Assembly: GCF_003602005.1 (NCBI RefSeq)
Contig: NZ_QZWD01000002.1
Span: forward strand, 62,001-126,000
From: Salinisphaera sp. Q1T1-3
GTDB lineage: Bacteria; Pseudomonadota; Gammaproteobacteria; Nevskiales; Salinisphaeraceae
Direction of reading: 5' to 3'
DNA: 64,000 nt
Below the pieces are notes generated by a model that had not been told where the DNA came from, searched no databases, and was given only the letters and a program-made list of their open reading frames with translations. How positions within the stretch are numbered: the first letter of the stretch is position 1; each line of letters opens with the position of its first letter. The position numbers and the translations under genes were made by a program. Positions 1-64,000 of the stretch are shown here, piece by piece.

Positions 1-577
1 GTACATCGCCGAGCGCGCCGAGCTCGGCGAGCACCGGGAAGCGCTGCTGGCCGTGACCATCCCGGAGCGTCCCGGCTCGTTCTTGAAGTTCTGTCACATC
101 GTCGGCGATCGACCGATCTCCGAGTTCAATTATCGTTATGCCGATGACAGCGAGGCCCAGGTGTTCTGCGGTATCAAGCTGGCCAACGGCACGGCCGAGC
201 GCGACGCGCTCATCGCCGACCTGCGCGACGCCGATTACGATGTACTTGATATGTCGCGCAACGAGATGGCCAAGCTCCACGTGCGGCACATGGTCGGCGG
301 CCGAGCGCGCGGCGTCGGTACGGAGGTGCTCTATCGCGTTCAGTTCCCCGAACGGCCGGGCGCGTTGCTGAAGTTCCTGCAATCGATGGGCGATCGCTGG
401 AACATCTCGTTGTTCCATTACCGTAATCACGGCCATGCGCACGGCCTTGTCCTGCTCGGCATGCAGGTCAGCGATGCCGATCGCCAGGCCTGCCGCGCGG
501 CCCTCGATGCCATCGGCTACGAATACGCCGAAGAAACCGACAACCCGGTTTATCAACGGTTTCTCAAGGCGCCGTAG
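1..577 (+). CDS. ilvA: Threonine ammonia-lyase, biosynthetic (C-terminal part)
   Basis: This is the 3' end of a gene that begins left of the window; the frame is open from base 2 and ends at TAG 575-577, giving about 191 residues. Two ACT-like regulatory repeats are visible, each starting with a recognisable F/I-PERPG-LLKF motif (VTIPERPGSFLKFC near residue 18 and VQFPERPGALLKF near residue 113). Such tandem domains are the isoleucine/valine-sensing C-terminus of the long biosynthetic IlvA, which deaminates threonine to 2-oxobutanoate for isoleucine synthesis. The catalytic PLP domain is outside the window, so activity cannot be judged. The identity is secure from the ACT pair and the preceding ERAELGEHREALL segment. 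Confidence 0.93.
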   Translation, partial: YIAERAELGEHREALLAVTIPERPGSFLKFCHIVGDRPISEFNYRYADDSEAQVFCGIKLANGTAERDALIADLRDADYDVLDMSRNEMAKLHVRHMVGGRARGVGTEVLYRVQFPERPGALLKFLQSMGDRWNISLFHYRNHGHAHGLVLLGMQVSDADRQACRAALDAIGYEYAEETDNPVYQRFLKAP

Positions 578-719
578 ACGCGTTATGCATCGCACGGCGT
601 CTTCGAAAGCGGGTGCGGTTGCCAAGCGCCGACGTTGTGTAGACTGAGCGCATTTCGCCGCCTGTATGGCGCAGGCCGGCCGATTCGCTCGGCCGGTGAC
701 ACCGAGCCGAGCAAGTCCG

Positions 720-1706
720 ATGTCCGATTCCAATTCGAAGTTCGTAATCCTGGCGGCGATGGGCGGCAACGGCCTGATCGCGGTTTCCAAATTCGTTGCC
801 TCGGCCTTCACCGGCTCGACGGCGATGCTCGCCGAGGGCATTCACTCGGTGATCGACACCGGCAACCAGGGGCTGCTGCTGCTGGGCATGCGTCGCGCCC
901 GCAAGCCGCCGGACGAGAAATTCCCGTTCGGCTACGGCAAGGAGATCTATTTCTGGAGCTTCATGGTCGCCGTGCTGTTGTTCACGCTCGGCGCCGGTAT
1001 CTCGATCTTCGAGGGCGTGGAGAAGATTCTCCACCCACACCCGATCGATCATCCGCTGGTCAACTACATCGTTCTCGGGCTGGCGATCTGTTTCGAAGGC
1101 ACGAGCTGGTTGATCGCGGCCAAGGAGTTCCGTCGCATCAAGGGCAGCTGGGGAGTCCTGGAGACCGTACGACGTGGCAAGGACCCGAACAAGTTCCTGA
1201 TTCTGTTCGAGGACACGGCCGCGATCGCGGGTCTGGTGTTGGCGATCCTCGGGCTCGCACTGGTCCAGCTGACCGGCATCGAGATCTTCGATGGCATCGC
1301 TTCGATCGCGATCGGCTGCATTCTGGCGTTCTCCTCGGTCTGGCTCGCGATCGAGACCAAGGGCCTGCTGATCGGCGAGGCCGCCAACCAGTACGTTGTC
1401 GAAGAGATCCGCAAGATCGTCGGCGCCCATCCGTCGGTGGCCAAGGTCAACGAGGTGCCGACCATGCATATCGGGCCGGAATTCGTGCTGGCCAATATCA
1501 GCCTGCGTTTCAAGAACGGGTTGTCCGGCACCGAGCTTCAGGATGCGATCGCCGACATGGATCATCGCATCAAGCAGCAGTGCCCGACGGTCAAACGGAT
1601 CTTCATCGAGGCCGAGTACAACGCCGATCCGGCGCCGAGTCATGATTCGGCGCCGCAATCGATGGAAGACGGCGAGGCCGACGACGACCCGAACGCGTTA
1701 TCGTGA
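720..1706 (+). CDS. Cation diffusion facilitator family transporter
   Basis: A 328-residue inner-membrane protein of the CDF family, which exports divalent metals such as Zn or Fe in exchange for protons. Six hydrophobic segments can be traced. TM2 carries the family motif with H42 and D46 in EGIHSVIDTGNQ, while TM5 has a FEDTAAIAG motif rather than the usual HxxxD pair. This resembles the SLC30A9/ZnT9-like subfamily, so metal specificity is uncertain. A cytoplasmic ferredoxin-like domain follows from about residue 215, and the tail is acidic. The ATG at 720 (MSDSNSK) is chosen because the 18 upstream residues look non-coding. The next gene starts at GTG 1703, overlapping by 4 bp, so the two are probably translationally coupled. 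Confidence 0.85.
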   Translation: MSDSNSKFVILAAMGGNGLIAVSKFVASAFTGSTAMLAEGIHSVIDTGNQGLLLLGMRRARKPPDEKFPFGYGKEIYFWSFMVAVLLFTLGAGISIFEGVEKILHPHPIDHPLVNYIVLGLAICFEGTSWLIAAKEFRRIKGSWGVLETVRRGKDPNKFLILFEDTAAIAGLVLAILGLALVQLTGIEIFDGIASIAIGCILAFSSVWLAIETKGLLIGEAANQYVVEEIRKIVGAHPSVAKVNEVPTMHIGPEFVLANISLRFKNGLSGTELQDAIADMDHRIKQQCPTVKRIFIEAEYNADPAPSHDSAPQSMEDGEADDDPNALS

Positions 1707-2797
1707 GCGAGCCCCCACGGCGCGACACGGTGGATGCCGTCGCGGTGCCGCGACGGGTCTGTCTGCTGCGGCTTTCCGCACTCGGTGATTGCGCCAACGT
1801 CGTGCCGGTCGTGCACACGCTGCAGGCGGCGCGCCCGGATATCGAGATCACCTGGGTGATCAACCGCGCGGAGGCCGGGTTGGTCGCGGATCTGCCGGGC
1901 GTGGAATGTCTGGTCTACGACAAGCACCGCGGACGGGCGGCGCGGCGCGATCTGCGTCGCGCGCTGGCCCGGCGCGACTTTGATGTGTTACTCGACATGC
2001 ACGCGAGCTGGCGCGCGAACATGATCAGTCGCCATATCAAGGCAGGCCGGCGTATCGGATTCGATGCGCGTCGGGCCCGGGACGGGCAGCGCCTATTCGT
2101 CAATGAACGCATCGCGGCCGTGGCCAGCCGTCATGTGGTCGACGGTTTCCTGGCGTTCGCAGCGGCGATCGGGGCGGGGCAGCCGGTCTTCGACTGGCGT
2201 GTGCCAGTGGCCGACGCGGATCGGCAGGCCGCGGCCGTCTTGCTGGACGCGTCGGGTGCGGCCGATACGCGCCCGATCCTGTTCATCAGCCCCTGTTCCA
2301 GTCATAGTCGCCGGAACTGGCAGCCCGCACGATATGCCGCCGCGGCCGACCATGCCGTAAAACGTCATGCCATGCGCGTCGTGCTCGTCGGCGGGCCGAG
2401 TACCGAAGAACGCGCGATGGCCGATGCCATCCGGGCGGCGGCAGCATACGAACTCACCGACCTCGTGGGCCGGAGCAGCCTGAAACAGTTGATTGCGCTG
2501 CTTGAGCACGGGCGCATGCTGCTGACCCCGGATTCGGGCCCGGCCCATATGGCCAACGCGACCGCGATCACCACCATCGCCCTGCATGCGGCGACCGATC
2601 CGCGCCGCAGCGGGCCCTATCGCTCGCGCGGGCAGTGCGTGGACTATTTCGCGCAGGCCGCGGCGAGTTATCGCGATGCCACGCCGGATACCCTCAAGTG
2701 GGGCACGCGGATCGAGGACGACGCGGGTGTCATGGCCCTGATTCCCGTCGACGCGGTCACCTCTCGCATCGATGCCGTCATGATGGACGGCGGGTAA
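1703..2797 (+). CDS. Glycosyltransferase family 9 (heptosyltransferase-like)
   Basis: A 364-residue protein of the GT9 family, which transfers ADP-heptose or related sugars to lipopolysaccharide at the cytoplasmic face of the inner membrane. The N-terminal acceptor-domain motif RLSALGDCANVVPVVHTLQ and the donor-site motif TPDSGPAHMANA are diagnostic of the family. It starts with GTG inside the stop codon of the CDF gene (GTGA overlap). It lies more than 25 kb from hldD/hldE, so it could be a WaaC/WaaF/WaaQ-type core transferase encoded away from the main LPS block. The exact sugar and acceptor cannot be read from the sequence. Confidence 0.85.
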   Translation: MSEPPRRDTVDAVAVPRRVCLLRLSALGDCANVVPVVHTLQAARPDIEITWVINRAEAGLVADLPGVECLVYDKHRGRAARRDLRRALARRDFDVLLDMHASWRANMISRHIKAGRRIGFDARRARDGQRLFVNERIAAVASRHVVDGFLAFAAAIGAGQPVFDWRVPVADADRQAAAVLLDASGAADTRPILFISPCSSHSRRNWQPARYAAAADHAVKRHAMRVVLVGGPSTEERAMADAIRAAAAYELTDLVGRSSLKQLIALLEHGRMLLTPDSGPAHMANATAITTIALHAATDPRRSGPYRSRGQCVDYFAQAAASYRDATPDTLKWGTRIEDDAGVMALIPVDAVTSRIDAVMMDGG

Positions 2798-2807
2798 GGC
2801 AAGAGGC

Positions 2808-2838
2808 CGCCGGCGAGGGCGCTTTCATCTCGCCGGCG
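2808..2838. terminator. GC-rich hairpin between convergent genes
   Basis: An inverted repeat with 10-bp arms (CGCCGGCGAG at 2808-2817 and CTCGCCGGCG at 2829-2838) lies between the convergent GT9 and EVE-domain genes. There is no T-run, so it may act as a bidirectional stop or RNA stabiliser, not a classical intrinsic terminator. Confidence 0.4.
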
Positions 2839-2847
2839 AGGCGTGTT

Positions 2848-3324
2848 CTATTCGGTCTCGGCATGCTCCATGTCGAGGATGAAATCCCAGTGGGGCTTGT
2901 CGATCGGCATCACGGACAGCCGGTTGCCCTTGCGCACCAGCGGCAGACCGTCGAGCGCCTCGGCGTGGTCCTTGATCTCCGACAGCGGAATCACGCGTGC
3001 GAGCTCGCGTTCGAAGGTCACGTCGACGCGGTACCAGCGGGGTTTGTCCGGGTCGGATTTCGGATCGTAGTGCGGATCCTTCGGGTCGAAAGCCGTATCG
3101 TCCGGGTAACCCTCGCGCGAGATGCGCATGATGCCGACGACGCCCGGCACTTTGGTGTTGGAGTGATAGAAGAAGGCGAGATCGCCTTCCGACATGCCGT
3201 CACGCATGAAGTTGCGAGCCTGGTAGTTTCGCACGCCGTCCCAGCCTTCGGTCTGGTTCGCGCGATTCTGCAGATCGGTGATGCTGAACTCGTCGGGCTC
3301 GGATTTCATCAGCCAGTAACGCAT
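2848..3324 (-). CDS. EVE domain-containing protein
   Basis: A 158-residue protein consisting of a single EVE (PUA-like) domain; the opening MRYWLMKSEPDEFS and the internal GVRNYQARNFMRDGM and DLAFFYHSN motifs are characteristic of the thymocyte nuclear protein 1/YdcG-like family. These domains are thought to bind modified bases in RNA or DNA; the bacterial role is not established. The ATG at 3324 is chosen because homologues begin exactly at this MRYW motif, whereas the longer reading frame upstream is GC-rich shadow. It lies 41 bp downstream of fau on the same strand and is probably co-transcribed with it and with 6S RNA. Confidence 0.9.
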   Translation of the reverse strand: MRYWLMKSEPDEFSITDLQNRANQTEGWDGVRNYQARNFMRDGMSEGDLAFFYHSNTKVPGVVGIMRISREGYPDDTAFDPKDPHYDPKSDPDKPRWYRVDVTFERELARVIPLSEIKDHAEALDGLPLVRKGNRLSVMPIDKPHWDFILDMEHAETE

Positions 3325-3365
3325 CGCGGGCTCGATTTCTTTTGTTGCCGAATGATGTCGCCAGT

Positions 3366-3947
3366 CTAACGCGTTGCCGGCCGATACACGCGTCGTTCGG
3401 TGACCACGGCATCCAGTGGCACATCCCACGGCCGTGCCTCGATGTGGGCCAGGCGCTGGGCTTCGAATGCGAAACCGATGCGCATTGGCCCGCGATACGC
3501 GGTTGCCCGCAGCGCGGCCAGGGTGCGGTCGTAATAGCCACCGCCGAGCCCGATACGTGCCGCCCGCGCATCGAAACCGGCCAGCGGCATGATCAACACA
3601 TCGAGTGTGGCCACATGATACGACCGGCCGTTCGGCTCGGCGACGCCCAGCGCGCTGGTCCGCCAGGTCGTGTGGCCGCGTGATGTCGGTGCCACGAAAC
3701 GCAGCCGGCTGTCCTCGACGCGCGGATAATAGATATGCGCAGCCGATGGCAGGAGATGAACGAGGCGCGTGATATCGATCTCGCTGGCCAGCGGATGATA
3801 GATACCGATACGGCGCGCACGACGCACCACCGGAAGCCGGCTCAAGCGACGACAGGCGCGGTGCGCGGCCGCTTTTCGCACGCCTTCAGGCAGGCGGCGT
3901 CGAGCGGACAGGGCCATCCGGCGCTGGTCGGCGACTGTTGTCGTCAT
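3366..3947 (-). CDS. fau: 5-formyltetrahydrofolate cyclo-ligase
   Basis: A 193-residue cytosolic enzyme converting 5-formyl-THF to 5,10-methenyl-THF with ATP. The C-terminal family signature GLGGGYYDRTLA is present, together with the PL..EIDI segment near the middle and a final IPLD-like motif (VPLDAVVTERR). The start at 3947 (MTTTVADQRR) is preferred because an in-frame ATG at 3968 lies in the poly-T end of the 6S RNA. Location immediately downstream of 6S RNA and zapA is the arrangement known from enterobacteria (ygfA/fau) and pseudomonads. Co-transcription with 6S is therefore likely. Confidence 0.9.
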   Translation of the reverse strand: MTTTVADQRRMALSARRRLPEGVRKAAAHRACRRLSRLPVVRRARRIGIYHPLASEIDITRLVHLLPSAAHIYYPRVEDSRLRFVAPTSRGHTTWRTSALGVAEPNGRSYHVATLDVLIMPLAGFDARAARIGLGGGYYDRTLAALRATAYRGPMRIGFAFEAQRLAHIEARPWDVPLDAVVTERRVYRPATR

Positions 3948-3966
3948 GACACACGGACAACCTGGC

Positions 3967-4166
3967 AAAAAAAGGAGACCGGCATTCCCGCCTGTGCCGT
4001 CAGTCGTCCACTATCCTTGAGACAAGCGCTCAAGTGGGGCGTTTCTCGACACATTAGGTTTCCCGCTCGGTGGCGGGCCTACTCACCTGCGCCGGTTCCC
4101 GCCCCTGGTTAGGTAATTAGGCTCAAGGGGAACCGGGAGACCGTCGAACACTGCAGGAATGCCGGC
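3967..4166 (-). ncRNA. ssrS: 6S RNA
   Basis: On the minus strand, the stretch between zapA and fau folds as a long rod. Its 5' segment (complement of 4153-4166) pairs with the 3' segment (complement of 3979-3991), with the shared core GGCATTCC/GGAATGCC. The CCCCTTGAGCC box lies in the 5' half and a CTTGAG/CTCAAGG-type box in the 3' half, as in gammaproteobacterial 6S. The RNA ends in a run of seven T at 3973-3967. 6S RNA binds the sigma-70 holoenzyme and mimics an open promoter in stationary phase. The zapA-ssrS-fau order matches that of other gammaproteobacteria. Ends are predicted, good to within perhaps 5-10 nt. Confidence 0.88.
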
Positions 4167-4172
4167 CTGTGT

Positions 4173-4201
4173 ATGGTACGACGGTGCCTTCGGGCTGACA
4201 A
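4173..4201 (-). promoter_or_regulatory. Sigma-70 promoter for 6S RNA
   Basis: On the minus strand TTGTCA (complement of 4196-4201) is followed after exactly 17 bp by TACCAT (complement of 4173-4178), placing the start of transcription near 4166, at the base of the closing stem of 6S RNA. Spacing and position support a dedicated promoter. Confidence 0.7.
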
Positions 4202-4235
4202 ATAGCCAGGCGCAATGAATTCACATCGCGCGGCG

Positions 4236-4568
4236 CTATGATTCGTCGTCGAGCGCGGATTCGATGCGCAGTTGCAGCTGGGCGAGCCGTTCGCGCATCT
4301 CCTCGTCGCTGCCGCCGAGGCCGGCAGCGCGCCGTTCGACCTGGCTCTGCAGATCCAGCAGCTCGCGCGAGATGTTCAGAGCGGCCATGATCGCGATCCG
4401 TTCGGTGCCCAGTGTCTTGCCGCTGCGTTGAATCGCGGCCATGCGCTTGGACAGGTATTCGGCCGAGCGCAGCAGTGATTCGCGCTCGCCGTCGGGGCAG
4501 GCAACCGGATAGTCGCGCCCGAGAATGCGGATCGTCAGTGCTGTGGTGGATTTCTTGTCGCCGGCCAT
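4236..4568 (-). CDS. zapA: Cell division protein ZapA
   Basis: A 110-residue cytoplasmic protein that binds and bundles FtsZ at the division ring. The N-terminal domain has the family signature TIRILGRDYPVACPDGE followed by LLRSAEYLSKRMAAIQRSGK and TERIAIMAALNISRELLDLQ. The rest is a coiled coil (QVERRAAGLGG..MRERLAQLQLRIE). Length is normal for ZapA. Its usual upstream partner, the TIGR02449-type coiled-coil gene, is separated from it here by a 300-bp inverted-repeat element. Confidence 0.93.
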   Translation of the reverse strand: MAGDKKSTTALTIRILGRDYPVACPDGERESLLRSAEYLSKRMAAIQRSGKTLGTERIAIMAALNISRELLDLQSQVERRAAGLGGSDEEMRERLAQLQLRIESALDDES

Positions 4569-4604
4569 GAATGTCCCCGCCCGCCGAAAACGCGATTGTC
4601 TCGT

Positions 4605-4905
4605 CCTAGGGCCTGTTGATGTTTTGTCCGAGCACTTTCGTCGAGCGTCCGCCGTGCCCCCTGAAAGGCGTGATTCGCCACATCGTGGCGTGCCACGATC
4701 CAGACCCGCAACGCCGCCGGGCAGGATTCATGACCCAACCCTTCAGGACAAGCGTCCCCCAATCCAAGATACGACGGCAAGCCAGCCTTCCAGCACGCGG
4801 GCGCCGCATGACTGCGCAGCGCGTGCCAGGCCTCTTCTTGCCGCCCATCGCCCAATTCAGGAAGCGCTTGGCGCGGACTTACACGAAAAATCAACAGGTC
4901 CTAGG
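4605..4905. mobile_element. MITE-like inverted-repeat element, full copy 1
   Basis: About 300 bp with terminal inverted repeats: the left end reads CCTAGGGCCTGTTGATG and the complement of the right end reads CCTAGGACCTGTTGAT. An internal palindrome GTGGCGTGCCAC sits at 4687-4698. The body matches the copies at 50.4 and 57.2 kb in the same orientation. There is no transposase, and the short reading frames inside are not conserved as proteins. It lies between zapA and the upstream small coiled-coil gene, directly abutting the TAG stop of the latter. It is best explained as a non-autonomous mobile element or a dispersed structured repeat. Confidence 0.8.
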
Positions 4906-5103
4906 CTAGACGTTACCTGCTTGGGCCTCCAGAGCGCGAATCCTGTCGATGACCTGGCCGAGCTGATCCCGGATTTCGCGATTGCGCCGTGTCTCGGATT
5001 CGTGTGCCGCGCGCAGGGTCTCGTAGTCATGCTTGAGCTGCTCGTGGGCCGCCAGCAGGGCATGGATCTGGGCTTCGAATTCTCCGAGATCGAATTGGCT
5101 CAT
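4906..5103 (-). CDS. TIGR02449-type small coiled-coil protein
   Basis: A 65-residue acidic, heptad-rich protein (MSQFDLGEFEAQIHALLAA... ending EAQAGNV) predicted to be one continuous coiled coil. Its length and its place upstream of zapA match the TIGR02449 family found in gammaproteobacteria. The start at 5103 is chosen over a longer frame because the upstream residues overlap the terminator of the protease gene. Function is unknown; the conserved neighbourhood suggests a role with ZapA or the division ring. The stop codon TAG touches the inverted-repeat element that separates it from zapA. Confidence 0.8.
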   Translation of the reverse strand: MSQFDLGEFEAQIHALLAAHEQLKHDYETLRAAHESETRRNREIRDQLGQVIDRIRALEAQAGNV

Positions 5104-5178
5104 GGGGGTCTCGCACGATGATCGGCCGACGGTGGATGCCTGTGCCCGGTGCGCCGTCGTAAACCACGCATGGTAGAC

Positions 5179-5216
5179 AAAAAAAGACCCCACCGCAGAC
5201 ATCTGTCGATGGGGTC
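5179..5216 (-). terminator. Intrinsic terminator of the protease gene
   Basis: On the minus strand a GACCCCATCG/CGGTGGGGTC hairpin (5186-5216) is followed by seven T (complement of 5179-5185). A second hairpin of the GACGAGCCCGATCG/GGGCTCGTC type lies just upstream at about 5220-5245. Position 55 bp after the stop of the Do-type protease fits its transcription end. Confidence 0.8.
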
Positions 5217-5270
5217 CGACGAACGAGCCCTGCGATCGGGCTCGTCGTGTCAGTCACGTCCGCGCGTGTT

Positions 5271-6695
5271 CTACTCGATGAGCAGGAACAGCGCTCCCTG
5301 ACCGCGGCGTACGTGCAGCAGCACCTGCTTGACGTCCGGCCCGGCCAGCTTGTGGAGCTGCGAGACGTTGGTGATCTGCTGACGGTTGACCGACGTGATC
5401 ACGTCGCCCGGGCGCAGACCGGCCTGTGCCGCGGGGCTGCCGCGTTGCACGCCCGTGACCTGCACGCCCTTGACCTGGCCAGCCAGCGGATTGTCCTGAC
5501 TGATCGGGCCGAACTGGGCACCGGCCAGACCTTCGGTCAGCGCACCGCCGGTGGTCGCATCGCCGGCACCGGTCATGCTCGAGGCGTTGCTGAGCGTGGC
5601 TTCGACCTGCTGCTTCTTGCCATCGCGCAACAGCGTGATCTGAACCTTGTCGCCCGGCGAGCGAAGCCCGATCGCGTTCTGCAGATCGGAGAAATTGTCG
5701 ATTTCCTTGCCGTTGACCTGGGTGACCACGTCACGCTCCTTGATGCCGGCCTTGGCGGCGGGCGAGTCCGGCATGACCTGAGCGATCACCACCCCCTGAT
5801 CGACGTCGAGCTTGAAGGCCTTGGCCAGATCAGGGGTCAGGTTCTGCCCGACGACGCCAAGCATGCCGCGCTTGACCTTGCCGTTCTTGATCAGCTGATC
5901 GGCGACCGACTTGACCAGGTTCGCGGGAATCGCGAAGCCGATGCCGATGTTGCCGCCGCTCTGGGACAGGATTTCGCTGTTGATACCGACGAGCTTGCCC
6001 TTCAGGTTGAGCAGGGCGCCACCCGAGTTGCCGGGATTGATCGAGGCGTCGGTCTGGATGAAGTTCTGATAGCGGCTGCCCTGACCGTCGGCGGGGCTGC
6101 CGATGTGGCGCCCGAGACCCGAGACGATGCCCGAGGTCACGGTCTGGCGCAGTCCGAACGGATTGCCCACGGCGACCACGAAATCACCGACGCGCAGATC
6201 ATCGGAGTTGGCCAGCTGCAACTGCGTCAGATCATCGGCCTTGATCTGGATGACCGCAAGATCGGTCTCGGGATCGGTGCCCACGACCTTGGCCTTGAAC
6301 TGGCGGTTGTCGTTGAGCCGCACTTCGATCTTTTCGGCGTCGTGCACCACGTGATAGTTGGTGACGATATAGCCCTTGCCGGCGTTGATGATCACGCCCG
6401 AGCCGGTGGCGGTCGGATGCGCCATCTGCGGCTGCTGCTGTTGCTGCTGCTGCGGTGCGTTGAAGAACTGCCGGAAGAACGGATCGTTGAACAGCGGGTT
6501 GCTCGGCGCAGCCTGAGCCTTGCCGGTGACCACCACGTTGACCACCGCAGGCAGTGTCTTGTCGAGCATCGGTGCCAGCGACGGGTTGTCGCCGGAGAGC
6601 ATGCCGCTCGGTATCGATGCCTGTGCGCTCGTGCCCAGCAGCGCCAGAATCAGCAGGAAAAAGACGCGATAGCGCGTCGACGCCAGTTGTCTCAT
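5271..6695 (-). CDS. degP: Do family periplasmic serine protease (DegP/MucD-like)
   Basis: A 474-residue trypsin-like protease-chaperone that degrades misfolded periplasmic proteins. An N-terminal signal peptide is evident (hydrophobic VFFLLILALLGT, likely cut after SAQA). The catalytic triad is H115 (NYHVVHDAE), D145 (ETDLAVIQI) and S224 (PGNSGGALLN). Two PDZ domains follow at about 255-350 and 385-465. A seven-glutamine run at residues 82-88 replaces part of the LA-loop region. In pseudomonads mucD follows algU-mucAB; here it stands alone with its own terminator, so the name DegP/MucD is by family only. Confidence 0.92.
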   Translation of the reverse strand: MRQLASTRYRVFFLLILALLGTSAQASIPSGMLSGDNPSLAPMLDKTLPAVVNVVVTGKAQAAPSNPLFNDPFFRQFFNAPQQQQQQQPQMAHPTATGSGVIINAGKGYIVTNYHVVHDAEKIEVRLNDNRQFKAKVVGTDPETDLAVIQIKADDLTQLQLANSDDLRVGDFVVAVGNPFGLRQTVTSGIVSGLGRHIGSPADGQGSRYQNFIQTDASINPGNSGGALLNLKGKLVGINSEILSQSGGNIGIGFAIPANLVKSVADQLIKNGKVKRGMLGVVGQNLTPDLAKAFKLDVDQGVVIAQVMPDSPAAKAGIKERDVVTQVNGKEIDNFSDLQNAIGLRSPGDKVQITLLRDGKKQQVEATLSNASSMTGAGDATTGGALTEGLAGAQFGPISQDNPLAGQVKGVQVTGVQRGSPAAQAGLRPGDVITSVNRQQITNVSQLHKLAGPDVKQVLLHVRRGQGALFLLIE

Positions 6696-6795
6696 AAGTA
6701 CGTTACTCGTCGATCTTGCGTGTCGAACCGGCAGCCGCCGGTGTCCCCGACGTTCAGACCACGGAAAGCCGCGCGAGTTTCATGTATGAGCCAAA

Positions 6796-7848
6796 TCAGA
6801 CATGCGGGTCCTGGGCGCGCGGTCGAGCGACCGTATGGTCGTGCCAGAGACGCGAGAGCGCGCGACTGCCCTGGCCGGCGAGCCGGGCGAGCAGACCGGT
6901 TGCACGCGGCATGCTGATGGCATATACATCGCGATGCTCCCGAGCGGCGGTCAGCATCAGGTCGTCGCTGGTGGCGATGTCGTCGACCAGATCGCGCGCC
7001 AGCGCCTCGCGGCCGTACCAGTGTTCGCCGGTGGCCACGGCGTCGATGTCCAGTTGCGGCCGATGCGTACCGACGAATGTCTTGAACAGACCGTGGGTGT
7101 TCTCCAGCTCGGCTCGGAACTTATCGCGTCCGGCGTCGGTGTTCTCGCCGAACAGGGTCAGCGTACGCTTGTAGTCGCCGGCGGTGTGCAGTTCGTAGTC
7201 GATGTGTCGCTCGTCGAGCCAGCGATGGAAATTCGGCACCTGGGCCACGACGCCGATGGAGCCGACGATAGCGAAAGGGGCAGCCACGATGCGATCGGCT
7301 ACACAGGCCATCATGTAGCCGCCGCTGGCGGCGATCTGATCGACCGACACGGTCAGACGCACGCCGGCCGTCTTGAGACGCTCCAGCTGCGAGGCGGCCA
7401 GCCCGTAGCTGTGGACGAGACCGCCGCCAGATTCCAGGCGAAGCAGCACTTCGTCCTCTGTGTCGACCACCTGCAGCAGGGCATTGATGGCATGGCGCAG
7501 ATTGTCGACCGCGGAGGCCCGGATGTCGCCGTCGAAATCCAGCACGAACAGCCGTGCCGGTCGGGCTGCATCGCCCTTGGCCTTGGCACGGGCCTTGGCC
7601 TCGGCCTTGCGTTTCTTCGCGCGGGCCTTGGCCTGGCTTTTCGATTCCATGGCATCGGAGAGCACATCGCCCATGCGGGTCAGACGCTCGTTGACGCGCT
7701 CGATCTTGAGGCGGCGCTGTTTTTCGCGGCGTGCGGCCACGATGCTCGAGCCGAGGATCATCACCACAAGCGCCACGGCGACCACGAGGGTCACCGTCTT
7801 GGCGAGGAACAACCCGTAATCGAGCGCGAACGAGAGCAGCGTATCCAT
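6796..7848 (-). CDS. sohB: S49 family peptidase SohB
   Basis: A 350-residue inner-membrane serine protease of the SppA/SohB clan. A single N-terminal membrane segment (about residues 15-36) is followed by a strongly basic K/A-rich linker (70-95). The protease domain has the catalytic Ser175 in AASGGYMMAC and the general base Lys227 in GDYKRT, the Ser-Lys dyad of the family. The C-terminus is as expected for SohB. It lies 11 bp downstream of hemH, so the two are almost certainly one transcript. Confidence 0.93.
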   Translation of the reverse strand: MDTLLSFALDYGLFLAKTVTLVVAVALVVMILGSSIVAARREKQRRLKIERVNERLTRMGDVLSDAMESKSQAKARAKKRKAEAKARAKAKGDAARPARLFVLDFDGDIRASAVDNLRHAINALLQVVDTEDEVLLRLESGGGLVHSYGLAASQLERLKTAGVRLTVSVDQIAASGGYMMACVADRIVAAPFAIVGSIGVVAQVPNFHRWLDERHIDYELHTAGDYKRTLTLFGENTDAGRDKFRAELENTHGLFKTFVGTHRPQLDIDAVATGEHWYGREALARDLVDDIATSDDLMLTAAREHRDVYAISMPRATGLLARLAGQGSRALSRLWHDHTVARPRAQDPHV

Positions 7849-7859
7849 GGGGTCTCCGA

Positions 7860-8894
7860 TCAGCCGGCGGATGCCGGCGCCGACGGCTTCGGGGTGATCC
7901 AGCCGGCCAGTTCCTGGCGAATCAGCTGCGTGAACATGTCGACGTGGTCGGCGCGGTCGTTGAGGGCCGGGATATAGCGCAATGCCTTGCCGCCGTTGCT
8001 CTCGAAATAGTCACGGTTCTCTTCCTTGATCTCCTCGAGCGTCTCGAGACAGTCCGAGGAGAAACCGGGGCACATCACGTCGACGGTCTTGATCTCGCCG
8101 GCCGCTCCCCACGCCTTCATGGTTTCGTCGAGATACGGCTGGAGCCAGGGCTCGCGGCCGAAACGGCTCTGGAAACAGACCTTGTAATCGTTGCGTGTCA
8201 GGCCGAGCGCCTCGGCAAGCAGCCGGGCGGTCTCGCCACAATCGCGCGGATAAGGATCGCCCTGCTTGACGTAGCGTTTGGGAATGCCGTGGAAGCTCAT
8301 GACGAGCTTGTCGGCTCGTCCGTGCGTGGCCCAGTGCTCGCGTACCGAGGCGGCCAGGGCATCGATGTAGCGCGGATCGTCGTGGTAGCGATTGATCTGG
8401 CGCAGCTGAGGCGGTTCCGGCCAGTCCTCGAGCACCTCGCTGACCTTGTCGAAGGTGGTGGCGACGGTGGTCGCCGAATACTGCGGATACGCCGGAAACA
8501 CGAGGACACGTTTGCAGCCGGCCGCGTGCAGTTCCTCGAGACCGGCCTCGATCGAGGGGTTGCCGTAGCGCATGCCGAGTGCGACCTGGACGGGCGTCTC
8601 GAGTTCGGCATCCAGACGCGCCTGGATGCCCGCGACCTGATGGCGTGCATAGATGAGCAGCGGCGATCCCTCATCCATCCAGACCGAGGCATAGCCCTCG
8701 GCGGAGTTGCGAGGGCGCGTGGTCAGAATGACGCCGTAGAGAATGGGCAGCCACAAGGCCCGGTTGAGATCGATCACCCGCGGATCGGACAGGAACTCCC
8801 GGAGATAGCGTCGAACCGCGGCTACCGACGTGTCGTCCGGACTGCCGAGGTTGGTGAACAGCACGCCGATCGGCGCAGTATCATCGCGACTCAT
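7860..8894 (-). CDS. hemH: Ferrochelatase
   Basis: A 344-residue enzyme inserting Fe2+ into protoporphyrin IX, the last step of protoheme synthesis. The conserved metal/porphyrin residues are visible: H202 in SFHGIPKRYVKQGDPY and E284 in PGFSSDCLETLEEI. The N-terminus has the family opening VLFTNLGSPD. Length is typical of the proteobacterial enzyme. It is the first gene of a hemH-sohB unit; the 128-bp upstream gap before the symporter gene should contain the promoter, but no convincing -35/-10 pair was found. Confidence 0.95.
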   Translation of the reverse strand: MSRDDTAPIGVLFTNLGSPDDTSVAAVRRYLREFLSDPRVIDLNRALWLPILYGVILTTRPRNSAEGYASVWMDEGSPLLIYARHQVAGIQARLDAELETPVQVALGMRYGNPSIEAGLEELHAAGCKRVLVFPAYPQYSATTVATTFDKVSEVLEDWPEPPQLRQINRYHDDPRYIDALAASVREHWATHGRADKLVMSFHGIPKRYVKQGDPYPRDCGETARLLAEALGLTRNDYKVCFQSRFGREPWLQPYLDETMKAWGAAGEIKTVDVMCPGFSSDCLETLEEIKEENRDYFESNGGKALRYIPALNDRADHVDMFTQLIRQELAGWITPKPSAPASAG

Positions 8895-9022
8895 TAATAG
8901 TCTCTTGCTATCTTTTTCGTATTTTCAATGCGGCCATTCTATCCGAAATCGACGGCGCGCCGATACGGCCGCCGGTCGATCGGGACCGGTGGCCGCGTGT
9001 GAACATATCGTCCGGGCCGTAC

Positions 9023-10366
9023 TTATCGGGAATCGAAATAGCGACGCGTCAGCCGGAAGATCACCGGCGAGAGCAGGAGCAGCGCGATGAGGTTCGGGAT
9101 CGCCATCAGCGCATTCATGATATCGGCGATCAGCCAGACGACATCGAGCTTGATCACTGCGCCGGCGAAGATCGCGACCACCCAGATCACGCGATAGGGC
9201 GTGATGATACGGCTGCCGAACAGATATTCCGCGGTGCGCTCGCCGTAATAGCTCCAGGCCAGCATGGTGGAGAAGGCGAAGATCACGAGCCCGAAGGAGA
9301 CGATCAGGCCGCCGGGGCCGGGCATGCCCTGGGTGAAGGCGGTTGCCGACAGGGCGGCCCCGGTCTGATCCTGCGACCAGGTGCCGGTCGCCACGATCAC
9401 GAGGGCGGTCAACGTGCAGACGATGATGGTGTCGATGAAGGTGCCGAGCATGGCCACGACGCCCTGGCGTACCGGGCTGTTGGTACGCGCGGCCGCATGC
9501 GCGATCGGCGCGCTGCCGAGGCCGGCTTCGTTCGAGAAGATGCCGCGCGCGACACCATAGCGGATTGCCATGAGAATGCCGGCACCCGCGAAGCCGCCGG
9601 TGGCTGCACTGCCGGTGAAGGCATCCTGGCAGATCAAGACCAGCGCCCCCGGAACCGCGCCCGCATTGAGTGCGAGCACGGCCAGCGCGCCAATGACGTA
9701 GACCACGGCCATGAACGGCACGAGTTTTTCGGTCACACGGGCCAGACGCCGTACGCCGCCGAGCACGACGATGGCGACCCCGGCGGCCAACACCAGGCCG
9801 GTGATCCAGGTTGGAACGGCGAAACGACTTTCGGAGAGCACCTGCGAGACCGAGTTCGACTGCACCATGTTGCCGATGCCGAAGGCCGCGACCGTGGCGA
9901 ACAGGGCGAACAGCAGGGCCAGCCAGCGCCAGGAGCGGCCGAGTCCGTTCGCGATGTAGTACATCGGGCCGCCGACGTGATCGCCGTGACGATTGGTCTC
10001 ACGATAATTGACCGCGAGCACGGCTTCGCCGTACTTGGTGGCCATGCCGACCAGCGCAGTGATCCACATCCAGAAGATCGCGCCCGGCCCTCCCAGATGG
10101 ATGGCGGTGGCCACGCCCGCGATGTTGCCCGTGCCGACGGTCGCGGAAAGTGCCGTGGCCAGCGCCTGAAACGGGGTGATATCGCCCGGTTCGTTCGTGG
10201 TCCGCCGACCGGAGAACAGCATTGCGAAACCGTAACCGAGCTTGCGCTGCGGCATGCCGCGCAGCCCGAGCGTGAGATAGAGCCCCGTGCCGAGCAACAG
10301 GGCCAGCACGACCGGCCCCCAGACCCAGTCCGAAACCGTCGACAATGCCTGCGTGAATGTTTCCAT
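9023..10366 (-). CDS. Alanine/glycine:cation symporter family protein
   Basis: A 447-residue polytopic membrane protein of the AGCS (AlsT/DagA) family, which imports alanine or glycine with sodium. Recognisable motifs are [20 protein letters not shown] and [24 protein letters not shown] near residues 70-120. A later signature segment is [29 protein letters not shown]. About eleven hydrophobic segments can be counted. The gene is monocistronic, with repeats upstream and hemH downstream on the same strand. Substrate specificity is not certain. Confidence 0.92.
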
Positions 10367-10402
10367 GCTGTTTCCCCCGACGCTACGCGTACCTGCGACC
10401 CC

Positions 10403-10863
10403 AAGGCCTGTTGATGTGCCCGGCGAGTTCGCGCCAGGCGCTGGATTGCCGCAAGACGGCGCTCGGCACGAGGGCTCGAATCGCCCATGCGAATTCGGCG
10501 AATGGCGCGTCGCGACGACTCGTGCCGTGCAATCCCCGATCGGCGGATTCTAAGGAACCTCTGATCTATTCATCCACGGTCGCGTTTGAGTCCCAAAAGG
10601 CCACGATACAAGGCGCATGGCGCCGCGTCATAGCCACTCTATGATCCAGCCATGCAACGCCGTAGCGCGGCCTTTTGGGCCAAACCGCTTAGCGGCCGGG
10701 CTTTTGCGCGCGCCTGAGCGGCGTTGCCGCTCGCTCATTTGCATTCAGCAAACGGCGCTCGCGGCGTCTTGTCAGACGCGCGCAAAAGACACCGGCGCGA
10801 CCGTAGATGAATAGATCAGAGGTTCCCTAACGCGGCGCTTGGATAACACATCAATGACCCCTG
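10403..10863. repeat. Degraded copy of the 300-bp element, split by a second element
   Basis: The left part (10403-10550) begins AAGGCCTGTTGATGTG, like the left end of the family at 4.6, 50.4 and 57.2 kb. The matching right end reappears at about 10831-10863 (AACACATCAATGACCCCTG). Between them sits an unrelated inverted-repeat element (10554-10827). The order implies an older element into which a second one inserted. No gene is present in this 500-bp interval. Confidence 0.7.
10554..10827. mobile_element. MITE-like element with GGAACCTCTGATC ends, nested insertion
   Basis: About 274 bp bounded by near-perfect inverted repeats. The left end reads GGAACCTCTGATCTATTCAT, and the right end (10802-10827) is its complement, with matching continuing through ACGGTCGCG for roughly 30 bp. 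Both ends are flanked by TAA (10551-10553 and 10828-10830), a possible 3-bp target duplication. There is no coding capacity. It lies inside a degraded copy of the other repeat family. Confidence 0.75.
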
Positions 10864-10873
10864 ATCCGCCACG

Positions 10874-12214
10874 CTACTTGATCAGCCCCTGAATTAGAAT
10901 CCAGCCGATGCCGACCGGCGCGATGAAGCGCAATACGAACAGCCAGACACCGGCCCAGGGCGCGGCGAGCCGCCCCTGATTGGTCAAGGCCGTGACCGCT
11001 CGCGGGCCGAGCACCCAGCCGACGCAAAGTGCGGTCAAAATGCCGCCGACGGGTAGGGCGATCCATGTCGTGACGTAGTCGAGCAGGTCGAAGAATTTCT
11101 GGCCGAACAGCGTGTGCTTGGCCAGCGGGCCGAACGAGAGCGACGAGGGGATGGCGAGCAGCAGACAGGCCACGGCGGTGCCGACGGTGGCAGCGACGCG
11201 TCCGATCCGGAATTCGTCGGTCAGATAACACACGACCGCCTCGAGCAGCGAGATCGCCGATGTCAGAGCCGCGACCGCGAGCAGGACGAAGAAGACGAAG
11301 CCGAACAGGCTGCCGGCCGGCATGGCCTCGAACACGGCTGGCAGCACCAAAAAGGTTGTCCCGGCGCCACCGTCACCCGGCTCGAGCCCGGCCGCGAACA
11401 TCGCCGGCAGCACCATGAAACCGGCCAGTACGGCGATCAATGTATCCAGCCCGACGACGGCCAGGGCATCGACGGGCAGATTGCGTTCGCGAGACAGATA
11501 GGAGCCGTAGGTCACCATTGCCCCCATGCCGAGCGACAGGGAGAAGAACGCCTGCCCGATCGCCGCGACCACCGTGTCGCTGGTCACCTTCGAGAAATCC
11601 GGGACGATGAAGAACGCGATGCCGGCCTGGGCGCCGGGCAACGTGACGGCGCGCACAACCAGAACCACCAGCAACACGAACAGGATCGGCATGAGCAGCT
11701 TCGAGGCGCGTTCGATGCCCGAACCGATGCCGCTGATGACCACGGCCACACAGACCAGCATGAACAGCCCGGCGTAGCCCACGGGCTGCCAGGGGTTGCC
11801 GGTGAGCTGTTTGAAGGTCGCCGACAGGGCCTCGCTGTTCATCGTCGACAGCGAGCCAGTGGCCTCGAAGACCGTATAGGCCAGAGTCCATCCCGCCACA
11901 ACGATATAGAACGACAGGATCACGAAAGCGGTGAGAATGGCCAGCCCGCCGACGACCGACCAGCCGCGACCGGCCGTTTCACGAAACGCGGCCACGGGCG
12001 TCTTCTGGGCCATGCGTCCGATCAAGAGTTCGGCGATGACCAGCGACAGCCCGAAGACGACGATGCATATCATGTACAGGACAAGGAACGCGCCGCCGCC
12101 GTTTTCACCCGTCATGTACGGGAATTTCCAGATATTGCCGAGGCCGACGGCCGAGCCGGCGGCCGCCATGATGAAGCCGAGGCGCGATCCCCACTGGCTG
12201 CGCGTTTGCGTCAT
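10874..12214 (-). CDS. Sodium-dependent (SNF/NSS family) transporter, copy 1
   Basis: A 446-residue membrane protein of the neurotransmitter:sodium symporter family. TM1 carries the hallmark GSRLGFIMAAAGSAVGLGNIWKFPYM, which forms the Na+ and substrate sites in LeuT. Later helices include FFSLSLGMGAMVTYGSYL, the TM6 region. The ATG at 12214 is chosen because GGGAG lies 7 nt upstream (complement of 12222-12226). The length of about 450 residues suggests eleven rather than twelve helices, as in Tyt1-like bacterial members. A close paralogue lies immediately upstream on the same strand. The substrate is probably an amino acid but is not determined. Confidence 0.92.
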   Translation of the reverse strand: MTQTRSQWGSRLGFIMAAAGSAVGLGNIWKFPYMTGENGGGAFLVLYMICIVVFGLSLVIAELLIGRMAQKTPVAAFRETAGRGWSVVGGLAILTAFVILSFYIVVAGWTLAYTVFEATGSLSTMNSEALSATFKQLTGNPWQPVGYAGLFMLVCVAVVISGIGSGIERASKLLMPILFVLLVVLVVRAVTLPGAQAGIAFFIVPDFSKVTSDTVVAAIGQAFFSLSLGMGAMVTYGSYLSRERNLPVDALAVVGLDTLIAVLAGFMVLPAMFAAGLEPGDGGAGTTFLVLPAVFEAMPAGSLFGFVFFVLLAVAALTSAISLLEAVVCYLTDEFRIGRVAATVGTAVACLLLAIPSSLSFGPLAKHTLFGQKFFDLLDYVTTWIALPVGGILTALCVGWVLGPRAVTALTNQGRLAAPWAGVWLFVLRFIAPVGIGWILIQGLIK

Positions 12215-12347
12215 GAATAACTCCCGGAGGCACACGCACGATCGTCGACCGATCCGCGCGTCGTGGTTTAAGAAATCCTAAGTGCTGCGAGCCCGGGCCG
12301 TACAGTCGAGACACCCCGTGAATCCCTGCAACGATGGTGTCGTGGTC

Positions 12348-13679
12348 TCAGACGAGGCCCTGGATCAGGATCCAGACGATGCCGATCGGTGCGACGAAAC
12401 GCACCACGAAGAGCCACGCCTGCGCCCAGGCGCCGACCGGTCTGCCATCCGGTCCGAGAGCCGCTACCGCACGCGGTCCGATGATCCAGCCGACCACGAT
12501 AGCGGTCATCAGGCTGCCGAAGGGCAGGGACAGATTATTGGTCAGAAAATCGAGCAGCCCGAAGATCGAATAACCCATGATCCGGACGTGTTCCCAGACG
12601 CCGAACGACAACGAGACCGGCACCGCGAGCACCATACAGGCCAGTCCGGCCAGCGGTGCCGCCCGACCACGCGCGATGTCATGCTCGTCGCCCAGCCACG
12701 CCACGATCGGCTCGAGCAATGAAACCGATGATGTGAGCGCAGCCAGCGTCAGTAGCGCGAAGAAGCCGATCGCGATCCAGTGCCCGCCGGGTAGGGCAGC
12801 GAACACGGCGGGCAAGACCTTGAAGGTCGTGCCGGCGCCACCGGCACCCGGCGTCATGCCGGCGGCAAACATCGCCGGAATGATGAGCAGTCCGGCCAGC
12901 ATGGCAACGAGCGTGTCCAGTAGAACGACCGCGAGCGCGTCGCGGCCGATATGGGCCGAGGCCCGCATGTAGGAGCCATACGTCACGAGTCCGCCGAGGC
13001 CGAGCGACAGAGAGAAAAATGCCTGGCCGAGCGCGGCCGAGACCGTTTCCCCGTCGATCGCAGACAAATCCGGTTTCAGTAGAAACGCGATGCCAGCGCC
13101 GGCGCCGGGCAGTGTGACGGCACGCGCGGTCATCACGACAAGAACCACGAACAACAATGGCATGAAAAGCTTCGAGGCCCGTTCGATGCCGCTGCCGACA
13201 CCGCGCGAGACGATCACGACACTGATCGCCATGAACGCTGCGGCATAGCACAGCGGTGCGAGCCCGCTGCCGGTCAGCTGGTTGAACAGGCTTTCAAGCG
13301 TGCCGGCACTTGTGGCGTCGAGCGCACCTTCGATCGCATAGAAGAGATAGGCGATCGTCCAGCCGGCGACCACACAATAGAAAGACAGGATCAGGACAGC
13401 GGTGAGCACGCCGATGCCACCGACGAGCGGCCAGGCGCCGCCGGCCATCACGCGGAAGGCCCCGACCGGGTTGCGCCCGGACATACGCCCCAGCACCAGC
13501 TCTGCGATGACGAGTGCGAGCCCGAAACCGAGCACGAACGCCAGATAGAGGATCAGAAACGCGCTGCCACCATGGCCGCCGGCCATATAGGGGAACTTCC
13601 AGATATTGCCGAGTCCGACGGCCGAGCCGGCGGCTGCCATGATGAAACCGAGCCGGGAACCCCAGTGATCGCGACGCAT
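12348..13679 (-). CDS. Sodium-dependent (SNF/NSS family) transporter, copy 2
   Basis: A 443-residue NSS-family symporter whose TM1 motif (GSRLGFIMAAAGSAVGLGNIWKFPYM) matches that of the downstream copy exactly; the TM6 region FFSLSLGLGGLVTYGSYM is also shared. The two genes are tandem on the minus strand with 133 bp between them, indicating an old duplication that has since diverged elsewhere. The substrate is unknown; an amino acid is likely. Half of a 300-bp repeat element lies 35 bp upstream of the start codon and could influence its promoter. Confidence 0.92.
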   Translation of the reverse strand: MRRDHWGSRLGFIMAAAGSAVGLGNIWKFPYMAGGHGGSAFLILYLAFVLGFGLALVIAELVLGRMSGRNPVGAFRVMAGGAWPLVGGIGVLTAVLILSFYCVVAGWTIAYLFYAIEGALDATSAGTLESLFNQLTGSGLAPLCYAAAFMAISVVIVSRGVGSGIERASKLFMPLLFVVLVVMTARAVTLPGAGAGIAFLLKPDLSAIDGETVSAALGQAFFSLSLGLGGLVTYGSYMRASAHIGRDALAVVLLDTLVAMLAGLLIIPAMFAAGMTPGAGGAGTTFKVLPAVFAALPGGHWIAIGFFALLTLAALTSSVSLLEPIVAWLGDEHDIARGRAAPLAGLACMVLAVPVSLSFGVWEHVRIMGYSIFGLLDFLTNNLSLPFGSLMTAIVVGWIIGPRAVAALGPDGRPVGAWAQAWLFVVRFVAPIGIVWILIQGLV

Positions 13680-13713
13680 GTCGAGACGTCCGTGGCGTCA
13701 AAAACGCGGCATT

Positions 13714-13800
13714 CTAGGGCCTGTTGAGGTTTCGTACGAGCGCCTTTTCGTCGAGAGACCGCAGTGTGTCCTGCAAGGCGCGAGTCGCAGCTTCGGGGGC
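13714..13800. repeat. Partial copy of the 300-bp element (left end only)
   Basis: The sequence CTAGGGCCTGTTGAGGTTTCG, followed by TACGAGCGCC and then GTCCTGCAAGGCGCGAGTCGC, matches the left third of the repeat family. Similarity fades after about 13800 and no right terminus is seen. The rest of the 390-bp gap up to 14070 (between the transporter start and the thiolase stop) holds no gene that I can support. Confidence 0.6.
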
Positions 13801-14070
13801 AGCTGGGGTATGGCCAGACCTCGTCCTGCCGGTCCGCGTCTGTTCTCCAGGCGCGTGGGGCGGAGGCCAGCGGAGCGTGCACAGGCCCCGGGCGATCGCC
13901 CTCGCGCCCCGGACGGATATGAGCACGATGCGACCGCGCGAAGGTTCTGACTGTATCGGCGCGGGTTGTCGGCTTGGGTGGTCACGATGTGTATGCGACC
14001 GAGTCGCCTGCATCAGCCGGGCGACCGCATGGGTCGCCCGTAGACCGGAAACCGTGTTCCTGGCCGCCTG

Positions 14071-15366
14071 TCAGCTCGCGGGCGATTCCAGAATGGCCGT
14101 CACGCCCTGACCGCCGGCGGCACAGATGGAGACCAGGCCGCGCTTGTTCGGGCCGGCTTCGGCGAGAATCTTGGACAGGGTGGCTACGATGCGCGTGCCC
14201 GTCGCGGCGAAGGGATGGCCGATGCCGACCGATGAGCCCTTCACGTTGAGCTTGGTGATGTCGATCGAACCGAGCGGCGCATCGCGGCCGAGTTTTTCCT
14301 GACAGTATTTCTTCGATTCCCAGGCCTTGAGTGTGCACAGCACCTGTGCGGCAAAGGCTTCGTGTATCTCGTAGAAATCGAAATCCTGAAGCGTGAGGCC
14401 GGCCGCGTCGAGCATGTCCGCAACGGCATAGGTCGGTGCCATGAGCAGGCCTTCACCGCCGTCGACATAATCCACGGCTGCCGTGCGGGCAAAGGGAGTG
14501 AAATACGCCAGGATCGGCAGGCCGCGCTCTCTGGCCCATTCCTCGCTGGCCAGCAGGATCGACGACGCACCGTCGGTCAGCGGCGTCGAGTTCGCCGCCG
14601 TCAGGGTGCCGTTCTCCCGATCGAAGGAGGGCTTGAGTTTGGACAGTTTCTCCATGTCCGAGTCGGGACGCAGATTGTTGTCGCGCTCCACGCCGAGATA
14701 CGGAAACACCAGATCGTCGTAGAAGCCGTCCATGTAGGCCTGGGTGGCATGCCTGTGACTGGCGAGCGCCAGCTCATCCTGCGCGCGGCGGGAGATCTTC
14801 CATTCCTTGGCCATCAGCTCGCAGTGCTCGCCCATGGACATGCCGGTGCGGGGTTCGGTCACCGACGGCAGATTGGGCACGAGATGCCGTGGCCGAAGCC
14901 TGGCGAACAGTTTGGCCCGTTCGGCGCCGCTTCGGGCGCGATTGATGTCGAGCAGGATCGAACGCAGTTCCTCGTTGACCGCGATCGGTGCATCCGAGGT
15001 CGTATCGGTGCCGCCGGCGATCGCCGAGTCGATCTGACCCATCGCGATCTTGTTGGCCAGTTGCAAGGTTGTCTGTAGTGAGGTGCCACAGGCGGCCTGT
15101 ACGTCGAAGGCCGGCGTATGCGGGTCGAGATCGGTGCCCAGCACGGCCTCGCGCGTCAGGTTGAAGTCCCGGCTGTGCTTGAGGACCGCGCCGGCCGCGA
15201 CTTCGCCGATTCGCGTGCCGGCCAGCTTGTACTTGGTCGACAGCGCCTTGAATGTTGCGGTCAGCAGGTCCTGGTTGGATTGATGCGCGTACTGCGTGTT
15301 CGATCGACAGAACGGGATCCGGGCGCCGCCAACGATGGCAACGCGACGCATTGTGGGTTCGGCCAT
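14071..15366 (-). CDS. Thiolase family acetyl-CoA C-acyltransferase (FadI-like)
   Basis: A 431-residue thiolase acting in fatty-acid beta-oxidation or acetoacetyl-CoA metabolism. The nucleophilic Cys93 lies in FDVQAACGTSLQTT, the histidine in SVGIGHPFAATGTR and the second cysteine in SICAAGGQGV, all hallmarks of active thiolases. Length and motif spacing resemble FadI-type degradative enzymes. The start at 15366 (MAEPTMRRVAIVGGARIPF) is supported by GGAGG 6 nt upstream. It stands alone, without a partner hydratase/dehydrogenase gene next to it, and is divergent from groESL. Confidence 0.88.
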   Translation of the reverse strand: MAEPTMRRVAIVGGARIPFCRSNTQYAHQSNQDLLTATFKALSTKYKLAGTRIGEVAAGAVLKHSRDFNLTREAVLGTDLDPHTPAFDVQAACGTSLQTTLQLANKIAMGQIDSAIAGGTDTTSDAPIAVNEELRSILLDINRARSGAERAKLFARLRPRHLVPNLPSVTEPRTGMSMGEHCELMAKEWKISRRAQDELALASHRHATQAYMDGFYDDLVFPYLGVERDNNLRPDSDMEKLSKLKPSFDRENGTLTAANSTPLTDGASSILLASEEWARERGLPILAYFTPFARTAAVDYVDGGEGLLMAPTYAVADMLDAAGLTLQDFDFYEIHEAFAAQVLCTLKAWESKKYCQEKLGRDAPLGSIDITKLNVKGSSVGIGHPFAATGTRIVATLSKILAEAGPNKRGLVSICAAGGQGVTAILESPAS

Positions 15367-15500
15367 AAATCCTCCGGAGTTGCCGAGCGAGCGCCGGCCT
15401 TGATTTTCTGCTGCTGACGATAATGCCTGCCGCATAAAGTGACAAGGAATCATTTCAGTTTTTGAATGGCTTGCATTGCGACAAAAAAATCGGGCCCGGC

Positions 15501-15530
15501 CTTGAAAGACCTTCCGAAGGCCGCATGAAT
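15501..15530 (+). promoter_or_regulatory. Candidate heat-shock (sigma-32) promoter of groESL
   Basis: CTTGAAA at 15501-15507 matches the sigma-32 -35 box exactly. After 14 bp it is followed by CGCATGAA (15522-15529), a partial match to the CCCATNTA -10 box. The site is about 100 bp upstream of groES. No CIRCE inverted repeat was seen, consistent with sigma-32 rather than HrcA control. Confidence 0.6.
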
Positions 15531-15629
15531 GGCGGTGATAAAGATTGCCAATCGGCGATCTGTTGCGGTGTCAAAGCCGCTGGGTTTTATCAATCAACAA
15601 CCTTTGAATTCTCGAGGAGAAGGGTGGCA

Positions 15630-15917
15630 ATGAATATCCGTCCTCTACATGACCGCATCGTCATCAAGCGGCTCGAAGAAGAGCAGAAGACGGCCGGCGG
15701 GATCGTGATCCCCGACACGGCTGCCGAGAAGCCCCAGCGCGGCGAAGTCGTGGCCGTGGGCAACGGCAAGCCGCTCGACTCGGGCGAAGTGCGCAAGCCC
15801 GAAGTCAAGGTCGGTGACAAGGTCATGTTCGGCAAGTTCTCGGGCACCGAGATCAAGGTCGACGGCGAAGAAGTCGTCGTGATGCGCGAAGACGACATCC
15901 TGGCGGTGCTGGGTTAA
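15630..15917 (+). CDS. groES: Co-chaperonin GroES
   Basis: A 95-residue cytosolic co-chaperonin that caps the GroEL cavity as a heptamer. It opens [21 protein letters not shown], and the mobile loop ([19 protein letters not shown]) and the roof segment are intact. The ATG at 15630 follows a GAGGAGAAGGG ribosome-binding region; the in-frame upstream extension contains the promoter and is not coding. groEL follows after 47 bp in the same transcript. Confidence 0.97.
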
Positions 15918-15943
15918 GCCCGGGCCTTACGCTTAGGTACTGA

Positions 15944-17614
<1,671 letters not shown>

Positions 17615-17660
17615 ATGCCGTCTCGCCCGGGCGCACCCGCCCGCTTGACGAAAGAAAAGA

Positions 17661-17693
17661 AGAGCCCCGCATTCGTGCGGGGCTCTTTTTTTT
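17661..17693 (+). terminator. Intrinsic terminator of groESL
   Basis: A perfect hairpin, AGAGCCCCGC (17661-17670) ATTCGT GCGGGGCTCT, is followed by a run of eight T. It lies 46 bp after the groEL stop. Confidence 0.92.
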
Positions 17694-17815
17694 GGGTATC
17701 GGGTAGGCGCGAGTGGCCGTCGCTGTTAAGTTCAGCGTCATCGAAGGGGGAGGCGTCAGCCGCACGATGATGCGATGGGCGCCGGCATTCATCAGGGATA
17801 TCACAAGGCTCGGCC

Positions 17816-19015
17816 ATGCAGCACTGGCAGGTCAGGCAGCTGACTCGCGGCACGGGTAACTGCGTTTATCATGCGCACAGTTATTACGACATTCCCGTGT
17901 TCGATCCGAGCAGCCGGTTCGTGGCGACACACCGCATGGGGTTTGCCGATCGGCCGATCGAGGCCGAGGACACGGTCGAGATCGGCGTGGTCGAGGTGGC
18001 GACGGGGCATTGGCAATCGATCGGCCGGAGTTCGGCCTGGAGTTGGCAGCAGGGCCCGATGGCGCAGTGGCTGGGCGGATCGGCCACGCAGCTGTGCTGG
18101 AACGATCGGGACGATGACGATCGTTTCGTGACGCGCCTGTGGGACATGGCCGACGGTCGAAGGCGCACGCTCGCACGATCGAGCTATGCGGTGGATCCGC
18201 ACGGGGGATTCACCCTCGGTATCAATATGGCACGGCTGGACACGCTGCGACCGGGCTATGGCTATGCCGGCGGACGTGGTGCGCGCCTCGACGCGCCGGC
18301 ACCGGATGATGATGGCGTCTGGTGCCAGAGCATTGCGACCGGCGAGTCGCGTCTCGTGCTGAGCATCGCGCGCGCCCGCGCACACTTGATGGAGCAGCTG
18401 GATGGGGCCGACGGATTCGATGCGCTTCGGAATTATTTCGATCGCGCCTCGGACCCGATCTTCTGGTTCAACCACGTCAAGATCGCGCCGTCCGGGCAGC
18501 GGTTCACGGTCAAGCTGCGGTTCCGAACGCGCGACGGCGGCTGGTCGGACGAGCAGGGCATCAGCCTGACCTGCAACCTCGACGGCACGGCGTTGGCCGT
18601 TCTGGCCACGGCGCCCTCGCACGTGATCTGGTATGACGATCAGCGGCTGTTTCTCTGGCAGCGCGATGCTTTCTATTTCTTCCACGACGGCGTCGACGGC
18701 GGCGCGCGCGGACAGGCTATTGCGCCTGATGTCGTAACGCAGAACGCGCATATCCGTTATCTGCCCGGCCGGCCGGATGTGTTCGTGGCCGACACGCCGT
18801 ATCGCGAAGAGATCAGGCTGTTTGTGCATGACGAATCCAGTGGCCGGACGCGCGATCTGGCGACATTCGCGCATCATCGGCCGGCGCGAAGCCCCTTTCG
18901 CTGCGATCTGCATCCCTGCCCAAGTCCGGATGGTCGCCATATCGCGGTGACATCCCTCCAGGACGGGGGGCGACAGCTGTATGTGTTGAGCTGCGCGGAG
19001 CCGGCCTCGTCATGA
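17816..19015 (+). CDS. Beta-propeller-like protein of unknown function
   Basis: A 399-residue cytosolic protein without signal peptide or membrane segment. Repeated blocks with a strand pattern of the type FDPSSRFVATHRM, VKIAPSGQRFTVKLRF and HPCPSPDGRHIAVTS suggest a TolB/PD40-like beta-propeller, similar in style to oligogalacturonide-lyase-type propellers. The enzyme function is not known. Its stop codon overlaps the start of the next glycosyltransferase (ATGA), so the pair is translationally coupled and probably acts on the same glycan pathway. I do not recognise a specific named family. Confidence 0.65.
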   Translation: MQHWQVRQLTRGTGNCVYHAHSYYDIPVFDPSSRFVATHRMGFADRPIEAEDTVEIGVVEVATGHWQSIGRSSAWSWQQGPMAQWLGGSATQLCWNDRDDDDRFVTRLWDMADGRRRTLARSSYAVDPHGGFTLGINMARLDTLRPGYGYAGGRGARLDAPAPDDDGVWCQSIATGESRLVLSIARARAHLMEQLDGADGFDALRNYFDRASDPIFWFNHVKIAPSGQRFTVKLRFRTRDGGWSDEQGISLTCNLDGTALAVLATAPSHVIWYDDQRLFLWQRDAFYFFHDGVDGGARGQAIAPDVVTQNAHIRYLPGRPDVFVADTPYREEIRLFVHDESSGRTRDLATFAHHRPARSPFRCDLHPCPSPDGRHIAVTSLQDGGRQLYVLSCAEPASS

Positions 19016-19995
19016 CATCGCCCGGACGAATCGAGTCGGCCCGACTTCATCTGATCAGCTGTGTCGGCGTTGATCACGACCTGGCGCTGCTCGAGCGTTT
19101 CATCGCGCACTACCTCGAGCTCGGCGTGCCGGCCTGCAATTGTCATCTCATACTCAACGCGTCTCGCCTCGATGATCCCAAGCTGGTTGAGGCGAAACGC
19201 CAGCTTGCCGCTTGGGACATCACGCCGACCGAGCAGTGGATCGCCCCCTACACGAGTGCTGACATGTGGCAGCGCCGGCGTGATGTCCAGCGGCGATGCG
19301 TGCCGGCCGATGACTGGCTGATCAGTGCGGACGTCGACGAATTCCATGAATATCCGACGGATCTCGGCCGTTTCCTCGCGTTCTGCGAAGCCAACCGAAT
19401 CAACTGCGTTGACGGTGTTTTCGTCGACCGGCTCGCCGCCGACGGCACCATGGCCGAAGTCGATGCGACCACGCCGTTGGCCGGGCTGTTTCCCGAGCAG
19501 CGGATACTTCAGGGCTCGGTGTTCGGGTTTGGCCCGTCACACGATGTGTACGGCAGCATCAAGATGATGGCGGTCCGGGGCCGATGGTTGCTCGGCCGTG
19601 GTGGTCATGCGCCGATCGCGGGCGAGACCGGGCACAAATTCCTTTACGGCCGGCATATCGGGGCATTCGATAACAGCGCCGATCCGGCATTCCGGGCACG
19701 TTTCCCGACGCGCGTGCACCATTTCAAGTGGACGAGCACGCTGGCCGATGGCCTGAGCCGGCGTGTGAGCACCGCGGGGGCGAGCCTTGCCGGCCAGGAA
19801 TACGGCCGCCAGATCCTGTCTCATCTGGAGCGCGGCTCGGGCCGGATCGCGTTGTCGCGGGCGCCGCGTGTCCGCGATGTTCCGAAGCGCGGCGGTATCG
19901 GCATGCTCGTGACGCGATGGATCCGGCGCCGCGAGAAGCTCCGACGCAAGATGCGTAAGCGGATCGCGGGTCTGACCGGCGGACAGGCTTCGTGA
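19012..19995 (+). CDS. Glycosyltransferase family 2/92-like
   Basis: A 327-residue protein with a GT-A-like fold. It opens with a strand and loop of the family (LHLISCVGVDHDLALLERFIAHYLELGV) and has the metal-binding signature SADVDEFHEYP near residue 105. This pattern is found in the Glyco_tranf_2_4/GT92-like group. The start ATG overlaps the previous stop by 4 bp, and its own stop overlaps the next GTG start. The C-terminus is basic (RRREKLRRKMRKR), as expected for membrane association. Donor and acceptor are unknown. Confidence 0.75.
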   Translation: MTSPGRIESARLHLISCVGVDHDLALLERFIAHYLELGVPACNCHLILNASRLDDPKLVEAKRQLAAWDITPTEQWIAPYTSADMWQRRRDVQRRCVPADDWLISADVDEFHEYPTDLGRFLAFCEANRINCVDGVFVDRLAADGTMAEVDATTPLAGLFPEQRILQGSVFGFGPSHDVYGSIKMMAVRGRWLLGRGGHAPIAGETGHKFLYGRHIGAFDNSADPAFRARFPTRVHHFKWTSTLADGLSRRVSTAGASLAGQEYGRQILSHLERGSGRIALSRAPRVRDVPKRGGIGMLVTRWIRRREKLRRKMRKRIAGLTGGQAS

Positions 19996-21146
19996 AGCGC
20001 AGCCCGGCGCCAATCACCGCCGACAAAGTGCTCCGGCGTGCCGCGGCTCTGCATCTGGCGCCGACGCACGGCGAGGCGGTCGGCGAGGATCGGCAGGCAT
20101 TGAAGACACGACCGTTGGTCAGTGTGCTGATGACCGTGTACAACGCCGGCGATTTCCTCGAGCCGGCCATCGAGAGCGTTCTGGGTCAGACCTGGACGTA
20201 TCTGGAGCTGGTCATCGTCGACGATGGCTCGACCGATGGCAGCCTGGAAAGAATTCGTCACGCCGGCTGGCGCGACGCGCGTGTTCGCGTCATCGAAAAT
20301 GAACACAATCTCGGACAACCCGCCAGTCGTAACAAGGGTATTCAGGCGCTACGGGGTGATTTCCTCGCGTTCATGGATGCCGACGATCTATCGCATCCCG
20401 AGCGCTTGTCGCGTCAGGTCGCGTTTCTCGAGGCTCATTCGCAGATCGATCTGGTGGGAACCTGCTGGTCACCGATCGATGTCGACGGGCAGTTGTTGCC
20501 GCGCAAGACGCGCCAACGCCAGCGATTCACCTCCCACCAGATCGCTGCTCGTCTACTGTTCTATTGTCCGATTCATCATCCGACCATGATGATCCGGGCG
20601 CGGGTAGCCAAGGATCTCCATTACGACACGGCATTTCCGGTCGCCCAGGATCACGACCTGTGGGTGCGTCTGATGCCGAACTATCGTTTCGCCGTGCTGC
20701 CGGAGTGCCTGTTCTACTATCGTCAGCACGACCACCAGGCGATTTCGGATGGCAACCGCATGATGGCCGGACGGCGGCGTATCTTCGAAAAACAACTCGC
20801 CGAACTCGACATCGATTTCGACGCGCAGGACTCCTACCGCCATTTTCATCTGTTCCATTTCCGGGGGCGCAATCTGTTTCGCGCGCAGTGTGCGGAGCCG
20901 CTGGATGTCGATTTCGTCCGTTGGGCGGGCCAATGGATGGCGCGGCTCGCCGCGGCGAACCGTCACAAGCGTCTCTATCCCGAGCCGGCATTCTCGCGAT
21001 TTCTGGGCGCGCGATGGCTCTTTGTCTGTCGCAAGGCGTCCGCCGAATCCGATGCGCCCCTGCGTATCTGGGCCATTTTCCTGCGGTCGTCGCTGACACG
21101 GGCCGTCGCCCGAGCCCTGCTGGCACGCGAACTCGATCCGTTCTAA
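19992..21146 (+). CDS. Glycosyltransferase family 2
   Basis: A 384-residue GT-A inverting glycosyltransferase. The domain starts about residue 40 with PLVSVLMTVYNAGDFLEPAIESVLGQTW, followed by the nucleotide-binding DDGSTDGS and the FMDADDLSHPERL metal motif. The first 40 residues are not conserved in this family, so translation could begin later. GTG start at 19992 overlaps the previous stop by 4 bp. It closely resembles the GT2 at 22848 in overall layout (similar C-terminal FxRFLGARW..VCRKA segment), so the two are likely paralogues. Confidence 0.88.
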   Translation: MKRSPAPITADKVLRRAAALHLAPTHGEAVGEDRQALKTRPLVSVLMTVYNAGDFLEPAIESVLGQTWTYLELVIVDDGSTDGSLERIRHAGWRDARVRVIENEHNLGQPASRNKGIQALRGDFLAFMDADDLSHPERLSRQVAFLEAHSQIDLVGTCWSPIDVDGQLLPRKTRQRQRFTSHQIAARLLFYCPIHHPTMMIRARVAKDLHYDTAFPVAQDHDLWVRLMPNYRFAVLPECLFYYRQHDHQAISDGNRMMAGRRRIFEKQLAELDIDFDAQDSYRHFHLFHFRGRNLFRAQCAEPLDVDFVRWAGQWMARLAAANRHKRLYPEPAFSRFLGARWLFVCRKASAESDAPLRIWAIFLRSSLTRAVARALLARELDPF

Positions 21147-21396
21147 GGGTGGGGTTGATATGTCGCCCGGGCGCCGTGTCGGCGTCCACGGATCGCCTCC
21201 TGCGAGGTGCTCGCGGTCGATTTTCATGGGTCGCCTTCCCGTTTGGGCGAAGCGTGCTGACATAAGCGAATAAGACAGCGATCCCGTGTCCCGCGAGGTG
21301 AGCGTATAACCACGCGCCAAGCGTGCGATGCCCTGTCTGGCCGCCGACCGCCCATGCCAGGAAGGACTTGGCGCGGACTCGTACGACACGCCAAAA
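21147..21396. repeat. Degenerate copy of the 300-bp inverted-repeat element
   Basis: A diverged left end (GGGTTGATATGTCGCCCGGG at about 21153) and a right end (CTTGGCGCGGACTCGTACGACACG at about 21367-21390) align with the family termini; the body is partly eroded. It fills most of the 390-bp gap between two glycosyltransferase genes. The rest of the gap shows no gene. Confidence 0.5.
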
Positions 21397-21534
21397 GGCG
21401 CGAAGCACGGCTTATCGGCCGTCGCACCCGGGCGCGGCCAGTCGATAGCCGTTGTTCCGACGCGGCATGCCGCGCGCTGTCACCGCGATAGGCGCGGGTT
21501 GGCGGGCCGGATCACACCGGCCGGTGCCGCAGGT

Positions 21535-22851
21535 ATGATCACGTACCCAAACACAACCGACCGCCGGCCAGTGGCCAAACGCAACGCCTTGGACGATAAA
21601 CCCGACGCCGAGTCCAGACGCATCGTCTTCTGTCTGCCGGCCCTGGCACAGGGCGGTATGGAACGTGCGACGCTGATGCTTGCCGAGGCGCTGTGTGAGC
21701 ACGGCTGCGCGGTCGATATCCTCTTGGAACGGCGCGTTGGCGGTTATCTCGCGGACGTTGCGCCTGCTGTCGGCCTGCACGCACTGCACAAGGGCGCCAA
21801 GTGGGCGGCGTATGCGGCCCTCATTCGGGCCTGGCCACGTTTCGGGACGAGTCAATGGCTGCGCTGGCTCGTCGGTCGGCGCCATTATCTGCCGATTCGA
21901 CGGCTGCCCTCACTGGCGGCTTATCTGAAGCGGACACGGCCCGACGTGATGTTTGTCTCGCACGGCCGGATGCCGATTCTGGCGATTCTGGCGGTGCGCA
22001 TGGCCGGACTTTCCACGCGTATCGTCATCATCGAGCACAGCACGCTGTCGCGCTGGCTCGAGGTCTTTACCGATCAGCCTGAAAAGCACGACAAATGGCG
22101 ATATCGCGTCGAACTGGCCCGTCGTTTCTATCCATTCGCGGACCGTATCGTGGGCGTATCGCATGGCGTGACCGAGGATCTGACCCGGTTGCTCGGCCTG
22201 GCGCCATCGAAGACCGGCACAATCTACAACCCGGTGCGTCTGCCGGAGCCGACGAGCCTGCGGCCACCGGCGCATCCCTGGTTCGATACCCCGCGCGCAT
22301 GCCCGTTGATCGTTGCCGTCGGGCGTCTGGTCTCGGAAAAGGACTTCGCGCTGTTGATCGATGCCTTTGCCGAGCTGCGCCGGCATCAGGCGGCTCGCCT
22401 GATGATCATCGGGGAAGGGGAAGAGCGCGCGTCGCTGGAAGCACGGATCGCCGCGCTTGGCCTGTCGGCCGACGTGGTGCTGCCGGGCTGGTGGGCAGAT
22501 GCGCAGGCGGCCATGGCGCATTCGGATCTGTTCGTGCTGTCGTCGAGGTTCGAAGGCCTGGGACTGGTGCTGATCGAGGCGATGGCCGTCGGTTGCCCGG
22601 TCGTGTCCGTGGATTGTCCGAGTGGGCCGCGCGAGATTCTCGATAACGGTCGATACGGGACGCTGGTGCCGATGGCCGAGCCGGTCGCCCTGTCGCGTGC
22701 CATGACGGCCATGCTGGCCGCACCGACGTCGGCCGATACGCTGCGCGCGCGTGCCGCCCAGTTCTCGACCGCCAATGCGGTCCACGAGTACATGCGCCTG
22801 ATCGCATCGGTTACCGCCGACGGGCAGGCCGGAGAGGAAACCCTGACATGA
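21535..22851 (+). CDS. Glycosyltransferase family 4
   Basis: A 438-residue GT-B retaining glycosyltransferase. N-terminal PALAQGGMERATLMLAEAL and C-terminal donor-site motif DLFVLSSRFEGLGLVLIEAMAVGCPVVSVDCPSGPREIL fit the GT4 family. The ATG at 21535 (MITYPNTTDR) is chosen because the longer reading frame upstream crosses the degenerate repeat. Translation is probably coupled to the next gene (ATGA overlap at 22848). It is similar in style to N-acetylgalactosaminyl/galactosyl transferases of O-antigen loci, but the sugar is not known. Confidence 0.85.
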   Translation: MITYPNTTDRRPVAKRNALDDKPDAESRRIVFCLPALAQGGMERATLMLAEALCEHGCAVDILLERRVGGYLADVAPAVGLHALHKGAKWAAYAALIRAWPRFGTSQWLRWLVGRRHYLPIRRLPSLAAYLKRTRPDVMFVSHGRMPILAILAVRMAGLSTRIVIIEHSTLSRWLEVFTDQPEKHDKWRYRVELARRFYPFADRIVGVSHGVTEDLTRLLGLAPSKTGTIYNPVRLPEPTSLRPPAHPWFDTPRACPLIVAVGRLVSEKDFALLIDAFAELRRHQAARLMIIGEGEERASLEARIAALGLSADVVLPGWWADAQAAMAHSDLFVLSSRFEGLGLVLIEAMAVGCPVVSVDCPSGPREILDNGRYGTLVPMAEPVALSRAMTAMLAAPTSADTLRARAAQFSTANAVHEYMRLIASVTADGQAGEETLT

Positions 22852-23900
22852 CATCGAGCCGCCCACGAGTGACGGTTTTCATCCCGGCCTACAATGCCCA
22901 GACCTATATCGCAGAGGCGATGCAGAGCGTCCTCGATCAGGCGTTTGCCGATGTCGAGCTGCTGGTGATCGATGATTGTTCGACCGACGAAACCTGGACG
23001 ATCTGTCAGCGATTCGCCTCGGATCCCCGGGTTCGGCTCGAGCGCATGCCGCGCAACAGATCCCGGCCCGTCGTTCGCAATCGCGGCCTGGCACTGGCGC
23101 GAGGCGACTATCTGGCACTGCTGGATGCCGACGATCGATGTCTGCCCGGGCGGCTGGCGCAGCAGGTTGCCTATCTGGATCGATATCCGGATATCGATGT
23201 GCTGGCGACGCGCTGGCAGGGCATGGATGCCCGCGGCAGGCCGCTCAAGGCCAACCAGAACGTCGGTCGGCTGTCGCCGGATACCGTGAAGTGCTACCTG
23301 CTGTTCCGCGGCATCATCCATAACCCGACGGTCATGGTCCGGCGCGAGGCCATCGCCGCCTACGCCTACGATCCGGCGTTCGCGGTGGCCGAGGACTACG
23401 ATCTCTGGGCGCGCATGATCCCGCATCATCGTTTTGCCATGCTGGCCGATCGACTGACCGCCTATCGCATCTACGCCGAGCAGGCCTCGAGCGCTCGCGC
23501 CGCGGAAAGCCGGGCACGGCGCTGCGATATACAGGCCCGTGAACTGGCCGCGCTCGGCCTGACGTTCACCAACGACGACGTCCGGCGACACAATCTGCTC
23601 TATACCGGCAACCGATTGTTCCAGCGTGTGTTCGAGCGCCCGATGGACGCTCGGGATGCGCGCTGGGCCGCGGACTGGGTGACACGCATCATCGCGGCCA
23701 ATGCCGAATCGGGGCGGTTTCCGGAGCCGGCACTGAGCCGGCTTTGTGCGCGATTACTGGCCAACGTCTGTCGCAAGGCACGTCCGAGGGGCGGGATCGG
23801 CGTCTGGCGGGCGCTGTATCAGGCCGGCCTCGGGGGCGCACTGGCAGCATCGCTCGTTGCCGACTGGAAACAGGCGTTGGTGCGTTCGCCCGGGCGTTGA
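22848..23900 (+). CDS. Glycosyltransferase family 2
   Basis: A 350-residue GT-A transferase. It opens TVFIPAYNAQTYIAEAMQSVLDQAF and carries the DDCSTDETW and LLDADDRCLPGRLAQQVAYL motifs; the HNPTVMVRREA and AEDYDLWARM blocks are typical of this group. It overlaps the GT4 start-stop by 4 bp and is likely the second gene of a two-gene unit. The next gene is convergent, only 7 bp away, so transcription of both units collides here. Donor and acceptor are unknown. Confidence 0.9.
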   Translation: MTSSRPRVTVFIPAYNAQTYIAEAMQSVLDQAFADVELLVIDDCSTDETWTICQRFASDPRVRLERMPRNRSRPVVRNRGLALARGDYLALLDADDRCLPGRLAQQVAYLDRYPDIDVLATRWQGMDARGRPLKANQNVGRLSPDTVKCYLLFRGIIHNPTVMVRREAIAAYAYDPAFAVAEDYDLWARMIPHHRFAMLADRLTAYRIYAEQASSARAAESRARRCDIQARELAALGLTFTNDDVRRHNLLYTGNRLFQRVFERPMDARDARWAADWVTRIIAANAESGRFPEPALSRLCARLLANVCRKARPRGGIGVWRALYQAGLGGALAASLVADWKQALVRSPGR

Positions 23901-23907
23901 TCGTTGC

Positions 23908-25089
23908 TCAGGCGGCGAGTGTGGCCAGCTGGTGCGCGAGCCGGGCGGTGTAGGTGTCGATGGAAACGCCGTTCGTGGTCGCAAGACGACGCGCCGAGGC
24001 CGCTGCGCGGGCATGCGCTGCCGGGTCGTCGTACCAGCGGGCCAGCGCGTGTGCGATATCCGCCGGGAAGCAGGCTTTCGGTTCGGTCAGCCGATCGTTG
24101 TCGGGATCGTAGCAAACCGGCGGTAAATCCATCGTGGCGGTCGCGTAGTCCGCGGCGTAGGCGGCTCGCGACATGCGGGGCACCACGAGCTGGCCGGCGG
24201 GTTCGTTGCCGAACCATTCCGGCATGCCGTCGACATGGGTCGCCACGACCGGGCAGCCCGCGCTGCTGGCCTCGCGCAGTACCAGGCTGCCGGCGTCGTG
24301 CAGTGCCGGATGCACCAGGCAATGGATGCGGCGATAGAAGGCATGCATATCCCGGATTCGTCCGAGCCAGCTGACCCGCTCGGCCACCGCCAGACGTGCC
24401 GTGCGTTCGCGAAGATGGGCGGTCGCCGGTCCTTCGCCGGCGATTATCAGGCGGCAGTCCCGTCCCTGGGCGACGAGAACGGCGAGTGCTTCGATCGCCA
24501 GGATGACACCCTTGATATCGGTCAGGCGGGCGGCCACGCCGAATACGAATGGTGCGTCGCCGCGCCAGGTCAGGGCGTGCGTCTGCGACGCGATGATCGG
24601 GTCCGGATTGGGGCAGATCGCGATTGGCCCGGTGTAGTCCCAGTGCAGCCGAAGCATGCGGGCGCTCGCGTGCGAGCAGGCGATGGCATGTGCGCACCAC
24701 TGTTGCATCTGTGCCCATTCCGGCGGCCGGTACCACGCCAGGCCGTGGTCGTAATAACCGGTGGGCGTGGCGCGACAGGCATCGCGGGTGTAGCGATCGG
24801 GCAGCCGGTTCCAGAGCACGGCCGGCCCGTGACGACGGATCAGACGGGCTGCGCGGGACTGGCGCAGTGTCTTTGGCCGTTCCGGTAGACGAAACGGGCC
24901 CGCATGGGCGAGAACGCGACAGGCAACATTGTTGTCCTGCAACGCCGTCATGAACGGTCCTGCCGGCCCACGGTTGACGGCGAGAACCGAATCGCCCCGA
25001 TTTGTCTTCGGGCCTGTCGGCGTCGCGAGATAGGCAAGCAGCAAGCGCTCCATGCCGCCCACCGCTGCGGCTTCGATCAGATGCAGCAT
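23908..25089 (-). CDS. Glycosyltransferase family 4 (LPP signature group)
   Basis: A 393-residue GT-B transferase. The N-terminus MLHLIEAAAVGGMERLLLAYLA and the donor motif VHPALHDAGSLVLREASSAGCPVVATHVDG fit GT4. It shares the unusual segments LRLHWDYTGPIAICPN and LPPVCYDPDNDRLTEP with the two tandem GT4 proteins at 33-35.5 kb, which marks the three as a subfamily. It is alone on this strand here. In many GT4 proteins the region after the donor motif is short; here it carries an added ~40 residues containing that LPP motif. The sugar is unknown. Confidence 0.85.
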   Translation of the reverse strand: MLHLIEAAAVGGMERLLLAYLATPTGPKTNRGDSVLAVNRGPAGPFMTALQDNNVACRVLAHAGPFRLPERPKTLRQSRAARLIRRHGPAVLWNRLPDRYTRDACRATPTGYYDHGLAWYRPPEWAQMQQWCAHAIACSHASARMLRLHWDYTGPIAICPNPDPIIASQTHALTWRGDAPFVFGVAARLTDIKGVILAIEALAVLVAQGRDCRLIIAGEGPATAHLRERTARLAVAERVSWLGRIRDMHAFYRRIHCLVHPALHDAGSLVLREASSAGCPVVATHVDGMPEWFGNEPAGQLVVPRMSRAAYAADYATATMDLPPVCYDPDNDRLTEPKACFPADIAHALARWYDDPAAHARAAASARRLATTNGVSIDTYTARLAHQLATLAA

Positions 25090-25284
25090 ATCGGCCTGTC
25101 GTCTGTCGCCCGGCGCAAGGCAATGACTCTACACGATCGACGGCCGTCGGCCCGATCGGCAGGTCTCCGGGCGTCGGTCATCGGCCAAGTCCCGTTCAGC
25201 TTGCCTGCGGACACCGCGGTAGTATGCGCCTCGCCGAGGACGGGGTGGTGACGCACGCGTTGTTCTGAGGAGGCAGTATCAAAC

Positions 25285-26403
25285 ATGCTGATAGTGCGGG
25301 ATGCGCCGATCACGACGGTCGGCTCGGGTGGTTATCTGCGGAGTCTGCAGATTGCGGAACTACTGGCATTGCACGGATATGCGACCGTCGATCTCCTGCC
25401 GGGCACGCTCAAACCGCGGGATCGTCTTGAACGACAACATCGCAAGCGACGGATGAAAATGCTCGCTCGACATGCCTCGCCGCACGAGCAGGGTGATCGC
25501 ATGCAGCGCAAGCGCACGGCCATGCAGTACGAAAATACCGCTGCGCTGATCGACAGCCTGCCGAACGTGGATCTGTTCGTCTGGGAACGCACGACGCGTC
25601 ACGGCAGTCTGGCCGCCGCCCGGGCACGGGCGATTCCCACCGTCGCGTTCTGTCATAACCTGGAATCGCTGGTTCCGGACGAGCAGCTCTCGTATGCCCC
25701 GCAGGGCGATCCGCATGCCCGTTTCGCGGCCGAGTGCGAAAAACTGGCCGCGGCCGACGCCCGTGTCGTCATCTCATCGCGCGATCAGTGGCTGCTCGGG
25801 TTGTTCGGCATCGAAAGCCATCATCTGCCGTATTTCCCGCCAGCCGCGCGTAGTCGCTGGCTGGCCACCATCCGCGCCGAGCGTGCCCCCGAAGCCGCGC
25901 CGCGCCGTCTGCTGCTCATGGGCTCGGCCTTCTACGGCCCGAACCACGACGGTATGCGGCGCATGCTCGGCCTGCTGTCTTCACTGCCGGCGGTCGGTGG
26001 TTCGCTTGTCATTGACGTCGCGGGCTTCGGCTCGGAACGGTTGCGCGATGCCTGCAACGGTCCCGGCGTCTGTTTCCACGGCGCCGTGTCCGATACCGAC
26101 CTGGCAACGCTGATGCGTGGTGCCTCGGCGGCGATCATCTTTCAACACAGCGGCAGCGGCGTTTTGACCCGGATCACCGATTATCTGCTGGCCGGTCTGC
26201 CGGTACTGGCCAATCCGGTTGCCGCCCGTGACCACGAGCACGAGCCGGATGTGCACATATTTCGTGACGATACGGAACTGGCGGGGCTCGTCGCCGAGTG
26301 GCCGTTCGCACATCGGGCCCGAGCGCCGCGCGATCCAGCGAGAGCCAGCGCCCGTGTCGGCGAATGGCTCGCCGGTCTGGTCGGGCCACGACGCGCCGGA
26401 TAA
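25285..26403 (+). CDS. Glycosyltransferase (GT-B, GT4-like)
   Basis: A 372-residue protein with GT-B features. It starts MLIVRDAPITTVGSGGYLRSLQ and contains VVISSRDQWLLGLFG, the RLLLMGSAFYGPNHDGM strand-loop that opens the C-terminal domain, and a terminal segment AIIFQHSGSGVLTRITDYLLAGLPVLAN in place of the EGF/GL motif. This places it near the GT4/GT1 group (sugar transferases with a poorly conserved donor motif). The 195-bp gap upstream, divergent from the GT4 at 23.9-25.1 kb, should hold both promoters, but I could not identify them. Function is unknown. Confidence 0.75.
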   Translation: MLIVRDAPITTVGSGGYLRSLQIAELLALHGYATVDLLPGTLKPRDRLERQHRKRRMKMLARHASPHEQGDRMQRKRTAMQYENTAALIDSLPNVDLFVWERTTRHGSLAAARARAIPTVAFCHNLESLVPDEQLSYAPQGDPHARFAAECEKLAAADARVVISSRDQWLLGLFGIESHHLPYFPPAARSRWLATIRAERAPEAAPRRLLLMGSAFYGPNHDGMRRMLGLLSSLPAVGGSLVIDVAGFGSERLRDACNGPGVCFHGAVSDTDLATLMRGASAAIIFQHSGSGVLTRITDYLLAGLPVLANPVAARDHEHEPDVHIFRDDTELAGLVAEWPFAHRARAPRDPARASARVGEWLAGLVGPRRAG

Positions 26404-26406
26404 GGC

Positions 26407-27099
26407 TCAGGTGGCGCGGCGTTGCCAGACACGGGTATGAAGCTCGGCCTTGAAGTCCGGTTCTTCGTTGTCGAGTTCCAGATCGCGTGAGAGATAGATC
26501 AGTTCCAGATCGCGGCGCTGCATTGCCTGGTTGGCGCCGCTGTCGAAGAAATTGGAACTGGCGATCAGGTATCGCGTGTCCGGTTGTCGCGCCAACCCTT
26601 CGAAGTGTCGAACCAGTCGCGACAGCGCCTTGGGGCGCTTGCGCTTTTTCAGGTCCTTGAACACGTAATTGATGCTGTTGAAGAAACAGATACAGAGGCG
26701 ATCGATATCGAGATCGGGAAACGTATGGTTTATCAGATCGTGCTCGTTGATCTCGGTATTCATGCCGAACTGATGATCGAAGATATCCGCCCCGAAACGA
26801 CGTCGGGCGGCTTCGTGCGCGGTATCGAAATCCACGGCCAATGACTTGATGTGCGGGTGTCGATCCTTGACCGCCCGTGTGAACGTGCCGATGCCCGAGC
26901 CGTAGTCGACGATCCAGTCGATCTCCTCCCAACGGATGTATTTGTCGAGGCGCGCCACGACGTCGAGATAAGAGTGATGATTGATTGACGAGCCCAGACC
27001 CCAGGGGTCGTCGACCAGTTCGTAGAGCTGGCGACATTCATCGCGCGTGATATCGCGATTGTTGCGATAGGCATCCAGGATCTGGTCGGGGTTGCGCAT
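26407..27099 (-). CDS. Class I SAM-dependent methyltransferase
   Basis: A 230-residue cytosolic methyltransferase. Motif I is IVDYGSGIGTFTRAV with the adenosine-binding acidic residue in the next strand (SLAVDFD); the downstream CICFFNSINYV strand is characteristic of Rossmann methyltransferases. It lies convergent to the GT at 25.3 kb with 3 bp between the stops. The deacetylase gene upstream on the same strand may be co-transcribed. Given its neighbours it may methylate a glycan residue, but no target can be read from the sequence. Confidence 0.8.
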   Translation of the reverse strand: MRNPDQILDAYRNNRDITRDECRQLYELVDDPWGLGSSINHHSYLDVVARLDKYIRWEEIDWIVDYGSGIGTFTRAVKDRHPHIKSLAVDFDTAHEAARRRFGADIFDHQFGMNTEINEHDLINHTFPDLDIDRLCICFFNSINYVFKDLKKRKRPKALSRLVRHFEGLARQPDTRYLIASSNFFDSGANQAMQRRDLELIYLSRDLELDNEEPDFKAELHTRVWQRRAT

Positions 27100-27190
27100 C
27101 GAGTCAAACGGTTTCGGTCGGCAGCCGTATTCTACGGCAACGATCGGTGATTCCGGTTCCTCCCGTCTTCGGCCCCGGCGGGCACCCCGT

Positions 27191-28039
27191 TTACAACACA
27201 GCGGCCTGATTGCCGTGACGCGCCCGGCGGCGTGTCAGTCGCGTGGCGGCCGAGCGCAGATCGATACGCGGTCGATCCAGCCGGCCAATCAGCCCGACTC
27301 GGGCCCGCCAATCGGGCGCATTCATCGTGTACCCGGCGGAATAACCGGCCTGTCGTGCTGCCTGGCGAACGCGGGCATCGGTATGACCGTAGGGATAGGC
27401 CACCTGCGCGATCGGCCGTGCCAGCCAGTCGGCGAGACGGGTCCGGGCCGTGGCCAGTTCCGAGACCAGATCGGCATCGGCAAGGCGTCTCAGATCGGGG
27501 TGGCTGTGTGTGTGGGCGCCGATGGTGATCAATGGATGGGCGGCCAGCCGCGTGAGCGCATCACGGTTCAGGTAGCGCCGGGTGAGCTCGGCCGTGGTCG
27601 TGCCGCTGGCCTCCAGCAGCCGGGTCTGTTCGCGTAGTCGTTCGGCGATGGACAGACCGGCCAACCGGTCGAGCGTGTCACGCTGGTATTGGCCCGGCTC
27701 GTCATGCGCAGGTCTTTCGAAACGCCATGCGCCCGATTCGATGACTGCCTCGACGACGGCCTCCATCGGCGCCGCGCTGTCATCGATGAAACCGGTGGTG
27801 ACGAAGACGGTCGCCGAGCGTTCGTGGCGCTCGAGAATGGGCAGAGCGGTCTCCAGGTTGTCCAGATAGCCGTCGTCGAAGGTCAGATGACAGCGCCCCG
27901 CGAGCCGCGACAGCAGGTCGTCCAGCATGTCGGGGGCGACCCGAGTATGGCGCTCGGCCGACCAGGGGGAGGCAGCATCCGGATCGGCGATACCGTGGCC
28001 GCAGAAGACCGTGTCTCGCGGATAACGTTTGAATCCCAT
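27191..28039 (-). CDS. Polysaccharide deacetylase (NodB/CE4) family protein
   Basis: A 282-residue carbohydrate esterase of the NodB fold. The metal-binding motifs are intact: TFDDGYLDNL with the catalytic Asp pair at about residue 54 and GAHTHSHPDL with the two histidines. These enzymes remove N-acetyl or O-acetyl groups from polysaccharides. The ATG at 28039 (MGFKRYPRDT) is preferred to the longer upstream frame. It has no evident signal peptide, so it may act in the cytoplasm on a precursor or be a peripheral protein. It is divergent from glnE. Confidence 0.83.
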   Translation of the reverse strand: MGFKRYPRDTVFCGHGIADPDAASPWSAERHTRVAPDMLDDLLSRLAGRCHLTFDDGYLDNLETALPILERHERSATVFVTTGFIDDSAAPMEAVVEAVIESGAWRFERPAHDEPGQYQRDTLDRLAGLSIAERLREQTRLLEASGTTTAELTRRYLNRDALTRLAAHPLITIGAHTHSHPDLRRLADADLVSELATARTRLADWLARPIAQVAYPYGHTDARVRQAARQAGYSAGYTMNAPDWRARVGLIGRLDRPRIDLRSAATRLTRRRARHGNQAAVL

Positions 28040-28169
28040 AGGGTGTCGGTTTCGTGGGCCGCGACGCGGCGGCATCCGGCAAGGCTATCATGAGCCATGG
28101 CGCATCGAATCCGGCCGGGCGATGGGACGGCAGTGCCGTCGGTATGGCCGGGTTTGTCGAGGGCTTTGA

Positions 28170-30968
28170 ATGACACAAGACAACAACACCGACCGCGCCC
28201 GATCCGAGGTCATCGACGAGGCCAGTCGTTTCGTCGCGCAGTGGCGTTCGCGTCATCCCGATCGGGCGGCAGCGCTCGTCTCGCAGGGCCGACTCGACAG
28301 CACCGGCACGGCCATGCCCGAGCCGGCGCCAACGGTCGTCGAAGGCGAGGATCTATCGGCGGCACTGCGGGCCTATCGCGATGAGTCGCTCGTCGTCATC
28401 GCCTGGCGCGATCTCGGCGGGCTGGATGACCTGGAGGCCACGCTGGCCGCGCTGTCGTGTCTGGCCGATCGCTGCATCGAGGCCGGCCTTCGGGCCGCCG
28501 AGCAGGCGGTTGCCGCCCGCTACAAGCCGCCGCGGGATGACGGCGGCGAGCCGGCGCGGCTGGCGGTGATCGGGATGGGCAAGCTCGGTGGCTGCGAGCT
28601 GAATTTTTCCTCCGATGTCGATCTGGTCTTTGCCTACGACGAGAGCGCCACGCTGCCGGCCGATGCCGATATCGACGTGGCCGGCTATTTCCGCAAGGTC
28701 GCCCAGCGGCTCGTTCGCATGCTGTCGGAGAACACCGCGGAGGGCTTCGTCTATCGCGTGGATACGCGGCTTCGGCCGTTCGGCGATGCCGGCGCTCTGG
28801 TGGCCAGCCTGCCGGCGATGGAATCGTACTACCAGAATCACGGCCGGGAATGGGAGCGCTATGCCTGGGTCAAGGCACGGCCGGTCGCTGGCGACAAGGC
28901 GGCCGGCAACGCGTTGATCCGCATGCTGCGACCGTTCGTCTATCGGCGCTACCTGGACTACGGCACCTTCGAATCGATCCGCGACATGAAACGTCTGATC
29001 GATACCCAGGTGCGTCGTACCGATGCCGCCAACGACATCAAGCGCGGGATCGGCGGCATCCGCGAGATCGAATTCGTGGCCCAGGCATTTCAGCTGATTC
29101 GGGGCGGCCAGGAACCGGACCTGCAGGATGCGCGTCTGCGTCCGACGCTGGCGCGCCTGGCCGATGCCGGCCATCTGGCCGCCGAGACGGCGTCCCAGCT
29201 CGATGCGGACTATGTCTATCTACGCCGGCTCGAGAATCGACTGCAGATGGTCGCCGACCAGCAGACACACGAATTGCCGAGCGATTCGGCCGACCGGGAT
29301 GTCATCGCCCGGGCCATGGGGTTTGCCGATCTCGCGGCCTTCGATACCGAGACCGAGACGGTGCGCCATCGGGTGCATGAGGCTTTCGATCGGATCTTCA
29401 TCGAGTCGACGGCGCCGACACCCGCCGCCGATGAGGCGCTCGATGCGCTCTGGGCGGGGCAGCTCGAGCGCGGTGCGGCCGAGACGCTGTTGACTGGTTA
29501 CGGCGTCGATGCACCCGGCGTGGTCCTGGACGCGCTGGACGGTCTGCACGATCAGCGTCTCTATCGGATGCTCGGTGACCGCGGCCGGCGCTGGATCGCC
29601 CGGCTCGTGCCGCTGATCATCGCCGCTGCCGGCCGGACCAACGAGGCGACCGGGGCCATCACGCGTACGCTGCGCGTGGTCTCCGAAATCGTTGGGCGCA
29701 GCAACTATATCGCGCTGTTGGTCGAACACCCGGCAGCACTCGCCACGCTCATGCGTCTGTGCGCGGCCAGCAGCTGGATCACGAGCCGGATTGCCGAGCA
29801 GCCGGCGCTGCTGGATACGCTGCTCGACGCACGCCAGCTCTACCGACCTGCCTCGCGGGCCGAGCTGGCGGCCACGCTGGATGCCGATCGCGCTGCCATC
29901 GACGAGACGGATCTCGAAGGCCAGATGAACGCACTGCGACGTTTCCAGCAGAGCGCGACATTGCGGATCGCCGCTGCCGACGTCACTGATGCCATGCCGT
30001 TGATGATCGTCTCCGACAGGCTCACCGAGGTCGCCGAAGTCGTGCTGGGCGCGGCGCTGTCCATGGCCTGGCAACAGATGACGATGCGCTTCGGCGTCCC
30101 GGTCGATGCGGCCGGTCGCGAATCGGCGTTCGCGATCGTGGCCTATGGCAAGCTCGGCGGGCTGGAACTCGGCTATGCCTCGGACCTGGATCTGGTCTTC
30201 GTCTATGACGGGCCGAACGAGGGCCAGACGGTCGACGGTCCGCGATCGTTGACCAATCAGGTGTTCTTCACACGCCTGGCCCAGCGCCTCATTCATATTC
30301 TGTCGACCCAGACCATCGCCGGCCGAGCCTATGAAATCGATATGCGCCTGCGGCCGTCCGGCAACGCCGGGCTCATGGTCACGCACGTCGAGGCGTTTGC
30401 GACCTATCAGTTCGAAAAAGCCTGGACGTGGGAGCATCAGGCGCTGGTACGGGCCCGCTATGTCGCTGGCGCGCCCGGGCTCGGCGCACGTTTCGACGAG
30501 ATCCGCCGCACGGTGCTGGCACGCGAGCGCGATCTCGGCGCGCTGGCCGGCGACGTGGCAGCGATGCGTGACCGCATGCGACGCGTCAAGGACGAGTCCA
30601 GCGCGCAGGCATTCGATATCAAGCAGATGCCCGGCGGGCTGATCGATATCGAATTCATGGCTCAGTACGCGGCCCTGGCCTACAGTCATCGTCATGCCGA
30701 GATTTCCCGTTTCACCGATGCGATCCGGATTCTCGAGAGCGTCGAATCGGCCGGCCTCGCGGATCGCGCCGACATCAAGGTTCTGACCGATGCCTATCGC
30801 CACGATCGTCGCTTCGCGCATGCTGCGGCACTGCGCGAAGAACGGGCAATGATGTCGCGCGAGGCCCAGGCCGCGGATCGCGACCGGATTGCCGCGTTAT
30901 GGCAGGCATGGATCGGTGATATCGCCGCAACGCCGTCCGAGGCGGGTACGGAGACTCCGGGTGGCTGA
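28170..30968 (+). CDS. glnE: Bifunctional glutamine synthetase adenylyltransferase/deadenylase
   Basis: A 932-residue cytosolic enzyme that adenylylates and deadenylylates glutamine synthetase in response to PII. Two nucleotidyltransferase domains are seen. The N-terminal deadenylylase domain has AVIGMGKLGGCELNFSSDVDLVFAY near residue 135, and the C-terminal adenylylase domain has AIVAYGKLGGLELGYASDLDLVFVYDG near residue 660. Length is typical. The stop overlaps the start of the next glycosyltransferase by 8 bp, as glnE adjoins LPS-core genes in pseudomonads too. The start at 28170 follows no strong ribosome-binding site. Confidence 0.95.
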   Translation: MTQDNNTDRARSEVIDEASRFVAQWRSRHPDRAAALVSQGRLDSTGTAMPEPAPTVVEGEDLSAALRAYRDESLVVIAWRDLGGLDDLEATLAALSCLADRCIEAGLRAAEQAVAARYKPPRDDGGEPARLAVIGMGKLGGCELNFSSDVDLVFAYDESATLPADADIDVAGYFRKVAQRLVRMLSENTAEGFVYRVDTRLRPFGDAGALVASLPAMESYYQNHGREWERYAWVKARPVAGDKAAGNALIRMLRPFVYRRYLDYGTFESIRDMKRLIDTQVRRTDAANDIKRGIGGIREIEFVAQAFQLIRGGQEPDLQDARLRPTLARLADAGHLAAETASQLDADYVYLRRLENRLQMVADQQTHELPSDSADRDVIARAMGFADLAAFDTETETVRHRVHEAFDRIFIESTAPTPAADEALDALWAGQLERGAAETLLTGYGVDAPGVVLDALDGLHDQRLYRMLGDRGRRWIARLVPLIIAAAGRTNEATGAITRTLRVVSEIVGRSNYIALLVEHPAALATLMRLCAASSWITSRIAEQPALLDTLLDARQLYRPASRAELAATLDADRAAIDETDLEGQMNALRRFQQSATLRIAAADVTDAMPLMIVSDRLTEVAEVVLGAALSMAWQQMTMRFGVPVDAAGRESAFAIVAYGKLGGLELGYASDLDLVFVYDGPNEGQTVDGPRSLTNQVFFTRLAQRLIHILSTQTIAGRAYEIDMRLRPSGNAGLMVTHVEAFATYQFEKAWTWEHQALVRARYVAGAPGLGARFDEIRRTVLARERDLGALAGDVAAMRDRMRRVKDESSAQAFDIKQMPGGLIDIEFMAQYAALAYSHRHAEISRFTDAIRILESVESAGLADRADIKVLTDAYRHDRRFAHAAALREERAMMSREAQAADRDRIAALWQAWIGDIAATPSEAGTETPGG

Positions 30969-32019
30969 TCTGACCCACGTCAATCTCGCGCGTGGTTTCC
31001 GCGGGGGCGAACGCCAGACGGCGCTGCTCATCCGCGCCCTGGCTGAACGCGGTATGCGCCAGCGGGTGATCGGGCGACGCGGCGAGCCGCTGCTGGCACG
31101 GCTGGCCGATGTGCCGAACCTGGAACGCATCGCGATCCGCAAGCCTTTCATCCTCTCGATCCATCATCTGCGCGCCGGGCTCACCCATGCCCACGACGGC
31201 AAGGGGGCGCATTTCGCGCATGCGGCCTACCATGTCTTCGGCACGCGTTATGTCGTCACCCGACGGGTCGACAACGTGCCCAGCAATTCCCCGAGCACCC
31301 GGGCGCTGTTCGCCCGCGCGGCTCGGGTGGTCGTATTGTCCGATGCGATCGGTCGGGTGCTTGCGGCCCGCTATCCGGGGCTCGTCACGCAACGTATTCC
31401 CAGTGCGGCGGCCGATCTGGCGATCGACACGCAAAAGGCGTCCGCGCTGCGCGCGCGTTTCGGCGGGCGATGCGTTGTCGGCCAGGTCGGTGCACTCGAC
31501 GACAGTCAGAAAGGCCAGTTCGACACGCTGGCCGCGGCCCGTACGCTGCTTGCCGAGGCCGACGACTGGCGTTTCGTGTTCGTCGGCAGCGGACGCGACG
31601 AGCAAGCGCTTGCAGACAAGGCGCGCGCGATGCCGCAGGTTTCGTTCGCCGGTCAGGTCGATAATGTCGGCGATTATCTGGCTGCGCTCGATATCTTCGT
31701 TTTTCCATCGCGTCACGAAGGGCTCGGGTCGACGCTGCTGGATGCCATGGTCGCAGGGCGGCCGATCGTCGCCACTGCGGTCGACGGCATTCCCGAGCTG
31801 ATCGAAGACGGGGTCAACGGCCTGCTCGTGCCACCGGACGATCCGGCCGCGCTGGCCGCGGCGCTGCGCCGTCTGCGCAACGACCCGGCACTGGCCGCGC
31901 GTCTGGCGAGTGCCGGACGCGAGCGTGTGGCTCGTTATACTGTGGCCGCCATGGCCGAGCGTTATCGCGCGCTCTATGCCGAGCTCGGCGTGGCTGCAAC
32001 CGCGGAAACCGACGCATAA
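30961..32019 (+). CDS. Glycosyltransferase family 4, first of the LPS-core block
   Basis: A 352-residue GT-B transferase. Motifs are THVNLARGFRGGERQTALLI at the N-terminus and the donor signature ALDIFVFPSRHEGLGSTLLDAMVAGRPIVATAVDGIPELIEDG, standard for GT4. It starts at GTG 30961, 8 bp inside the end of glnE, with GGAG about 9 nt upstream; the longer frame starting at 30889 is rejected as it sits within glnE. hldD follows 26 bp on. Probably adds a core or O-chain sugar, which is not identified. Confidence 0.88.
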   Translation: MADLTHVNLARGFRGGERQTALLIRALAERGMRQRVIGRRGEPLLARLADVPNLERIAIRKPFILSIHHLRAGLTHAHDGKGAHFAHAAYHVFGTRYVVTRRVDNVPSNSPSTRALFARAARVVVLSDAIGRVLAARYPGLVTQRIPSAAADLAIDTQKASALRARFGGRCVVGQVGALDDSQKGQFDTLAAARTLLAEADDWRFVFVGSGRDEQALADKARAMPQVSFAGQVDNVGDYLAALDIFVFPSRHEGLGSTLLDAMVAGRPIVATAVDGIPELIEDGVNGLLVPPDDPAALAAALRRLRNDPALAARLASAGRERVARYTVAAMAERYRALYAELGVAATAETDA

Positions 32020-32045
32020 GCCTTCGACAACGAAAAGGGCAGGGC

Positions 32046-32990
32046 ATGATCATCGTCACCGGCGCCGCCGGCTTCATCGGCAGCAATCTCGTGGCCGGAC
32101 TCAACGCGCGCGGCATCACCGACATCATGGCGGTCGACGATTTCGCCGACGGCCACAAGTGCATCAATCTGGCCGATCTGGATTTCTTCGATTATCTCGA
32201 ATACGACGATCTCGCCGCGCGCATGGACGCGGGCGAATACTTCGGCGATATCGATGCCATCTTCCATCAGGGCGCCTGCTCGGACACCACCGAATGGGAT
32301 GGCCGTTATGTCATGGCACGCAACTTCACCTACTCGAAATGTCTGCACCGCTGGGCGGGTGTCCACGGCGTGCCGTTCATCTACGCATCCTCGGCCTCGG
32401 TCTACGGTATGGGCCCGCAGTTCATCGAGTCGCGGTCGGCCGAGCGGCCGTTGAACATGTACGCCTTTTCCAAGTTCGCCTTCGACCAGTACGTGCGTGC
32501 CCGCCCGAGCTCGTCCCCGGTTGCCGGGCTGCGATATTTCAACGTCTATGGCCCGCGCGAAGGGCACAAGGGGAAAATGGCGAGCGTGGCGCGTCATTTT
32601 TCCGCCCAGATCGCCGAGACCGGCGAGTGTCGCCTGTTTCGCGGCTCGCACGGCTACGGCGACGGCGAACAGCGACGGGATTTCATCCATGTCGACGACG
32701 TCGTGGCCGTCAATCTCTGGCTTTTGGACAATCCGCACGTCTCGGGAGTGTTCAACTGCGGCACCGGGCGCTCGCAGACCTTCAACGAGGTCGCCGATGC
32801 GGTCATCGCCTGGCATGGCCGGGGCGAAAAACGCTATATCGATTTTCCGGATTCGCTGGTCGGGGCCTATCAGAGCTATACCGAGGCCGACATGGGCGCA
32901 CTGCGAGCGGCCGGCTACGACCGCGCGTTCATGGATGTTCAGACCGGCGTGCCACGTTATCTCGACTGGCTCGCCAGGCAGGCCGGATGA
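32046..32990 (+). CDS. hldD: ADP-L-glycero-D-manno-heptose 6-epimerase
   Basis: A 314-residue SDR-type epimerase (RfaD/HldD) converting ADP-D,D-heptose to ADP-L,D-heptose for the inner core of LPS. NAD is bound at TGAAGFIGSN (residues 5-14); the catalytic Y139 and K143 are in NMYAFSKFAFDQY. Family-specific stretches FHQGACSDTTEWDG, YFNVYGPREGHKGKMASV and RRDFIHVDDVV are present. It is flanked by core glycosyltransferases and lies in the same block as hldE. Confidence 0.96.
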   Translation: MIIVTGAAGFIGSNLVAGLNARGITDIMAVDDFADGHKCINLADLDFFDYLEYDDLAARMDAGEYFGDIDAIFHQGACSDTTEWDGRYVMARNFTYSKCLHRWAGVHGVPFIYASSASVYGMGPQFIESRSAERPLNMYAFSKFAFDQYVRARPSSSPVAGLRYFNVYGPREGHKGKMASVARHFSAQIAETGECRLFRGSHGYGDGEQRRDFIHVDDVVAVNLWLLDNPHVSGVFNCGTGRSQTFNEVADAVIAWHGRGEKRYIDFPDSLVGAYQSYTEADMGALRAAGYDRAFMDVQTGVPRYLDWLARQAG

Positions 32991-32997
32991 GCGGGCC

Positions 32998-34218
32998 ATG
33001 AATCGGCCGATCCGGATCGCGCACTACGTCAGCCTGTCGGGATTCGGCGGCGTCGAACAACAGTTCTCGGCGTTCGCTGTGCGGGCAGCCAGACGTGCCG
33101 GCGTATCGCAGACCGCGGTTGCCTGCAGCCGTGAGATTCACCCGCATCACGCCGAGGCGTTGTCGCAGCTCGATGACTGGGCGTTCGAGAAGAAATGGCG
33201 GGGCTGGACGATCCCGAAACGCCCCCGGGCCTGGCGGCGCCGCTGGGCCCGGCATCTGGTGGGCACACAGCAGCCCGACGTGGCGCTGCTCTGGAACCGA
33301 CTGGGCCAGCAGGCCAGGGCGATCGAGCTGATCGGGGCGCGGCGCGCGCTCTACTGGGAACACGGTTCGGCCTGGCTGTTCGGCGAGGACGAGGCCAAGC
33401 GTGCGGCATTGGCCCGCATGCCCGCCGTGATCGCCAACTCGGTCGCCGCGCGTCGCATGCTCCAGCTGCGCTGGGACTACGATGGCCCGGTGCGCGTCAT
33501 TCCCAACGGCGTGCGGGCGCCGGTGGCTAACACGTCGCGTACGTTGTTGTCGGACCGGCCGATCCGGCTCGGTGTGGCCGGCCGACTGATTCCGATCAAG
33601 GGCGTGGTACTGGCGCTCCACACGCTGGCTAGACTGACCGAGCAGGGTGTGTCGGCCACGCTGTCGATCGCCGGCGACGGCCCCCTTCGAGCCCGGCTTG
33701 CCGCGCAGGCAGAACAGCTGGGCGTTCAGACGCGCGTGCACTTTGCCGGCGTCGTTGACGACATGCCGGGCTTTTTCGCCGGTATCGATCTGCTCATACA
33801 TCCGGCGCTGCGCGAACCCTTCGGTATGGTCGCGGCCGAAGCCCAGGCCGCTGGCGTGCCCGTGGTCTGCAGTGCGGTCGACGGCCTGCCCGAAGTGGTC
33901 GCCGACGATGTGTCTGGCCTCTGTGTCCCGCCGGTCTCGGATCTGACTCGCCATCGCGCGCTCGGCGGCGACAACGACGGGCTGCCGCCGGTGGTCTATC
34001 AGCCGACCACCGATCGGGTTGCTGCCCCTCTGATCTGCGAGCCGGCCGATTTGGCCGGTGCCGTGGCCGCGCTGGCTGGCGATCCGACCCGCTATCATGC
34101 GATGAGCGAGGCGGCTCTGGCGCGCATGCGGGCCGGTTTCGGTTTCGAGACCCATGTCGAAGGCGTGCTTGCCGCGGCCCGGGAATATGCCGAGACCGGC
34201 ACCTTGAACGTCTCATGA
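32998..34218 (+). CDS. Glycosyltransferase family 4 (LPP signature group), copy A
   Basis: A 406-residue GT-B transferase. N-terminal RIAHYVSLSGFGGVEQQFSAF, a central LRWDYDGPVRVIPNGV and the donor motif IHPALREPFGMVAAEAQAAGVPVVCSAVDGLPEVV fit GT4. It starts at ATG 32998, eight bases after hldD, and its stop overlaps the next gene by 4 bp. It shares an LPPVVYQPTTDRVAAP segment with the following gene and with the GT4 at 23.9 kb, a feature I do not know from common GT4 subfamilies. Donor and acceptor are unknown. Confidence 0.87.
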   Translation: MNRPIRIAHYVSLSGFGGVEQQFSAFAVRAARRAGVSQTAVACSREIHPHHAEALSQLDDWAFEKKWRGWTIPKRPRAWRRRWARHLVGTQQPDVALLWNRLGQQARAIELIGARRALYWEHGSAWLFGEDEAKRAALARMPAVIANSVAARRMLQLRWDYDGPVRVIPNGVRAPVANTSRTLLSDRPIRLGVAGRLIPIKGVVLALHTLARLTEQGVSATLSIAGDGPLRARLAAQAEQLGVQTRVHFAGVVDDMPGFFAGIDLLIHPALREPFGMVAAEAQAAGVPVVCSAVDGLPEVVADDVSGLCVPPVSDLTRHRALGGDNDGLPPVVYQPTTDRVAAPLICEPADLAGAVAALAGDPTRYHAMSEAALARMRAGFGFETHVEGVLAAAREYAETGTLNVS

Positions 34219-35462
34219 CGCGATCGGGCTCGACGCTGCTGCACTATGTCAGCCTCGACGGCGCTGGTGGGGTAGAGCTTCAGTTCGCCGATTTCGTCGA
34301 CCGCGCGGCGACAGTCGAGGGCACCCGCTCGGCGGTCGTGGCCTGTGGGCGCCGCGTTCATCCATTGGTAGGCGCGCGGCTGCCGCGTGATACCGCCATC
34401 GTGCGCGAGAAATACGCTGCCGGCCTCAAGCTGCCGCGCTGGCCGGCCGGGCTGCGGCGCGGATTGCAGTATCGGCACGTCCGGCGCTTCGCCCCTGAGG
34501 CGGTGGTCATCTGGAACCGGTTGCGCGACAGTTTGAACACGCTGGCCGCGGTCGGGCCCGAGCGCTGTGTCTACTGGGAACGGGGGGCGGCCTGGTTCGC
34601 GGACGAGACGCCGGCCAAACGCGCGTTTCTGGCCGGGGTGCAGGCTATCCTGTGCAACAGTCGCGCCGCGCAACGCATGCTCGAGTTGCGTTGGGATTAT
34701 CGTGGCCAGGCTTGTGTGGTACCCAACGCTCTGCGGCCGGCGATTGCTGCGCACGGGGCGAGTGCACCGCGGCCCGCCCCCGTGCCCGGCGCTGTGTGGC
34801 AACTCGGCGTAGTGGCTCGTCTGGCATCGATCAAGGGCGTGGCGATCGCGATCCATGCGCTGGCGATATTGCGTGATCACGGGCACCACGCCCGGCTGGC
34901 AATCGCCGGCGACGGCCCCGAGCGATCGCGGCTGACCGCGCTCGTGACGCGTCTCGGTCTGGACGAGGCCGTGACCTTCCATGGCCTGGTTTCCGACATG
35001 GGCGCGTTCTATCACGATATCGATCTACTCGTGCATCCGGCACTGCGCGAACCGTTCGGCCAGATTGGGCTTGAGGCGGCGGCGCACGGCGTACCGGCCG
35101 TCGTGGCGGCCGTCGACGGGCTGGTGGAGGTCGTCGAAGATGGGACCACCGGACTGTGTTTGACACCGAGTGAACCGATCACGACTTATCGCCAGCTTGC
35201 CGGCGGGGCATCCGATCTGCCGCCCCTGGTCTACGATCCGATCGACGACACGCTGGCTGAGCCCCGGGCGGTCGCCCCGGATGCACTGGCCGCTGCCGTG
35301 GCGCGCCTGCTGACCGACGATGCGCGATATGCGGCGTTCAGTGCCGCGGGGCTGGCACGCGTCGCGCGCGATTTCGATTTCGACCGGCATGTAAACCGCG
35401 CGCTGACGGCCATCGAGGGGTTCACTGCCCGAGGCCGGCTCGCCTGGGAGGAGACCTCATGA
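34215..35462 (+). CDS. Glycosyltransferase family 4 (LPP signature group), copy B
   Basis: A 415-residue paralogue of the preceding protein: LLHYVSLDGAGGVELQFADF at the N-terminus, LRWDYRGQACVVPNAL and VHPALREPFGQIGLEAAAHGVPAVVAAVDGLVEVV in the donor region, and LPPLVYDPIDDTLAEP near the C-terminus. The gene starts inside the previous stop codon (ATGA) and its own stop overlaps the next start. The tandem arrangement indicates local duplication. It probably uses the same or a closely related donor sugar, in the core or an outer extension. Confidence 0.87.
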   Translation: MTRSGSTLLHYVSLDGAGGVELQFADFVDRAATVEGTRSAVVACGRRVHPLVGARLPRDTAIVREKYAAGLKLPRWPAGLRRGLQYRHVRRFAPEAVVIWNRLRDSLNTLAAVGPERCVYWERGAAWFADETPAKRAFLAGVQAILCNSRAAQRMLELRWDYRGQACVVPNALRPAIAAHGASAPRPAPVPGAVWQLGVVARLASIKGVAIAIHALAILRDHGHHARLAIAGDGPERSRLTALVTRLGLDEAVTFHGLVSDMGAFYHDIDLLVHPALREPFGQIGLEAAAHGVPAVVAAVDGLVEVVEDGTTGLCLTPSEPITTYRQLAGGASDLPPLVYDPIDDTLAEPRAVAPDALAAAVARLLTDDARYAAFSAAGLARVARDFDFDRHVNRALTAIEGFTARGRLAWEETS

Positions 35463-36604
35463 GCCAACCGCGTATGGCCATCGTGTTTCGCGGGATCGGT
35501 GATATCGGTGGAACGAACAACACCATTGCCGATCATGCCCGGGCTTTCGTTCGGGCCGGTTATGCGGTCGATCTGATCGGCGAGAAAGTTGGCCGCGGTG
35601 GGGTCACGCCTGATATGGGGCGGCCGGTTCGTATCGCGCGGCTGCCGCTTTTGAAAAAACAGCGCTGGCGCTGGTTCGCCGACCGTGCGGATGCGCATAT
35701 CGCCAGCCGAAACTACGATTTCGTGGCCGGCCATGGCCACAATCGGAAACAGACCGTGCTTTCGATGCACAACTGCCTGCATCTCGCACACGAAGCGGTG
35801 CATGAAGAAACGCTTGATGCGCGCGGCGGTCTCGCCGAGATTCACGATGCCATCTTCGCGGCAGGCGAGTTCGCGGCCTGTATCTGCAATTCGCGACTGA
35901 TGCAGACCGATCTGACCATGCGCTACGGGGTCGATCCGGCGCGGTTGCCGATCATTCATCCCGGTTATCGGCCCGCACAGTTCAATCGCGCAGACCGTGC
36001 GCGCTACCGCGAGGCGACCCGGGCGGCTTTGGGCTGTACCGAGACGCTGTTGCTGGGCCTGGTTACCTCGGGCGACTTCGCCAAGCGCGGACTCGATATG
36101 CTGTTGGCCGCCTATGCAAAGTTGCCGTCGGCCACACGCGAGGCCACGCGCGTGCTCGTTCTGGGCAAGCAGGGCGGCGCGGCGCGTTTCAACCGACAGG
36201 CCGAAGCGCTGGGTATCGCCGATCGGCTGATCTTTGTCGGTGCCACGACAACGCCCGAACGTTATTTTCATGCCTTGGATATCTGTGTGCATCCGGCGCG
36301 TGTCGAGGAATTCGGTCAGGTCGTGCAGGAGGCCATGGCCTGTGGGGTGCCGGTCGTGGCTACCCGTGCGGTGGGCGCGATGGAACGCCTGCCGCCCGAT
36401 TATGTCCAGGCCCTGCCGGATCGCCCGAGCGTGGACGGTCTCGCCGCGCAGCTGGCGGACATGATTGCCTCAGCCGAGCGTCGTACGGCCTGGGCCGAAG
36501 CCGGCCATGCGGCCGTGGTAGCCAATACCGATGCCGAGAACTTCCGGGCCACCCGGGCGCTGTATCGACAATACGGTCTGCCGGTGCTGCCGCCGGTTGC
36601 CTGA
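35459..36604 (+). CDS. Glycosyltransferase family 4
   Basis: A 381-residue GT-B transferase of the LPS block. It opens MAIVFRGIGDIGGTNNTIADHARAFV and has the VHPARVEEFGQVVQEAMACGVPVVATRAVGA donor motif. Homologues of this group often transfer sugars in the LPS outer core. It is the last gene of the run joined by ATGA overlaps. A 141-bp gap follows that contains a promoter for the next gene. Confidence 0.87.
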   Translation: MSQPRMAIVFRGIGDIGGTNNTIADHARAFVRAGYAVDLIGEKVGRGGVTPDMGRPVRIARLPLLKKQRWRWFADRADAHIASRNYDFVAGHGHNRKQTVLSMHNCLHLAHEAVHEETLDARGGLAEIHDAIFAAGEFAACICNSRLMQTDLTMRYGVDPARLPIIHPGYRPAQFNRADRARYREATRAALGCTETLLLGLVTSGDFAKRGLDMLLAAYAKLPSATREATRVLVLGKQGGAARFNRQAEALGIADRLIFVGATTTPERYFHALDICVHPARVEEFGQVVQEAMACGVPVVATRAVGAMERLPPDYVQALPDRPSVDGLAAQLADMIASAERRTAWAEAGHAAVVANTDAENFRATRALYRQYGLPVLPPVA

Positions 36605-36624
36605 CGCCTGTGGCGTTCGGCGGC

Positions 36625-36653
36625 TTGTCGCCACGCGAGTCGGCGACGATAAT
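36625..36653 (+). promoter_or_regulatory. Sigma-70 promoter candidate for the GT2 gene at 36746
   Basis: TTGTCG (36625-36630) is separated by exactly 17 bp from GATAAT (36648-36653), giving transcription about 85 bp upstream of the GT2 start. This suggests a new transcription unit after the linked glycosyltransferase run. Confidence 0.5.
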
Positions 36654-36745
36654 GCGTTCCATCAAGGTGCTCCGGCCCCGGCGTGACGACACGGGTGCCG
36701 GGGCGATTCGTCCCGGCGGCCCGGCCGCCCGCTTTCGAGCCCGCC

Positions 36746-37717
36746 ATGACCGACGCGCGTGCCGCGACCCGTCTCCGGGTCTATGTCTTTTCCTACAATC
36801 GTCCCGATTTTCTGGAAAATATCGTGCGCTCGGTCACGACGCTGATTCCCGAGGCCACGCTCACGATCATCGACGATGACAGCGAGGATCGTAAGACGCG
36901 CCGGCTGCTGGCCGGATATGCCGACCGATACGCGATCATGCGGCCGTCCACCCATGCCAGCGACCAGACTTACAAGACCGGCGGGCTGTACGCCAACAAG
37001 ACGCTCGCGCTGGAAGACGCGATCGCGCACGACGCCGACTACATGCTCTACATGCATGATGATCAGCAGATCGTGCGCGCTGTCGACGTACAGGACATGG
37101 ACCGCTTCGATACGTTCTTTGCTGCCAACCCCGACGTTCTCGAACTCCAGCCATGTTTCTTCAAGCATGATCTGCGCGAGGCCGATGCGCACTACACGCG
37201 GCTCGATGCCAGCGGGATGGCGTATTTTCGTGACAACGAGAACGCGCGTGGCCACAAGCATTTCGCCGGCTCGGGCCTGTTTCATGTAGCGCGGACGAAG
37301 CAGACCATCGGCGTCTTCGGGCTGGGCGAGAAGATCAACGAGGCGTTTCTGGCCGAGCGTGGCATTTACATGGGCTTCTATGCCTGGCCGTTCATGGCCT
37401 GGCTGCCGTTTCCCATTTCCTATCGCGGCAAGAAGCGCAGCCTGGCCCATCGGGCAATGGAATGGCTGGGCGGCGGCGGTTTCCATCCGATCGATACCGT
37501 CGAAGGAGACAAACGCGAGCGCCTGATGACGCGGGATCTGGCCGAGCGTCCGGTCGCCGAGGACTGGCTGATCGCACCGACGGCGCCGAAGGCCGAAAAA
37601 TGGTCGACGATGGGTGGTTTTTACAATGCCAGTGCACGCCGTGGCTTTCGCAAGGCACTGGCGCGTCTGATCTGGAAGCAGGTCAACAAGGCCAACCGAC
37701 GCGAGCGGACTGGCTAA
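36746..37717 (+). CDS. Glycosyltransferase family 2-like
   Basis: A 323-residue protein with a GT-A fold. The N-terminus LRVYVFSYNRPDFLENIVRSV, the nucleotide segment TIIDDDSEDRKTR and the metal motif YMLYMHDDQQIV are visible. The ATG at 36746 (MTDARAA) is chosen because the predicted start at 36683 would add non-conserved residues. The following gene is convergent. The glycan it modifies is unknown; the position next to core genes suggests LPS. Confidence 0.78.
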   Translation: MTDARAATRLRVYVFSYNRPDFLENIVRSVTTLIPEATLTIIDDDSEDRKTRRLLAGYADRYAIMRPSTHASDQTYKTGGLYANKTLALEDAIAHDADYMLYMHDDQQIVRAVDVQDMDRFDTFFAANPDVLELQPCFFKHDLREADAHYTRLDASGMAYFRDNENARGHKHFAGSGLFHVARTKQTIGVFGLGEKINEAFLAERGIYMGFYAWPFMAWLPFPISYRGKKRSLAHRAMEWLGGGGFHPIDTVEGDKRERLMTRDLAERPVAEDWLIAPTAPKAEKWSTMGGFYNASARRGFRKALARLIWKQVNKANRRERTG

Positions 37718-37740
37718 GTCCAGGCGGCGTATCGTGTCCT

Positions 37741-38703
37741 TCAGTCGATCGGCGTGCGCCGGCGGCGACGCCGCTCATCGAGCTCGCCGGCGCGCAGGGC
37801 ATATTTCACGCCGTAGCGGACACGGCGTTTCGTATTACGTGTGAGTCGCGCGATGCCGTAACGCAGGGCGGCTCGTGCTGTCGCCAGCCACAGCCGCAGC
37901 GGCGCCCCAGCCACGAACAGGCGACGTGGCTTCTTGCGACTCGGCAGATAGACCTGGCCGCGACCCTTGTTGCGAGCGCGCCGCACGAGCCAGGCCTCGT
38001 GGATCTGTTCGTCGCGGACGACGTGCTCAACCCGAGCCTCGGGCACGTAGATATAGCGATGGCCGTCGGCGGCGAGCGTGCGCAGGAACCCGGCTTCGCC
38101 GCCCATGGCGTAAGCATTGCCCTGGGGGCCCAGATGCTCGGGAAAACGATGGTCGGTCATGGCCGAACGTCGCACGGCGAAACTCGGTCCATAAGGATGC
38201 CGGGATACCGGGCCTTCGGCGCTTGCCGGCTCATAGCGGGCGAAGGCGGTGGTGCCGAACTCGAACGCAGGCGAGGCCAGCCAATCGGGCGTGCCGATCG
38301 GGAATCGCGGTACGACGCGCGCCCCGAAGATCGCATCCGAGGGCCAGCGTCGACTCGCCGCCAGATAAGCATGCAGACAATCGGGGGCCGGGATCACGTC
38401 GTCGTCGGTGAAGACCACGAGATCGCCGCCTACGTGCGCCAAGGCAACGTTCAGAGCGCGATTTTTGCCCGGTTCGCCCACATGGAGCGATATCAGTGGC
38501 AGGTCGTTACCGGCCGCGGTGAGTACCTCGGCTGTTGCATCGGTACTGCCATTGTCCGCGACAACCAGCTCCCATTCGAGGTCGGACGACGACACGGCCC
38601 GGTAGGCCGCCAGCGTCTCGCGTAGCTGGACAGCGCGATCGCGGGTCGCGAATACAACGCTGATGGCCGGTCGGCGGGGAGCTCGGTCGGCGGGGTCGGA
38701 CAT
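37741..38703 (-). CDS. Glycosyltransferase family 2
   Basis: A 320-residue GT-A transferase with ISVVFATRDRAVQLRETLAAYR, the ADNGSTDAT block, the metal motif LVVFTDDDVIPAPDCL and a basic, arginine-rich C-terminus (ERRRRRRTPID) suited to membrane association. The ATG at 38703 is used; a much longer reading frame upstream overlaps the next gene on the other strand and is rejected. It is divergent from the GT8-like gene across a 99-bp gap and convergent with the GT2 at 36.7 kb. Confidence 0.87.
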   Translation of the reverse strand: MSDPADRAPRRPAISVVFATRDRAVQLRETLAAYRAVSSSDLEWELVVADNGSTDATAEVLTAAGNDLPLISLHVGEPGKNRALNVALAHVGGDLVVFTDDDVIPAPDCLHAYLAASRRWPSDAIFGARVVPRFPIGTPDWLASPAFEFGTTAFARYEPASAEGPVSRHPYGPSFAVRRSAMTDHRFPEHLGPQGNAYAMGGEAGFLRTLAADGHRYIYVPEARVEHVVRDEQIHEAWLVRRARNKGRGQVYLPSRKKPRRLFVAGAPLRLWLATARAALRYGIARLTRNTKRRVRYGVKYALRAGELDERRRRRRTPID

Positions 38704-38732
38704 CGCGAAACGCCAGGACGGACGGTCGACAG

Positions 38733-38741
38733 AGTGTACCA
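38733..38741 (-). promoter_or_regulatory. Extended -10 candidate for the minus-strand GT2 gene
   Basis: On the minus strand the sequence TGG-TACACT (complement of 38733-38741) is an extended -10 about 30 bp upstream of the start codon at 38703. No good -35 box is seen at the usual distance, which is common with extended -10 promoters. Confidence 0.35.
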
Positions 38742-38802
38742 TCGGGCCTGCGTTGCTCGATTTCTGGCCCGGGCACGCTTTCGGTTCACACGCATTGACG
38801 GC

Positions 38803-39654
38803 ATGGCAAATCACCACAACGACCTCGTCGACCTGAAAACGCTGCCCCAGCCGCGTGGCTGGATGAAAAGACTGCGTCATCACCGACGCGACCTGCAGTG
38901 GCGACGCCGCTTCAGCCCGCCGATACCGGGCAGCCTGGACCACGGCGTGGCCGATCCGCGGTGTCCGGATTTCGCGATCGGCGCCATCGCGGTGTCGCGC
39001 AAGTACGCGGACTGGTGCCTGACAATGCTCCAGACCCTGCGTGATCGCGGCAGTTATCAGGGGCCGGTGTATGTGGTGACCGATCACCCGGCGATGTTCG
39101 CCGATCTGGCCAACGTTTTCTGTATCGAGGTGCCGTACAGCCGCGTGCGTTTGCTCTCTAAGAGCCTGAAACCGATGCTCTTTGAGTGGTTGCCGCAGAG
39201 ATATGTGGCATATGTCGATGCCGATGTGATCGTGACCGGTCCGATTGCCGACTGGTATGACAACGCCCTTCAACGCCTTGACGAAGTGGACAGCCCGCTA
39301 CTGACCTACAAAGCGAATAATCCGGTGGCGGATTCGTTCCACGGCGGTCTGTTGTTCGCCGAGCGCGAAGCGGCACTGCCGTTCCTGCGCCGCTGGCTGG
39401 CGATGCTGCGCAGCGGGCGCTATCTCTCCGATCAAGTCGCGCTGCGTCGCGTCGCGACCGACACGACGCCGGCCTACTATGCCGATGCCGGTTTCAGCTA
39501 TCTGTATCGTGTGCTCGACGGCGAACGCGACGTGCCGCCGACGTTTGTCCATATCACCGACCGCATGATCAAGGATCACCCGCCCCAGGCGTTGCGTACG
39601 TATCTGAGCGAGTCGCTTGGCGTGGCGCGTCTTCCGGACCACTTCGGTTCATAA
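38803..39654 (+). CDS. GT8-like nucleotide-sugar transferase
   Basis: A 283-residue cytosolic protein of the GT-A type. The first variable region is followed by FAIGAIAVSRKYADWCLTMLQTL and the signature DxD motif RYVAYVDADVIVTGPI near residue 140, the pattern of GT8 and related retaining transferases. HGGLLFAEREAALPFLRRWL follows. It starts at ATG 38803 and ends 3 bp before kdkA. The donor sugar is unknown. Confidence 0.72.
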   Translation: MANHHNDLVDLKTLPQPRGWMKRLRHHRRDLQWRRRFSPPIPGSLDHGVADPRCPDFAIGAIAVSRKYADWCLTMLQTLRDRGSYQGPVYVVTDHPAMFADLANVFCIEVPYSRVRLLSKSLKPMLFEWLPQRYVAYVDADVIVTGPIADWYDNALQRLDEVDSPLLTYKANNPVADSFHGGLLFAEREAALPFLRRWLAMLRSGRYLSDQVALRRVATDTTPAYYADAGFSYLYRVLDGERDVPPTFVHITDRMIKDHPPQALRTYLSESLGVARLPDHFGS

Positions 39655-39657
39655 GCC

Positions 39658-40452
39658 GTGAAGCCGGCAGATGACAGCGAGGCGGCGTACACGCCTGGGG
39701 GCCGGTTGGCGGTCGAGCGGGACGCGGCGGGCTGGCTGATCTGGCATCCGCCCGACTGCGCGCAGCGCCCGGCCGCGCAATGGTTCTCTCCGGCGTGGTG
39801 GCGCTCGCACGGTGCGTTGCAAGATACTGCCCGTGGCCGGGGCGAGGCCGTGTTCGTGCAGGCGGCGCCGGACACGACATGGGTAGTGCGGCATTATCAA
39901 CGAGGCGGGCTGCTCGCGCGCATCAACCGCGATCGTTACCTGTGGACCGGGGTCGCACGCAGTCGTGCCCTGCGTGAAATGGCAATGCTGGCGGATCTTT
40001 CGGCGGCCGGCCTGGCCGTGCCGCGTCCGGTGGCGGCCCGCATCCGGCGGCGTGGCCTGACGGTATCAGCCGATCTGATCACGGTGGCGATCCCGAACGC
40101 GGCGCCGCTGGCTGAGCATTTGATGCACGCCGCGCTGGCGCCTTCAGTCTGGCATGCCTGTGGCCGTGCGATCGCCGCGTTGCATCAAGCCGGGGTATGG
40201 CATGCCGATCTCAATGCCCGGAACATTCTCGTTGACGAGGATGCTGATGTTCATCTGATCGATTTCGATCGCGCCCGACGAAGATCGCCGGCCCGGCGAT
40301 GGCGTCACGACAATCTGGCGCGCCTGCGACGCTCGCTCGATAAGTTCGTGGCCCGCGAAACCGGCTTCTGCTTTGCCGAGTCCGACTGGCAGCGCCTGCA
40401 GGCGGGTTATCGCGAGGTCTTTGCCGAGGACTTGGACGCTGCGGGTTTGTAG
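39658..40452 (+). CDS. kdkA: 3-deoxy-D-manno-octulosonic acid kinase
   Basis: A 264-residue kinase that phosphorylates Kdo at O-4 in LPS precursors. The catalytic loop WHADLNARNILVD (D184) and the metal-binding HLIDFDRAR (D202) match the small-molecule/lipid kinase fold of KdkA. It begins at a GTG immediately after the GT8-like gene and shares 46 bp of its 3' end with lpxL, which runs toward it. KdkA normally acts with WaaA, which lies further along. Its presence suggests a single, phosphorylated Kdo, as in Haemophilus or Vibrio, but this is inferred. Confidence 0.85.
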   Translation: MKPADDSEAAYTPGGRLAVERDAAGWLIWHPPDCAQRPAAQWFSPAWWRSHGALQDTARGRGEAVFVQAAPDTTWVVRHYQRGGLLARINRDRYLWTGVARSRALREMAMLADLSAAGLAVPRPVAARIRRRGLTVSADLITVAIPNAAPLAEHLMHAALAPSVWHACGRAIAALHQAGVWHADLNARNILVDEDADVHLIDFDRARRRSPARRWRHDNLARLRRSLDKFVARETGFCFAESDWQRLQAGYREVFAEDLDAAGL

Positions 40453-41381
40453 GGATCCACGCCCTTGCGCTTGAAGCGCTGATGCAGCCAGAAATACTGC
40501 GCCGGGTCTTCGTTGACCACGTCTTCGATGATGGCGTTGATGCGCCGGGCATCGGTCGCTTCGTCGTCGCTCGGAAAATCGGCCAGCGGGGGTTTGATGA
40601 TCAACCGGTAACCCTGGCCGTCGGCCCGTCGGAGCGTGAAGAACGGCACGACGGTCGCCCGGGTCATCTTGGCCATGCGGCTGACCGCGGTGTGCGTCCG
40701 GGCGGGCTGGCCGAAGAAGTCCACGGTCACGCTGACGCGCTTGCCGGCTTTCTGGTCGGCCGCATACCAGACGGCATCGCCGCGGCGCAGGGCGGCGAGC
40801 AGCGCCATGACGTCGTCGTCGGGAATCGAGGCGCCGCCGATGTGCGCCTCGCGCCGCGTACGCATGACGCGTTCGACGACCGGGTCGCGCGGTGGCTTGT
40901 ACATCGCCGTGGTGTCGAAGCCGAGTTCACGCATGGTTTTCTGGGCCATGCGCACACCGAGCTCCAGCGACGTGGTGTGAGCCGAAAGCAGGATGATTCC
41001 GCGCCCGCGCGTCGCCGCGTCCTCTAGATGATGCAGGCCCTCGACATGGGCGAGACGGTCGATCTTGTCCTGGCTGCCCCACCAGCAGATGCCGGTTTCC
41101 AGCGCGCCCCGGCCGACCGAGCGGAAATGCGCGGCGAGCAGATCGGCGCGTGCGGTCTCCGACAGGTCCGGATAGCACAGGCGCAGGTTGATATCGGCAA
41201 TGCGGGCACGATCGGGCACAACGCGCTGCGCCAGGCGGCCGAGGCCGGCGCCGAGCGCCATCTGTATCCGATAGGGCAGCTGGCTGAGCAGCCAGCCGAG
41301 CCCCATCAGCGCCCAGCTCGGCCAGTGGCGCGGCGCATAAAATCGTGCCGATTCGGTGTCGTGTTCGCTAGGCGTCGTCAT
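40407..41381 (-). CDS. lpxL: Lipid A biosynthesis acyltransferase (LpxL-like)
   Basis: A 324-residue inner-membrane enzyme that adds a secondary acyl chain to Kdo-lipid A. The catalytic HX4E dyad is H135/E140 in LLSAHTTSLELGVRM. The N-terminus has a membrane-associated segment. The start is ATG 41381; the longer reading frame that continues to 42269 overlaps hldE and is rejected. It runs convergent to kdkA with a 46-bp overlap and divergent from hldE. The exact acyl chain (laurate or other) cannot be assigned. Confidence 0.9.
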   Translation of the reverse strand: MTTPSEHDTESARFYAPRHWPSWALMGLGWLLSQLPYRIQMALGAGLGRLAQRVVPDRARIADINLRLCYPDLSETARADLLAAHFRSVGRGALETGICWWGSQDKIDRLAHVEGLHHLEDAATRGRGIILLSAHTTSLELGVRMAQKTMRELGFDTTAMYKPPRDPVVERVMRTRREAHIGGASIPDDDVMALLAALRRGDAVWYAADQKAGKRVSVTVDFFGQPARTHTAVSRMAKMTRATVVPFFTLRRADGQGYRLIIKPPLADFPSDDEATDARRINAIIEDVVNEDPAQYFWLHQRFKRKGVDPYKPAASKSSAKTSR

Positions 41382-41446
41382 GTAGAGCGTGCCATCGCCG
41401 CGCGTGACGCGAGACAACACGAAGTCAAACCGGGGTGCCGATGTGC

Positions 41447-41475
41447 TGTGAAAGCGGCGCGGCGCTTTGTATGAT
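41447..41475 (+). promoter_or_regulatory. Sigma-70 promoter candidate for hldE
   Basis: TGTGAA (41447-41452), 17 bp, then TATGAT (41470-41475) lies 30 bp upstream of the hldE start in the 123-bp gap divergent from lpxL. The -35 element is weak. Confidence 0.4.
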
Positions 41476-41504
41476 GGCCGATTCAAACGCGCGACGAAAG
41501 CCTG

Positions 41505-42965
41505 ATGGTCTCCATACCCGCCTTCGCCGACAGCCGTGTCCTGGTGATCGGCGATGTCATGCTCGATCGTTACTGGTACGGCGATACCGGTCGTATCTCG
41601 CCCGAAGCCCCGGTGCCGGTAGTACGCATCGGTGAAGAGGAACGTCGCCTCGGTGGCGCCGCGAACGTGGCAATCAACCTGGCTGGCGTCGGCGCGACCA
41701 CGCGCCTGATCGGCGTGATCGGCACGGACGAGCCCGGACGTGCCACGCGGTTCCTGCTGGACGAGGCCGGCGTGACCGCGGATCTGGTCGAAAGCCCGAG
41801 CCATCCCACCATCGCCAAGCTGCGCGTGATGAGTCGCAACCAGCAGCTCATCCGCCTGGATTTCGAGAAGTCCTTTGCGCTGGCCGGTGCGTTCGACCAG
41901 GACGCGCTGCGCGCACGTCTGTCTGCAGCGCTCGCCGAGACCGATGTCGTGGTCTGTTCGGACTACGGCAAGGGCACGCTGGCAGATGTCGAGGCCATCA
42001 TCGCGCTGGCTCGGGAGGCCGGCGTCCCGGTGCTCGTCGATCCGAAGGGACGCGATTGGCAGCGCTATACCGGCGCGACGCTGATCACGCCGAATGTGGC
42101 TGAATTCGCCGCTTATGCCGACGACGGCACGGCCGGTATCGACTGGCAGGACGATGAGACGCTCGCCGCGCATGCCCAGTCCGCCCGGGCCCGGCTGTCC
42201 CTGGATGCGTTGCTGGTCACGCGCAGCGAGAAGGGCATGAGTCTGTTCCTGCAGGACGGTACGCATCATCTACCGGCCCGGGCCCGCGAGGTCTTCGATG
42301 TCACCGGTGCTGGCGACACCGTGATCGCCATGATCGCGGCGGGTCTGGGGGCCGGCCAGACTCTGACCGGGGCGGCCGAACTGGCGAATCTGGCTGCGGG
42401 TATCGTGGTGGCCAAGCTCGGCACGGCGACGGTCACGCGCGAGGAATTGCAGCATGCCGCGCGACTCGGGCGCGTGGCCGCCGACGGTGTGATCGACGAG
42501 GAAGGGCTGGCCGAATGGTTCGCCAGTGCACATGCCCGCGGCGAACGAATCGTGATGACCAACGGCTGCTTCGATCTGCTGCATCCAGGCCATATCGCTT
42601 ATCTCGAGGCCGCGCGTGCGCTGGGTGATCATCTCGTCGTGGCAGTCAATGACGATGCTTCGGTCGGGCGTTTGAAGGGCCCGCAGCGGCCGATCAACGA
42701 TCTGACCCATCGCATGCAGGTATTGCGGGGGCTGGCCGCGGTTGACTGGGTCGTGCCGTTTGCCGAAGACACCCCGGAACGTCTGATCTGTCGCCTGTGC
42801 CCGGACGTGCTGGTCAAGGGCGGCGATTACGAGATCGCCGATATCGCCGGTAGCGACTGTGTCCTGGCCGCGGGCGGCGAAGTCCGCACCCTGACGTTTC
42901 TCGACGGATTCTCGACGAGCGCGATCGCCGCGCGGATTCGCGATCGAGATGCCACCGAGAATTGA
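41505..42965 (+). CDS. hldE: Bifunctional heptose 7-phosphate kinase / 1-phosphate adenylyltransferase
   Basis: A 486-residue enzyme making ADP-D,D-heptose for LPS. The N-terminal PfkB-type kinase (about 1-320) has VLVIGDVMLDRYWYGDTGRISPEAPVPV, VVCSDYGKG and the nucleotide-site DVTGAGDTVIAM. The C-terminal cytidylyltransferase-like domain (about 340-486) has MTNGCFDLLHPGHIAYLEAA with the HPGH catalytic site and a closing FLDGFSTSAI. The two-domain fusion is the usual gammaproteobacterial form. With hldD it shows that this organism makes a heptose-containing inner core. Confidence 0.97.
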   Translation: MVSIPAFADSRVLVIGDVMLDRYWYGDTGRISPEAPVPVVRIGEEERRLGGAANVAINLAGVGATTRLIGVIGTDEPGRATRFLLDEAGVTADLVESPSHPTIAKLRVMSRNQQLIRLDFEKSFALAGAFDQDALRARLSAALAETDVVVCSDYGKGTLADVEAIIALAREAGVPVLVDPKGRDWQRYTGATLITPNVAEFAAYADDGTAGIDWQDDETLAAHAQSARARLSLDALLVTRSEKGMSLFLQDGTHHLPARAREVFDVTGAGDTVIAMIAAGLGAGQTLTGAAELANLAAGIVVAKLGTATVTREELQHAARLGRVAADGVIDEEGLAEWFASAHARGERIVMTNGCFDLLHPGHIAYLEAARALGDHLVVAVNDDASVGRLKGPQRPINDLTHRMQVLRGLAAVDWVVPFAEDTPERLICRLCPDVLVKGGDYEIADIAGSDCVLAAGGEVRTLTFLDGFSTSAIAARIRDRDATEN

Positions 42966-42969
42966 AGAC

Positions 42970-42991
42970 GCCCGGACTGGCCGGTCCGGGC
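42970..42991 (+). terminator. Hairpin after hldE
   Basis: Inverted repeat GCCCGGAC (42970-42977) and GTCCGGGC (42984-42991), five bases after the hldE stop. There is no T-run, so it may attenuate or stabilise transcripts rather than end them. Confidence 0.3.
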
Positions 42992-43071
42992 GGCAATGGC
43001 TCGATCTCTGATGCGAGCGGCGACATGGTGATCGTGATGCGCCGTACAGCAGCGATAGCGAGGCCACGACC

Positions 43072-44388
43072 GTGATCTGGCGCGCGCTCTACGCGCTCGC
43101 GACCTGGACCGCGTTGCCGGCGGTCCTGCTGTATTTCGCCTGGCGGGGGCGTCGCGAGCCGGCCTATCGCGCCCACTGGGCCGAACGGCTGGGGGCAATC
43201 GCGCCGCGTCGCGACCGACCGATCTGGATTCATGCCGCGTCGGTGGGCGAAGTCAATCTCGCAATCTCGCTCGTCCGAGCGCTGCGCGCGCAGCGGACCG
43301 ACGTGCCGATGCTACTGACCACGATGACCCCGACCGGCCGGGCGACGGCCCATCGCGGGTTGCCGGATGATGTATCGGTCGGTTATGTGCCGCTCGACAC
43401 GCCGGATGCGACACGTCGCTTCATCCGGCGGGTGGCGCCACGGCTGGGGATGATCATCGAGACCGAGCTGTGGCCGAATCTGATCGGTGCCGCCACGGGG
43501 CAGGGCGTGCCGCTCGTCCTGGCCAATGCCACGCTCTCGGCCGATTCCGCGCGGGCCTATCGCCGTTGGCCGGCGCGGCGTGTCCTGGCCTGGATGCTCG
43601 CCCGTTTCGACGACATCCTGGCAGCTAGTGAGGCCGACGCCGCGCGGTTTCGCGCGCTCGGCGCCGTGCACGGGCAGGTCCGTGTCGCCGGCAATATCAA
43701 ATACGATTTTCAGCCGCCCGCCGATCTGGCCGCTCGAGCCCGGGCGCGACGCTGCCACTGGGCCGCCGCGTCGCGCCCGATCCTCGTCGCTGCGAGCACC
43801 CACGAAGGCGAAGAGGCGCGGCTGCTCGATATTCATCGATCGTTGACGCGACGGTATCCGGATCTGTTGATGATTCTCGTGCCGCGTCATCCACAGCGGT
43901 TCGACCTCGTGGCCGATGAACTCTCGCGGCGCGATATCGTCTTCGCGCGGCATGCTCGGGGCGATGCCGTCGATACCCGGACATCGGTCGTTCTGGGAGA
44001 CACGCTCGGCGAGCTGTTGCTCTTCTACGCCATGGCCGATGTCGTGTTCGTTGGTGGCTCGCTGATCACGGGTATCGGCGGGCACAACATCATCGAGCCG
44101 GCTGCCCTTGGTCGTGTCTTCGCGACCGGAGCCGGTGTCGACGACTGGCGCGAAGCGATCGCGCATTTCGATCCGGCGGCAGCGTGCATCGTGCCCGACG
44201 ACCAGACCCTGGCAGTCTGGCTATCGGATTGGCTGGCCGATCCGGTCGCGCGGGATGAGGCCGGTGCCGACAACGCATCGCGCGCCCGAGCGCATCGCGG
44301 CGCCTTGCAGGTGTGTGTCGAGACCGTGAGCCGCCGCCTCGGCGTTGTCGATGACGATGCCGCGCAATCGCGGTATGTCGACGATTAG
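43072..44388 (+). CDS. waaA: 3-deoxy-D-manno-octulosonic acid transferase
   Basis: A 438-residue inner-membrane GT30 enzyme that transfers Kdo from CMP-Kdo to lipid IVA. The N-terminal anchor (WRALYALATWTALPAVLLYFAW) and the family stretches IWIHAASVGEVNLAISLVRAL, ETELWPNLI, NATLSADSARAYRRW, FVGGSLITGIGGHNIIEPAALG are clear. A GTG start at 43072 gives the standard MIWRALY-type opening. It follows hldE by about 100 bp and is the last gene of the LPS block before the exopolysaccharide locus. Confidence 0.95.
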   Translation: MIWRALYALATWTALPAVLLYFAWRGRREPAYRAHWAERLGAIAPRRDRPIWIHAASVGEVNLAISLVRALRAQRTDVPMLLTTMTPTGRATAHRGLPDDVSVGYVPLDTPDATRRFIRRVAPRLGMIIETELWPNLIGAATGQGVPLVLANATLSADSARAYRRWPARRVLAWMLARFDDILAASEADAARFRALGAVHGQVRVAGNIKYDFQPPADLAARARARRCHWAAASRPILVAASTHEGEEARLLDIHRSLTRRYPDLLMILVPRHPQRFDLVADELSRRDIVFARHARGDAVDTRTSVVLGDTLGELLLFYAMADVVFVGGSLITGIGGHNIIEPAALGRVFATGAGVDDWREAIAHFDPAAACIVPDDQTLAVWLSDWLADPVARDEAGADNASRARAHRGALQVCVETVSRRLGVVDDDAAQSRYVDD

Positions 44389-44790
44389 AAACATGATTTC
44401 AGCCGGCTCGAACCGCCGGCCGGCTGCGTAGGCGGCGCTGCGTGCGAATCTTGACGGCGCCGGCTTGCGCTTCGCCCGAATCGAATTGATACTTTCGGCC
44501 AGTAGAACCGTTCTATATGGCGGTTCGATGGACAATACGGCTTTGTCGGCGTGTTCGCCTGGGCTATCTCATGCGACGAGACGACGAAGCCAGATTTTTC
44601 GAGTCAGAAAAGGCAAAGCTGTCGAAAGACGGTGACGCAAAACCACGGGCCTAAAGCGCTGTCGCGCCATGGTCGCCGGGTTGCCGCTCGTTGAGTTGGG
44701 GACGAGGGCATAAGTTCGTGATATTTCACGATCTCGTCCTGTCTTGCATCGAGATTGACCGGCGAGATCATTGAACGGGGGAATGGTCTC
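44389..44790. other. Intergenic region between LPS and exopolysaccharide loci
   Basis: About 400 bp without a supported gene. It begins with a hairpin (CAGCCGGC at 44400-44407 and GCCGGCTG at 44419-44426) just after waaA. The right half has a candidate sigma-54 site (44670-44684). The rest is not recognised. The locus change from LPS to the XrtA exopolysaccharide cluster occurs here. Confidence 0.7.
44670..44684 (+). promoter_or_regulatory. Candidate sigma-54 promoter of the exopolysaccharide locus
   Basis: TGG at 44670-44672 and TTGC at 44681-44684 have the exact -24/-12 spacing (GG and GC separated by 10 bp), but the TGGCAC part is only partly matched (TGGTCG). PrsR in this locus is a sigma-54-type activator, which makes such a site plausible. 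It lies about 107 bp upstream of the lipoprotein start. Confidence 0.35.
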
Positions 44791-47085
44791 ATGTCGGCCT
44801 TGATGACGCGTTTTCTGGTGATTGTGCTGCTCGGTTTCGGGCTTGTGGCCTGCAACGACGGCGGGGGTTCGGATCAATCCGGCAGCTCGGCCGATACTTC
44901 GGGCGGCGGTGCATCACAGGGGGGCGACGGCACGACGACGGACGGGGGCACGTCCGGCAAGGGCGATACGGCCAGTGCCCTGTCAGCCGAGGCGGGAACC
45001 CCGATCACGGATGCGTTTCCGAGCGCGCGCCGTATCACCACCGCCAAGGTGGTGAGTACCGGGGGACGAGCCGCCGCGACATTGACCTTCGGTCAGGTGT
45101 TCGCCAAGGGTCAGGTCGCCGGCGATGCCCATCTCGTGGCCGTGCGCGACGGACGCGTGTTGGCCACACAGACCGATCCGAAAGCGACATGGGCCGACGG
45201 CTCGCTACGACACGCCGTGTTGAGTGTTGCCGTGCCCAGGACCGGTGGCGACGCGGCCGTTTCGCTGTCGCTGTATGCGGTGGATCGAGCGCCGCAGTGG
45301 CGTGTCAAGGCGCCGACTCTGTCCGATCTGTTATCCCGTGATTTCGACGCGCGTCTGGCGTTGACGATGTCCGGAACCCGCTATACCGCAAACGCGCGAA
45401 CGGCCATCGAAAGCATCCAGTCCCGCGGCCGCTGTCCGGTGTGGGGAGCGCGTGATTGCAAACGCTGGCTCGACGGGCCGCTGGTCAGCGAATGGATCGT
45501 CGCCGCGCCGCTCGACGATGGGCGCGACCAGGCCCCGTTGCTGCGGACCTATTTCCATGTGCGTGCGATACGCGGGCCGGCGGGTCGTATCGACAACGTG
45601 CGCGTGGACACCGTCGTCGAGAATACGCGCAGTTACGATATCTCGCCGTCCAACCAGCATTACGATGCACGGATCACCGTCGGGCAGTCGCAGTACAGCG
45701 TCAGCGACCTGACGCACTATCTGCATGCCCGCTGGCATCATGTGCTCTGGCACAACGGTGCCCCGAAGCGCCGGATTCTGCCGTCTGTCGCCTATCTGCA
45801 GCAGAGCCGGGCGATCTCGAACTACGCCGATCTGTCGCCGGATAGCGATTTTCTCGCCGGCGTGCGCCAGAGCAATCCGCCGATGGCACGCGGCGACCTG
45901 ACGGCCTACATGGGCCAGACCGGTGCCCAGGCGGGCATCGGGCCGTTGCCGCAGTGGACGTCGGCCTATGCCGTATCCGGTGCGCTGCGCGCGTTTCGGT
46001 GGATGAAGGCCAACGACGATGCCGGCGGCAGTTATGGTTTCCACTACCGGGATGCGGCGACGGGACGGGCCCTGTCGATCGTCGACCATCCTTATGTGAC
46101 GCTGGCCAACTACAACTGGGCATCGCGAGCCGGGGGCCGGTTCGCGGTCGATCTGCTGCCGCGCTGCAATGCCGACTGCGAGTCGCCGTGGTCCTACGAA
46201 ATCGCGCATCAGCCGTCCATCGGCTATGTCACATATCTGGTCACCGGCGACTACTACTACCTCGAGGAGATGCAGTTCCAGGCCAGCTATGACGAACTCT
46301 GGGCCAACGAAGGCTATCGCAGCTTCGACAAGGGGCTCCTGCTGGGCGCACAGGATCAGGTGCGCGGCCAGGCCTGGGTGCTGCGTGCGATTTCCGATAC
46401 CGCCTTCGCGACGCCGGACGATGATCCGATGAAGTCGTACTTCGTCGGCCTGATCGATAACATCGTGGCCGATTATCTCGACAAGTACGTCGATGCGCCG
46501 AACCATCCGCTGCACGTGCTCGATGCCTACGGAGCCGTCCACTACCAGCTCAACGGACAGCGCCACAACGGCATCGCGCCCTGGCAACAGGATTTCTTCA
46601 CCTGGGCGGTCGGCCATGCGGCAGAACAGGATGTGCCGGGAGCGTCGCGGCTGCTGGCCTGGTTCGCCCCGTGGTACGTTGGCCTGATGACGGATACGGC
46701 CACGCTCGGCGGCGACGGATTCTGCTGGCTCAAGGCGAGTGCCTATGCCATGCAGCTCCGCGACGACGCCAACAGCCCGATCTATGACTCGCTGCAAACG
46801 GTCTACGATCGGAGCTTCCCGGCATTGGCCGGGACGTCGTGCAACAGCCAGACCATGCGACGGGCAATGGCCGACGGCGGTACGCCGGTACCGCTCGATC
46901 AGATGGACGGTTATCCCGAATCACCGACCGGGTTCCCGTCGAATCTGCAGATCGGTCTGGCCATGATCGCCAACACGGGCGAAAGCGGCGTCCGCCAGGC
47001 CTGGCAACGGTTCGCCACGCGGGCAACGCAGCCGGACTACGCCAATATGCCGCAGTTCGCCGTCGTGCCGCGCAGCGCAAATTAG
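44791..47085 (+). CDS. Large lipoprotein of unknown function in the exopolysaccharide locus
   Basis: A 764-residue protein with a lipoprotein signal (hydrophobic FLVIVLLGFGLVAC; the lipobox LVAC has the cysteine at residue 21) and a low-complexity G/S/T/D linker to about residue 60. The following ~170 residues are strand-rich (TLTFGQVFAKGQVAGDAHLVAV, ADGSLRHAVLSVAVP) and resemble the N-terminal RIFT-barrel of rhamnogalacturonan-lyase-like families. The C-terminal half is helical and W/Y-rich, as in (alpha/alpha) toroid carbohydrate-active enzymes. I cannot name the family. The start is ATG 44791; the upstream frame from 44755 is less likely. Its position suggests processing or binding of the polysaccharide. 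Confidence 0.6.
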   Translation: MSALMTRFLVIVLLGFGLVACNDGGGSDQSGSSADTSGGGASQGGDGTTTDGGTSGKGDTASALSAEAGTPITDAFPSARRITTAKVVSTGGRAAATLTFGQVFAKGQVAGDAHLVAVRDGRVLATQTDPKATWADGSLRHAVLSVAVPRTGGDAAVSLSLYAVDRAPQWRVKAPTLSDLLSRDFDARLALTMSGTRYTANARTAIESIQSRGRCPVWGARDCKRWLDGPLVSEWIVAAPLDDGRDQAPLLRTYFHVRAIRGPAGRIDNVRVDTVVENTRSYDISPSNQHYDARITVGQSQYSVSDLTHYLHARWHHVLWHNGAPKRRILPSVAYLQQSRAISNYADLSPDSDFLAGVRQSNPPMARGDLTAYMGQTGAQAGIGPLPQWTSAYAVSGALRAFRWMKANDDAGGSYGFHYRDAATGRALSIVDHPYVTLANYNWASRAGGRFAVDLLPRCNADCESPWSYEIAHQPSIGYVTYLVTGDYYYLEEMQFQASYDELWANEGYRSFDKGLLLGAQDQVRGQAWVLRAISDTAFATPDDDPMKSYFVGLIDNIVADYLDKYVDAPNHPLHVLDAYGAVHYQLNGQRHNGIAPWQQDFFTWAVGHAAEQDVPGASRLLAWFAPWYVGLMTDTATLGGDGFCWLKASAYAMQLRDDANSPIYDSLQTVYDRSFPALAGTSCNSQTMRRAMADGGTPVPLDQMDGYPESPTGFPSNLQIGLAMIANTGESGVRQAWQRFATRATQPDYANMPQFAVVPRSAN

Positions 47086-47098
47086 GATCGCGAATTTC

Positions 47099-48274
47099 GT
47101 GAGGGAACGAGAACAAGGTGATGGCACGTACCGGGTCGATCTGATCGCCGCCGCCCGGCCGAACTTCATCAAGATCGCGCGGCTGGTGCAGGCACTCGCC
47201 GATGCCCCGTGGTGCCGATTGCGTCTGGTGCACACAGGGCAGCATTACGATGCCAACATGTCACAGGCGTTCTTCGACGAGTTCGAACTGCCGGCGCCGG
47301 ATGTACATCTCGAAATCGGTGCGGGGACGCACGCCGAGCAGACCGGGCGTACGCTCATGGCCTACGAAGCAGCCTGTCGTACCGACCGGCCGGACTGGAC
47401 GATCGTGGTCGGCGACGTCAACGCCACGATCGCCTGCGCGCTGGCAGCGAACAAGTTGGGTATTCGTGTGGCGCATCTCGAAGCCGGATTGCGCAGTCAT
47501 GATCGTGCCATGCCCGAAGAAACCAACCGCGTGCTCACCGACCGCATCGCGGATCTGCTCTGGACGCCGTCCCCGGACGCAGATGCCAACCTGCGATACG
47601 AAGGCATCCCCGAACAACGCATCGCGCATGTCGGCAACATCATGATCGATACGCTCGTGCACATGCGCTCGAAAATTGCGGCCGATGACACACGTACCCG
47701 TTTCGGTCTGGTTGACGAAGGCTATGCCGTGGCGACCTTTCACCGACCGTCCAACGTCGACGATGCGGATGCCTGCCGGCGGCTGGTCGATACGCTGGCC
47801 GCACTCGGCGCGCGCCTGCCGGTGGTGATGCCGCTGCATCCGCGTACCGGAGCACGCCTGGCCGAATTCGGGCTGCTGGCGCGTCTGCGGTCCTGTGCCG
47901 GCGTACGGTTGACCGAGCCGCTCGGTTATATCGCCTTCATGAATCTGATCACCGGGGCGCGTGTCGTGGTCACCGACTCCGGCGGGGTTCAGGAAGAAAC
48001 GACCTATCTCGGTGTGCCGTGCCTGACCACGCGGGCCAATACCGAGAGACCGATTACCCTGAGTGAAGGTACCAATCGGCTGGTCTCGCTCACCAACCTC
48101 ATCGACGCCGTGGACGCCGAACTGAGCGGGCCGCGACGTGTGCGACGCGCGCCCCCGGCCTTGTGGGATGGCGCGACGGCCGGCCGCGTGGTCGCCAGTC
48201 TGGCCGCCCGCATCGGCGTCCCCTGCGAGGTGGCGGGAAATATGGTCGATGCCGATACTTTACATCCGCAGTGA
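47099..48274 (+). CDS. wecB: UDP-N-acetylglucosamine 2-epimerase (non-hydrolysing)
   Basis: A 391-residue cytosolic epimerase producing UDP-ManNAc. Family segments are AAARPNFIKIARLVQAL, LVHTGQHYDANMSQAFFDEF, VAHLEAGLRSHDRAMPEETNRVLTDRIAD and the substrate-site TDSGGVQEETTYLGVPCLT. It starts at GTG 47099, 13 bp after the lipoprotein. XrtA loci commonly hold such an epimerase, suggesting ManNAc or a derivative in the exopolysaccharide. Confidence 0.93.
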   Translation: MREREQGDGTYRVDLIAAARPNFIKIARLVQALADAPWCRLRLVHTGQHYDANMSQAFFDEFELPAPDVHLEIGAGTHAEQTGRTLMAYEAACRTDRPDWTIVVGDVNATIACALAANKLGIRVAHLEAGLRSHDRAMPEETNRVLTDRIADLLWTPSPDADANLRYEGIPEQRIAHVGNIMIDTLVHMRSKIAADDTRTRFGLVDEGYAVATFHRPSNVDDADACRRLVDTLAALGARLPVVMPLHPRTGARLAEFGLLARLRSCAGVRLTEPLGYIAFMNLITGARVVVTDSGGVQEETTYLGVPCLTTRANTERPITLSEGTNRLVSLTNLIDAVDAELSGPRRVRRAPPALWDGATAGRVVASLAARIGVPCEVAGNMVDADTLHPQ

Positions 48275-48283
48275 TGTTATAGT
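48275..48283 (+). promoter_or_regulatory. Extended -10 promoter candidate of the PEP-CTERM gene
   Basis: TGTTATAGT (48275-48283) is an extended -10 (TG-N-TATAGT), 44 bp upstream of the PEP-CTERM start codon. No -35 box is seen at the right distance. It falls between the epimerase stop and the PEP-CTERM gene. Confidence 0.45.
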
Positions 48284-48326
48284 ACGACCGTATTCAAGTG
48301 GGCACTGCCCAATCGAGGGGTTTGCG

Positions 48327-48668
48327 ATGAAAGACCGATTTCTGACGTCGTCATTCAAGCGTCGCGGCATGGCAACGCTGTTGTTGCTTTGTGCCGCCCT
48401 GTTTGCGGTGGTTCCGATCGCAAGCGCTTCCACGGCGAGCTCGCAGCCGGCAGCCGGCAGCTCCTACCTGCTGAGTTCGAACCAGAACGTCGTGCAGTCG
48501 AACAGCACGAACCACAACTCGGGGTTCGGTATCTGTATCGGCAGCGGTTGTGGTCGTACGAACGTGCCGGAGCCGGCAGCCTGGGCCGTGTTCGGCTTTG
48601 GCGCACTCCTGATTGCGTTCGGCATCGGTGTGCGTCGCCGTCGCATGGGGCCGTCGGTGATCCGATGA
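48327..48668 (+). CDS. Short PEP-CTERM sorting-domain protein
   Basis: A 113-residue exported protein: a hydrophobic signal (GMATLLLLCAALFAVVPIASAS), a short Asn/Ser-rich mature region (SSNQNVVQSNSTNHNSGFG) and a C-terminal sorting tail with VPEPAAWAVFGFGALLIAFGIG followed by VRRRR. The V-PEP-TM-basic tail is the signal recognised by exosortases (XrtA/EpsH), which replace it by an anchor. The ATG at 48327 is preceded by GAGGGG. A strong terminator follows, so it may be expressed independently. Such tiny Asn/Ser-rich proteins are the usual PEP-CTERM partner of XrtA exopolysaccharide loci. Confidence 0.92.
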   Translation: MKDRFLTSSFKRRGMATLLLLCAALFAVVPIASASTASSQPAAGSSYLLSSNQNVVQSNSTNHNSGFGICIGSGCGRTNVPEPAAWAVFGFGALLIAFGIGVRRRRMGPSVIR

Positions 48669-48718
48669 ATGGTCGTGATGAGACAGTGCATCGGCTGTAG
48701 CATGCCAACAGCCCGCGG

Positions 48719-48748
48719 ACCCGACGTACCGTACGTCGGGTTTTTTTT
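48719..48748 (+). terminator. Intrinsic terminator after the PEP-CTERM gene
   Basis: A hairpin with 10-bp arms (CCCGACGTAC/GTACGTCGGG) is followed by eight T, 50 bp after the PEP-CTERM stop. Confidence 0.92.
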
Positions 48749-48958
48749 GCCTGTGATTCGACGGTCGTAGCGCGGGCGGGGTTTAAAATTGCCGAAATCT
48801 GGGGGCCTGTCACACGATCCGGCTGCATGCCGGTCCGTGAGTGATCGTGAGTCGGGCATATGCTTGTCGTTGCATGGCGTCGTTGCCATGTGGCCGACGG
48901 ACAAGGGAGAGCGCGAGCTGCCGGCTTGGGGCCAGCGGGTGCGCGCGACGAGACGTCC

Positions 48959-50365
48959 ATGAATACGATTCGTCTTTTCAACCACCACATCCATGTCCGT
49001 TTCATCGGACTGGCGCTGGTCCATCTCGTGCTGCTGGCCGGCAGTATTCTCGTCGGCGCGCAGCTGCGCTTTCTCGGGATGAATGCCGATCTGATCGCCA
49101 GCCCGGCGATGATCGTGTTGCGTGCGCTCGTCTATGCCGCGCTCATGATGGTCGGCCTCGGGGCAATGGGTCTCTATCGCACCCAGCGTCAGGCCATGGG
49201 CTTCTCGATTCTGGCCCGTGTAGCGACCGGCCTCGTCTTCGGTGCCTTGCTCGCCTTCATCGTCTATTACGTGCTGCCGTCGTTGTTCGTCGGGCGCGGG
49301 GTCTTCGCGCTGGCCTGGCTGATGTCGTTTCTTACCGTGTCGGGCGCACAGCATCTGTTCGGTCGTTACGCCGTGCACAGCGGGGCCATGTGGCGTGTAC
49401 TGTTCTACGGGGCAGGCGACAATGCCGCGGAGCTGCTGGCCTTCATGCGTCGTCGCAGCGACCGTGCCCAGTTCCGTCTGACCGGATGCGTGGTCCTCGA
49501 CGGTGAGTCCTGTCGAGTCGAGGATGAGCTGCAGTGTCGCCTCGATCAGTCGTTGGCCGAATACGCCCAGGCCCACGACATCGACGAAATCGTGGTTGCC
49601 ATGGACGATCGGCGCCGTAATTTTCCGGCCGACGCGCTGATCGACTGCCGTATTGCCGGCATCAACGTCGTGGACATGGTCAGCTTCTATGAGCGTCAGA
49701 CCGGCCGCGTGAAAACCGAGTTGCTGCAGCCGAGCTGGATTATCTTTTCCGAGGGATTCCGCCAGGGGTCTTTCGATAATCTCGTCAAACGCGGTGTGGA
49801 TCTGGTGGCTTCCGCCGTGATGCTGGCCGTGCTCTGGCCGGTGATGCTGGTCGCCATGGTGGCGATCAAGTACGAGGAAGGCTGGCGCGCGCCGTGTTTC
49901 TATCGCCAGATCCGGGTCGGGGCCAACGGTCGGCATTTCTCGATTGTGAAATTCCGGACGATGCGTATCGATGCCGAAGCCGTGGGCGGTGCCCAGTGGG
50001 CGAGCGAGAATGATCCACGAATTACCCGCATCGGGCACCATCTACGAAGCCTGCGCATCGATGAGCTGCCGCAGATATGGAACGTCTTCTGTGGCGACAT
50101 GAGTCTGGTCGGCCCGCGACCGGAGCGTCCGCAGTTCGTCGAACGACTGACAGAGGTCCTGCCTTACTATCGCGTGCGGGGGTGCGTGCGGCCGGGCGTC
50201 ACCGGCTGGGCCCAGCTGTGCTATCCCTACGGCGCAACGGAAGCCGACTCCAATGCCAAGCTGCAGTTCGATCTTTATTACGTGAAGAATCGAAGCCTGT
50301 TCCTCGATCTGTTGATCCTGTGCAACACGATCGAAGTGGTGTTGTTTCGCAAGGGCAGCCGCTAG
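48959..50365 (+). CDS. XrtA/PEP-CTERM-associated initiating sugar transferase (EpsB-like)
   Basis: A 468-residue membrane enzyme that transfers the first sugar phosphate to undecaprenyl phosphate. It has four or five N-terminal membrane helices, a Rossmann-like domain (VLFYGAGDNAAELLAF) and a C-terminal bacterial sugar transferase domain with KFRTMRIDAEAVGG and RSLRIDELPQIWNVFCGDMSLVGPRPERPQF. The whole matches the TIGR03013 type of exosortase loci. The start at 48959 (MNTIRLFNHH) is chosen; an upstream frame is weaker. Its stop codon (TAG) is part of the left end of the repeat element at 50365. Confidence 0.92.
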   Translation: MNTIRLFNHHIHVRFIGLALVHLVLLAGSILVGAQLRFLGMNADLIASPAMIVLRALVYAALMMVGLGAMGLYRTQRQAMGFSILARVATGLVFGALLAFIVYYVLPSLFVGRGVFALAWLMSFLTVSGAQHLFGRYAVHSGAMWRVLFYGAGDNAAELLAFMRRRSDRAQFRLTGCVVLDGESCRVEDELQCRLDQSLAEYAQAHDIDEIVVAMDDRRRNFPADALIDCRIAGINVVDMVSFYERQTGRVKTELLQPSWIIFSEGFRQGSFDNLVKRGVDLVASAVMLAVLWPVMLVAMVAIKYEEGWRAPCFYRQIRVGANGRHFSIVKFRTMRIDAEAVGGAQWASENDPRITRIGHHLRSLRIDELPQIWNVFCGDMSLVGPRPERPQFVERLTEVLPYYRVRGCVRPGVTGWAQLCYPYGATEADSNAKLQFDLYYVKNRSLFLDLLILCNTIEVVLFRKGSR

Positions 50366-50670
50366 GGTCTGTTGATGTGTCGCGCGAGCGCCGCGTTGGC
50401 GCCACAAATCGTGTCCTGCAAGGTGCGAATCGCCGGTCGTGGCGTGCCACGATCCAGACTCGCAACGCCGCGGGGCAGTCATCGTCGATGGTTGATGGGC
50501 GGCCCAACCCGTCGGGACAAGTGCGCCGGAATCAAAAACACGACGGCAATCCAGCGTTCCAGCACGCTGGCGCCGAATGACACGCTGTGCGCGCGACGCC
50601 TCGTCTGGTCGGCTATCGTCAATTGCAGGGCGCCCTCGGCACTGACTCGCACGACACATCCACAGACCCT
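50365..50670. mobile_element. MITE-like inverted-repeat element, full copy 2
   Basis: About 306 bp between the initiating sugar transferase and prsK. The ends are AGGGTCTGTTGATGTGTCG and the complement of CGACACATCCACAGACCCT. The internal palindrome GTGGCGTGCCAC is present at about 50437, and the 28-bp run from ATCAAAAACACGACGGCAAT onward is shared with the copy at 57.2 kb. The TAG stop of the preceding gene overlaps its left end. The element carries no gene. Confidence 0.8.
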
Positions 50671-50758
50671 GGACGGTGGCGCGATCGGAAAGGATCGCAG
50701 CCTTTGGCATGCCGTATCCGGCAATACCTGATGAGCGATCGCGGCCCGGAGGCGCCTG

Positions 50759-52888
50759 ATGTTCCCGACCCTGAACGCGACTGAGCTCTGGTTGTTGTCC
50801 AACGGTCTCGCGGCGGGCGGGTTTGCCGCGCTCGCGCTGGTGCTGCAGTTCGGGATCCGGGCCGATCATCGGGCATTGCCCTGGTTGATCGGGGCGAGTC
50901 TGGTCAGCGCATTCTGGTTCGGCCTGCTGGTCATCGCGCCAATCCTGCACCCGGGCGGCGCCACGCTCGATCTGGTCGAATCGATACGAACCGGGCTCTG
51001 GATCATCGCGGCCCTTCATCTATTGCCGCGGGAAATCGCGCATCGCCCCACGATACGGACCTGTCGTACCTTGGCGCTCGGGGTGGCCGCGTTGCTCGTG
51101 CTGGTTGCCGCGGTCCCGTTTCTGCGCGGCATGCTGGCCACAGGCACAGCGCCGCCGGGACATGGTATCGGCTTCGTTCTGCTGATGATCGCCGCCTCGC
51201 TGATCGGGCTTGTGATCATCGAGGCGACCTATCGAGCCAGCGATGTCGATGCGCGCTGGGCGATCAAGTTCGCCTGCATCGCGCTGGCGGCGCTGTTCGC
51301 CTACGATTTCGTGATGTATTCCGGCGCGCTGATTGCGCATCGCATTCCGGTAGCGTCCTGGAACGCGCGTGGTTTCGCCAATCTGCTGGCCGTGCCGCTG
51401 ATTGCTCTGGCCGCGTTGCGCAACGATCGCTGGACGAGCCGCGTCAGCGTGTCGCAGAAAGCGTTGTTCTCGGCCACGGTGTTGATTGCAGCCGGGCTGT
51501 ATCTGACCGGCACGGCGATCGTGGGCATGATCATCCGGCGATTCGGTGGCAGCTGGGCCGAGGCCGTGGCGCTGCTGTTCGTCGTCGCGGCGGTCATGGC
51601 GCTGGTGGTGCTGGTTTCGTCAGGCCAGGTGCGCGGTACGGCACGTGTGCTGCTGCGCAAGCATCTGCTTGCCTATCGCTATGATTATCGCGAGCAGTGG
51701 CTGGCGTTGACGCGCCGGCTCGGGCGCAGCGATGACGGAATGGGCCCGCACGAACGTGCGATTCGTGCCGTGGCCGAAGCCCTGGATTGCCCTGGCGGGG
51801 CGGTGTGGATTTTGCGGGACGAGCGCTATGTCTGTGCCGCCGACTGGAATCTCGGCGAGGCGCATGAGGCGAGTCTGCCGGCCGATAGTGCATTCACCGC
51901 GTATCTGGCCCGTACGGCCTGGGTGGTCGATATCACGGCCTGGCGTCGCGACGCCGGTCCATACGAGGGGCTCGTGATGCCGCCGGCCCTCGAGGCATTG
52001 CGGCGTGCGCGTCTGATTCTGCCGCTCTTTGCCGGCGGCACGAGCCTGATCGGCTTTCTCGTGTTGGCCTCGCCTCGGGCAGCATTCGAGCTGGGCTGGG
52101 AAGAACTCGATCTGCTCAAGGCGTTCGGCCAGCAGGTCGGGGTCTATCTCGATCATGAGGAAAGCAGCCGCGCGCTCGCCCAGGCGCGTCAGTTCGAAGC
52201 ATTCAATCGGCTGACGGCCTTTCTCATGCACGATCTGAAGAATATCGCCGGCCAGCAGTCGCTGATCGTCCAGAACGCGCGCAAGCACCGTGAAAACCCG
52301 GCGTTCATCGACGACATGATCGAGACCGTGGAATATTCGGTCGCGCGCATGCAGCGTGTTCTGGAACAACTCGGTCGGGTTTCGCAGGGCCAGGATGTGG
52401 CACGTCGGGTCGAGGTCGATGCCGTGGTCGATACGGTGCTCGATGGTCTGGCCAGTTCGCGCCCGCGGCCGCAGCGGATTTCGCCGCCCTGTGGTGCGCA
52501 GGTGACGCTGGATGCCGATCGGCTCGGCATGATGCTGCGTCATCTGTTGCGCAACGCCCAGGATGCGACGACGCCCGAAGGCCGTGTCGCAGTCGAAGTC
52601 GAGACGGGGGCGGGCGAGGTCAAGATCAGCGTGATCGACGACGGCGTCGGCATGACGCCGTCGTTCATTCGTGATGAGCTGTTCCAGCCGTTCGTGAGCA
52701 CGAAGTCCGCGCGGGGCATGGGGATCGGTGCCTTCCAGGTCCGCGATTTTGCACGGGCATGCGGCGGTCGTGTGACCGTGGACAGCCGCCCGAACGAGGG
52801 CACGCGTTTTACACTCAGGTTGCCATGCCTCGATGCCACGCACGAGGATGCACCGATCGAAGCCACGAATTCCGGGGGAACGGCATGA
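50759..52888 (+). CDS. prsK: XrtA/PEP-CTERM system histidine kinase PrsK
   Basis: A 709-residue membrane sensor kinase. Several hydrophobic helices occupy residues 10-290, a GAF-like domain lies about 330-440, the phosphoacceptor H491 is in AFLMHDLKNIAGQQ and the ATPase domain has LLRNAQDA, DDGVGM and the G-box GMGIGAF. This architecture is TIGR02916 (PrsK). The ATG at 50759 has GGAGG 6 nt upstream. Its stop overlaps the prsR start. It senses an unknown signal and phosphorylates PrsR. Confidence 0.93.
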   Translation: MFPTLNATELWLLSNGLAAGGFAALALVLQFGIRADHRALPWLIGASLVSAFWFGLLVIAPILHPGGATLDLVESIRTGLWIIAALHLLPREIAHRPTIRTCRTLALGVAALLVLVAAVPFLRGMLATGTAPPGHGIGFVLLMIAASLIGLVIIEATYRASDVDARWAIKFACIALAALFAYDFVMYSGALIAHRIPVASWNARGFANLLAVPLIALAALRNDRWTSRVSVSQKALFSATVLIAAGLYLTGTAIVGMIIRRFGGSWAEAVALLFVVAAVMALVVLVSSGQVRGTARVLLRKHLLAYRYDYREQWLALTRRLGRSDDGMGPHERAIRAVAEALDCPGGAVWILRDERYVCAADWNLGEAHEASLPADSAFTAYLARTAWVVDITAWRRDAGPYEGLVMPPALEALRRARLILPLFAGGTSLIGFLVLASPRAAFELGWEELDLLKAFGQQVGVYLDHEESSRALAQARQFEAFNRLTAFLMHDLKNIAGQQSLIVQNARKHRENPAFIDDMIETVEYSVARMQRVLEQLGRVSQGQDVARRVEVDAVVDTVLDGLASSRPRPQRISPPCGAQVTLDADRLGMMLRHLLRNAQDATTPEGRVAVEVETGAGEVKISVIDDGVGMTPSFIRDELFQPFVSTKSARGMGIGAFQVRDFARACGGRVTVDSRPNEGTRFTLRLPCLDATHEDAPIEATNSGGTA

Positions 52889-54270
52889 CCGACAACGCAC
52901 AACGTCTGCTCATCGTCGAGGACGATCCGGGGCTGACGCGTCAGTTGCGATGGGCGTTCGACGATTATTCGCCGATCTTCGCCGAGGATCGGGCGGGGGC
53001 GGTTGATCAGCTACGGCGACACGAGCCCCAGGTGGTGCTGCTGGATCTGGGCCTGCCGCCGGCGGCCGATGGCATCACGGAGGGCATGGCCGCGCTCGAC
53101 GAGATTCTCGCCCTGGCGCCGATGACCAAGGTTATTGTCGTGACCGGCAACGGGGATGAGTCCAGTGCGATGCAGGCCATTGCGACCGGGGCCTACGACT
53201 TCTATCAGAAGCCGGTCGATACCGAGATCGTGGGACTGATCATTCAGCGTGCCTTTCATATCTGGCAGCTCGAGCAGCAGAATCGCGAGCTCCGGTCTGG
53301 GGTCGACCGGCCCCTGGACGGTGTGGTTGCCATCAGTGACAACATGCGCCAGGTGCTGCGGCAGTTGGAAAAGATTGCGCCGACGAACGCCACGACCCTG
53401 CTGCAAGGGGATACGGGCACCGGCAAGGAAGTATTGGCACGTGCCCTGCATCGCCTGAGTCCGCGTGCGAATCGGTCTTTCGTGGCGATCAATTGCGCGG
53501 CGATTCCCGAGCATCTGCTCGAAAGCGAACTGTTCGGCTACGAAAAGGGCGCCTTCACCGGTGCCCAGAAACAGACGCCCGGCAAGGTGGAGCTGGCCGA
53601 CGGGGGCACGCTGTTTCTGGACGAAATCGGGGATATGGCGCCGCCGCTCCAGGCAAAGCTGTTGCGTTTTCTGCAGGAGCGTGTGATCGAGCGGGTCGGT
53701 GGGCGTCGCGAGATTGCAGTGGATGCGCGTGTCATCTGTGCCACACATCGTGATCTGAATACGCTGATCGCCAGCGGCACGTTTCGCGAGGATCTGTACT
53801 ACCGGATCGCCGAGATCACGCTGCATATCCCGGCACTCAAGGATCGGCCGGGCGATGCGGTGGCCATCGCCCGGGTCCTGTTCGAAAACGCCAGCGGCGC
53901 GCACAAGCGCGCACTACGGGGGCTGGCGCCGGATGCCGTGGCCGCGATCGAGGCCTATGAGTGGCCGGGCAACGTACGCGAGCTCGAGCATCGCATCAAT
54001 CGCGGTGTCATTCTCACCGAGAACAATCGCCTGAGCGCGGCGGATCTCGGATTGAGCGCGCCGGCGGGGGATGGGCGTACGCCGGAACGGCTCAACCTGC
54101 GCCAGGTGCGCGATGAAGCCGAACGCGAGGCGGTCTCGCAGAGCCTCGAGCACGCTGAAGGCAATGTCTCGCATGCGGCACGCCTGCTCGGCATCTCGCG
54201 TCCGGCACTCTACGATCTGATGCGCAAGCACCGGATCGAGTCGCATGCCGCACAATCGGCCTCGTCGTGA
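52885..54270 (+). CDS. prsR: XrtA/PEP-CTERM system response regulator PrsR (sigma-54 activator)
   Basis: A 461-residue NtrC-like regulator. The receiver domain has phosphoacceptor D54 in VVLLDLGLPP; the AAA+ domain has Walker A GDTGTGKE (residues 175-182), the sigma-54 contact loop GAFTGA (222-227) and DGGTLFLDEIGDM; the C-terminal Fis-type HTH is HAARLLGISRPALYDLMRKH. This matches TIGR02915 (PrsR). The ATG at 52885 overlaps the prsK stop by 4 bp. It is expected to activate PEP-CTERM or exopolysaccharide promoters with sigma-54. Confidence 0.94.
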   Translation: MTDNAQRLLIVEDDPGLTRQLRWAFDDYSPIFAEDRAGAVDQLRRHEPQVVLLDLGLPPAADGITEGMAALDEILALAPMTKVIVVTGNGDESSAMQAIATGAYDFYQKPVDTEIVGLIIQRAFHIWQLEQQNRELRSGVDRPLDGVVAISDNMRQVLRQLEKIAPTNATTLLQGDTGTGKEVLARALHRLSPRANRSFVAINCAAIPEHLLESELFGYEKGAFTGAQKQTPGKVELADGGTLFLDEIGDMAPPLQAKLLRFLQERVIERVGGRREIAVDARVICATHRDLNTLIASGTFREDLYYRIAEITLHIPALKDRPGDAVAIARVLFENASGAHKRALRGLAPDAVAAIEAYEWPGNVRELEHRINRGVILTENNRLSAADLGLSAPAGDGRTPERLNLRQVRDEAEREAVSQSLEHAEGNVSHAARLLGISRPALYDLMRKHRIESHAAQSASS

Positions 54271-54334
54271 GGCCGGTGCACAAAGCACGGACGTCGACAG
54301 ACAGATCAAAACGAATATGACGGGAGACGCGATC

Positions 54335-57163
54335 GTGACGAGTGGACGAGGGGCAGCACGGCGCAGGATGCGCGGCGCATTGGCAGGCGGCCTGATTGTC
54401 GCGACCGGTCTGGTACTGGGCGGCTGCGGTGGGCCAAGTCCGGACGCGCAGATGAGTGCGGCACAGAAAGCCTATCGCCAGAGCGATTACCAGCGTGCCG
54501 AAGTCCAGTTGAAGACGCTGTTGCAGAAACAACAGGACAACGCCGCCGCCTGGCTGCTGCTCGGGCGTGTATCGCTGGCCCGGCGTGATTACGACGATGC
54601 CGTCCATCAGTTCGAGCAGGCCCGTCAGCAGGGTAGCGACCCGGCCGATCTGCGCTTGCCCATGGCCCAGGCCCTGGTCTCCACCGATCAATACGACCGT
54701 GCGCTCACTGTTTTGAATGCGGACGGTGTGAACACCAAGGACGAGACGAGCGATACCCGGGCGCAGGGGGGCGTGCTGCGCGGTCTGGCCCTGCTGGGCC
54801 AGAACAAGCTCACCGAGGCCCGGGCCGCGCTCGACCATGCGATCGAGCTTGCGCCGGACATGCCGGCAGCGCTGCACGCTCGTGCCCGCATCGCCGAAGC
54901 CCAGGGCGACACGGATATCGCCCGGGATGATCTGAATCGCGCGATCGCCAACGATCATGACGACCGCGCCGCCCAGGCCCTGCTCGGGCGGCTCGAATAT
55001 CGCAATCAGCATTGCGATGCGGCTGTGGGGCCGCTGGCGGCCGCGCTGCAGGGCGGCCGCCAGCAGTTGTCCGCTGCCGATACACGCCAGCCACGGGCGA
55101 TGCTGGCCGATTGTCAGCTGCGGCTCGGTCAGCGCGATGAGGCCGAAGCCAATATCAAGACACTGCTGGCCGCCAATGCCAACGATCCGTATGCCCATTA
55201 TCTACAGGCACTGGTCGAGATCGGCAACGGCAACTATCAAGCGGCGGCCAACCACGTTCAGGCCACCCTGAACGCTGACCCGAACAATCTGCGCAGCATG
55301 ACGCTGATGGCCTGGATCCGCATCGTCCAGGGCCAGCCCGACACGGCTCGACCGTATCTGGACCGCGTGCTCGCGCGTGCGCCCGACGATGCAATGGCGT
55401 TGCGACTGCGGGCGGGCATGCTGGTGGCGGACAACCAGGGCGCGCAGGCGCTGGACCTGGTCCGGCAGGCCTACAAGCGCCAGCCCGATGCGCCCGGTGT
55501 GCGCCAGTCCCTGGCAGCCGTCACGGCGTGGCTGGACACGCACGACGCGTCGAACCAGAGCGCGTCGTCGGCAACGGGGGCAGGGGATGTCGAGCTGCAG
55601 ATCGAGCTGGCCCGCTCGTTGATGGGGCTCGACAGCCCGGCCGCCGCGCTGGCGGTGCTGGACCGGATCGAACCGGCGAACGCCGAGGCACGTCAGCGGG
55701 TCGCCGCGGCCCGGGTCGGTATCCTGCTGGCCGGTGGTTCGCACGATCAGGCGATCGCGGCGGCCAAGGCGCTCGTCGCTGAACAGCCGACGCTCGACGC
55801 CCGGCTTCTGTTGATCGATGCCTATGCCAGCGCCGGTCAGTATGCGCAGGCTCAGGGCGTTCTCGGAGCGATCCAGGGCCAGGACGATGATGATCGGGTG
55901 GCCCGCGTACGCGCGGCCCTGGCATTGCAGCAGGGGGATTACGCAACGGCCGAGCATGTCCTGACGGCGCTTGCGAAGACACATCCCGACGACGAACGCA
56001 TCGCGCGCCAGCTGACGGCGGTCTATCTGCAGACCGGGCGCCCCGAGCAGGCGGCGCAAACGCTGGCCGCACTCGCCAAGGCGCATCCGGACGACGATAC
56101 GCTGCAGCAACATCTGGCACGGCTGTACGTGGATACGGGCCGCATCGACAAGGCCAGGGCGCTGATCAAGCCACATCTGTCCGGCAACGATGCCCAGCAG
56201 GCCGCCTGGCGCACACTCGATGGCATCGCCCAGCTGGCTCGCGGCGACACCGCGCAGGGGCTGGCCACGCTGGAACAGGCCGCGAGCGACAACAGCGATC
56301 CGCGTGCCGGCCTCACGCTCGCCCAGGCGCGTCTGGCCAATGATCAGACCGCAGCGGCGCTCGAACAGCTGCGCGCCATGGTCAAGAACAGGCCCAGTTT
56401 CTGGGCCGCGCGTGCCTTGCTCGCTCAGGCTGAGCTCCAGAACGGCGATGTCGCCGCGGCCAGTAGCCAGGTCGAGGCATTGCGCTCGGGCGGTCAGGTT
56501 CTCATGGCGGACGTGCTGGCCGGTGATATCGCGCGTCGACGCCAGGATTACGCCAAGGCCGATGCCGCCTACGGGGCCGCTTACGACCGTCGAGCCTCCG
56601 CCGCGCTGGCGATGGCGCGCTTCGAGGTCCGCCGTGCCGGGCAGCTCGACGACCCCGAAGTGCCGTTGACCGACTGGCTGTCACAGTCTCCGGACAGTGC
56701 GCCGGTCGCACTTCAACTGGCGAGCTGGTACCAGGCCAACGGCCGCGACGGCGCTGCCGCCAAGGTTTATCGGCGGCTCGTGTCGGCTCAGCCGCGCAAT
56801 CCCGTGGCCTTGAACAATCTCGCCCTGCTCAGTGCCAAGGGCGATCGCGCCCAGGCGATCAACTACGCGCGGTCGGCCCATCAGGCCGCGCCCGATTCGC
56901 CGGCCATCAGCGATACGCTGGGCTGGTTGCTCTGGCAGAACGGAGATCACGCCGAAGCGCTGTCGCTGCTGGCAAGCGCTTATCAGGCGGCAGGGCAGTC
57001 GGCTGAAATCGCCTATCATTACGGTATCGCACGCGCGAACAGTCCGGATGCCCAGGGCCCGCCGGCCGATGCCGCGCTCAAGGCAGCGCTTGCGGGCGAC
57101 CTGAGTGCCGAGCAACAACGTCAGGCCCGACAGCTGCTGCAGTCGCCGGACAGCGGATCGTGA
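54335..57163 (+). CDS. prsT: XrtA/PEP-CTERM system TPR-repeat lipoprotein PrsT
   Basis: A 942-residue exported lipoprotein: basic N-terminus, hydrophobic segment ending at the lipobox LGGC (cysteine about residue 31), then many tetratricopeptide repeats to the end (for example QKAYRQSDYQRAEVQLKTLLQ and ARIAEAQGDTDIARDDLNRAI). This is the TIGR02917 (PrsT) type. A GTG at 54335 with GGGAG eight bases upstream is preferred; ATG 54317 in the same frame is the alternative. It follows prsR by 64 bp. Thought to scaffold polysaccharide export or protein sorting at the envelope. Confidence 0.9.
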   Translation: MTSGRGAARRRMRGALAGGLIVATGLVLGGCGGPSPDAQMSAAQKAYRQSDYQRAEVQLKTLLQKQQDNAAAWLLLGRVSLARRDYDDAVHQFEQARQQGSDPADLRLPMAQALVSTDQYDRALTVLNADGVNTKDETSDTRAQGGVLRGLALLGQNKLTEARAALDHAIELAPDMPAALHARARIAEAQGDTDIARDDLNRAIANDHDDRAAQALLGRLEYRNQHCDAAVGPLAAALQGGRQQLSAADTRQPRAMLADCQLRLGQRDEAEANIKTLLAANANDPYAHYLQALVEIGNGNYQAAANHVQATLNADPNNLRSMTLMAWIRIVQGQPDTARPYLDRVLARAPDDAMALRLRAGMLVADNQGAQALDLVRQAYKRQPDAPGVRQSLAAVTAWLDTHDASNQSASSATGAGDVELQIELARSLMGLDSPAAALAVLDRIEPANAEARQRVAAARVGILLAGGSHDQAIAAAKALVAEQPTLDARLLLIDAYASAGQYAQAQGVLGAIQGQDDDDRVARVRAALALQQGDYATAEHVLTALAKTHPDDERIARQLTAVYLQTGRPEQAAQTLAALAKAHPDDDTLQQHLARLYVDTGRIDKARALIKPHLSGNDAQQAAWRTLDGIAQLARGDTAQGLATLEQAASDNSDPRAGLTLAQARLANDQTAAALEQLRAMVKNRPSFWAARALLAQAELQNGDVAAASSQVEALRSGGQVLMADVLAGDIARRRQDYAKADAAYGAAYDRRASAALAMARFEVRRAGQLDDPEVPLTDWLSQSPDSAPVALQLASWYQANGRDGAAAKVYRRLVSAQPRNPVALNNLALLSAKGDRAQAINYARSAHQAAPDSPAISDTLGWLLWQNGDHAEALSLLASAYQAAGQSAEIAYHYGIARANSPDAQGPPADAALKAALAGDLSAEQQRQARQLLQSPDSGS

Positions 57164-57210
57164 CCGCGGGAAACCGCAACGAGCCGCCGAAAAATTGCTA
57201 CCATCCGACA

Positions 57211-57520
57211 CAGGGCCTGTTGATGTTTCGTTCGAGCGCCGCGTTGGTGCTACAAATCGTGTCCGGCAAGGCGCGAGTCGCTGATCGTGGCGTGCCACGT
57301 TCCAGATTCGCAACGCCGCAGGGCGGCCATTGTCGATTGTTCATGGGTGGCCCACCCCTTCGGGACAAGTGCCCCGAAATCAAAAACACGACGGCAATCC
57401 AGCGTTGTAGCACGCTGGCGCAGGAATGACACGCTGTGCGTGCGACGACTCGTCTTGCCGCCCATCGTCAAGTTCGGGGCGCACTGGGCGCGGGCTCGCA
57501 CGAAACATCAACAGGCCCTG
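57211..57520. mobile_element. MITE-like inverted-repeat element, full copy 3 (perfect ends)
   Basis: 310 bp bounded by perfect 20-bp inverted repeats (CAGGGCCTGTTGATGTTTCG at 57211-57230 and its complement at 57501-57520). The palindrome GTGGCGTGCCAC is at about 57287. It lies between prsT and the export lipoprotein gene, in the same orientation as the copies at 4.6 and 50.4 kb. It contains no gene. This is the best preserved member and the reference for the family. Confidence 0.85.
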
Positions 57521-57616
57521 GGAGGCTGCTCTTTTCGGGCAGCCGGTCCGGATGCGTCATGGCAGCGCAACGACGCCATAAGTCGTGTCACAACGAATAA
57601 GAAAGCGGGGTAGTCA

Positions 57617-58231
57617 GTGAGTAATTTCAAGTGCGTATGGGGCGTGCTGTGTCTGGCGCTGGTGTGTGCGGTGCTGGCCGGCTGCGCCGGCACGACATCA
57701 CCGACGCTCCATCAGAAGGCCGATGCCACCACTTACCGGATCGGTCCGGGCGACACGCTTCAGATCTACGTGCGGAACAATGCCGATCTGAGCATGCAGG
57801 TGCCGGTGCGGCCGGATGGCAAGATCTCGATGCCGCTGGTTCAGACCATCGTGGCGGCGAACAAGACGCCGGACGAGCTGGCCGGCGATCTGACCCAGGC
57901 CTTATCGGAATACGTGCGCGATCCGGTCGTCACCGTGATCGTCACCCAGTTCCAGGGCACGTACGCCGATCAGGTGCGCGTCGTCGGCGAAGCGGCCCAG
58001 CCGCGGTCGATGCCCTATCGCGAGGGCATGACGCTGCTCGACGTGATGATCAACGTCGGCGGCCTGACCCAGTTCGCCGCGGGTAATCGTGCCAAGCTGG
58101 TGCGTCAGCAGAGCAACGGTCAGACGCAGAGCTACAGCGTGGATCTCGAGGATCTGCTCAACGGCAATATCAAGGACAACGTGCCGATGCATCCCGGCGA
58201 CGTCGTCATCATTCCGCGAACCTACTTCTAA
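57617..58231 (+). CDS. XrtA/PEP-CTERM-associated polysaccharide export lipoprotein (EpsD/Wza-like)
   Basis: A 204-residue exported lipoprotein of the Wza/OPX family. The signal ends at lipobox LAGC (Cys23); the Poly_export domain has YRIGPGDTLQIYVRNN and RPDGKISMPLV, and a SLBB-like domain with VRVVGEAAQPRSMPYREGMTLLDVMINVGG follows. Short OPX members of this kind belong to exosortase loci (TIGR03027). GTG start 57617 has GGGG upstream. It opens a block of five export-related genes. Confidence 0.92.
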   Translation: MSNFKCVWGVLCLALVCAVLAGCAGTTSPTLHQKADATTYRIGPGDTLQIYVRNNADLSMQVPVRPDGKISMPLVQTIVAANKTPDELAGDLTQALSEYVRDPVVTVIVTQFQGTYADQVRVVGEAAQPRSMPYREGMTLLDVMINVGGLTQFAAGNRAKLVRQQSNGQTQSYSVDLEDLLNGNIKDNVPMHPGDVVIIPRTYF

Positions 58232-58299
58232 CCCGCGCCGGTCTGCCCAAGGCCCCCACGGGCCTTGCTCGATGACCGCGATTCAGGGACCGAGGGCTC

Positions 58300-59895
58300 A
58301 TGCAGGAACTGTTCTCTCTGTTGATCACCCAGCTGCGCAACGTCTGGCGTTTCCGCTGGACTGCGCTGATCATCGCCTGGGTCATCGCTCCGCTGGCCTG
58401 GCTCTATGTGCTGAGCCTGCCCAACCAGTATCAGTCCTCGGCGCGCGTGCACATCGACACGAAATCGGCGATCAGTCCGCTGCTCAGCGGTATGGCGGTG
58501 ACGCCCGACCCCGACGAGCAGGTCAATCTGCTCGTGCGCACAGTGATGAGCCGGCCGAACCTGCGTGACATCGCTCGTTCAACCGGGCTGGATCTGAAAG
58601 CGACCACCACGGAACAGCAGCAGGCGCTGGTCAACGGTCTGTCGCAACGCATCAAGTTGCAGAACACCGGCGGCGGCACCGACGTCTACAGCATCTCCTA
58701 CACGAGCGCGAACCCGAAGACCGCGCAATCCGTGGTTCAGGAAGTCATCAGTGTGATGACGACGATCAACCTGTCCAAGAACACGGGCGACGACAATTCC
58801 GCCCAGGCCGTGGACTTCCTCAAGCAGGAGGTCTCGAAATATCGCGATCAGCTGACCCAGACCGAGCAGGCTCTGGCATCGTTCAAGAAAGAGCACGCCG
58901 AGCTCATGCCCGGGACCGACGACTATGTCGCCCGTCTGCAAAAACTCAATGCGGACATCGACGCGCTCCAGGACAAGTTGGCCGCGGCGCGTGATCAGCA
59001 GGCCAGTCTCGAACAGCAGATGGGCGGTGCCAGCCGCAGCAGCGGTCCGGCCCGGGTCTCGCCGAGCCAGAGCACGCAGATCCGCCAGCTCGACGATCAG
59101 ATCGATCGTCAGCAACAGACGCTCACGCAGCTGTTGTCGAAGTACACGCCGCAGCACCCGGACGTGATCGCGGCCCAGCGTCAGCTCGACCAGCTCAAGC
59201 AGCGCCGCGAGGATACGCTGGCCGATCTGCGCGCCAACCCCGGCAAGATCGAATCGCCGGCCGGTGGAAGCAGCGGCGGCAGCGGCAGCAATTCCGTGGC
59301 CGGTCAGCTCAGCCAGGTCCGCATGCAGGTCAATACGCTGCAGTCGTCGCTCTCGCGCAAGCAGGATCAATTGAAGACCCTGCAGGAAGGCGCGGACAAC
59401 ATGAACGAGGCACAGGCCAAGCTCGCCGAGCTCAGCCGCAACTATCAGGTCACGCGCGATCAGTACGAGAAACTGCTCTCGCGTCTGTACAGCGCGCAGT
59501 TGTCGACCGACGTGCAGAAAAGCGCCGGTGGCCTGGATTTCCGGGTCATCGATCCGCCGGAAGTGCCGGTTCGCCCGACCGGGCCCAAGCGCATCCTGAT
59601 GATGGCGGTTGCGCTCATCGGCGCGCTGGTCGCCGGTGTCGCCTTCGCGCTGTTCCTCGCCCAGATCCGGCCGGTGTTCAATTCGCGCAGTGGGCTGACA
59701 CAGTCGACCGGTTATCCGGTGCTGGGCGCGGTCACACGCGCGCATTCGCCGGCCGAACGCGCCAAACGACGGACGGCACTGCTGATCTATGCGGCCTTCT
59801 GTATGACGCTGATCGTCGGATTCGCCGCTGCCGTGCTTCTGATTCCGGTGGCCACGGCGGTCTTCCCGCACATCCTGCCGAGTCCGCAGCTATGA
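58300..59895 (+). CDS. XrtA-associated chain-length determinant (Wzz-like)
   Basis: A 531-residue inner-membrane protein of the Wzz/PCP type. It has an N-terminal membrane helix (about residues 22-42), a long periplasmic coiled-coil region (residues 170-400), a glycine/serine-rich insert (GGSSGGSGSN near 325) and a second pair of helices near the C-terminus (about 430-460 and 490-520). It sets chain length and links to the tyrosine-kinase-like protein that starts inside its stop codon (ATGA at 59892). It matches the TIGR03007 type. Confidence 0.9.
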   Translation: MQELFSLLITQLRNVWRFRWTALIIAWVIAPLAWLYVLSLPNQYQSSARVHIDTKSAISPLLSGMAVTPDPDEQVNLLVRTVMSRPNLRDIARSTGLDLKATTTEQQQALVNGLSQRIKLQNTGGGTDVYSISYTSANPKTAQSVVQEVISVMTTINLSKNTGDDNSAQAVDFLKQEVSKYRDQLTQTEQALASFKKEHAELMPGTDDYVARLQKLNADIDALQDKLAAARDQQASLEQQMGGASRSSGPARVSPSQSTQIRQLDDQIDRQQQTLTQLLSKYTPQHPDVIAAQRQLDQLKQRREDTLADLRANPGKIESPAGGSSGGSGSNSVAGQLSQVRMQVNTLQSSLSRKQDQLKTLQEGADNMNEAQAKLAELSRNYQVTRDQYEKLLSRLYSAQLSTDVQKSAGGLDFRVIDPPEVPVRPTGPKRILMMAVALIGALVAGVAFALFLAQIRPVFNSRSGLTQSTGYPVLGAVTRAHSPAERAKRRTALLIYAAFCMTLIVGFAAAVLLIPVATAVFPHILPSPQL

Positions 59896-60770
59896 GTATC
59901 GTCGAGAAAGCCGCCGCACGTCTCAAGCGACAGGAAGGGGCGAGCGTGGACGACGCGCCGTCGGATGTCGCACGCGATGCGGTCGCCGGCCCGCAAGATG
60001 AGCGTCGTCCGGATGGCCGCATCACCCGTGTGACACTGGACGATGTCCGCTTGCGGCGAATCGGCATGATGCCGCCCGAGTCGATGGATCTGTGGCTCAC
60101 GCGAGAGTTTCAGCGCATCAAGCGACCGTTGCTGTCGCGCATCGGCAGTGACGAGGCGACGACCACCCAGCCGCTGACGCGCATCATGTTCACCAGCGCG
60201 AACCCCGGCGACGGCAAGAGTTTCATCACGTTCAATCTGGCGTTGAGTCTGGCCAACGAGATGGACTACAGCGTGCTGCTGATCGACGGGGATGTCGCCA
60301 AGCCCGGCATCACCCGGGCGCTGGGACTGGAGAACGAGCCCGGCCTGATTCATCTGCTGACCGATCGTGAAGCGCCGGCCGAGAGCTGCGTGATTCCCAC
60401 CGACGAGCCGCGGCTTTCGATTCTGCCATCCGGACGGCGCAGTCGTGGTGCGGTCGAGCGGCTGTCGAGCCGGCGCATGGGCGAGCTTCTCGACGAGCTG
60501 GGCACCGACGAGACACGCCTGTTGATCATCGATTCCGCGCCGCTGCTGGCGGCGGCCGAGTCGCAGGCGCTGGCCGGTCACGTGGGCCAGATCGTGATGG
60601 TGGTCGCAGCCGGCAAGACCGAGCAGCGGGCCGTGACCTCGGCGCTGTCGCTGATCGAGCCCTCTGGCGCAGAGATCAGCTGCGTGCTCAACCAGACCGA
60701 GACCTTCGACGACGATCGGCATGCCGGTTATTACGGGGTGTATCCGGGTGAAGCGGACGGATCGGAATAA
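59892..60770 (+). CDS. XrtA-associated tyrosine-kinase-like ATPase (CpsD/CapB family)
   Basis: A 292-residue cytosolic P-loop protein of the BY-kinase family. Walker A is FTSANPGDGKSF (residues 100-111), Walker A' LLIDGDVAKPG and Walker B RLLIIDSAPLL. The C-terminal tail has few tyrosines (AGYYGVYPGEADGSE), fewer than in typical tyrosine clusters. It is coupled to the chain-length gene by a 4-bp overlap and corresponds to TIGR03018. It probably regulates polymerisation or export. Confidence 0.9.
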   Translation: MSIVEKAAARLKRQEGASVDDAPSDVARDAVAGPQDERRPDGRITRVTLDDVRLRRIGMMPPESMDLWLTREFQRIKRPLLSRIGSDEATTTQPLTRIMFTSANPGDGKSFITFNLALSLANEMDYSVLLIDGDVAKPGITRALGLENEPGLIHLLTDREAPAESCVIPTDEPRLSILPSGRRSRGAVERLSSRRMGELLDELGTDETRLLIIDSAPLLAAAESQALAGHVGQIVMVVAAGKTEQRAVTSALSLIEPSGAEISCVLNQTETFDDDRHAGYYGVYPGEADGSE

Positions 60771-60771
60771 C

Positions 60772-62841
60772 ATGACGCCGCCACGATCCCGAGGGGCGTT
60801 CGGCGGGGGGCTGCGGCGTGGCGTCGTGCTTGCGTTGCCGGTGGCCGTGGCCTGGAGTGGCACCGGCGTCGCGTTGGCGGCACCGGTCTCATCGCGTACC
60901 GACGCGCACGCCGCGGATAGCGTGGCTGCGACGTCGGCTTATCCGAGTGATGATCGGCCCATCATTCTCGGGCAGCCCGAGACGACGTCCGCGCCCGCAT
61001 CCGCGCCGAATGACGATGCCGTCCAGTCGCGCGCTGCCCGGCGAGCGTCTCAAGGCAACGCGAACTTCGGTGGTCAGGATCAGGCCCCGCCCCGCGCGGC
61101 GGCGTCTTCCGTCGGCGACGCCGATACGGCCGCGAATGCAGGCGATGCGCCTGCCCCTTTCGCGCTCGATCCAGCGGCCCTGCCGATGCCGACGGGCATC
61201 GACGAAGGGCGGCGCCCGGGTCGTGGCGCCGCCCGCGATGAGTTCGGCCTGACGGCCGATAATCGCCCCACGTTGGGTTTTCAGCAGGGGGCCTATGGCG
61301 GCGGCTGCGCGGCCATCGCCCGGTCCGGCGGTTTCGCGATGCCCGGCGAGAGCGCGACCATGCGCGAGCAGCCCAACGCGCCGGTGCGGTCCCGTCGGCG
61401 AGCCGTGCAGGCGACGCTCAGCGGCTCGGAGACGTACAGCGACAACATCACACTCGCCTCCGAGGACAGCGAACGCCATGCAGACTTCGTCACCACCGTC
61501 GCGCCCAGGCTGGATGCCTGTTCGACGACGGGCCGGTTCCGGGGCGAGTTCAGCTATCAGCTTCAGGGGGTCGTCTACGCGAACGATAGCCGCTATAACG
61601 ATGTCTATAACGACATCGACAGCGATGCGACCTTCGAGCTGGTCAAGCGACATCTCTATCTCGACGCGGACACGCGCTACGGCCAGCAGGTCATCGATCC
61701 CTCGCTGGGCTATGCCGACTCGAATATCATTCGCCCCAACCAGAACAAGACCACGTCCTGGGTGAGCAACGTCAGCCCTTATCTGGTCCAGGATCTGGGA
61801 GCGGCCGGCACCGGGCAGTTGCGCTATCGCTACGGACGCTCGATATACGATGACGACACAGTGCCGGATACCACGGCACAGAGTGTCTTCGCCAGCCTGA
61901 CCAGCCCGGACACCGCGCAGCCGCTGAGCTGGCAGGCCAGTGTCGTGACCCAATGGGTCGATACGGATCTGGGCAATCCGAATCGATATCTGGATTCACT
62001 CGCGGATCTGTTTCCGGGCTTGTCGGCGGCCGATCTGGGCCGTGACCGCGACCGGACCCAGCATTTCGACACGGCGACCGTACAGCTCGGATACAACCTC
62101 TCGCCGCGGCTGCAGCTCACGGTGCTGGGCGGCGTCGAGGACAAGTATCGCGACAACGGCGACAACGATCGCTGGTCGGCGCCGCGCTACCAGGCCGGAT
62201 TGCGTTATACGACGGCCACCAACACGCTGGCCTTCAACGTCGGCCATCGCTTCTACGGCGAGAGCTATCAGCTTCTGGTCGCGCACCAGACCCGTAACAT
62301 CGATTTCAATCTGTCCTATCGCGAGGACCCGTCCACCTCGGGCCTCGACTCGCTCGACGGCGGCAACGGGGGGGCGATGTTCGGCTCGATCGGCAGTCAG
62401 ATCGGGCTGGGTGGCACCGGTTATCGTAACGATTTCGGCAACGGCAACTCGCTCTTGAACCGCGAGGTCTACGTCAACAAGCGCTGGAACGCGAACATGC
62501 GGGTGCATACGCCGCTGACGGATACCGATCTGCGCGCGTTCTTCGAAGAACAGGAAAGCCAGGACGACGAGGGGCCGGATACGCGCTATCACGGCATCGA
62601 ACTCGATACACGCTATGCGTTTCGTCCGCGCATGAGTGCCGTACCGTCGTTTCGTTGGACGCACTACGAACAGGGCCTGTTGTCCACCGGTTCCAGCGAT
62701 GAATACGAGGCCAATCTGAGTGTGGTGCGGGCGCTCACGCCGAGCCTGGACGCATCGGTCGGTTACGGGCGAACGTGGCGAGACGGTGCCTTCGACTACA
62801 CCGAGAACCGCGCGACGCTGCAACTGCGTCAGCGCTTCTGA
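60772..62841 (+). CDS. XrtA/PEP-CTERM system-associated outer-membrane beta-barrel protein
   Basis: A 689-residue exported protein with a signal peptide (GVVLALPVAVAWSGTGVALAA), a long Ala/Asp-rich low-complexity segment to about residue 190 and a beta-barrel-like C-terminal domain. The barrel begins ATLSGSETYSDNITLAS, and many strands alternate polar and aromatic residues up to the closing TLQLRQRF with the terminal Phe. This is the TIGR03016 type, often called an outer-membrane protein of exosortase loci. Only 1 bp separates it from the kinase-like gene, so it is in the same transcript. It may form the exit pore. Confidence 0.88.
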   Translation: MTPPRSRGAFGGGLRRGVVLALPVAVAWSGTGVALAAPVSSRTDAHAADSVAATSAYPSDDRPIILGQPETTSAPASAPNDDAVQSRAARRASQGNANFGGQDQAPPRAAASSVGDADTAANAGDAPAPFALDPAALPMPTGIDEGRRPGRGAARDEFGLTADNRPTLGFQQGAYGGGCAAIARSGGFAMPGESATMREQPNAPVRSRRRAVQATLSGSETYSDNITLASEDSERHADFVTTVAPRLDACSTTGRFRGEFSYQLQGVVYANDSRYNDVYNDIDSDATFELVKRHLYLDADTRYGQQVIDPSLGYADSNIIRPNQNKTTSWVSNVSPYLVQDLGAAGTGQLRYRYGRSIYDDDTVPDTTAQSVFASLTSPDTAQPLSWQASVVTQWVDTDLGNPNRYLDSLADLFPGLSAADLGRDRDRTQHFDTATVQLGYNLSPRLQLTVLGGVEDKYRDNGDNDRWSAPRYQAGLRYTTATNTLAFNVGHRFYGESYQLLVAHQTRNIDFNLSYREDPSTSGLDSLDGGNGGAMFGSIGSQIGLGGTGYRNDFGNGNSLLNREVYVNKRWNANMRVHTPLTDTDLRAFFEEQESQDDEGPDTRYHGIELDTRYAFRPRMSAVPSFRWTHYEQGLLSTGSSDEYEANLSVVRALTPSLDASVGYGRTWRDGAFDYTENRATLQLRQRF

Positions 62842-62847
62842 GCGACC

Positions 62848-64000
62848 ATGTACGAGCGTTTCTACAATCTGCGTGCACGTCCGTTCCAGCTGATGCCGGA
62901 CCCGCGACGGCTGTATCAGACCGGCAGCCACGAGCGGGGACTGTCGTATCTGCTCTATGGCCTGGAACGCGGCGAAGGCGTGGTGGTGGTGACCGGCGAT
63001 GTCGGGACCGGCAAGACGCTGCTCATCCAGGTGCTGCTCGGCCAGATCGCCACCCGGGGACTGTCGATCGCGCGGGTGGCGATGGCCAATGCGAGCGCGG
63101 AAACGGTCGTGGCCAGCGTGGCCGCGGCGTTCGGCGTGACGGTCCGTGGGCTGTCGAAGGTCGAGCTGCTCGATGCGCTTGCGACGCGCCTGTCGGCCGG
63201 TCGCAATCGACGTGGACTGCTGATCGTCGATGAAGCCCAGGCGTGCAGCGATGCCGCGCTCGAGGAGCTGCGGCTGTTGTCGAATCTGCAGGCACGCGGC
63301 CAGGCTCTGTTGCAGGTGGTGCTCATCGGCCAGACCGAACTCGCCGACCGGCTGCGCCAGCCCGGCATGAGTCATCTGCGCCAACGCATCGTCGCCTCTT
63401 TTCATCTCGAGCCGCTGACGGCCGGCGATGTCGCGCCCTATATCGAACATCGACTGACCACGGCCGGTTGGCGGGCCGAGCGGCTGACTTTCGGCCCGGG
63501 CGTCTACGCACGGGTCCATGAGTGGTCGCGCGGTATTCCGCGCCGGATCAATCAGGTCATGGATCGACTGCTGCTGCTGGGTTATCTCGAGGAAAAACGG
63601 GAATTGACGCGCACGGATCTGGACACGGTGATCGAGGAATTCGAGACCGAGTTCGGCGCCGATGGGCTGATTTACGACGCCGCCGGCCCGGCGGAGGCGG
63701 GCCCATCGCATGTCTCCGAAGCTCCCCAGGCGCCCGAGCACGCCGCGGAAAGCGCGTTGCTGAAGCGTATCGCTGCACTTGAGGACCGCGTGGCGAGCGC
63801 GCTCGGCGAAGCTCGGTTGCAGCAGGCACGTGACAACACCCAGGCACGCGAACTGGCCGAGGCCTGGGCACGTGTGGCGCATCTGGAAACGATCCTGCAG
63901 GGCGACTCGGCGTCGGCGGATGAACCCGAAGTCGACGAGTCGAGCCCGGCACGGGGCGCGTCGTCGGCCTCTCGCGAAGACATGAGCGCCATGTTTCGTC
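62848..64000 (+). CDS. XrtA-associated ATPase (partial, runs past window end)
   Basis: The frame starts at ATG 62848 (MYERFYNLRARPFQLMPDP), six bases after the barrel gene, and is still open at the right edge with 384 residues. It matches the ATPase with Walker A VVVTGDVGTGKTLLIQ near residue 50, Walker B RRGLLIVDEAQACSD near residue 125 and the sensor-type segment IGQTELADRLRQP. The later part (from about residue 290) is coiled-coil-like. It corresponds to TIGR03015, an ExeA-like ATPase typical of XrtA loci, so exosortase and further biosynthesis genes are expected downstream. Its end is not visible. Confidence 0.88.
   Translation, partial: MYERFYNLRARPFQLMPDPRRLYQTGSHERGLSYLLYGLERGEGVVVVTGDVGTGKTLLIQVLLGQIATRGLSIARVAMANASAETVVASVAAAFGVTVRGLSKVELLDALATRLSAGRNRRGLLIVDEAQACSDAALEELRLLSNLQARGQALLQVVLIGQTELADRLRQPGMSHLRQRIVASFHLEPLTAGDVAPYIEHRLTTAGWRAERLTFGPGVYARVHEWSRGIPRRINQVMDRLLLLGYLEEKRELTRTDLDTVIEEFETEFGADGLIYDAAGPAEAGPSHVSEAPQAPEHAAESALLKRIAALEDRVASALGEARLQQARDNTQARELAEAWARVAHLETILQGDSASADEPEVDESSPARGASSASREDMSAMFR

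What the first reader, a model, noticed from the sequence alone, without database searches (positions are those of the whole stretch)
44791..47085. Unclassified 764-residue lipoprotein at the head of the exopolysaccharide locus
It has a clear lipobox, a Ser/Gly linker, a strand-rich RIFT-barrel-like part and a W/Y-rich helical C-terminal half resembling polysaccharide-active enzymes. Its position in an XrtA locus suggests it trims, cleaves or binds the polysaccharide. I cannot place it in a named family.
Basis: inference. Interest (0 to 1): 0.65.

Follow-up and report, generated by a model that had tools for sequence, protein, structure and literature searches.

The report
Lyase-like lipoprotein bracketing an exopolysaccharide locus
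A surface lipoprotein shaped like a fungal pectin-cutting enzyme, together with a sister copy, sits at the two ends of a bacterium's slime-making gene cluster and probably trims that slime; a reasonable lead for a new enzyme group, not yet tested.

Summary
The gene is real: 764 aa, lipobox LVAC, flexible linker, first gene of an exosortase-A (XrtA) exopolysaccharide (EPS) locus, probably of Salinisphaera. It can be placed: residues 94-150 match Pfam PF19501 (PcRGLX RIFT barrel) above cut-off, and a 12-row AlphaFold2 model (pTM 0.88) matches PL26 exo-rhamnogalacturonan lyase over its whole length (Foldseek E 3.2e-6; VIA-align Z 13.0, 489 residues). Pfam models of PL26 domains 2 and 3 do not match, so it is a distant PL26-fold relative, not a filed member. 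A 41-42% identical paralogue closes the locus outside the window; the pair flanks XrtA in 6 of 6 XrtA-positive genomes of the genus. In 369 class-level genomes, 14 of 15 family carriers have an XrtA-model match, against 117 of 369 overall; at the model's cut-off, 10 of 15 against 73 of 369. Two His, two Arg and one Tyr of the toroid are invariant in 40 of 40 aligned rows. Best reading: an outer-membrane lipoprotein that cleaves its own locus's EPS, probably by beta-elimination. Activity, substrate and active site are not shown.

The parts
44791..47085 (+). Lipoprotein gene, 764 aa: PL26-fold candidate EPS lyase ('head' copy)
44791..44853 (+). Signal peptide and lipobox LVA|C (Cys21; the +2 residue is Asn, not Asp, so outer-membrane sorting is expected from the +2 rule, recalled)
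   Evidence: sequence; lipobox also in orthologues L002-L005
44854..45060 (+). Low-complexity Gly/Ser/Asp/Thr linker; in orthologue L005 a long DDAT/DDST/DDSP-type repeat linker instead
45070..45240 (+). PcRGLX_1st RIFT barrel domain (residues 94-150)
   Evidence: PF19501, 28.1 bits, cut-off 22.1; 12 of 12 members of A1 match at E<=1
45349..45783 (+). Central all-beta domain (about residues 187-331)
   Evidence: AlphaFold2 model; VIA-align on PL26 spans model 1-684
45787..47082 (+). Helical (alpha/alpha toroid) domain (about residues 333-764), with invariant H418, H473, R525, W529, R532, W598, Y652
47099..48274 (+). wecB, UDP-GlcNAc 2-epimerase
   Evidence: TIGR00236 above cut-off
48327..48668 (+). 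Small (113 aa) PEP-CTERM-like protein, a likely XrtA substrate
   Evidence: (18.9 bits, below the 20.7 cut-off)
48860..50365 (+). EpsB_2-type XrtA/PEP-CTERM system glycosyltransferase
   Evidence: TIGR03013 above cut-off
50759..52888 (+). PrsK histidine kinase
   Evidence: TIGR02916 above cut-off
52759..54270 (+). PrsR response regulator (ORF as listed; true start probably further in)
   Evidence: TIGR02915 above cut-off, matched from residue 50
54245..57163 (+). PrsT TPR protein
   Evidence: TIGR02917 above cut-off
57617..58231 (+). Wza-type polysaccharide export protein (Poly_export + SLBB)
   Evidence: PF02563 above cut-off
58300..59895 (+). XrtA-system polysaccharide chain length determinant
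   Evidence: TIGR03007 above cut-off
59892..60770 (+). XrtA-associated tyrosine autokinase
   Evidence: TIGR03018, 185.3 bits, below its 230.65 cut-off
60721..62841 (+). Conserved locus protein orf706, no Pfam match

Best explanation
The protein is exported by Sec, acylated at Cys21 and (inferred) sorted to the outer membrane. A flexible linker carries a three-domain module: RIFT barrel, beta domain and helical toroid. The fold and domain order are those of PL26 exo-rhamnogalacturonan lyase. I infer that the toroid cleft, with invariant His, Arg and Tyr residues, cleaves the exopolysaccharide made by its own XrtA locus, most likely by beta-elimination next to a uronate. That would trim chain length or release polymer at the surface. 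A paralogue at the other end of the locus would do a related job. Shown here: export signal, fold match, conservation, locus position, co-occurrence and paralogue pair. Inferred: catalysis, lyase chemistry, substrate, outer-membrane location.
For: PF19501 above cut-off, matched by 12 of 12 members of A1 at E<=1. Foldseek rows 1-11 in the PDB are all PL26 (best E 3.2e-6, row 11 E 1.2e-3). VIA-align Z 12.7-13.0 over 489-501 residues spanning model 1-684, against 9.6 for the next row, which covers the toroid only. Invariant in 40 of 40 rows: Q127, N278, Y291, H418, H473, R525, W529, R532, W598, Y652. No Asp or Glu is invariant; the best in the toroid is D543 (37 D, 2 E, 1 A), which fits a lyase better than an Asp-dependent hydrolase. 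Synteny. Co-occurrence: 14 of 15 carriers have an XrtA-model match at E<=0.001, versus 117 of 369 overall (Fisher p 6.5e-7, not corrected for relatedness). Four orphan copies lie beside a gene with a PEP-CTERM-like tail. Six alphaproteobacterial copies carry RTX (GGxGxD) repeats, so they too look secreted. A UDP-glucose 6-dehydrogenase-like gene and galE lie downstream of the second copy, so uronate supply is plausible.
Against: No biochemistry. PF21345 and PF21346 (PL26 domains 2 and 3) match none of the 12 members tested, and profile comparison with three PL26-like proteins aligns only the RIFT part, at 34.8% probability. Foldseek TM-scores for PL26 are low (0.19-0.41 of the query), and warns that helical models can reach Z about 13-14 without kinship; the domains were not folded and searched singly. 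PF19501 by itself is widespread: over cut-off in 3 of 14 control genomes. The PL26 catalytic residues could not be mapped. At the exosortase model's own cut-off only 10 of 15 carriers have XrtA; weaker matches may be other exosortases. One Salinisphaera genome (G001) has the family but no XrtA match. Three of eight named loci, nine of 14 class-level stretches (two of them under 5 kb) and a Skermanella plasmid copy show fewer than two XrtA-type EPS genes nearby. The EPS structure is unknown, so uronate content is a guess.
Confidence: 0.6

Rival explanations
1. A glycoside hydrolase rather than a lyase: the toroid works like GH88/GH105 or another (alpha/alpha)6 hydrolase on the same EPS.
For: After PL26, the closest folds are mostly GH105/GH88-type (YteR Z 9.6, GH88 Z 9.3, UGL Z 9.2; toroid only). 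D543 and E493 are 37/40 and 36/40 conserved.
Against: No Asp or Glu is strictly invariant in 40 rows. PL26 matches over the whole module with higher Z.
Confidence: 0.15
2. A polymer-level uronate C5-epimerase or other EPS-modifying enzyme of lyase-like fold that remodels and does not cut.
For: A dermatan sulfate epimerase structure is described as remarkably similar to bacterial proteins (PMC8006597, start of abstract seen); shared chemistry of lyases and epimerases is recalled. RTX-fused relatives recall the secreted mannuronan epimerases of Azotobacter (recalled).
Against: The best fold match is an exo-lyase. The epimerases listed are sugar 2-epimerases at Z 7.4-8.5 (50 rows shown).
Confidence: 0.1
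3. A non-catalytic EPS-binding or anchoring lipoprotein that tethers polymer to the outer membrane.
For: Lipid anchor plus long flexible linker.
Against: Invariant His, Arg and Tyr in the toroid over 40 rows and three architectures: lipobox, ordinary signal peptide, RTX fusion.
Confidence: 0.08
4. A scavenging enzyme that degrades foreign polysaccharide such as pectin for food, next to the EPS locus by chance.
For: The relative with a named activity acts on rhamnogalacturonan (PDB titles). Several copies are not beside EPS genes; the Skermanella copy is on a plasmid next to partition genes, with sugar ABC transporter genes about 17 kb to either side.
Against: The genes beside the window copy are EPS biosynthesis and export genes. 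The pair flanks XrtA in 6 of 6 XrtA-positive genomes of the genus.
Confidence: 0.07

Closest known systems
Polysaccharide lyase family 26, exo-rhamnogalacturonan lyase of Penicillium chrysogenum (PDB 5XQ3/5XQG/5XQJ/5XQO)
   Same: Domain order and overall fold (Z 13.0, 489 aligned); N-terminal RIFT domain family PF19501
   Different: 11-12% identity in the structural alignments; Pfam domains 2 and 3 not recognised; lipid-anchored bacterial protein beside EPS biosynthesis genes; active site not mapped
GH105/GH88 unsaturated glycuronyl hydrolases (YteR 2GH4, UGL 1VD5)
   Same: Toroid fold (Z 9.6 and 9.2)
   Different: Match covers the toroid only; no strictly invariant acidic residue here
XrtA/PEP-CTERM exopolysaccharide loci (Haft et al. 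2006, PMC1569441; passages seen)
   Same: EpsB_2, PrsK, PrsR, PrsT, chain-length, FemAB, amidotransferase and exosortase genes
   Different: The term 'lyase' has 0 occurrences in that paper's main text; this family is an addition in a minority of XrtA-type genomes (14 of 117 in the class sample)

Membership tests
PL26 (PcRGLX) | N-terminal RIFT barrel PF19501 | tested here: met
   28.1 bits, cut-off 22.1; 12 of 12 members of A1 match at E<=1; the tail paralogue scores 18.1, below cut-off
PL26 (PcRGLX) | Central beta-sandwich PF21345 and toroid PF21346 recognised by sequence | tested here: not met
   No match at E<=1 in any of 12 members; no PF21346 match in G000
PL26 (PcRGLX) | Same three-domain fold | tested here: met
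   Foldseek E 3.2e-6, probability 1.00; VIA-align Z 13.0, rmsd 4.2, 489 aligned, model 1-684 on chain 27-919. Model pLDDT 79.7 and Foldseek TM-scores at most 0.41, so domain placement is approximate
PL26 (PcRGLX) | Catalytic residues of PL26 conserved | not testable with these tools
   No coordinates or residue-level structural alignment available; sequence searches did not reach the PL26 chains; the structure paper (Kunishige 2018) was seen only as a reference-list entry
PL26 (PcRGLX) | Exo-lyase activity on rhamnogalacturonan | not testable with these tools
   needs an assay
GH88/GH105 | (alpha/alpha)6 toroid with conserved catalytic Asp (Asp recalled) | tested here: inconclusive
   Toroid matches at Z 9.1-9.6 for the best rows; no Asp or Glu invariant in 40 rows, D543 37/40
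XrtA-type EPS locus (as locus member) | Encoded within or at the edge of a locus with XrtA and Prs genes | tested here: met
Bacterial lipoprotein | Lipobox with Cys after a hydrophobic signal | tested here: met
   LVAC at residues 18-21; lipobox in 4 of the 5 other head copies (L002-L004 by pattern, L005 by eye), the fifth (L006) cut by a contig end

The most novel reading that the evidence does not exclude
This is the founding group of a new polysaccharide-lyase family dedicated to the polymer of exosortase-A loci. It acts on self-made EPS, comes in Salinisphaera as a duplicated pair that brackets the locus, and may control how EPS and PEP-CTERM proteins are released from, or held at, the cell surface.
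Probability: 0.3. Interest if true: 0.65.

Novelty: new variant of a known kind. Interest (0 to 1): 0.42.

Why it matters
XrtA-type exosortase matches were found in 117 of 369 genomes of this class sample, and EPS with PEP-CTERM proteins is reported to be needed for floc formation in the sludge bacterium Zoogloea (PMC9012009, start of abstract). An enzyme that cuts this polymer would give a handle on its structure, a tool to disperse flocs and biofilms, and a test of how PEP-CTERM proteins depend on the polymer. It would also extend the PL26 fold from pectin breakdown to EPS biosynthesis loci.

Tried and rejected
Single-sequence AlphaFold2 gave an unusable model (pLDDT 34.9); it was replaced by a 12-row alignment. 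Domains were not folded or searched one by one.

Sequence searches against the PDB with the protein and with 12- and 40-row profiles gave only weak or no hits: bacteriochlorophyll a protein at E 0.06 or worse, a GTPase at E 0.24, none. NCBIfam (up to E 10) and PHROGs (up to E 0.1) had no match.

Mapping the PL26 active site through PL26-like proteins of other genomes failed. PF21346 was found in 0 of 150 phylum genomes and 3 of 339 class genomes. The proteins fetched from those three did not help: the one tried against the PDB did not reach the PL26 chain, and the three aligned to our profile only in the RIFT domain.

A sigma-54 promoter scan (pattern recalled) found 28 sites in the window against 26.7 expected, none between 39386 and 46582; 0 sigma-70-like sites in 44380-48900 against 1.0 expected.

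Paper searches: PcRGLX (0 papers); PL26 with catalytic residues (1 paper, a GH28 study by its listing); YetA with lyase terms (0); exo-rhamnogalacturonan lyase or PL26 (5 papers, listings only, except passages of PMC7596534); exosortase with lyase or polysaccharide lyase (4 and 3 papers, listings only, except passages of PMC7662799). None describes this family in what I saw; most subscription papers are not in that library, so this is weak evidence of absence.

Full report
What is there. The ORF at 44791-47085 (+) is intact and encodes 764 residues. It begins with a lipoprotein signal (LVAC, Cys21), followed by a Gly/Ser/Asp/Thr linker. Pfam finds one domain, PF19501 PcRGLX_1st, at residues 94-150 (28.1 bits, cut-off 22.1); NCBIfam finds nothing up to E 10. 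The genus is Salinisphaera by inference: G001, listed as of the same genus as the window's genome G000, has a copy on a contig of 74850 bases, the length of the contig of a record titled Salinisphaera sp. GH4 that carries the same match.

Structure. Without an alignment AlphaFold2 failed. With 12 rows, made of the window sequence and loci from the search for related loci, it gave pLDDT 79.7 and pTM 0.88 for residues 81-764: beta-rich to about residue 331, helical after that. Foldseek against the PDB put chains of PL26 exo-rhamnogalacturonan lyase in rows 1-11 (best E 3.2e-6). Its TM-scores are low (0.19-0.41 of the query) with high rmsd, so the relative placement of domains differs or is not well modelled. 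VIA-align gave Z 12.7-13.0 with 489-501 aligned residues and rmsd 4.2-4.6, spanning model 1-684; the next rows, mostly GH105/GH88, aligned on the toroid only at Z 9.1-9.6. The notes of that call warn that helical models can reach Z of about 13-14 by a common arrangement, and advise folding single domains, which I did not do. The coverage of the whole module, the gap to the next family and the independent Pfam hit on domain 1 together make the PL26-fold reading credible. PF19501 alone would not: it rings over cut-off in 3 of 14 control genomes. Domains 2 and 3 are not recognised by PF21345 or PF21346 in any of 12 members, and comparison with three PL26-like proteins aligned only the RIFT segment, at 34.8% probability. 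So it is folded like, and perhaps works like, a PL26 enzyme, but I do not file it as a PL26 member.

Conservation. One search found 48 stretches similar to the 81-764 module. Left out of the 40-row alignment were four short partial ones (L019, L020, L055, L058), L007 (same as L021), L061 (part of L053), L028 (close to L027) and L059 (start missing); L001 is represented by the window sequence itself. Fifteen columns are invariant, ten of them polar or aromatic: Q127, N278, Y291, H418, H473, R525, W529, R532, W598, Y652. No Asp or Glu is invariant: E234 is 39 E and 1 D, D136 39/40, D543 37/40, D601 34/40 with Ser in the other six. Two His, two Arg and one Tyr in the toroid are the kind of residues that toroid lyases use, while GH88/GH105 enzymes use Asp (both recalled).

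The locus. Downstream come wecB, a 113-aa PEP-CTERM-like protein at 48327-48668, EpsB_2, PrsK, PrsR, PrsT, a Wza-type export protein, a chain-length determinant and a tyrosine autokinase inside the window. Beyond the window follow a DUF3473 deacetylase, FemAB, a glycosyltransferase, XrtA, a second glycosyltransferase, the XrtA amidotransferase, further glycosyltransferases, the PEP_O_lig_1 ligase, and then a second PL26-fold gene at L029:17219-19420, 41-42% identical to the first and about 36 kb from it, start to start. A Wzx-like gene, galE, a PseC-like aminotransferase and a nucleotide-sugar dehydrogenase closest to UDP-glucose 6-dehydrogenases follow.

Distribution in relatives. In 61 genomes the family is in 7, all of the window's genus (7 of 14 genus members, own included; 0 of 47 others). 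XrtA above its cut-off is in 6 of the 61; five more, outside the genus, match only weakly. All 6 carry the family with one copy on each side of XrtA, by the coordinates: G000, G003, G005, G007, G011, G012. Detailed synteny was examined in G000, G003, G005 and G007. G001 carries the family without an XrtA match. In the tree the six head copies group together (100/99) and the six tail copies together (100/100), so the duplication is older than the split of these species.

Distribution in the class. Three searches of 369 genomes returned the same make-up (314 of good quality, 271 genera), so I take them as one draw. 15 carry the family. 117 have an XrtA-model match at E<=0.001 and 73 above cut-off. 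14 of the 15 are among the 117 (the exception is G249) and 10 of the 15 among the 73; the weaker matches may be other exosortases. Fisher's exact p is 6.5e-7 for the looser count, without correction for relatedness. In 6 of the 14 (G000, G210, G226, G392, G402, G415) both lie on one contig within about 25 kb. In the other eight they are on different contigs; for most the assemblies are fragmented, but in G261 (172-kb contig) and G134 (56-kb contig) at least 25 kb lie on both sides of the copy, so there the two are really apart, and there the exosortase match is below cut-off. The G402 family match is partial and weak (E 4.4e-4, 5.2e-9).

Neighbourhoods elsewhere. Of the eight named loci, five (L022, L023, L025, L027, L028; the last two near-identical) have XrtA-type EPS genes within the fetched flanks; L021, L024 and L026 do not. 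Of the 14 class-level stretches, five (L068, L070, L071, L072, L073) have two or more such genes, and nine do not, two of these being under 5 kb. A copy on a Skermanella rosea plasmid, annotated only as 'calcium-binding protein', is not at an EPS locus. In the orphan clade of four Salinisphaera copies (97/96) each lies next to a divergently transcribed gene for an exported protein with a PEP-CTERM-like tail: L034, L035, L036 and L041, the last the same as L021. The four neighbours look alike by eye; I did not align them. Two were put to Pfam: L036 is above the PEP-CTERM cut-off, L034 below it. The two other orphan copies differ: L037 shows no such neighbour among the ORFs listed, and L011 had too little flank to judge. 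This ties part of the family to the exosortase system even away from the EPS locus. The six alphaproteobacterial copies carry RTX repeats and no lipobox by pattern; of the four Oxalobacteraceae copies two have a lipobox and two look like ordinary signal peptides. Export recurs while its route changes.

Mechanism. The most likely reading is a surface enzyme that cuts the polymer its own locus makes. Export is supported by sequence; outer-membrane sorting follows from the +2 rule (recalled). The lyase chemistry is inferred from the fold, from invariant His, Arg and Tyr, and from a nearby UDP-glucose 6-dehydrogenase-like gene that could supply uronate. Substrate and activity are untested.

Novelty. 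Enzymes that trim EPS inside EPS loci are a known kind (recalled examples: AlgL, PslG, BcsZ). A PL26-fold relative linked to XrtA loci, present as a bracketing pair, was not found in the paper searches I ran (listings, with passages of three papers), and the library leaves out most subscription journals. I rate it a new variant of a known kind.

Noticed in passing
window 48327-48668 (+): A 113-aa protein with a PEP-CTERM-like tail between wecB and EpsB_2, likely an XrtA substrate, followed by a terminator-like hairpin at 48717-48743. G005 has a counterpart in the same gap (L031).
   Followed up: partly
L029:10967-12454 (ORF; conserved part probably starts well inside): orf496, another protein with relatives in XrtA-type loci (L022, L070, L071, L072 and the Salinisphaera loci L033, L038, L042), with only sub-threshold Pec_lyase and squalene-hopene cyclase matches: a second possible polysaccharide-acting protein in the same locus.
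   Followed up: partly
L034:8519-9328, L035:12875-13684, L036:12721-13758, L041:8185-9015: Similar-looking exported proteins with a PEP-CTERM-like tail sit divergently next to the orphan PL26-fold copy in four genomes; G001 (L041) has such a pair but no XrtA match.
   Followed up: partly
L005, upstream of 3543 (-): The head copy of G012 has a linker with more than 100 residues of DDAT/DDST/DDSP-type repeats between lipobox and enzyme module.
   Followed up: no
L025 (Oceanibacterium hippocampi), about 2000-16150: Three copies in a row, all with RTX GGxGxD repeats, one in an open frame of about 2100 aa with further repeats.
   Followed up: no
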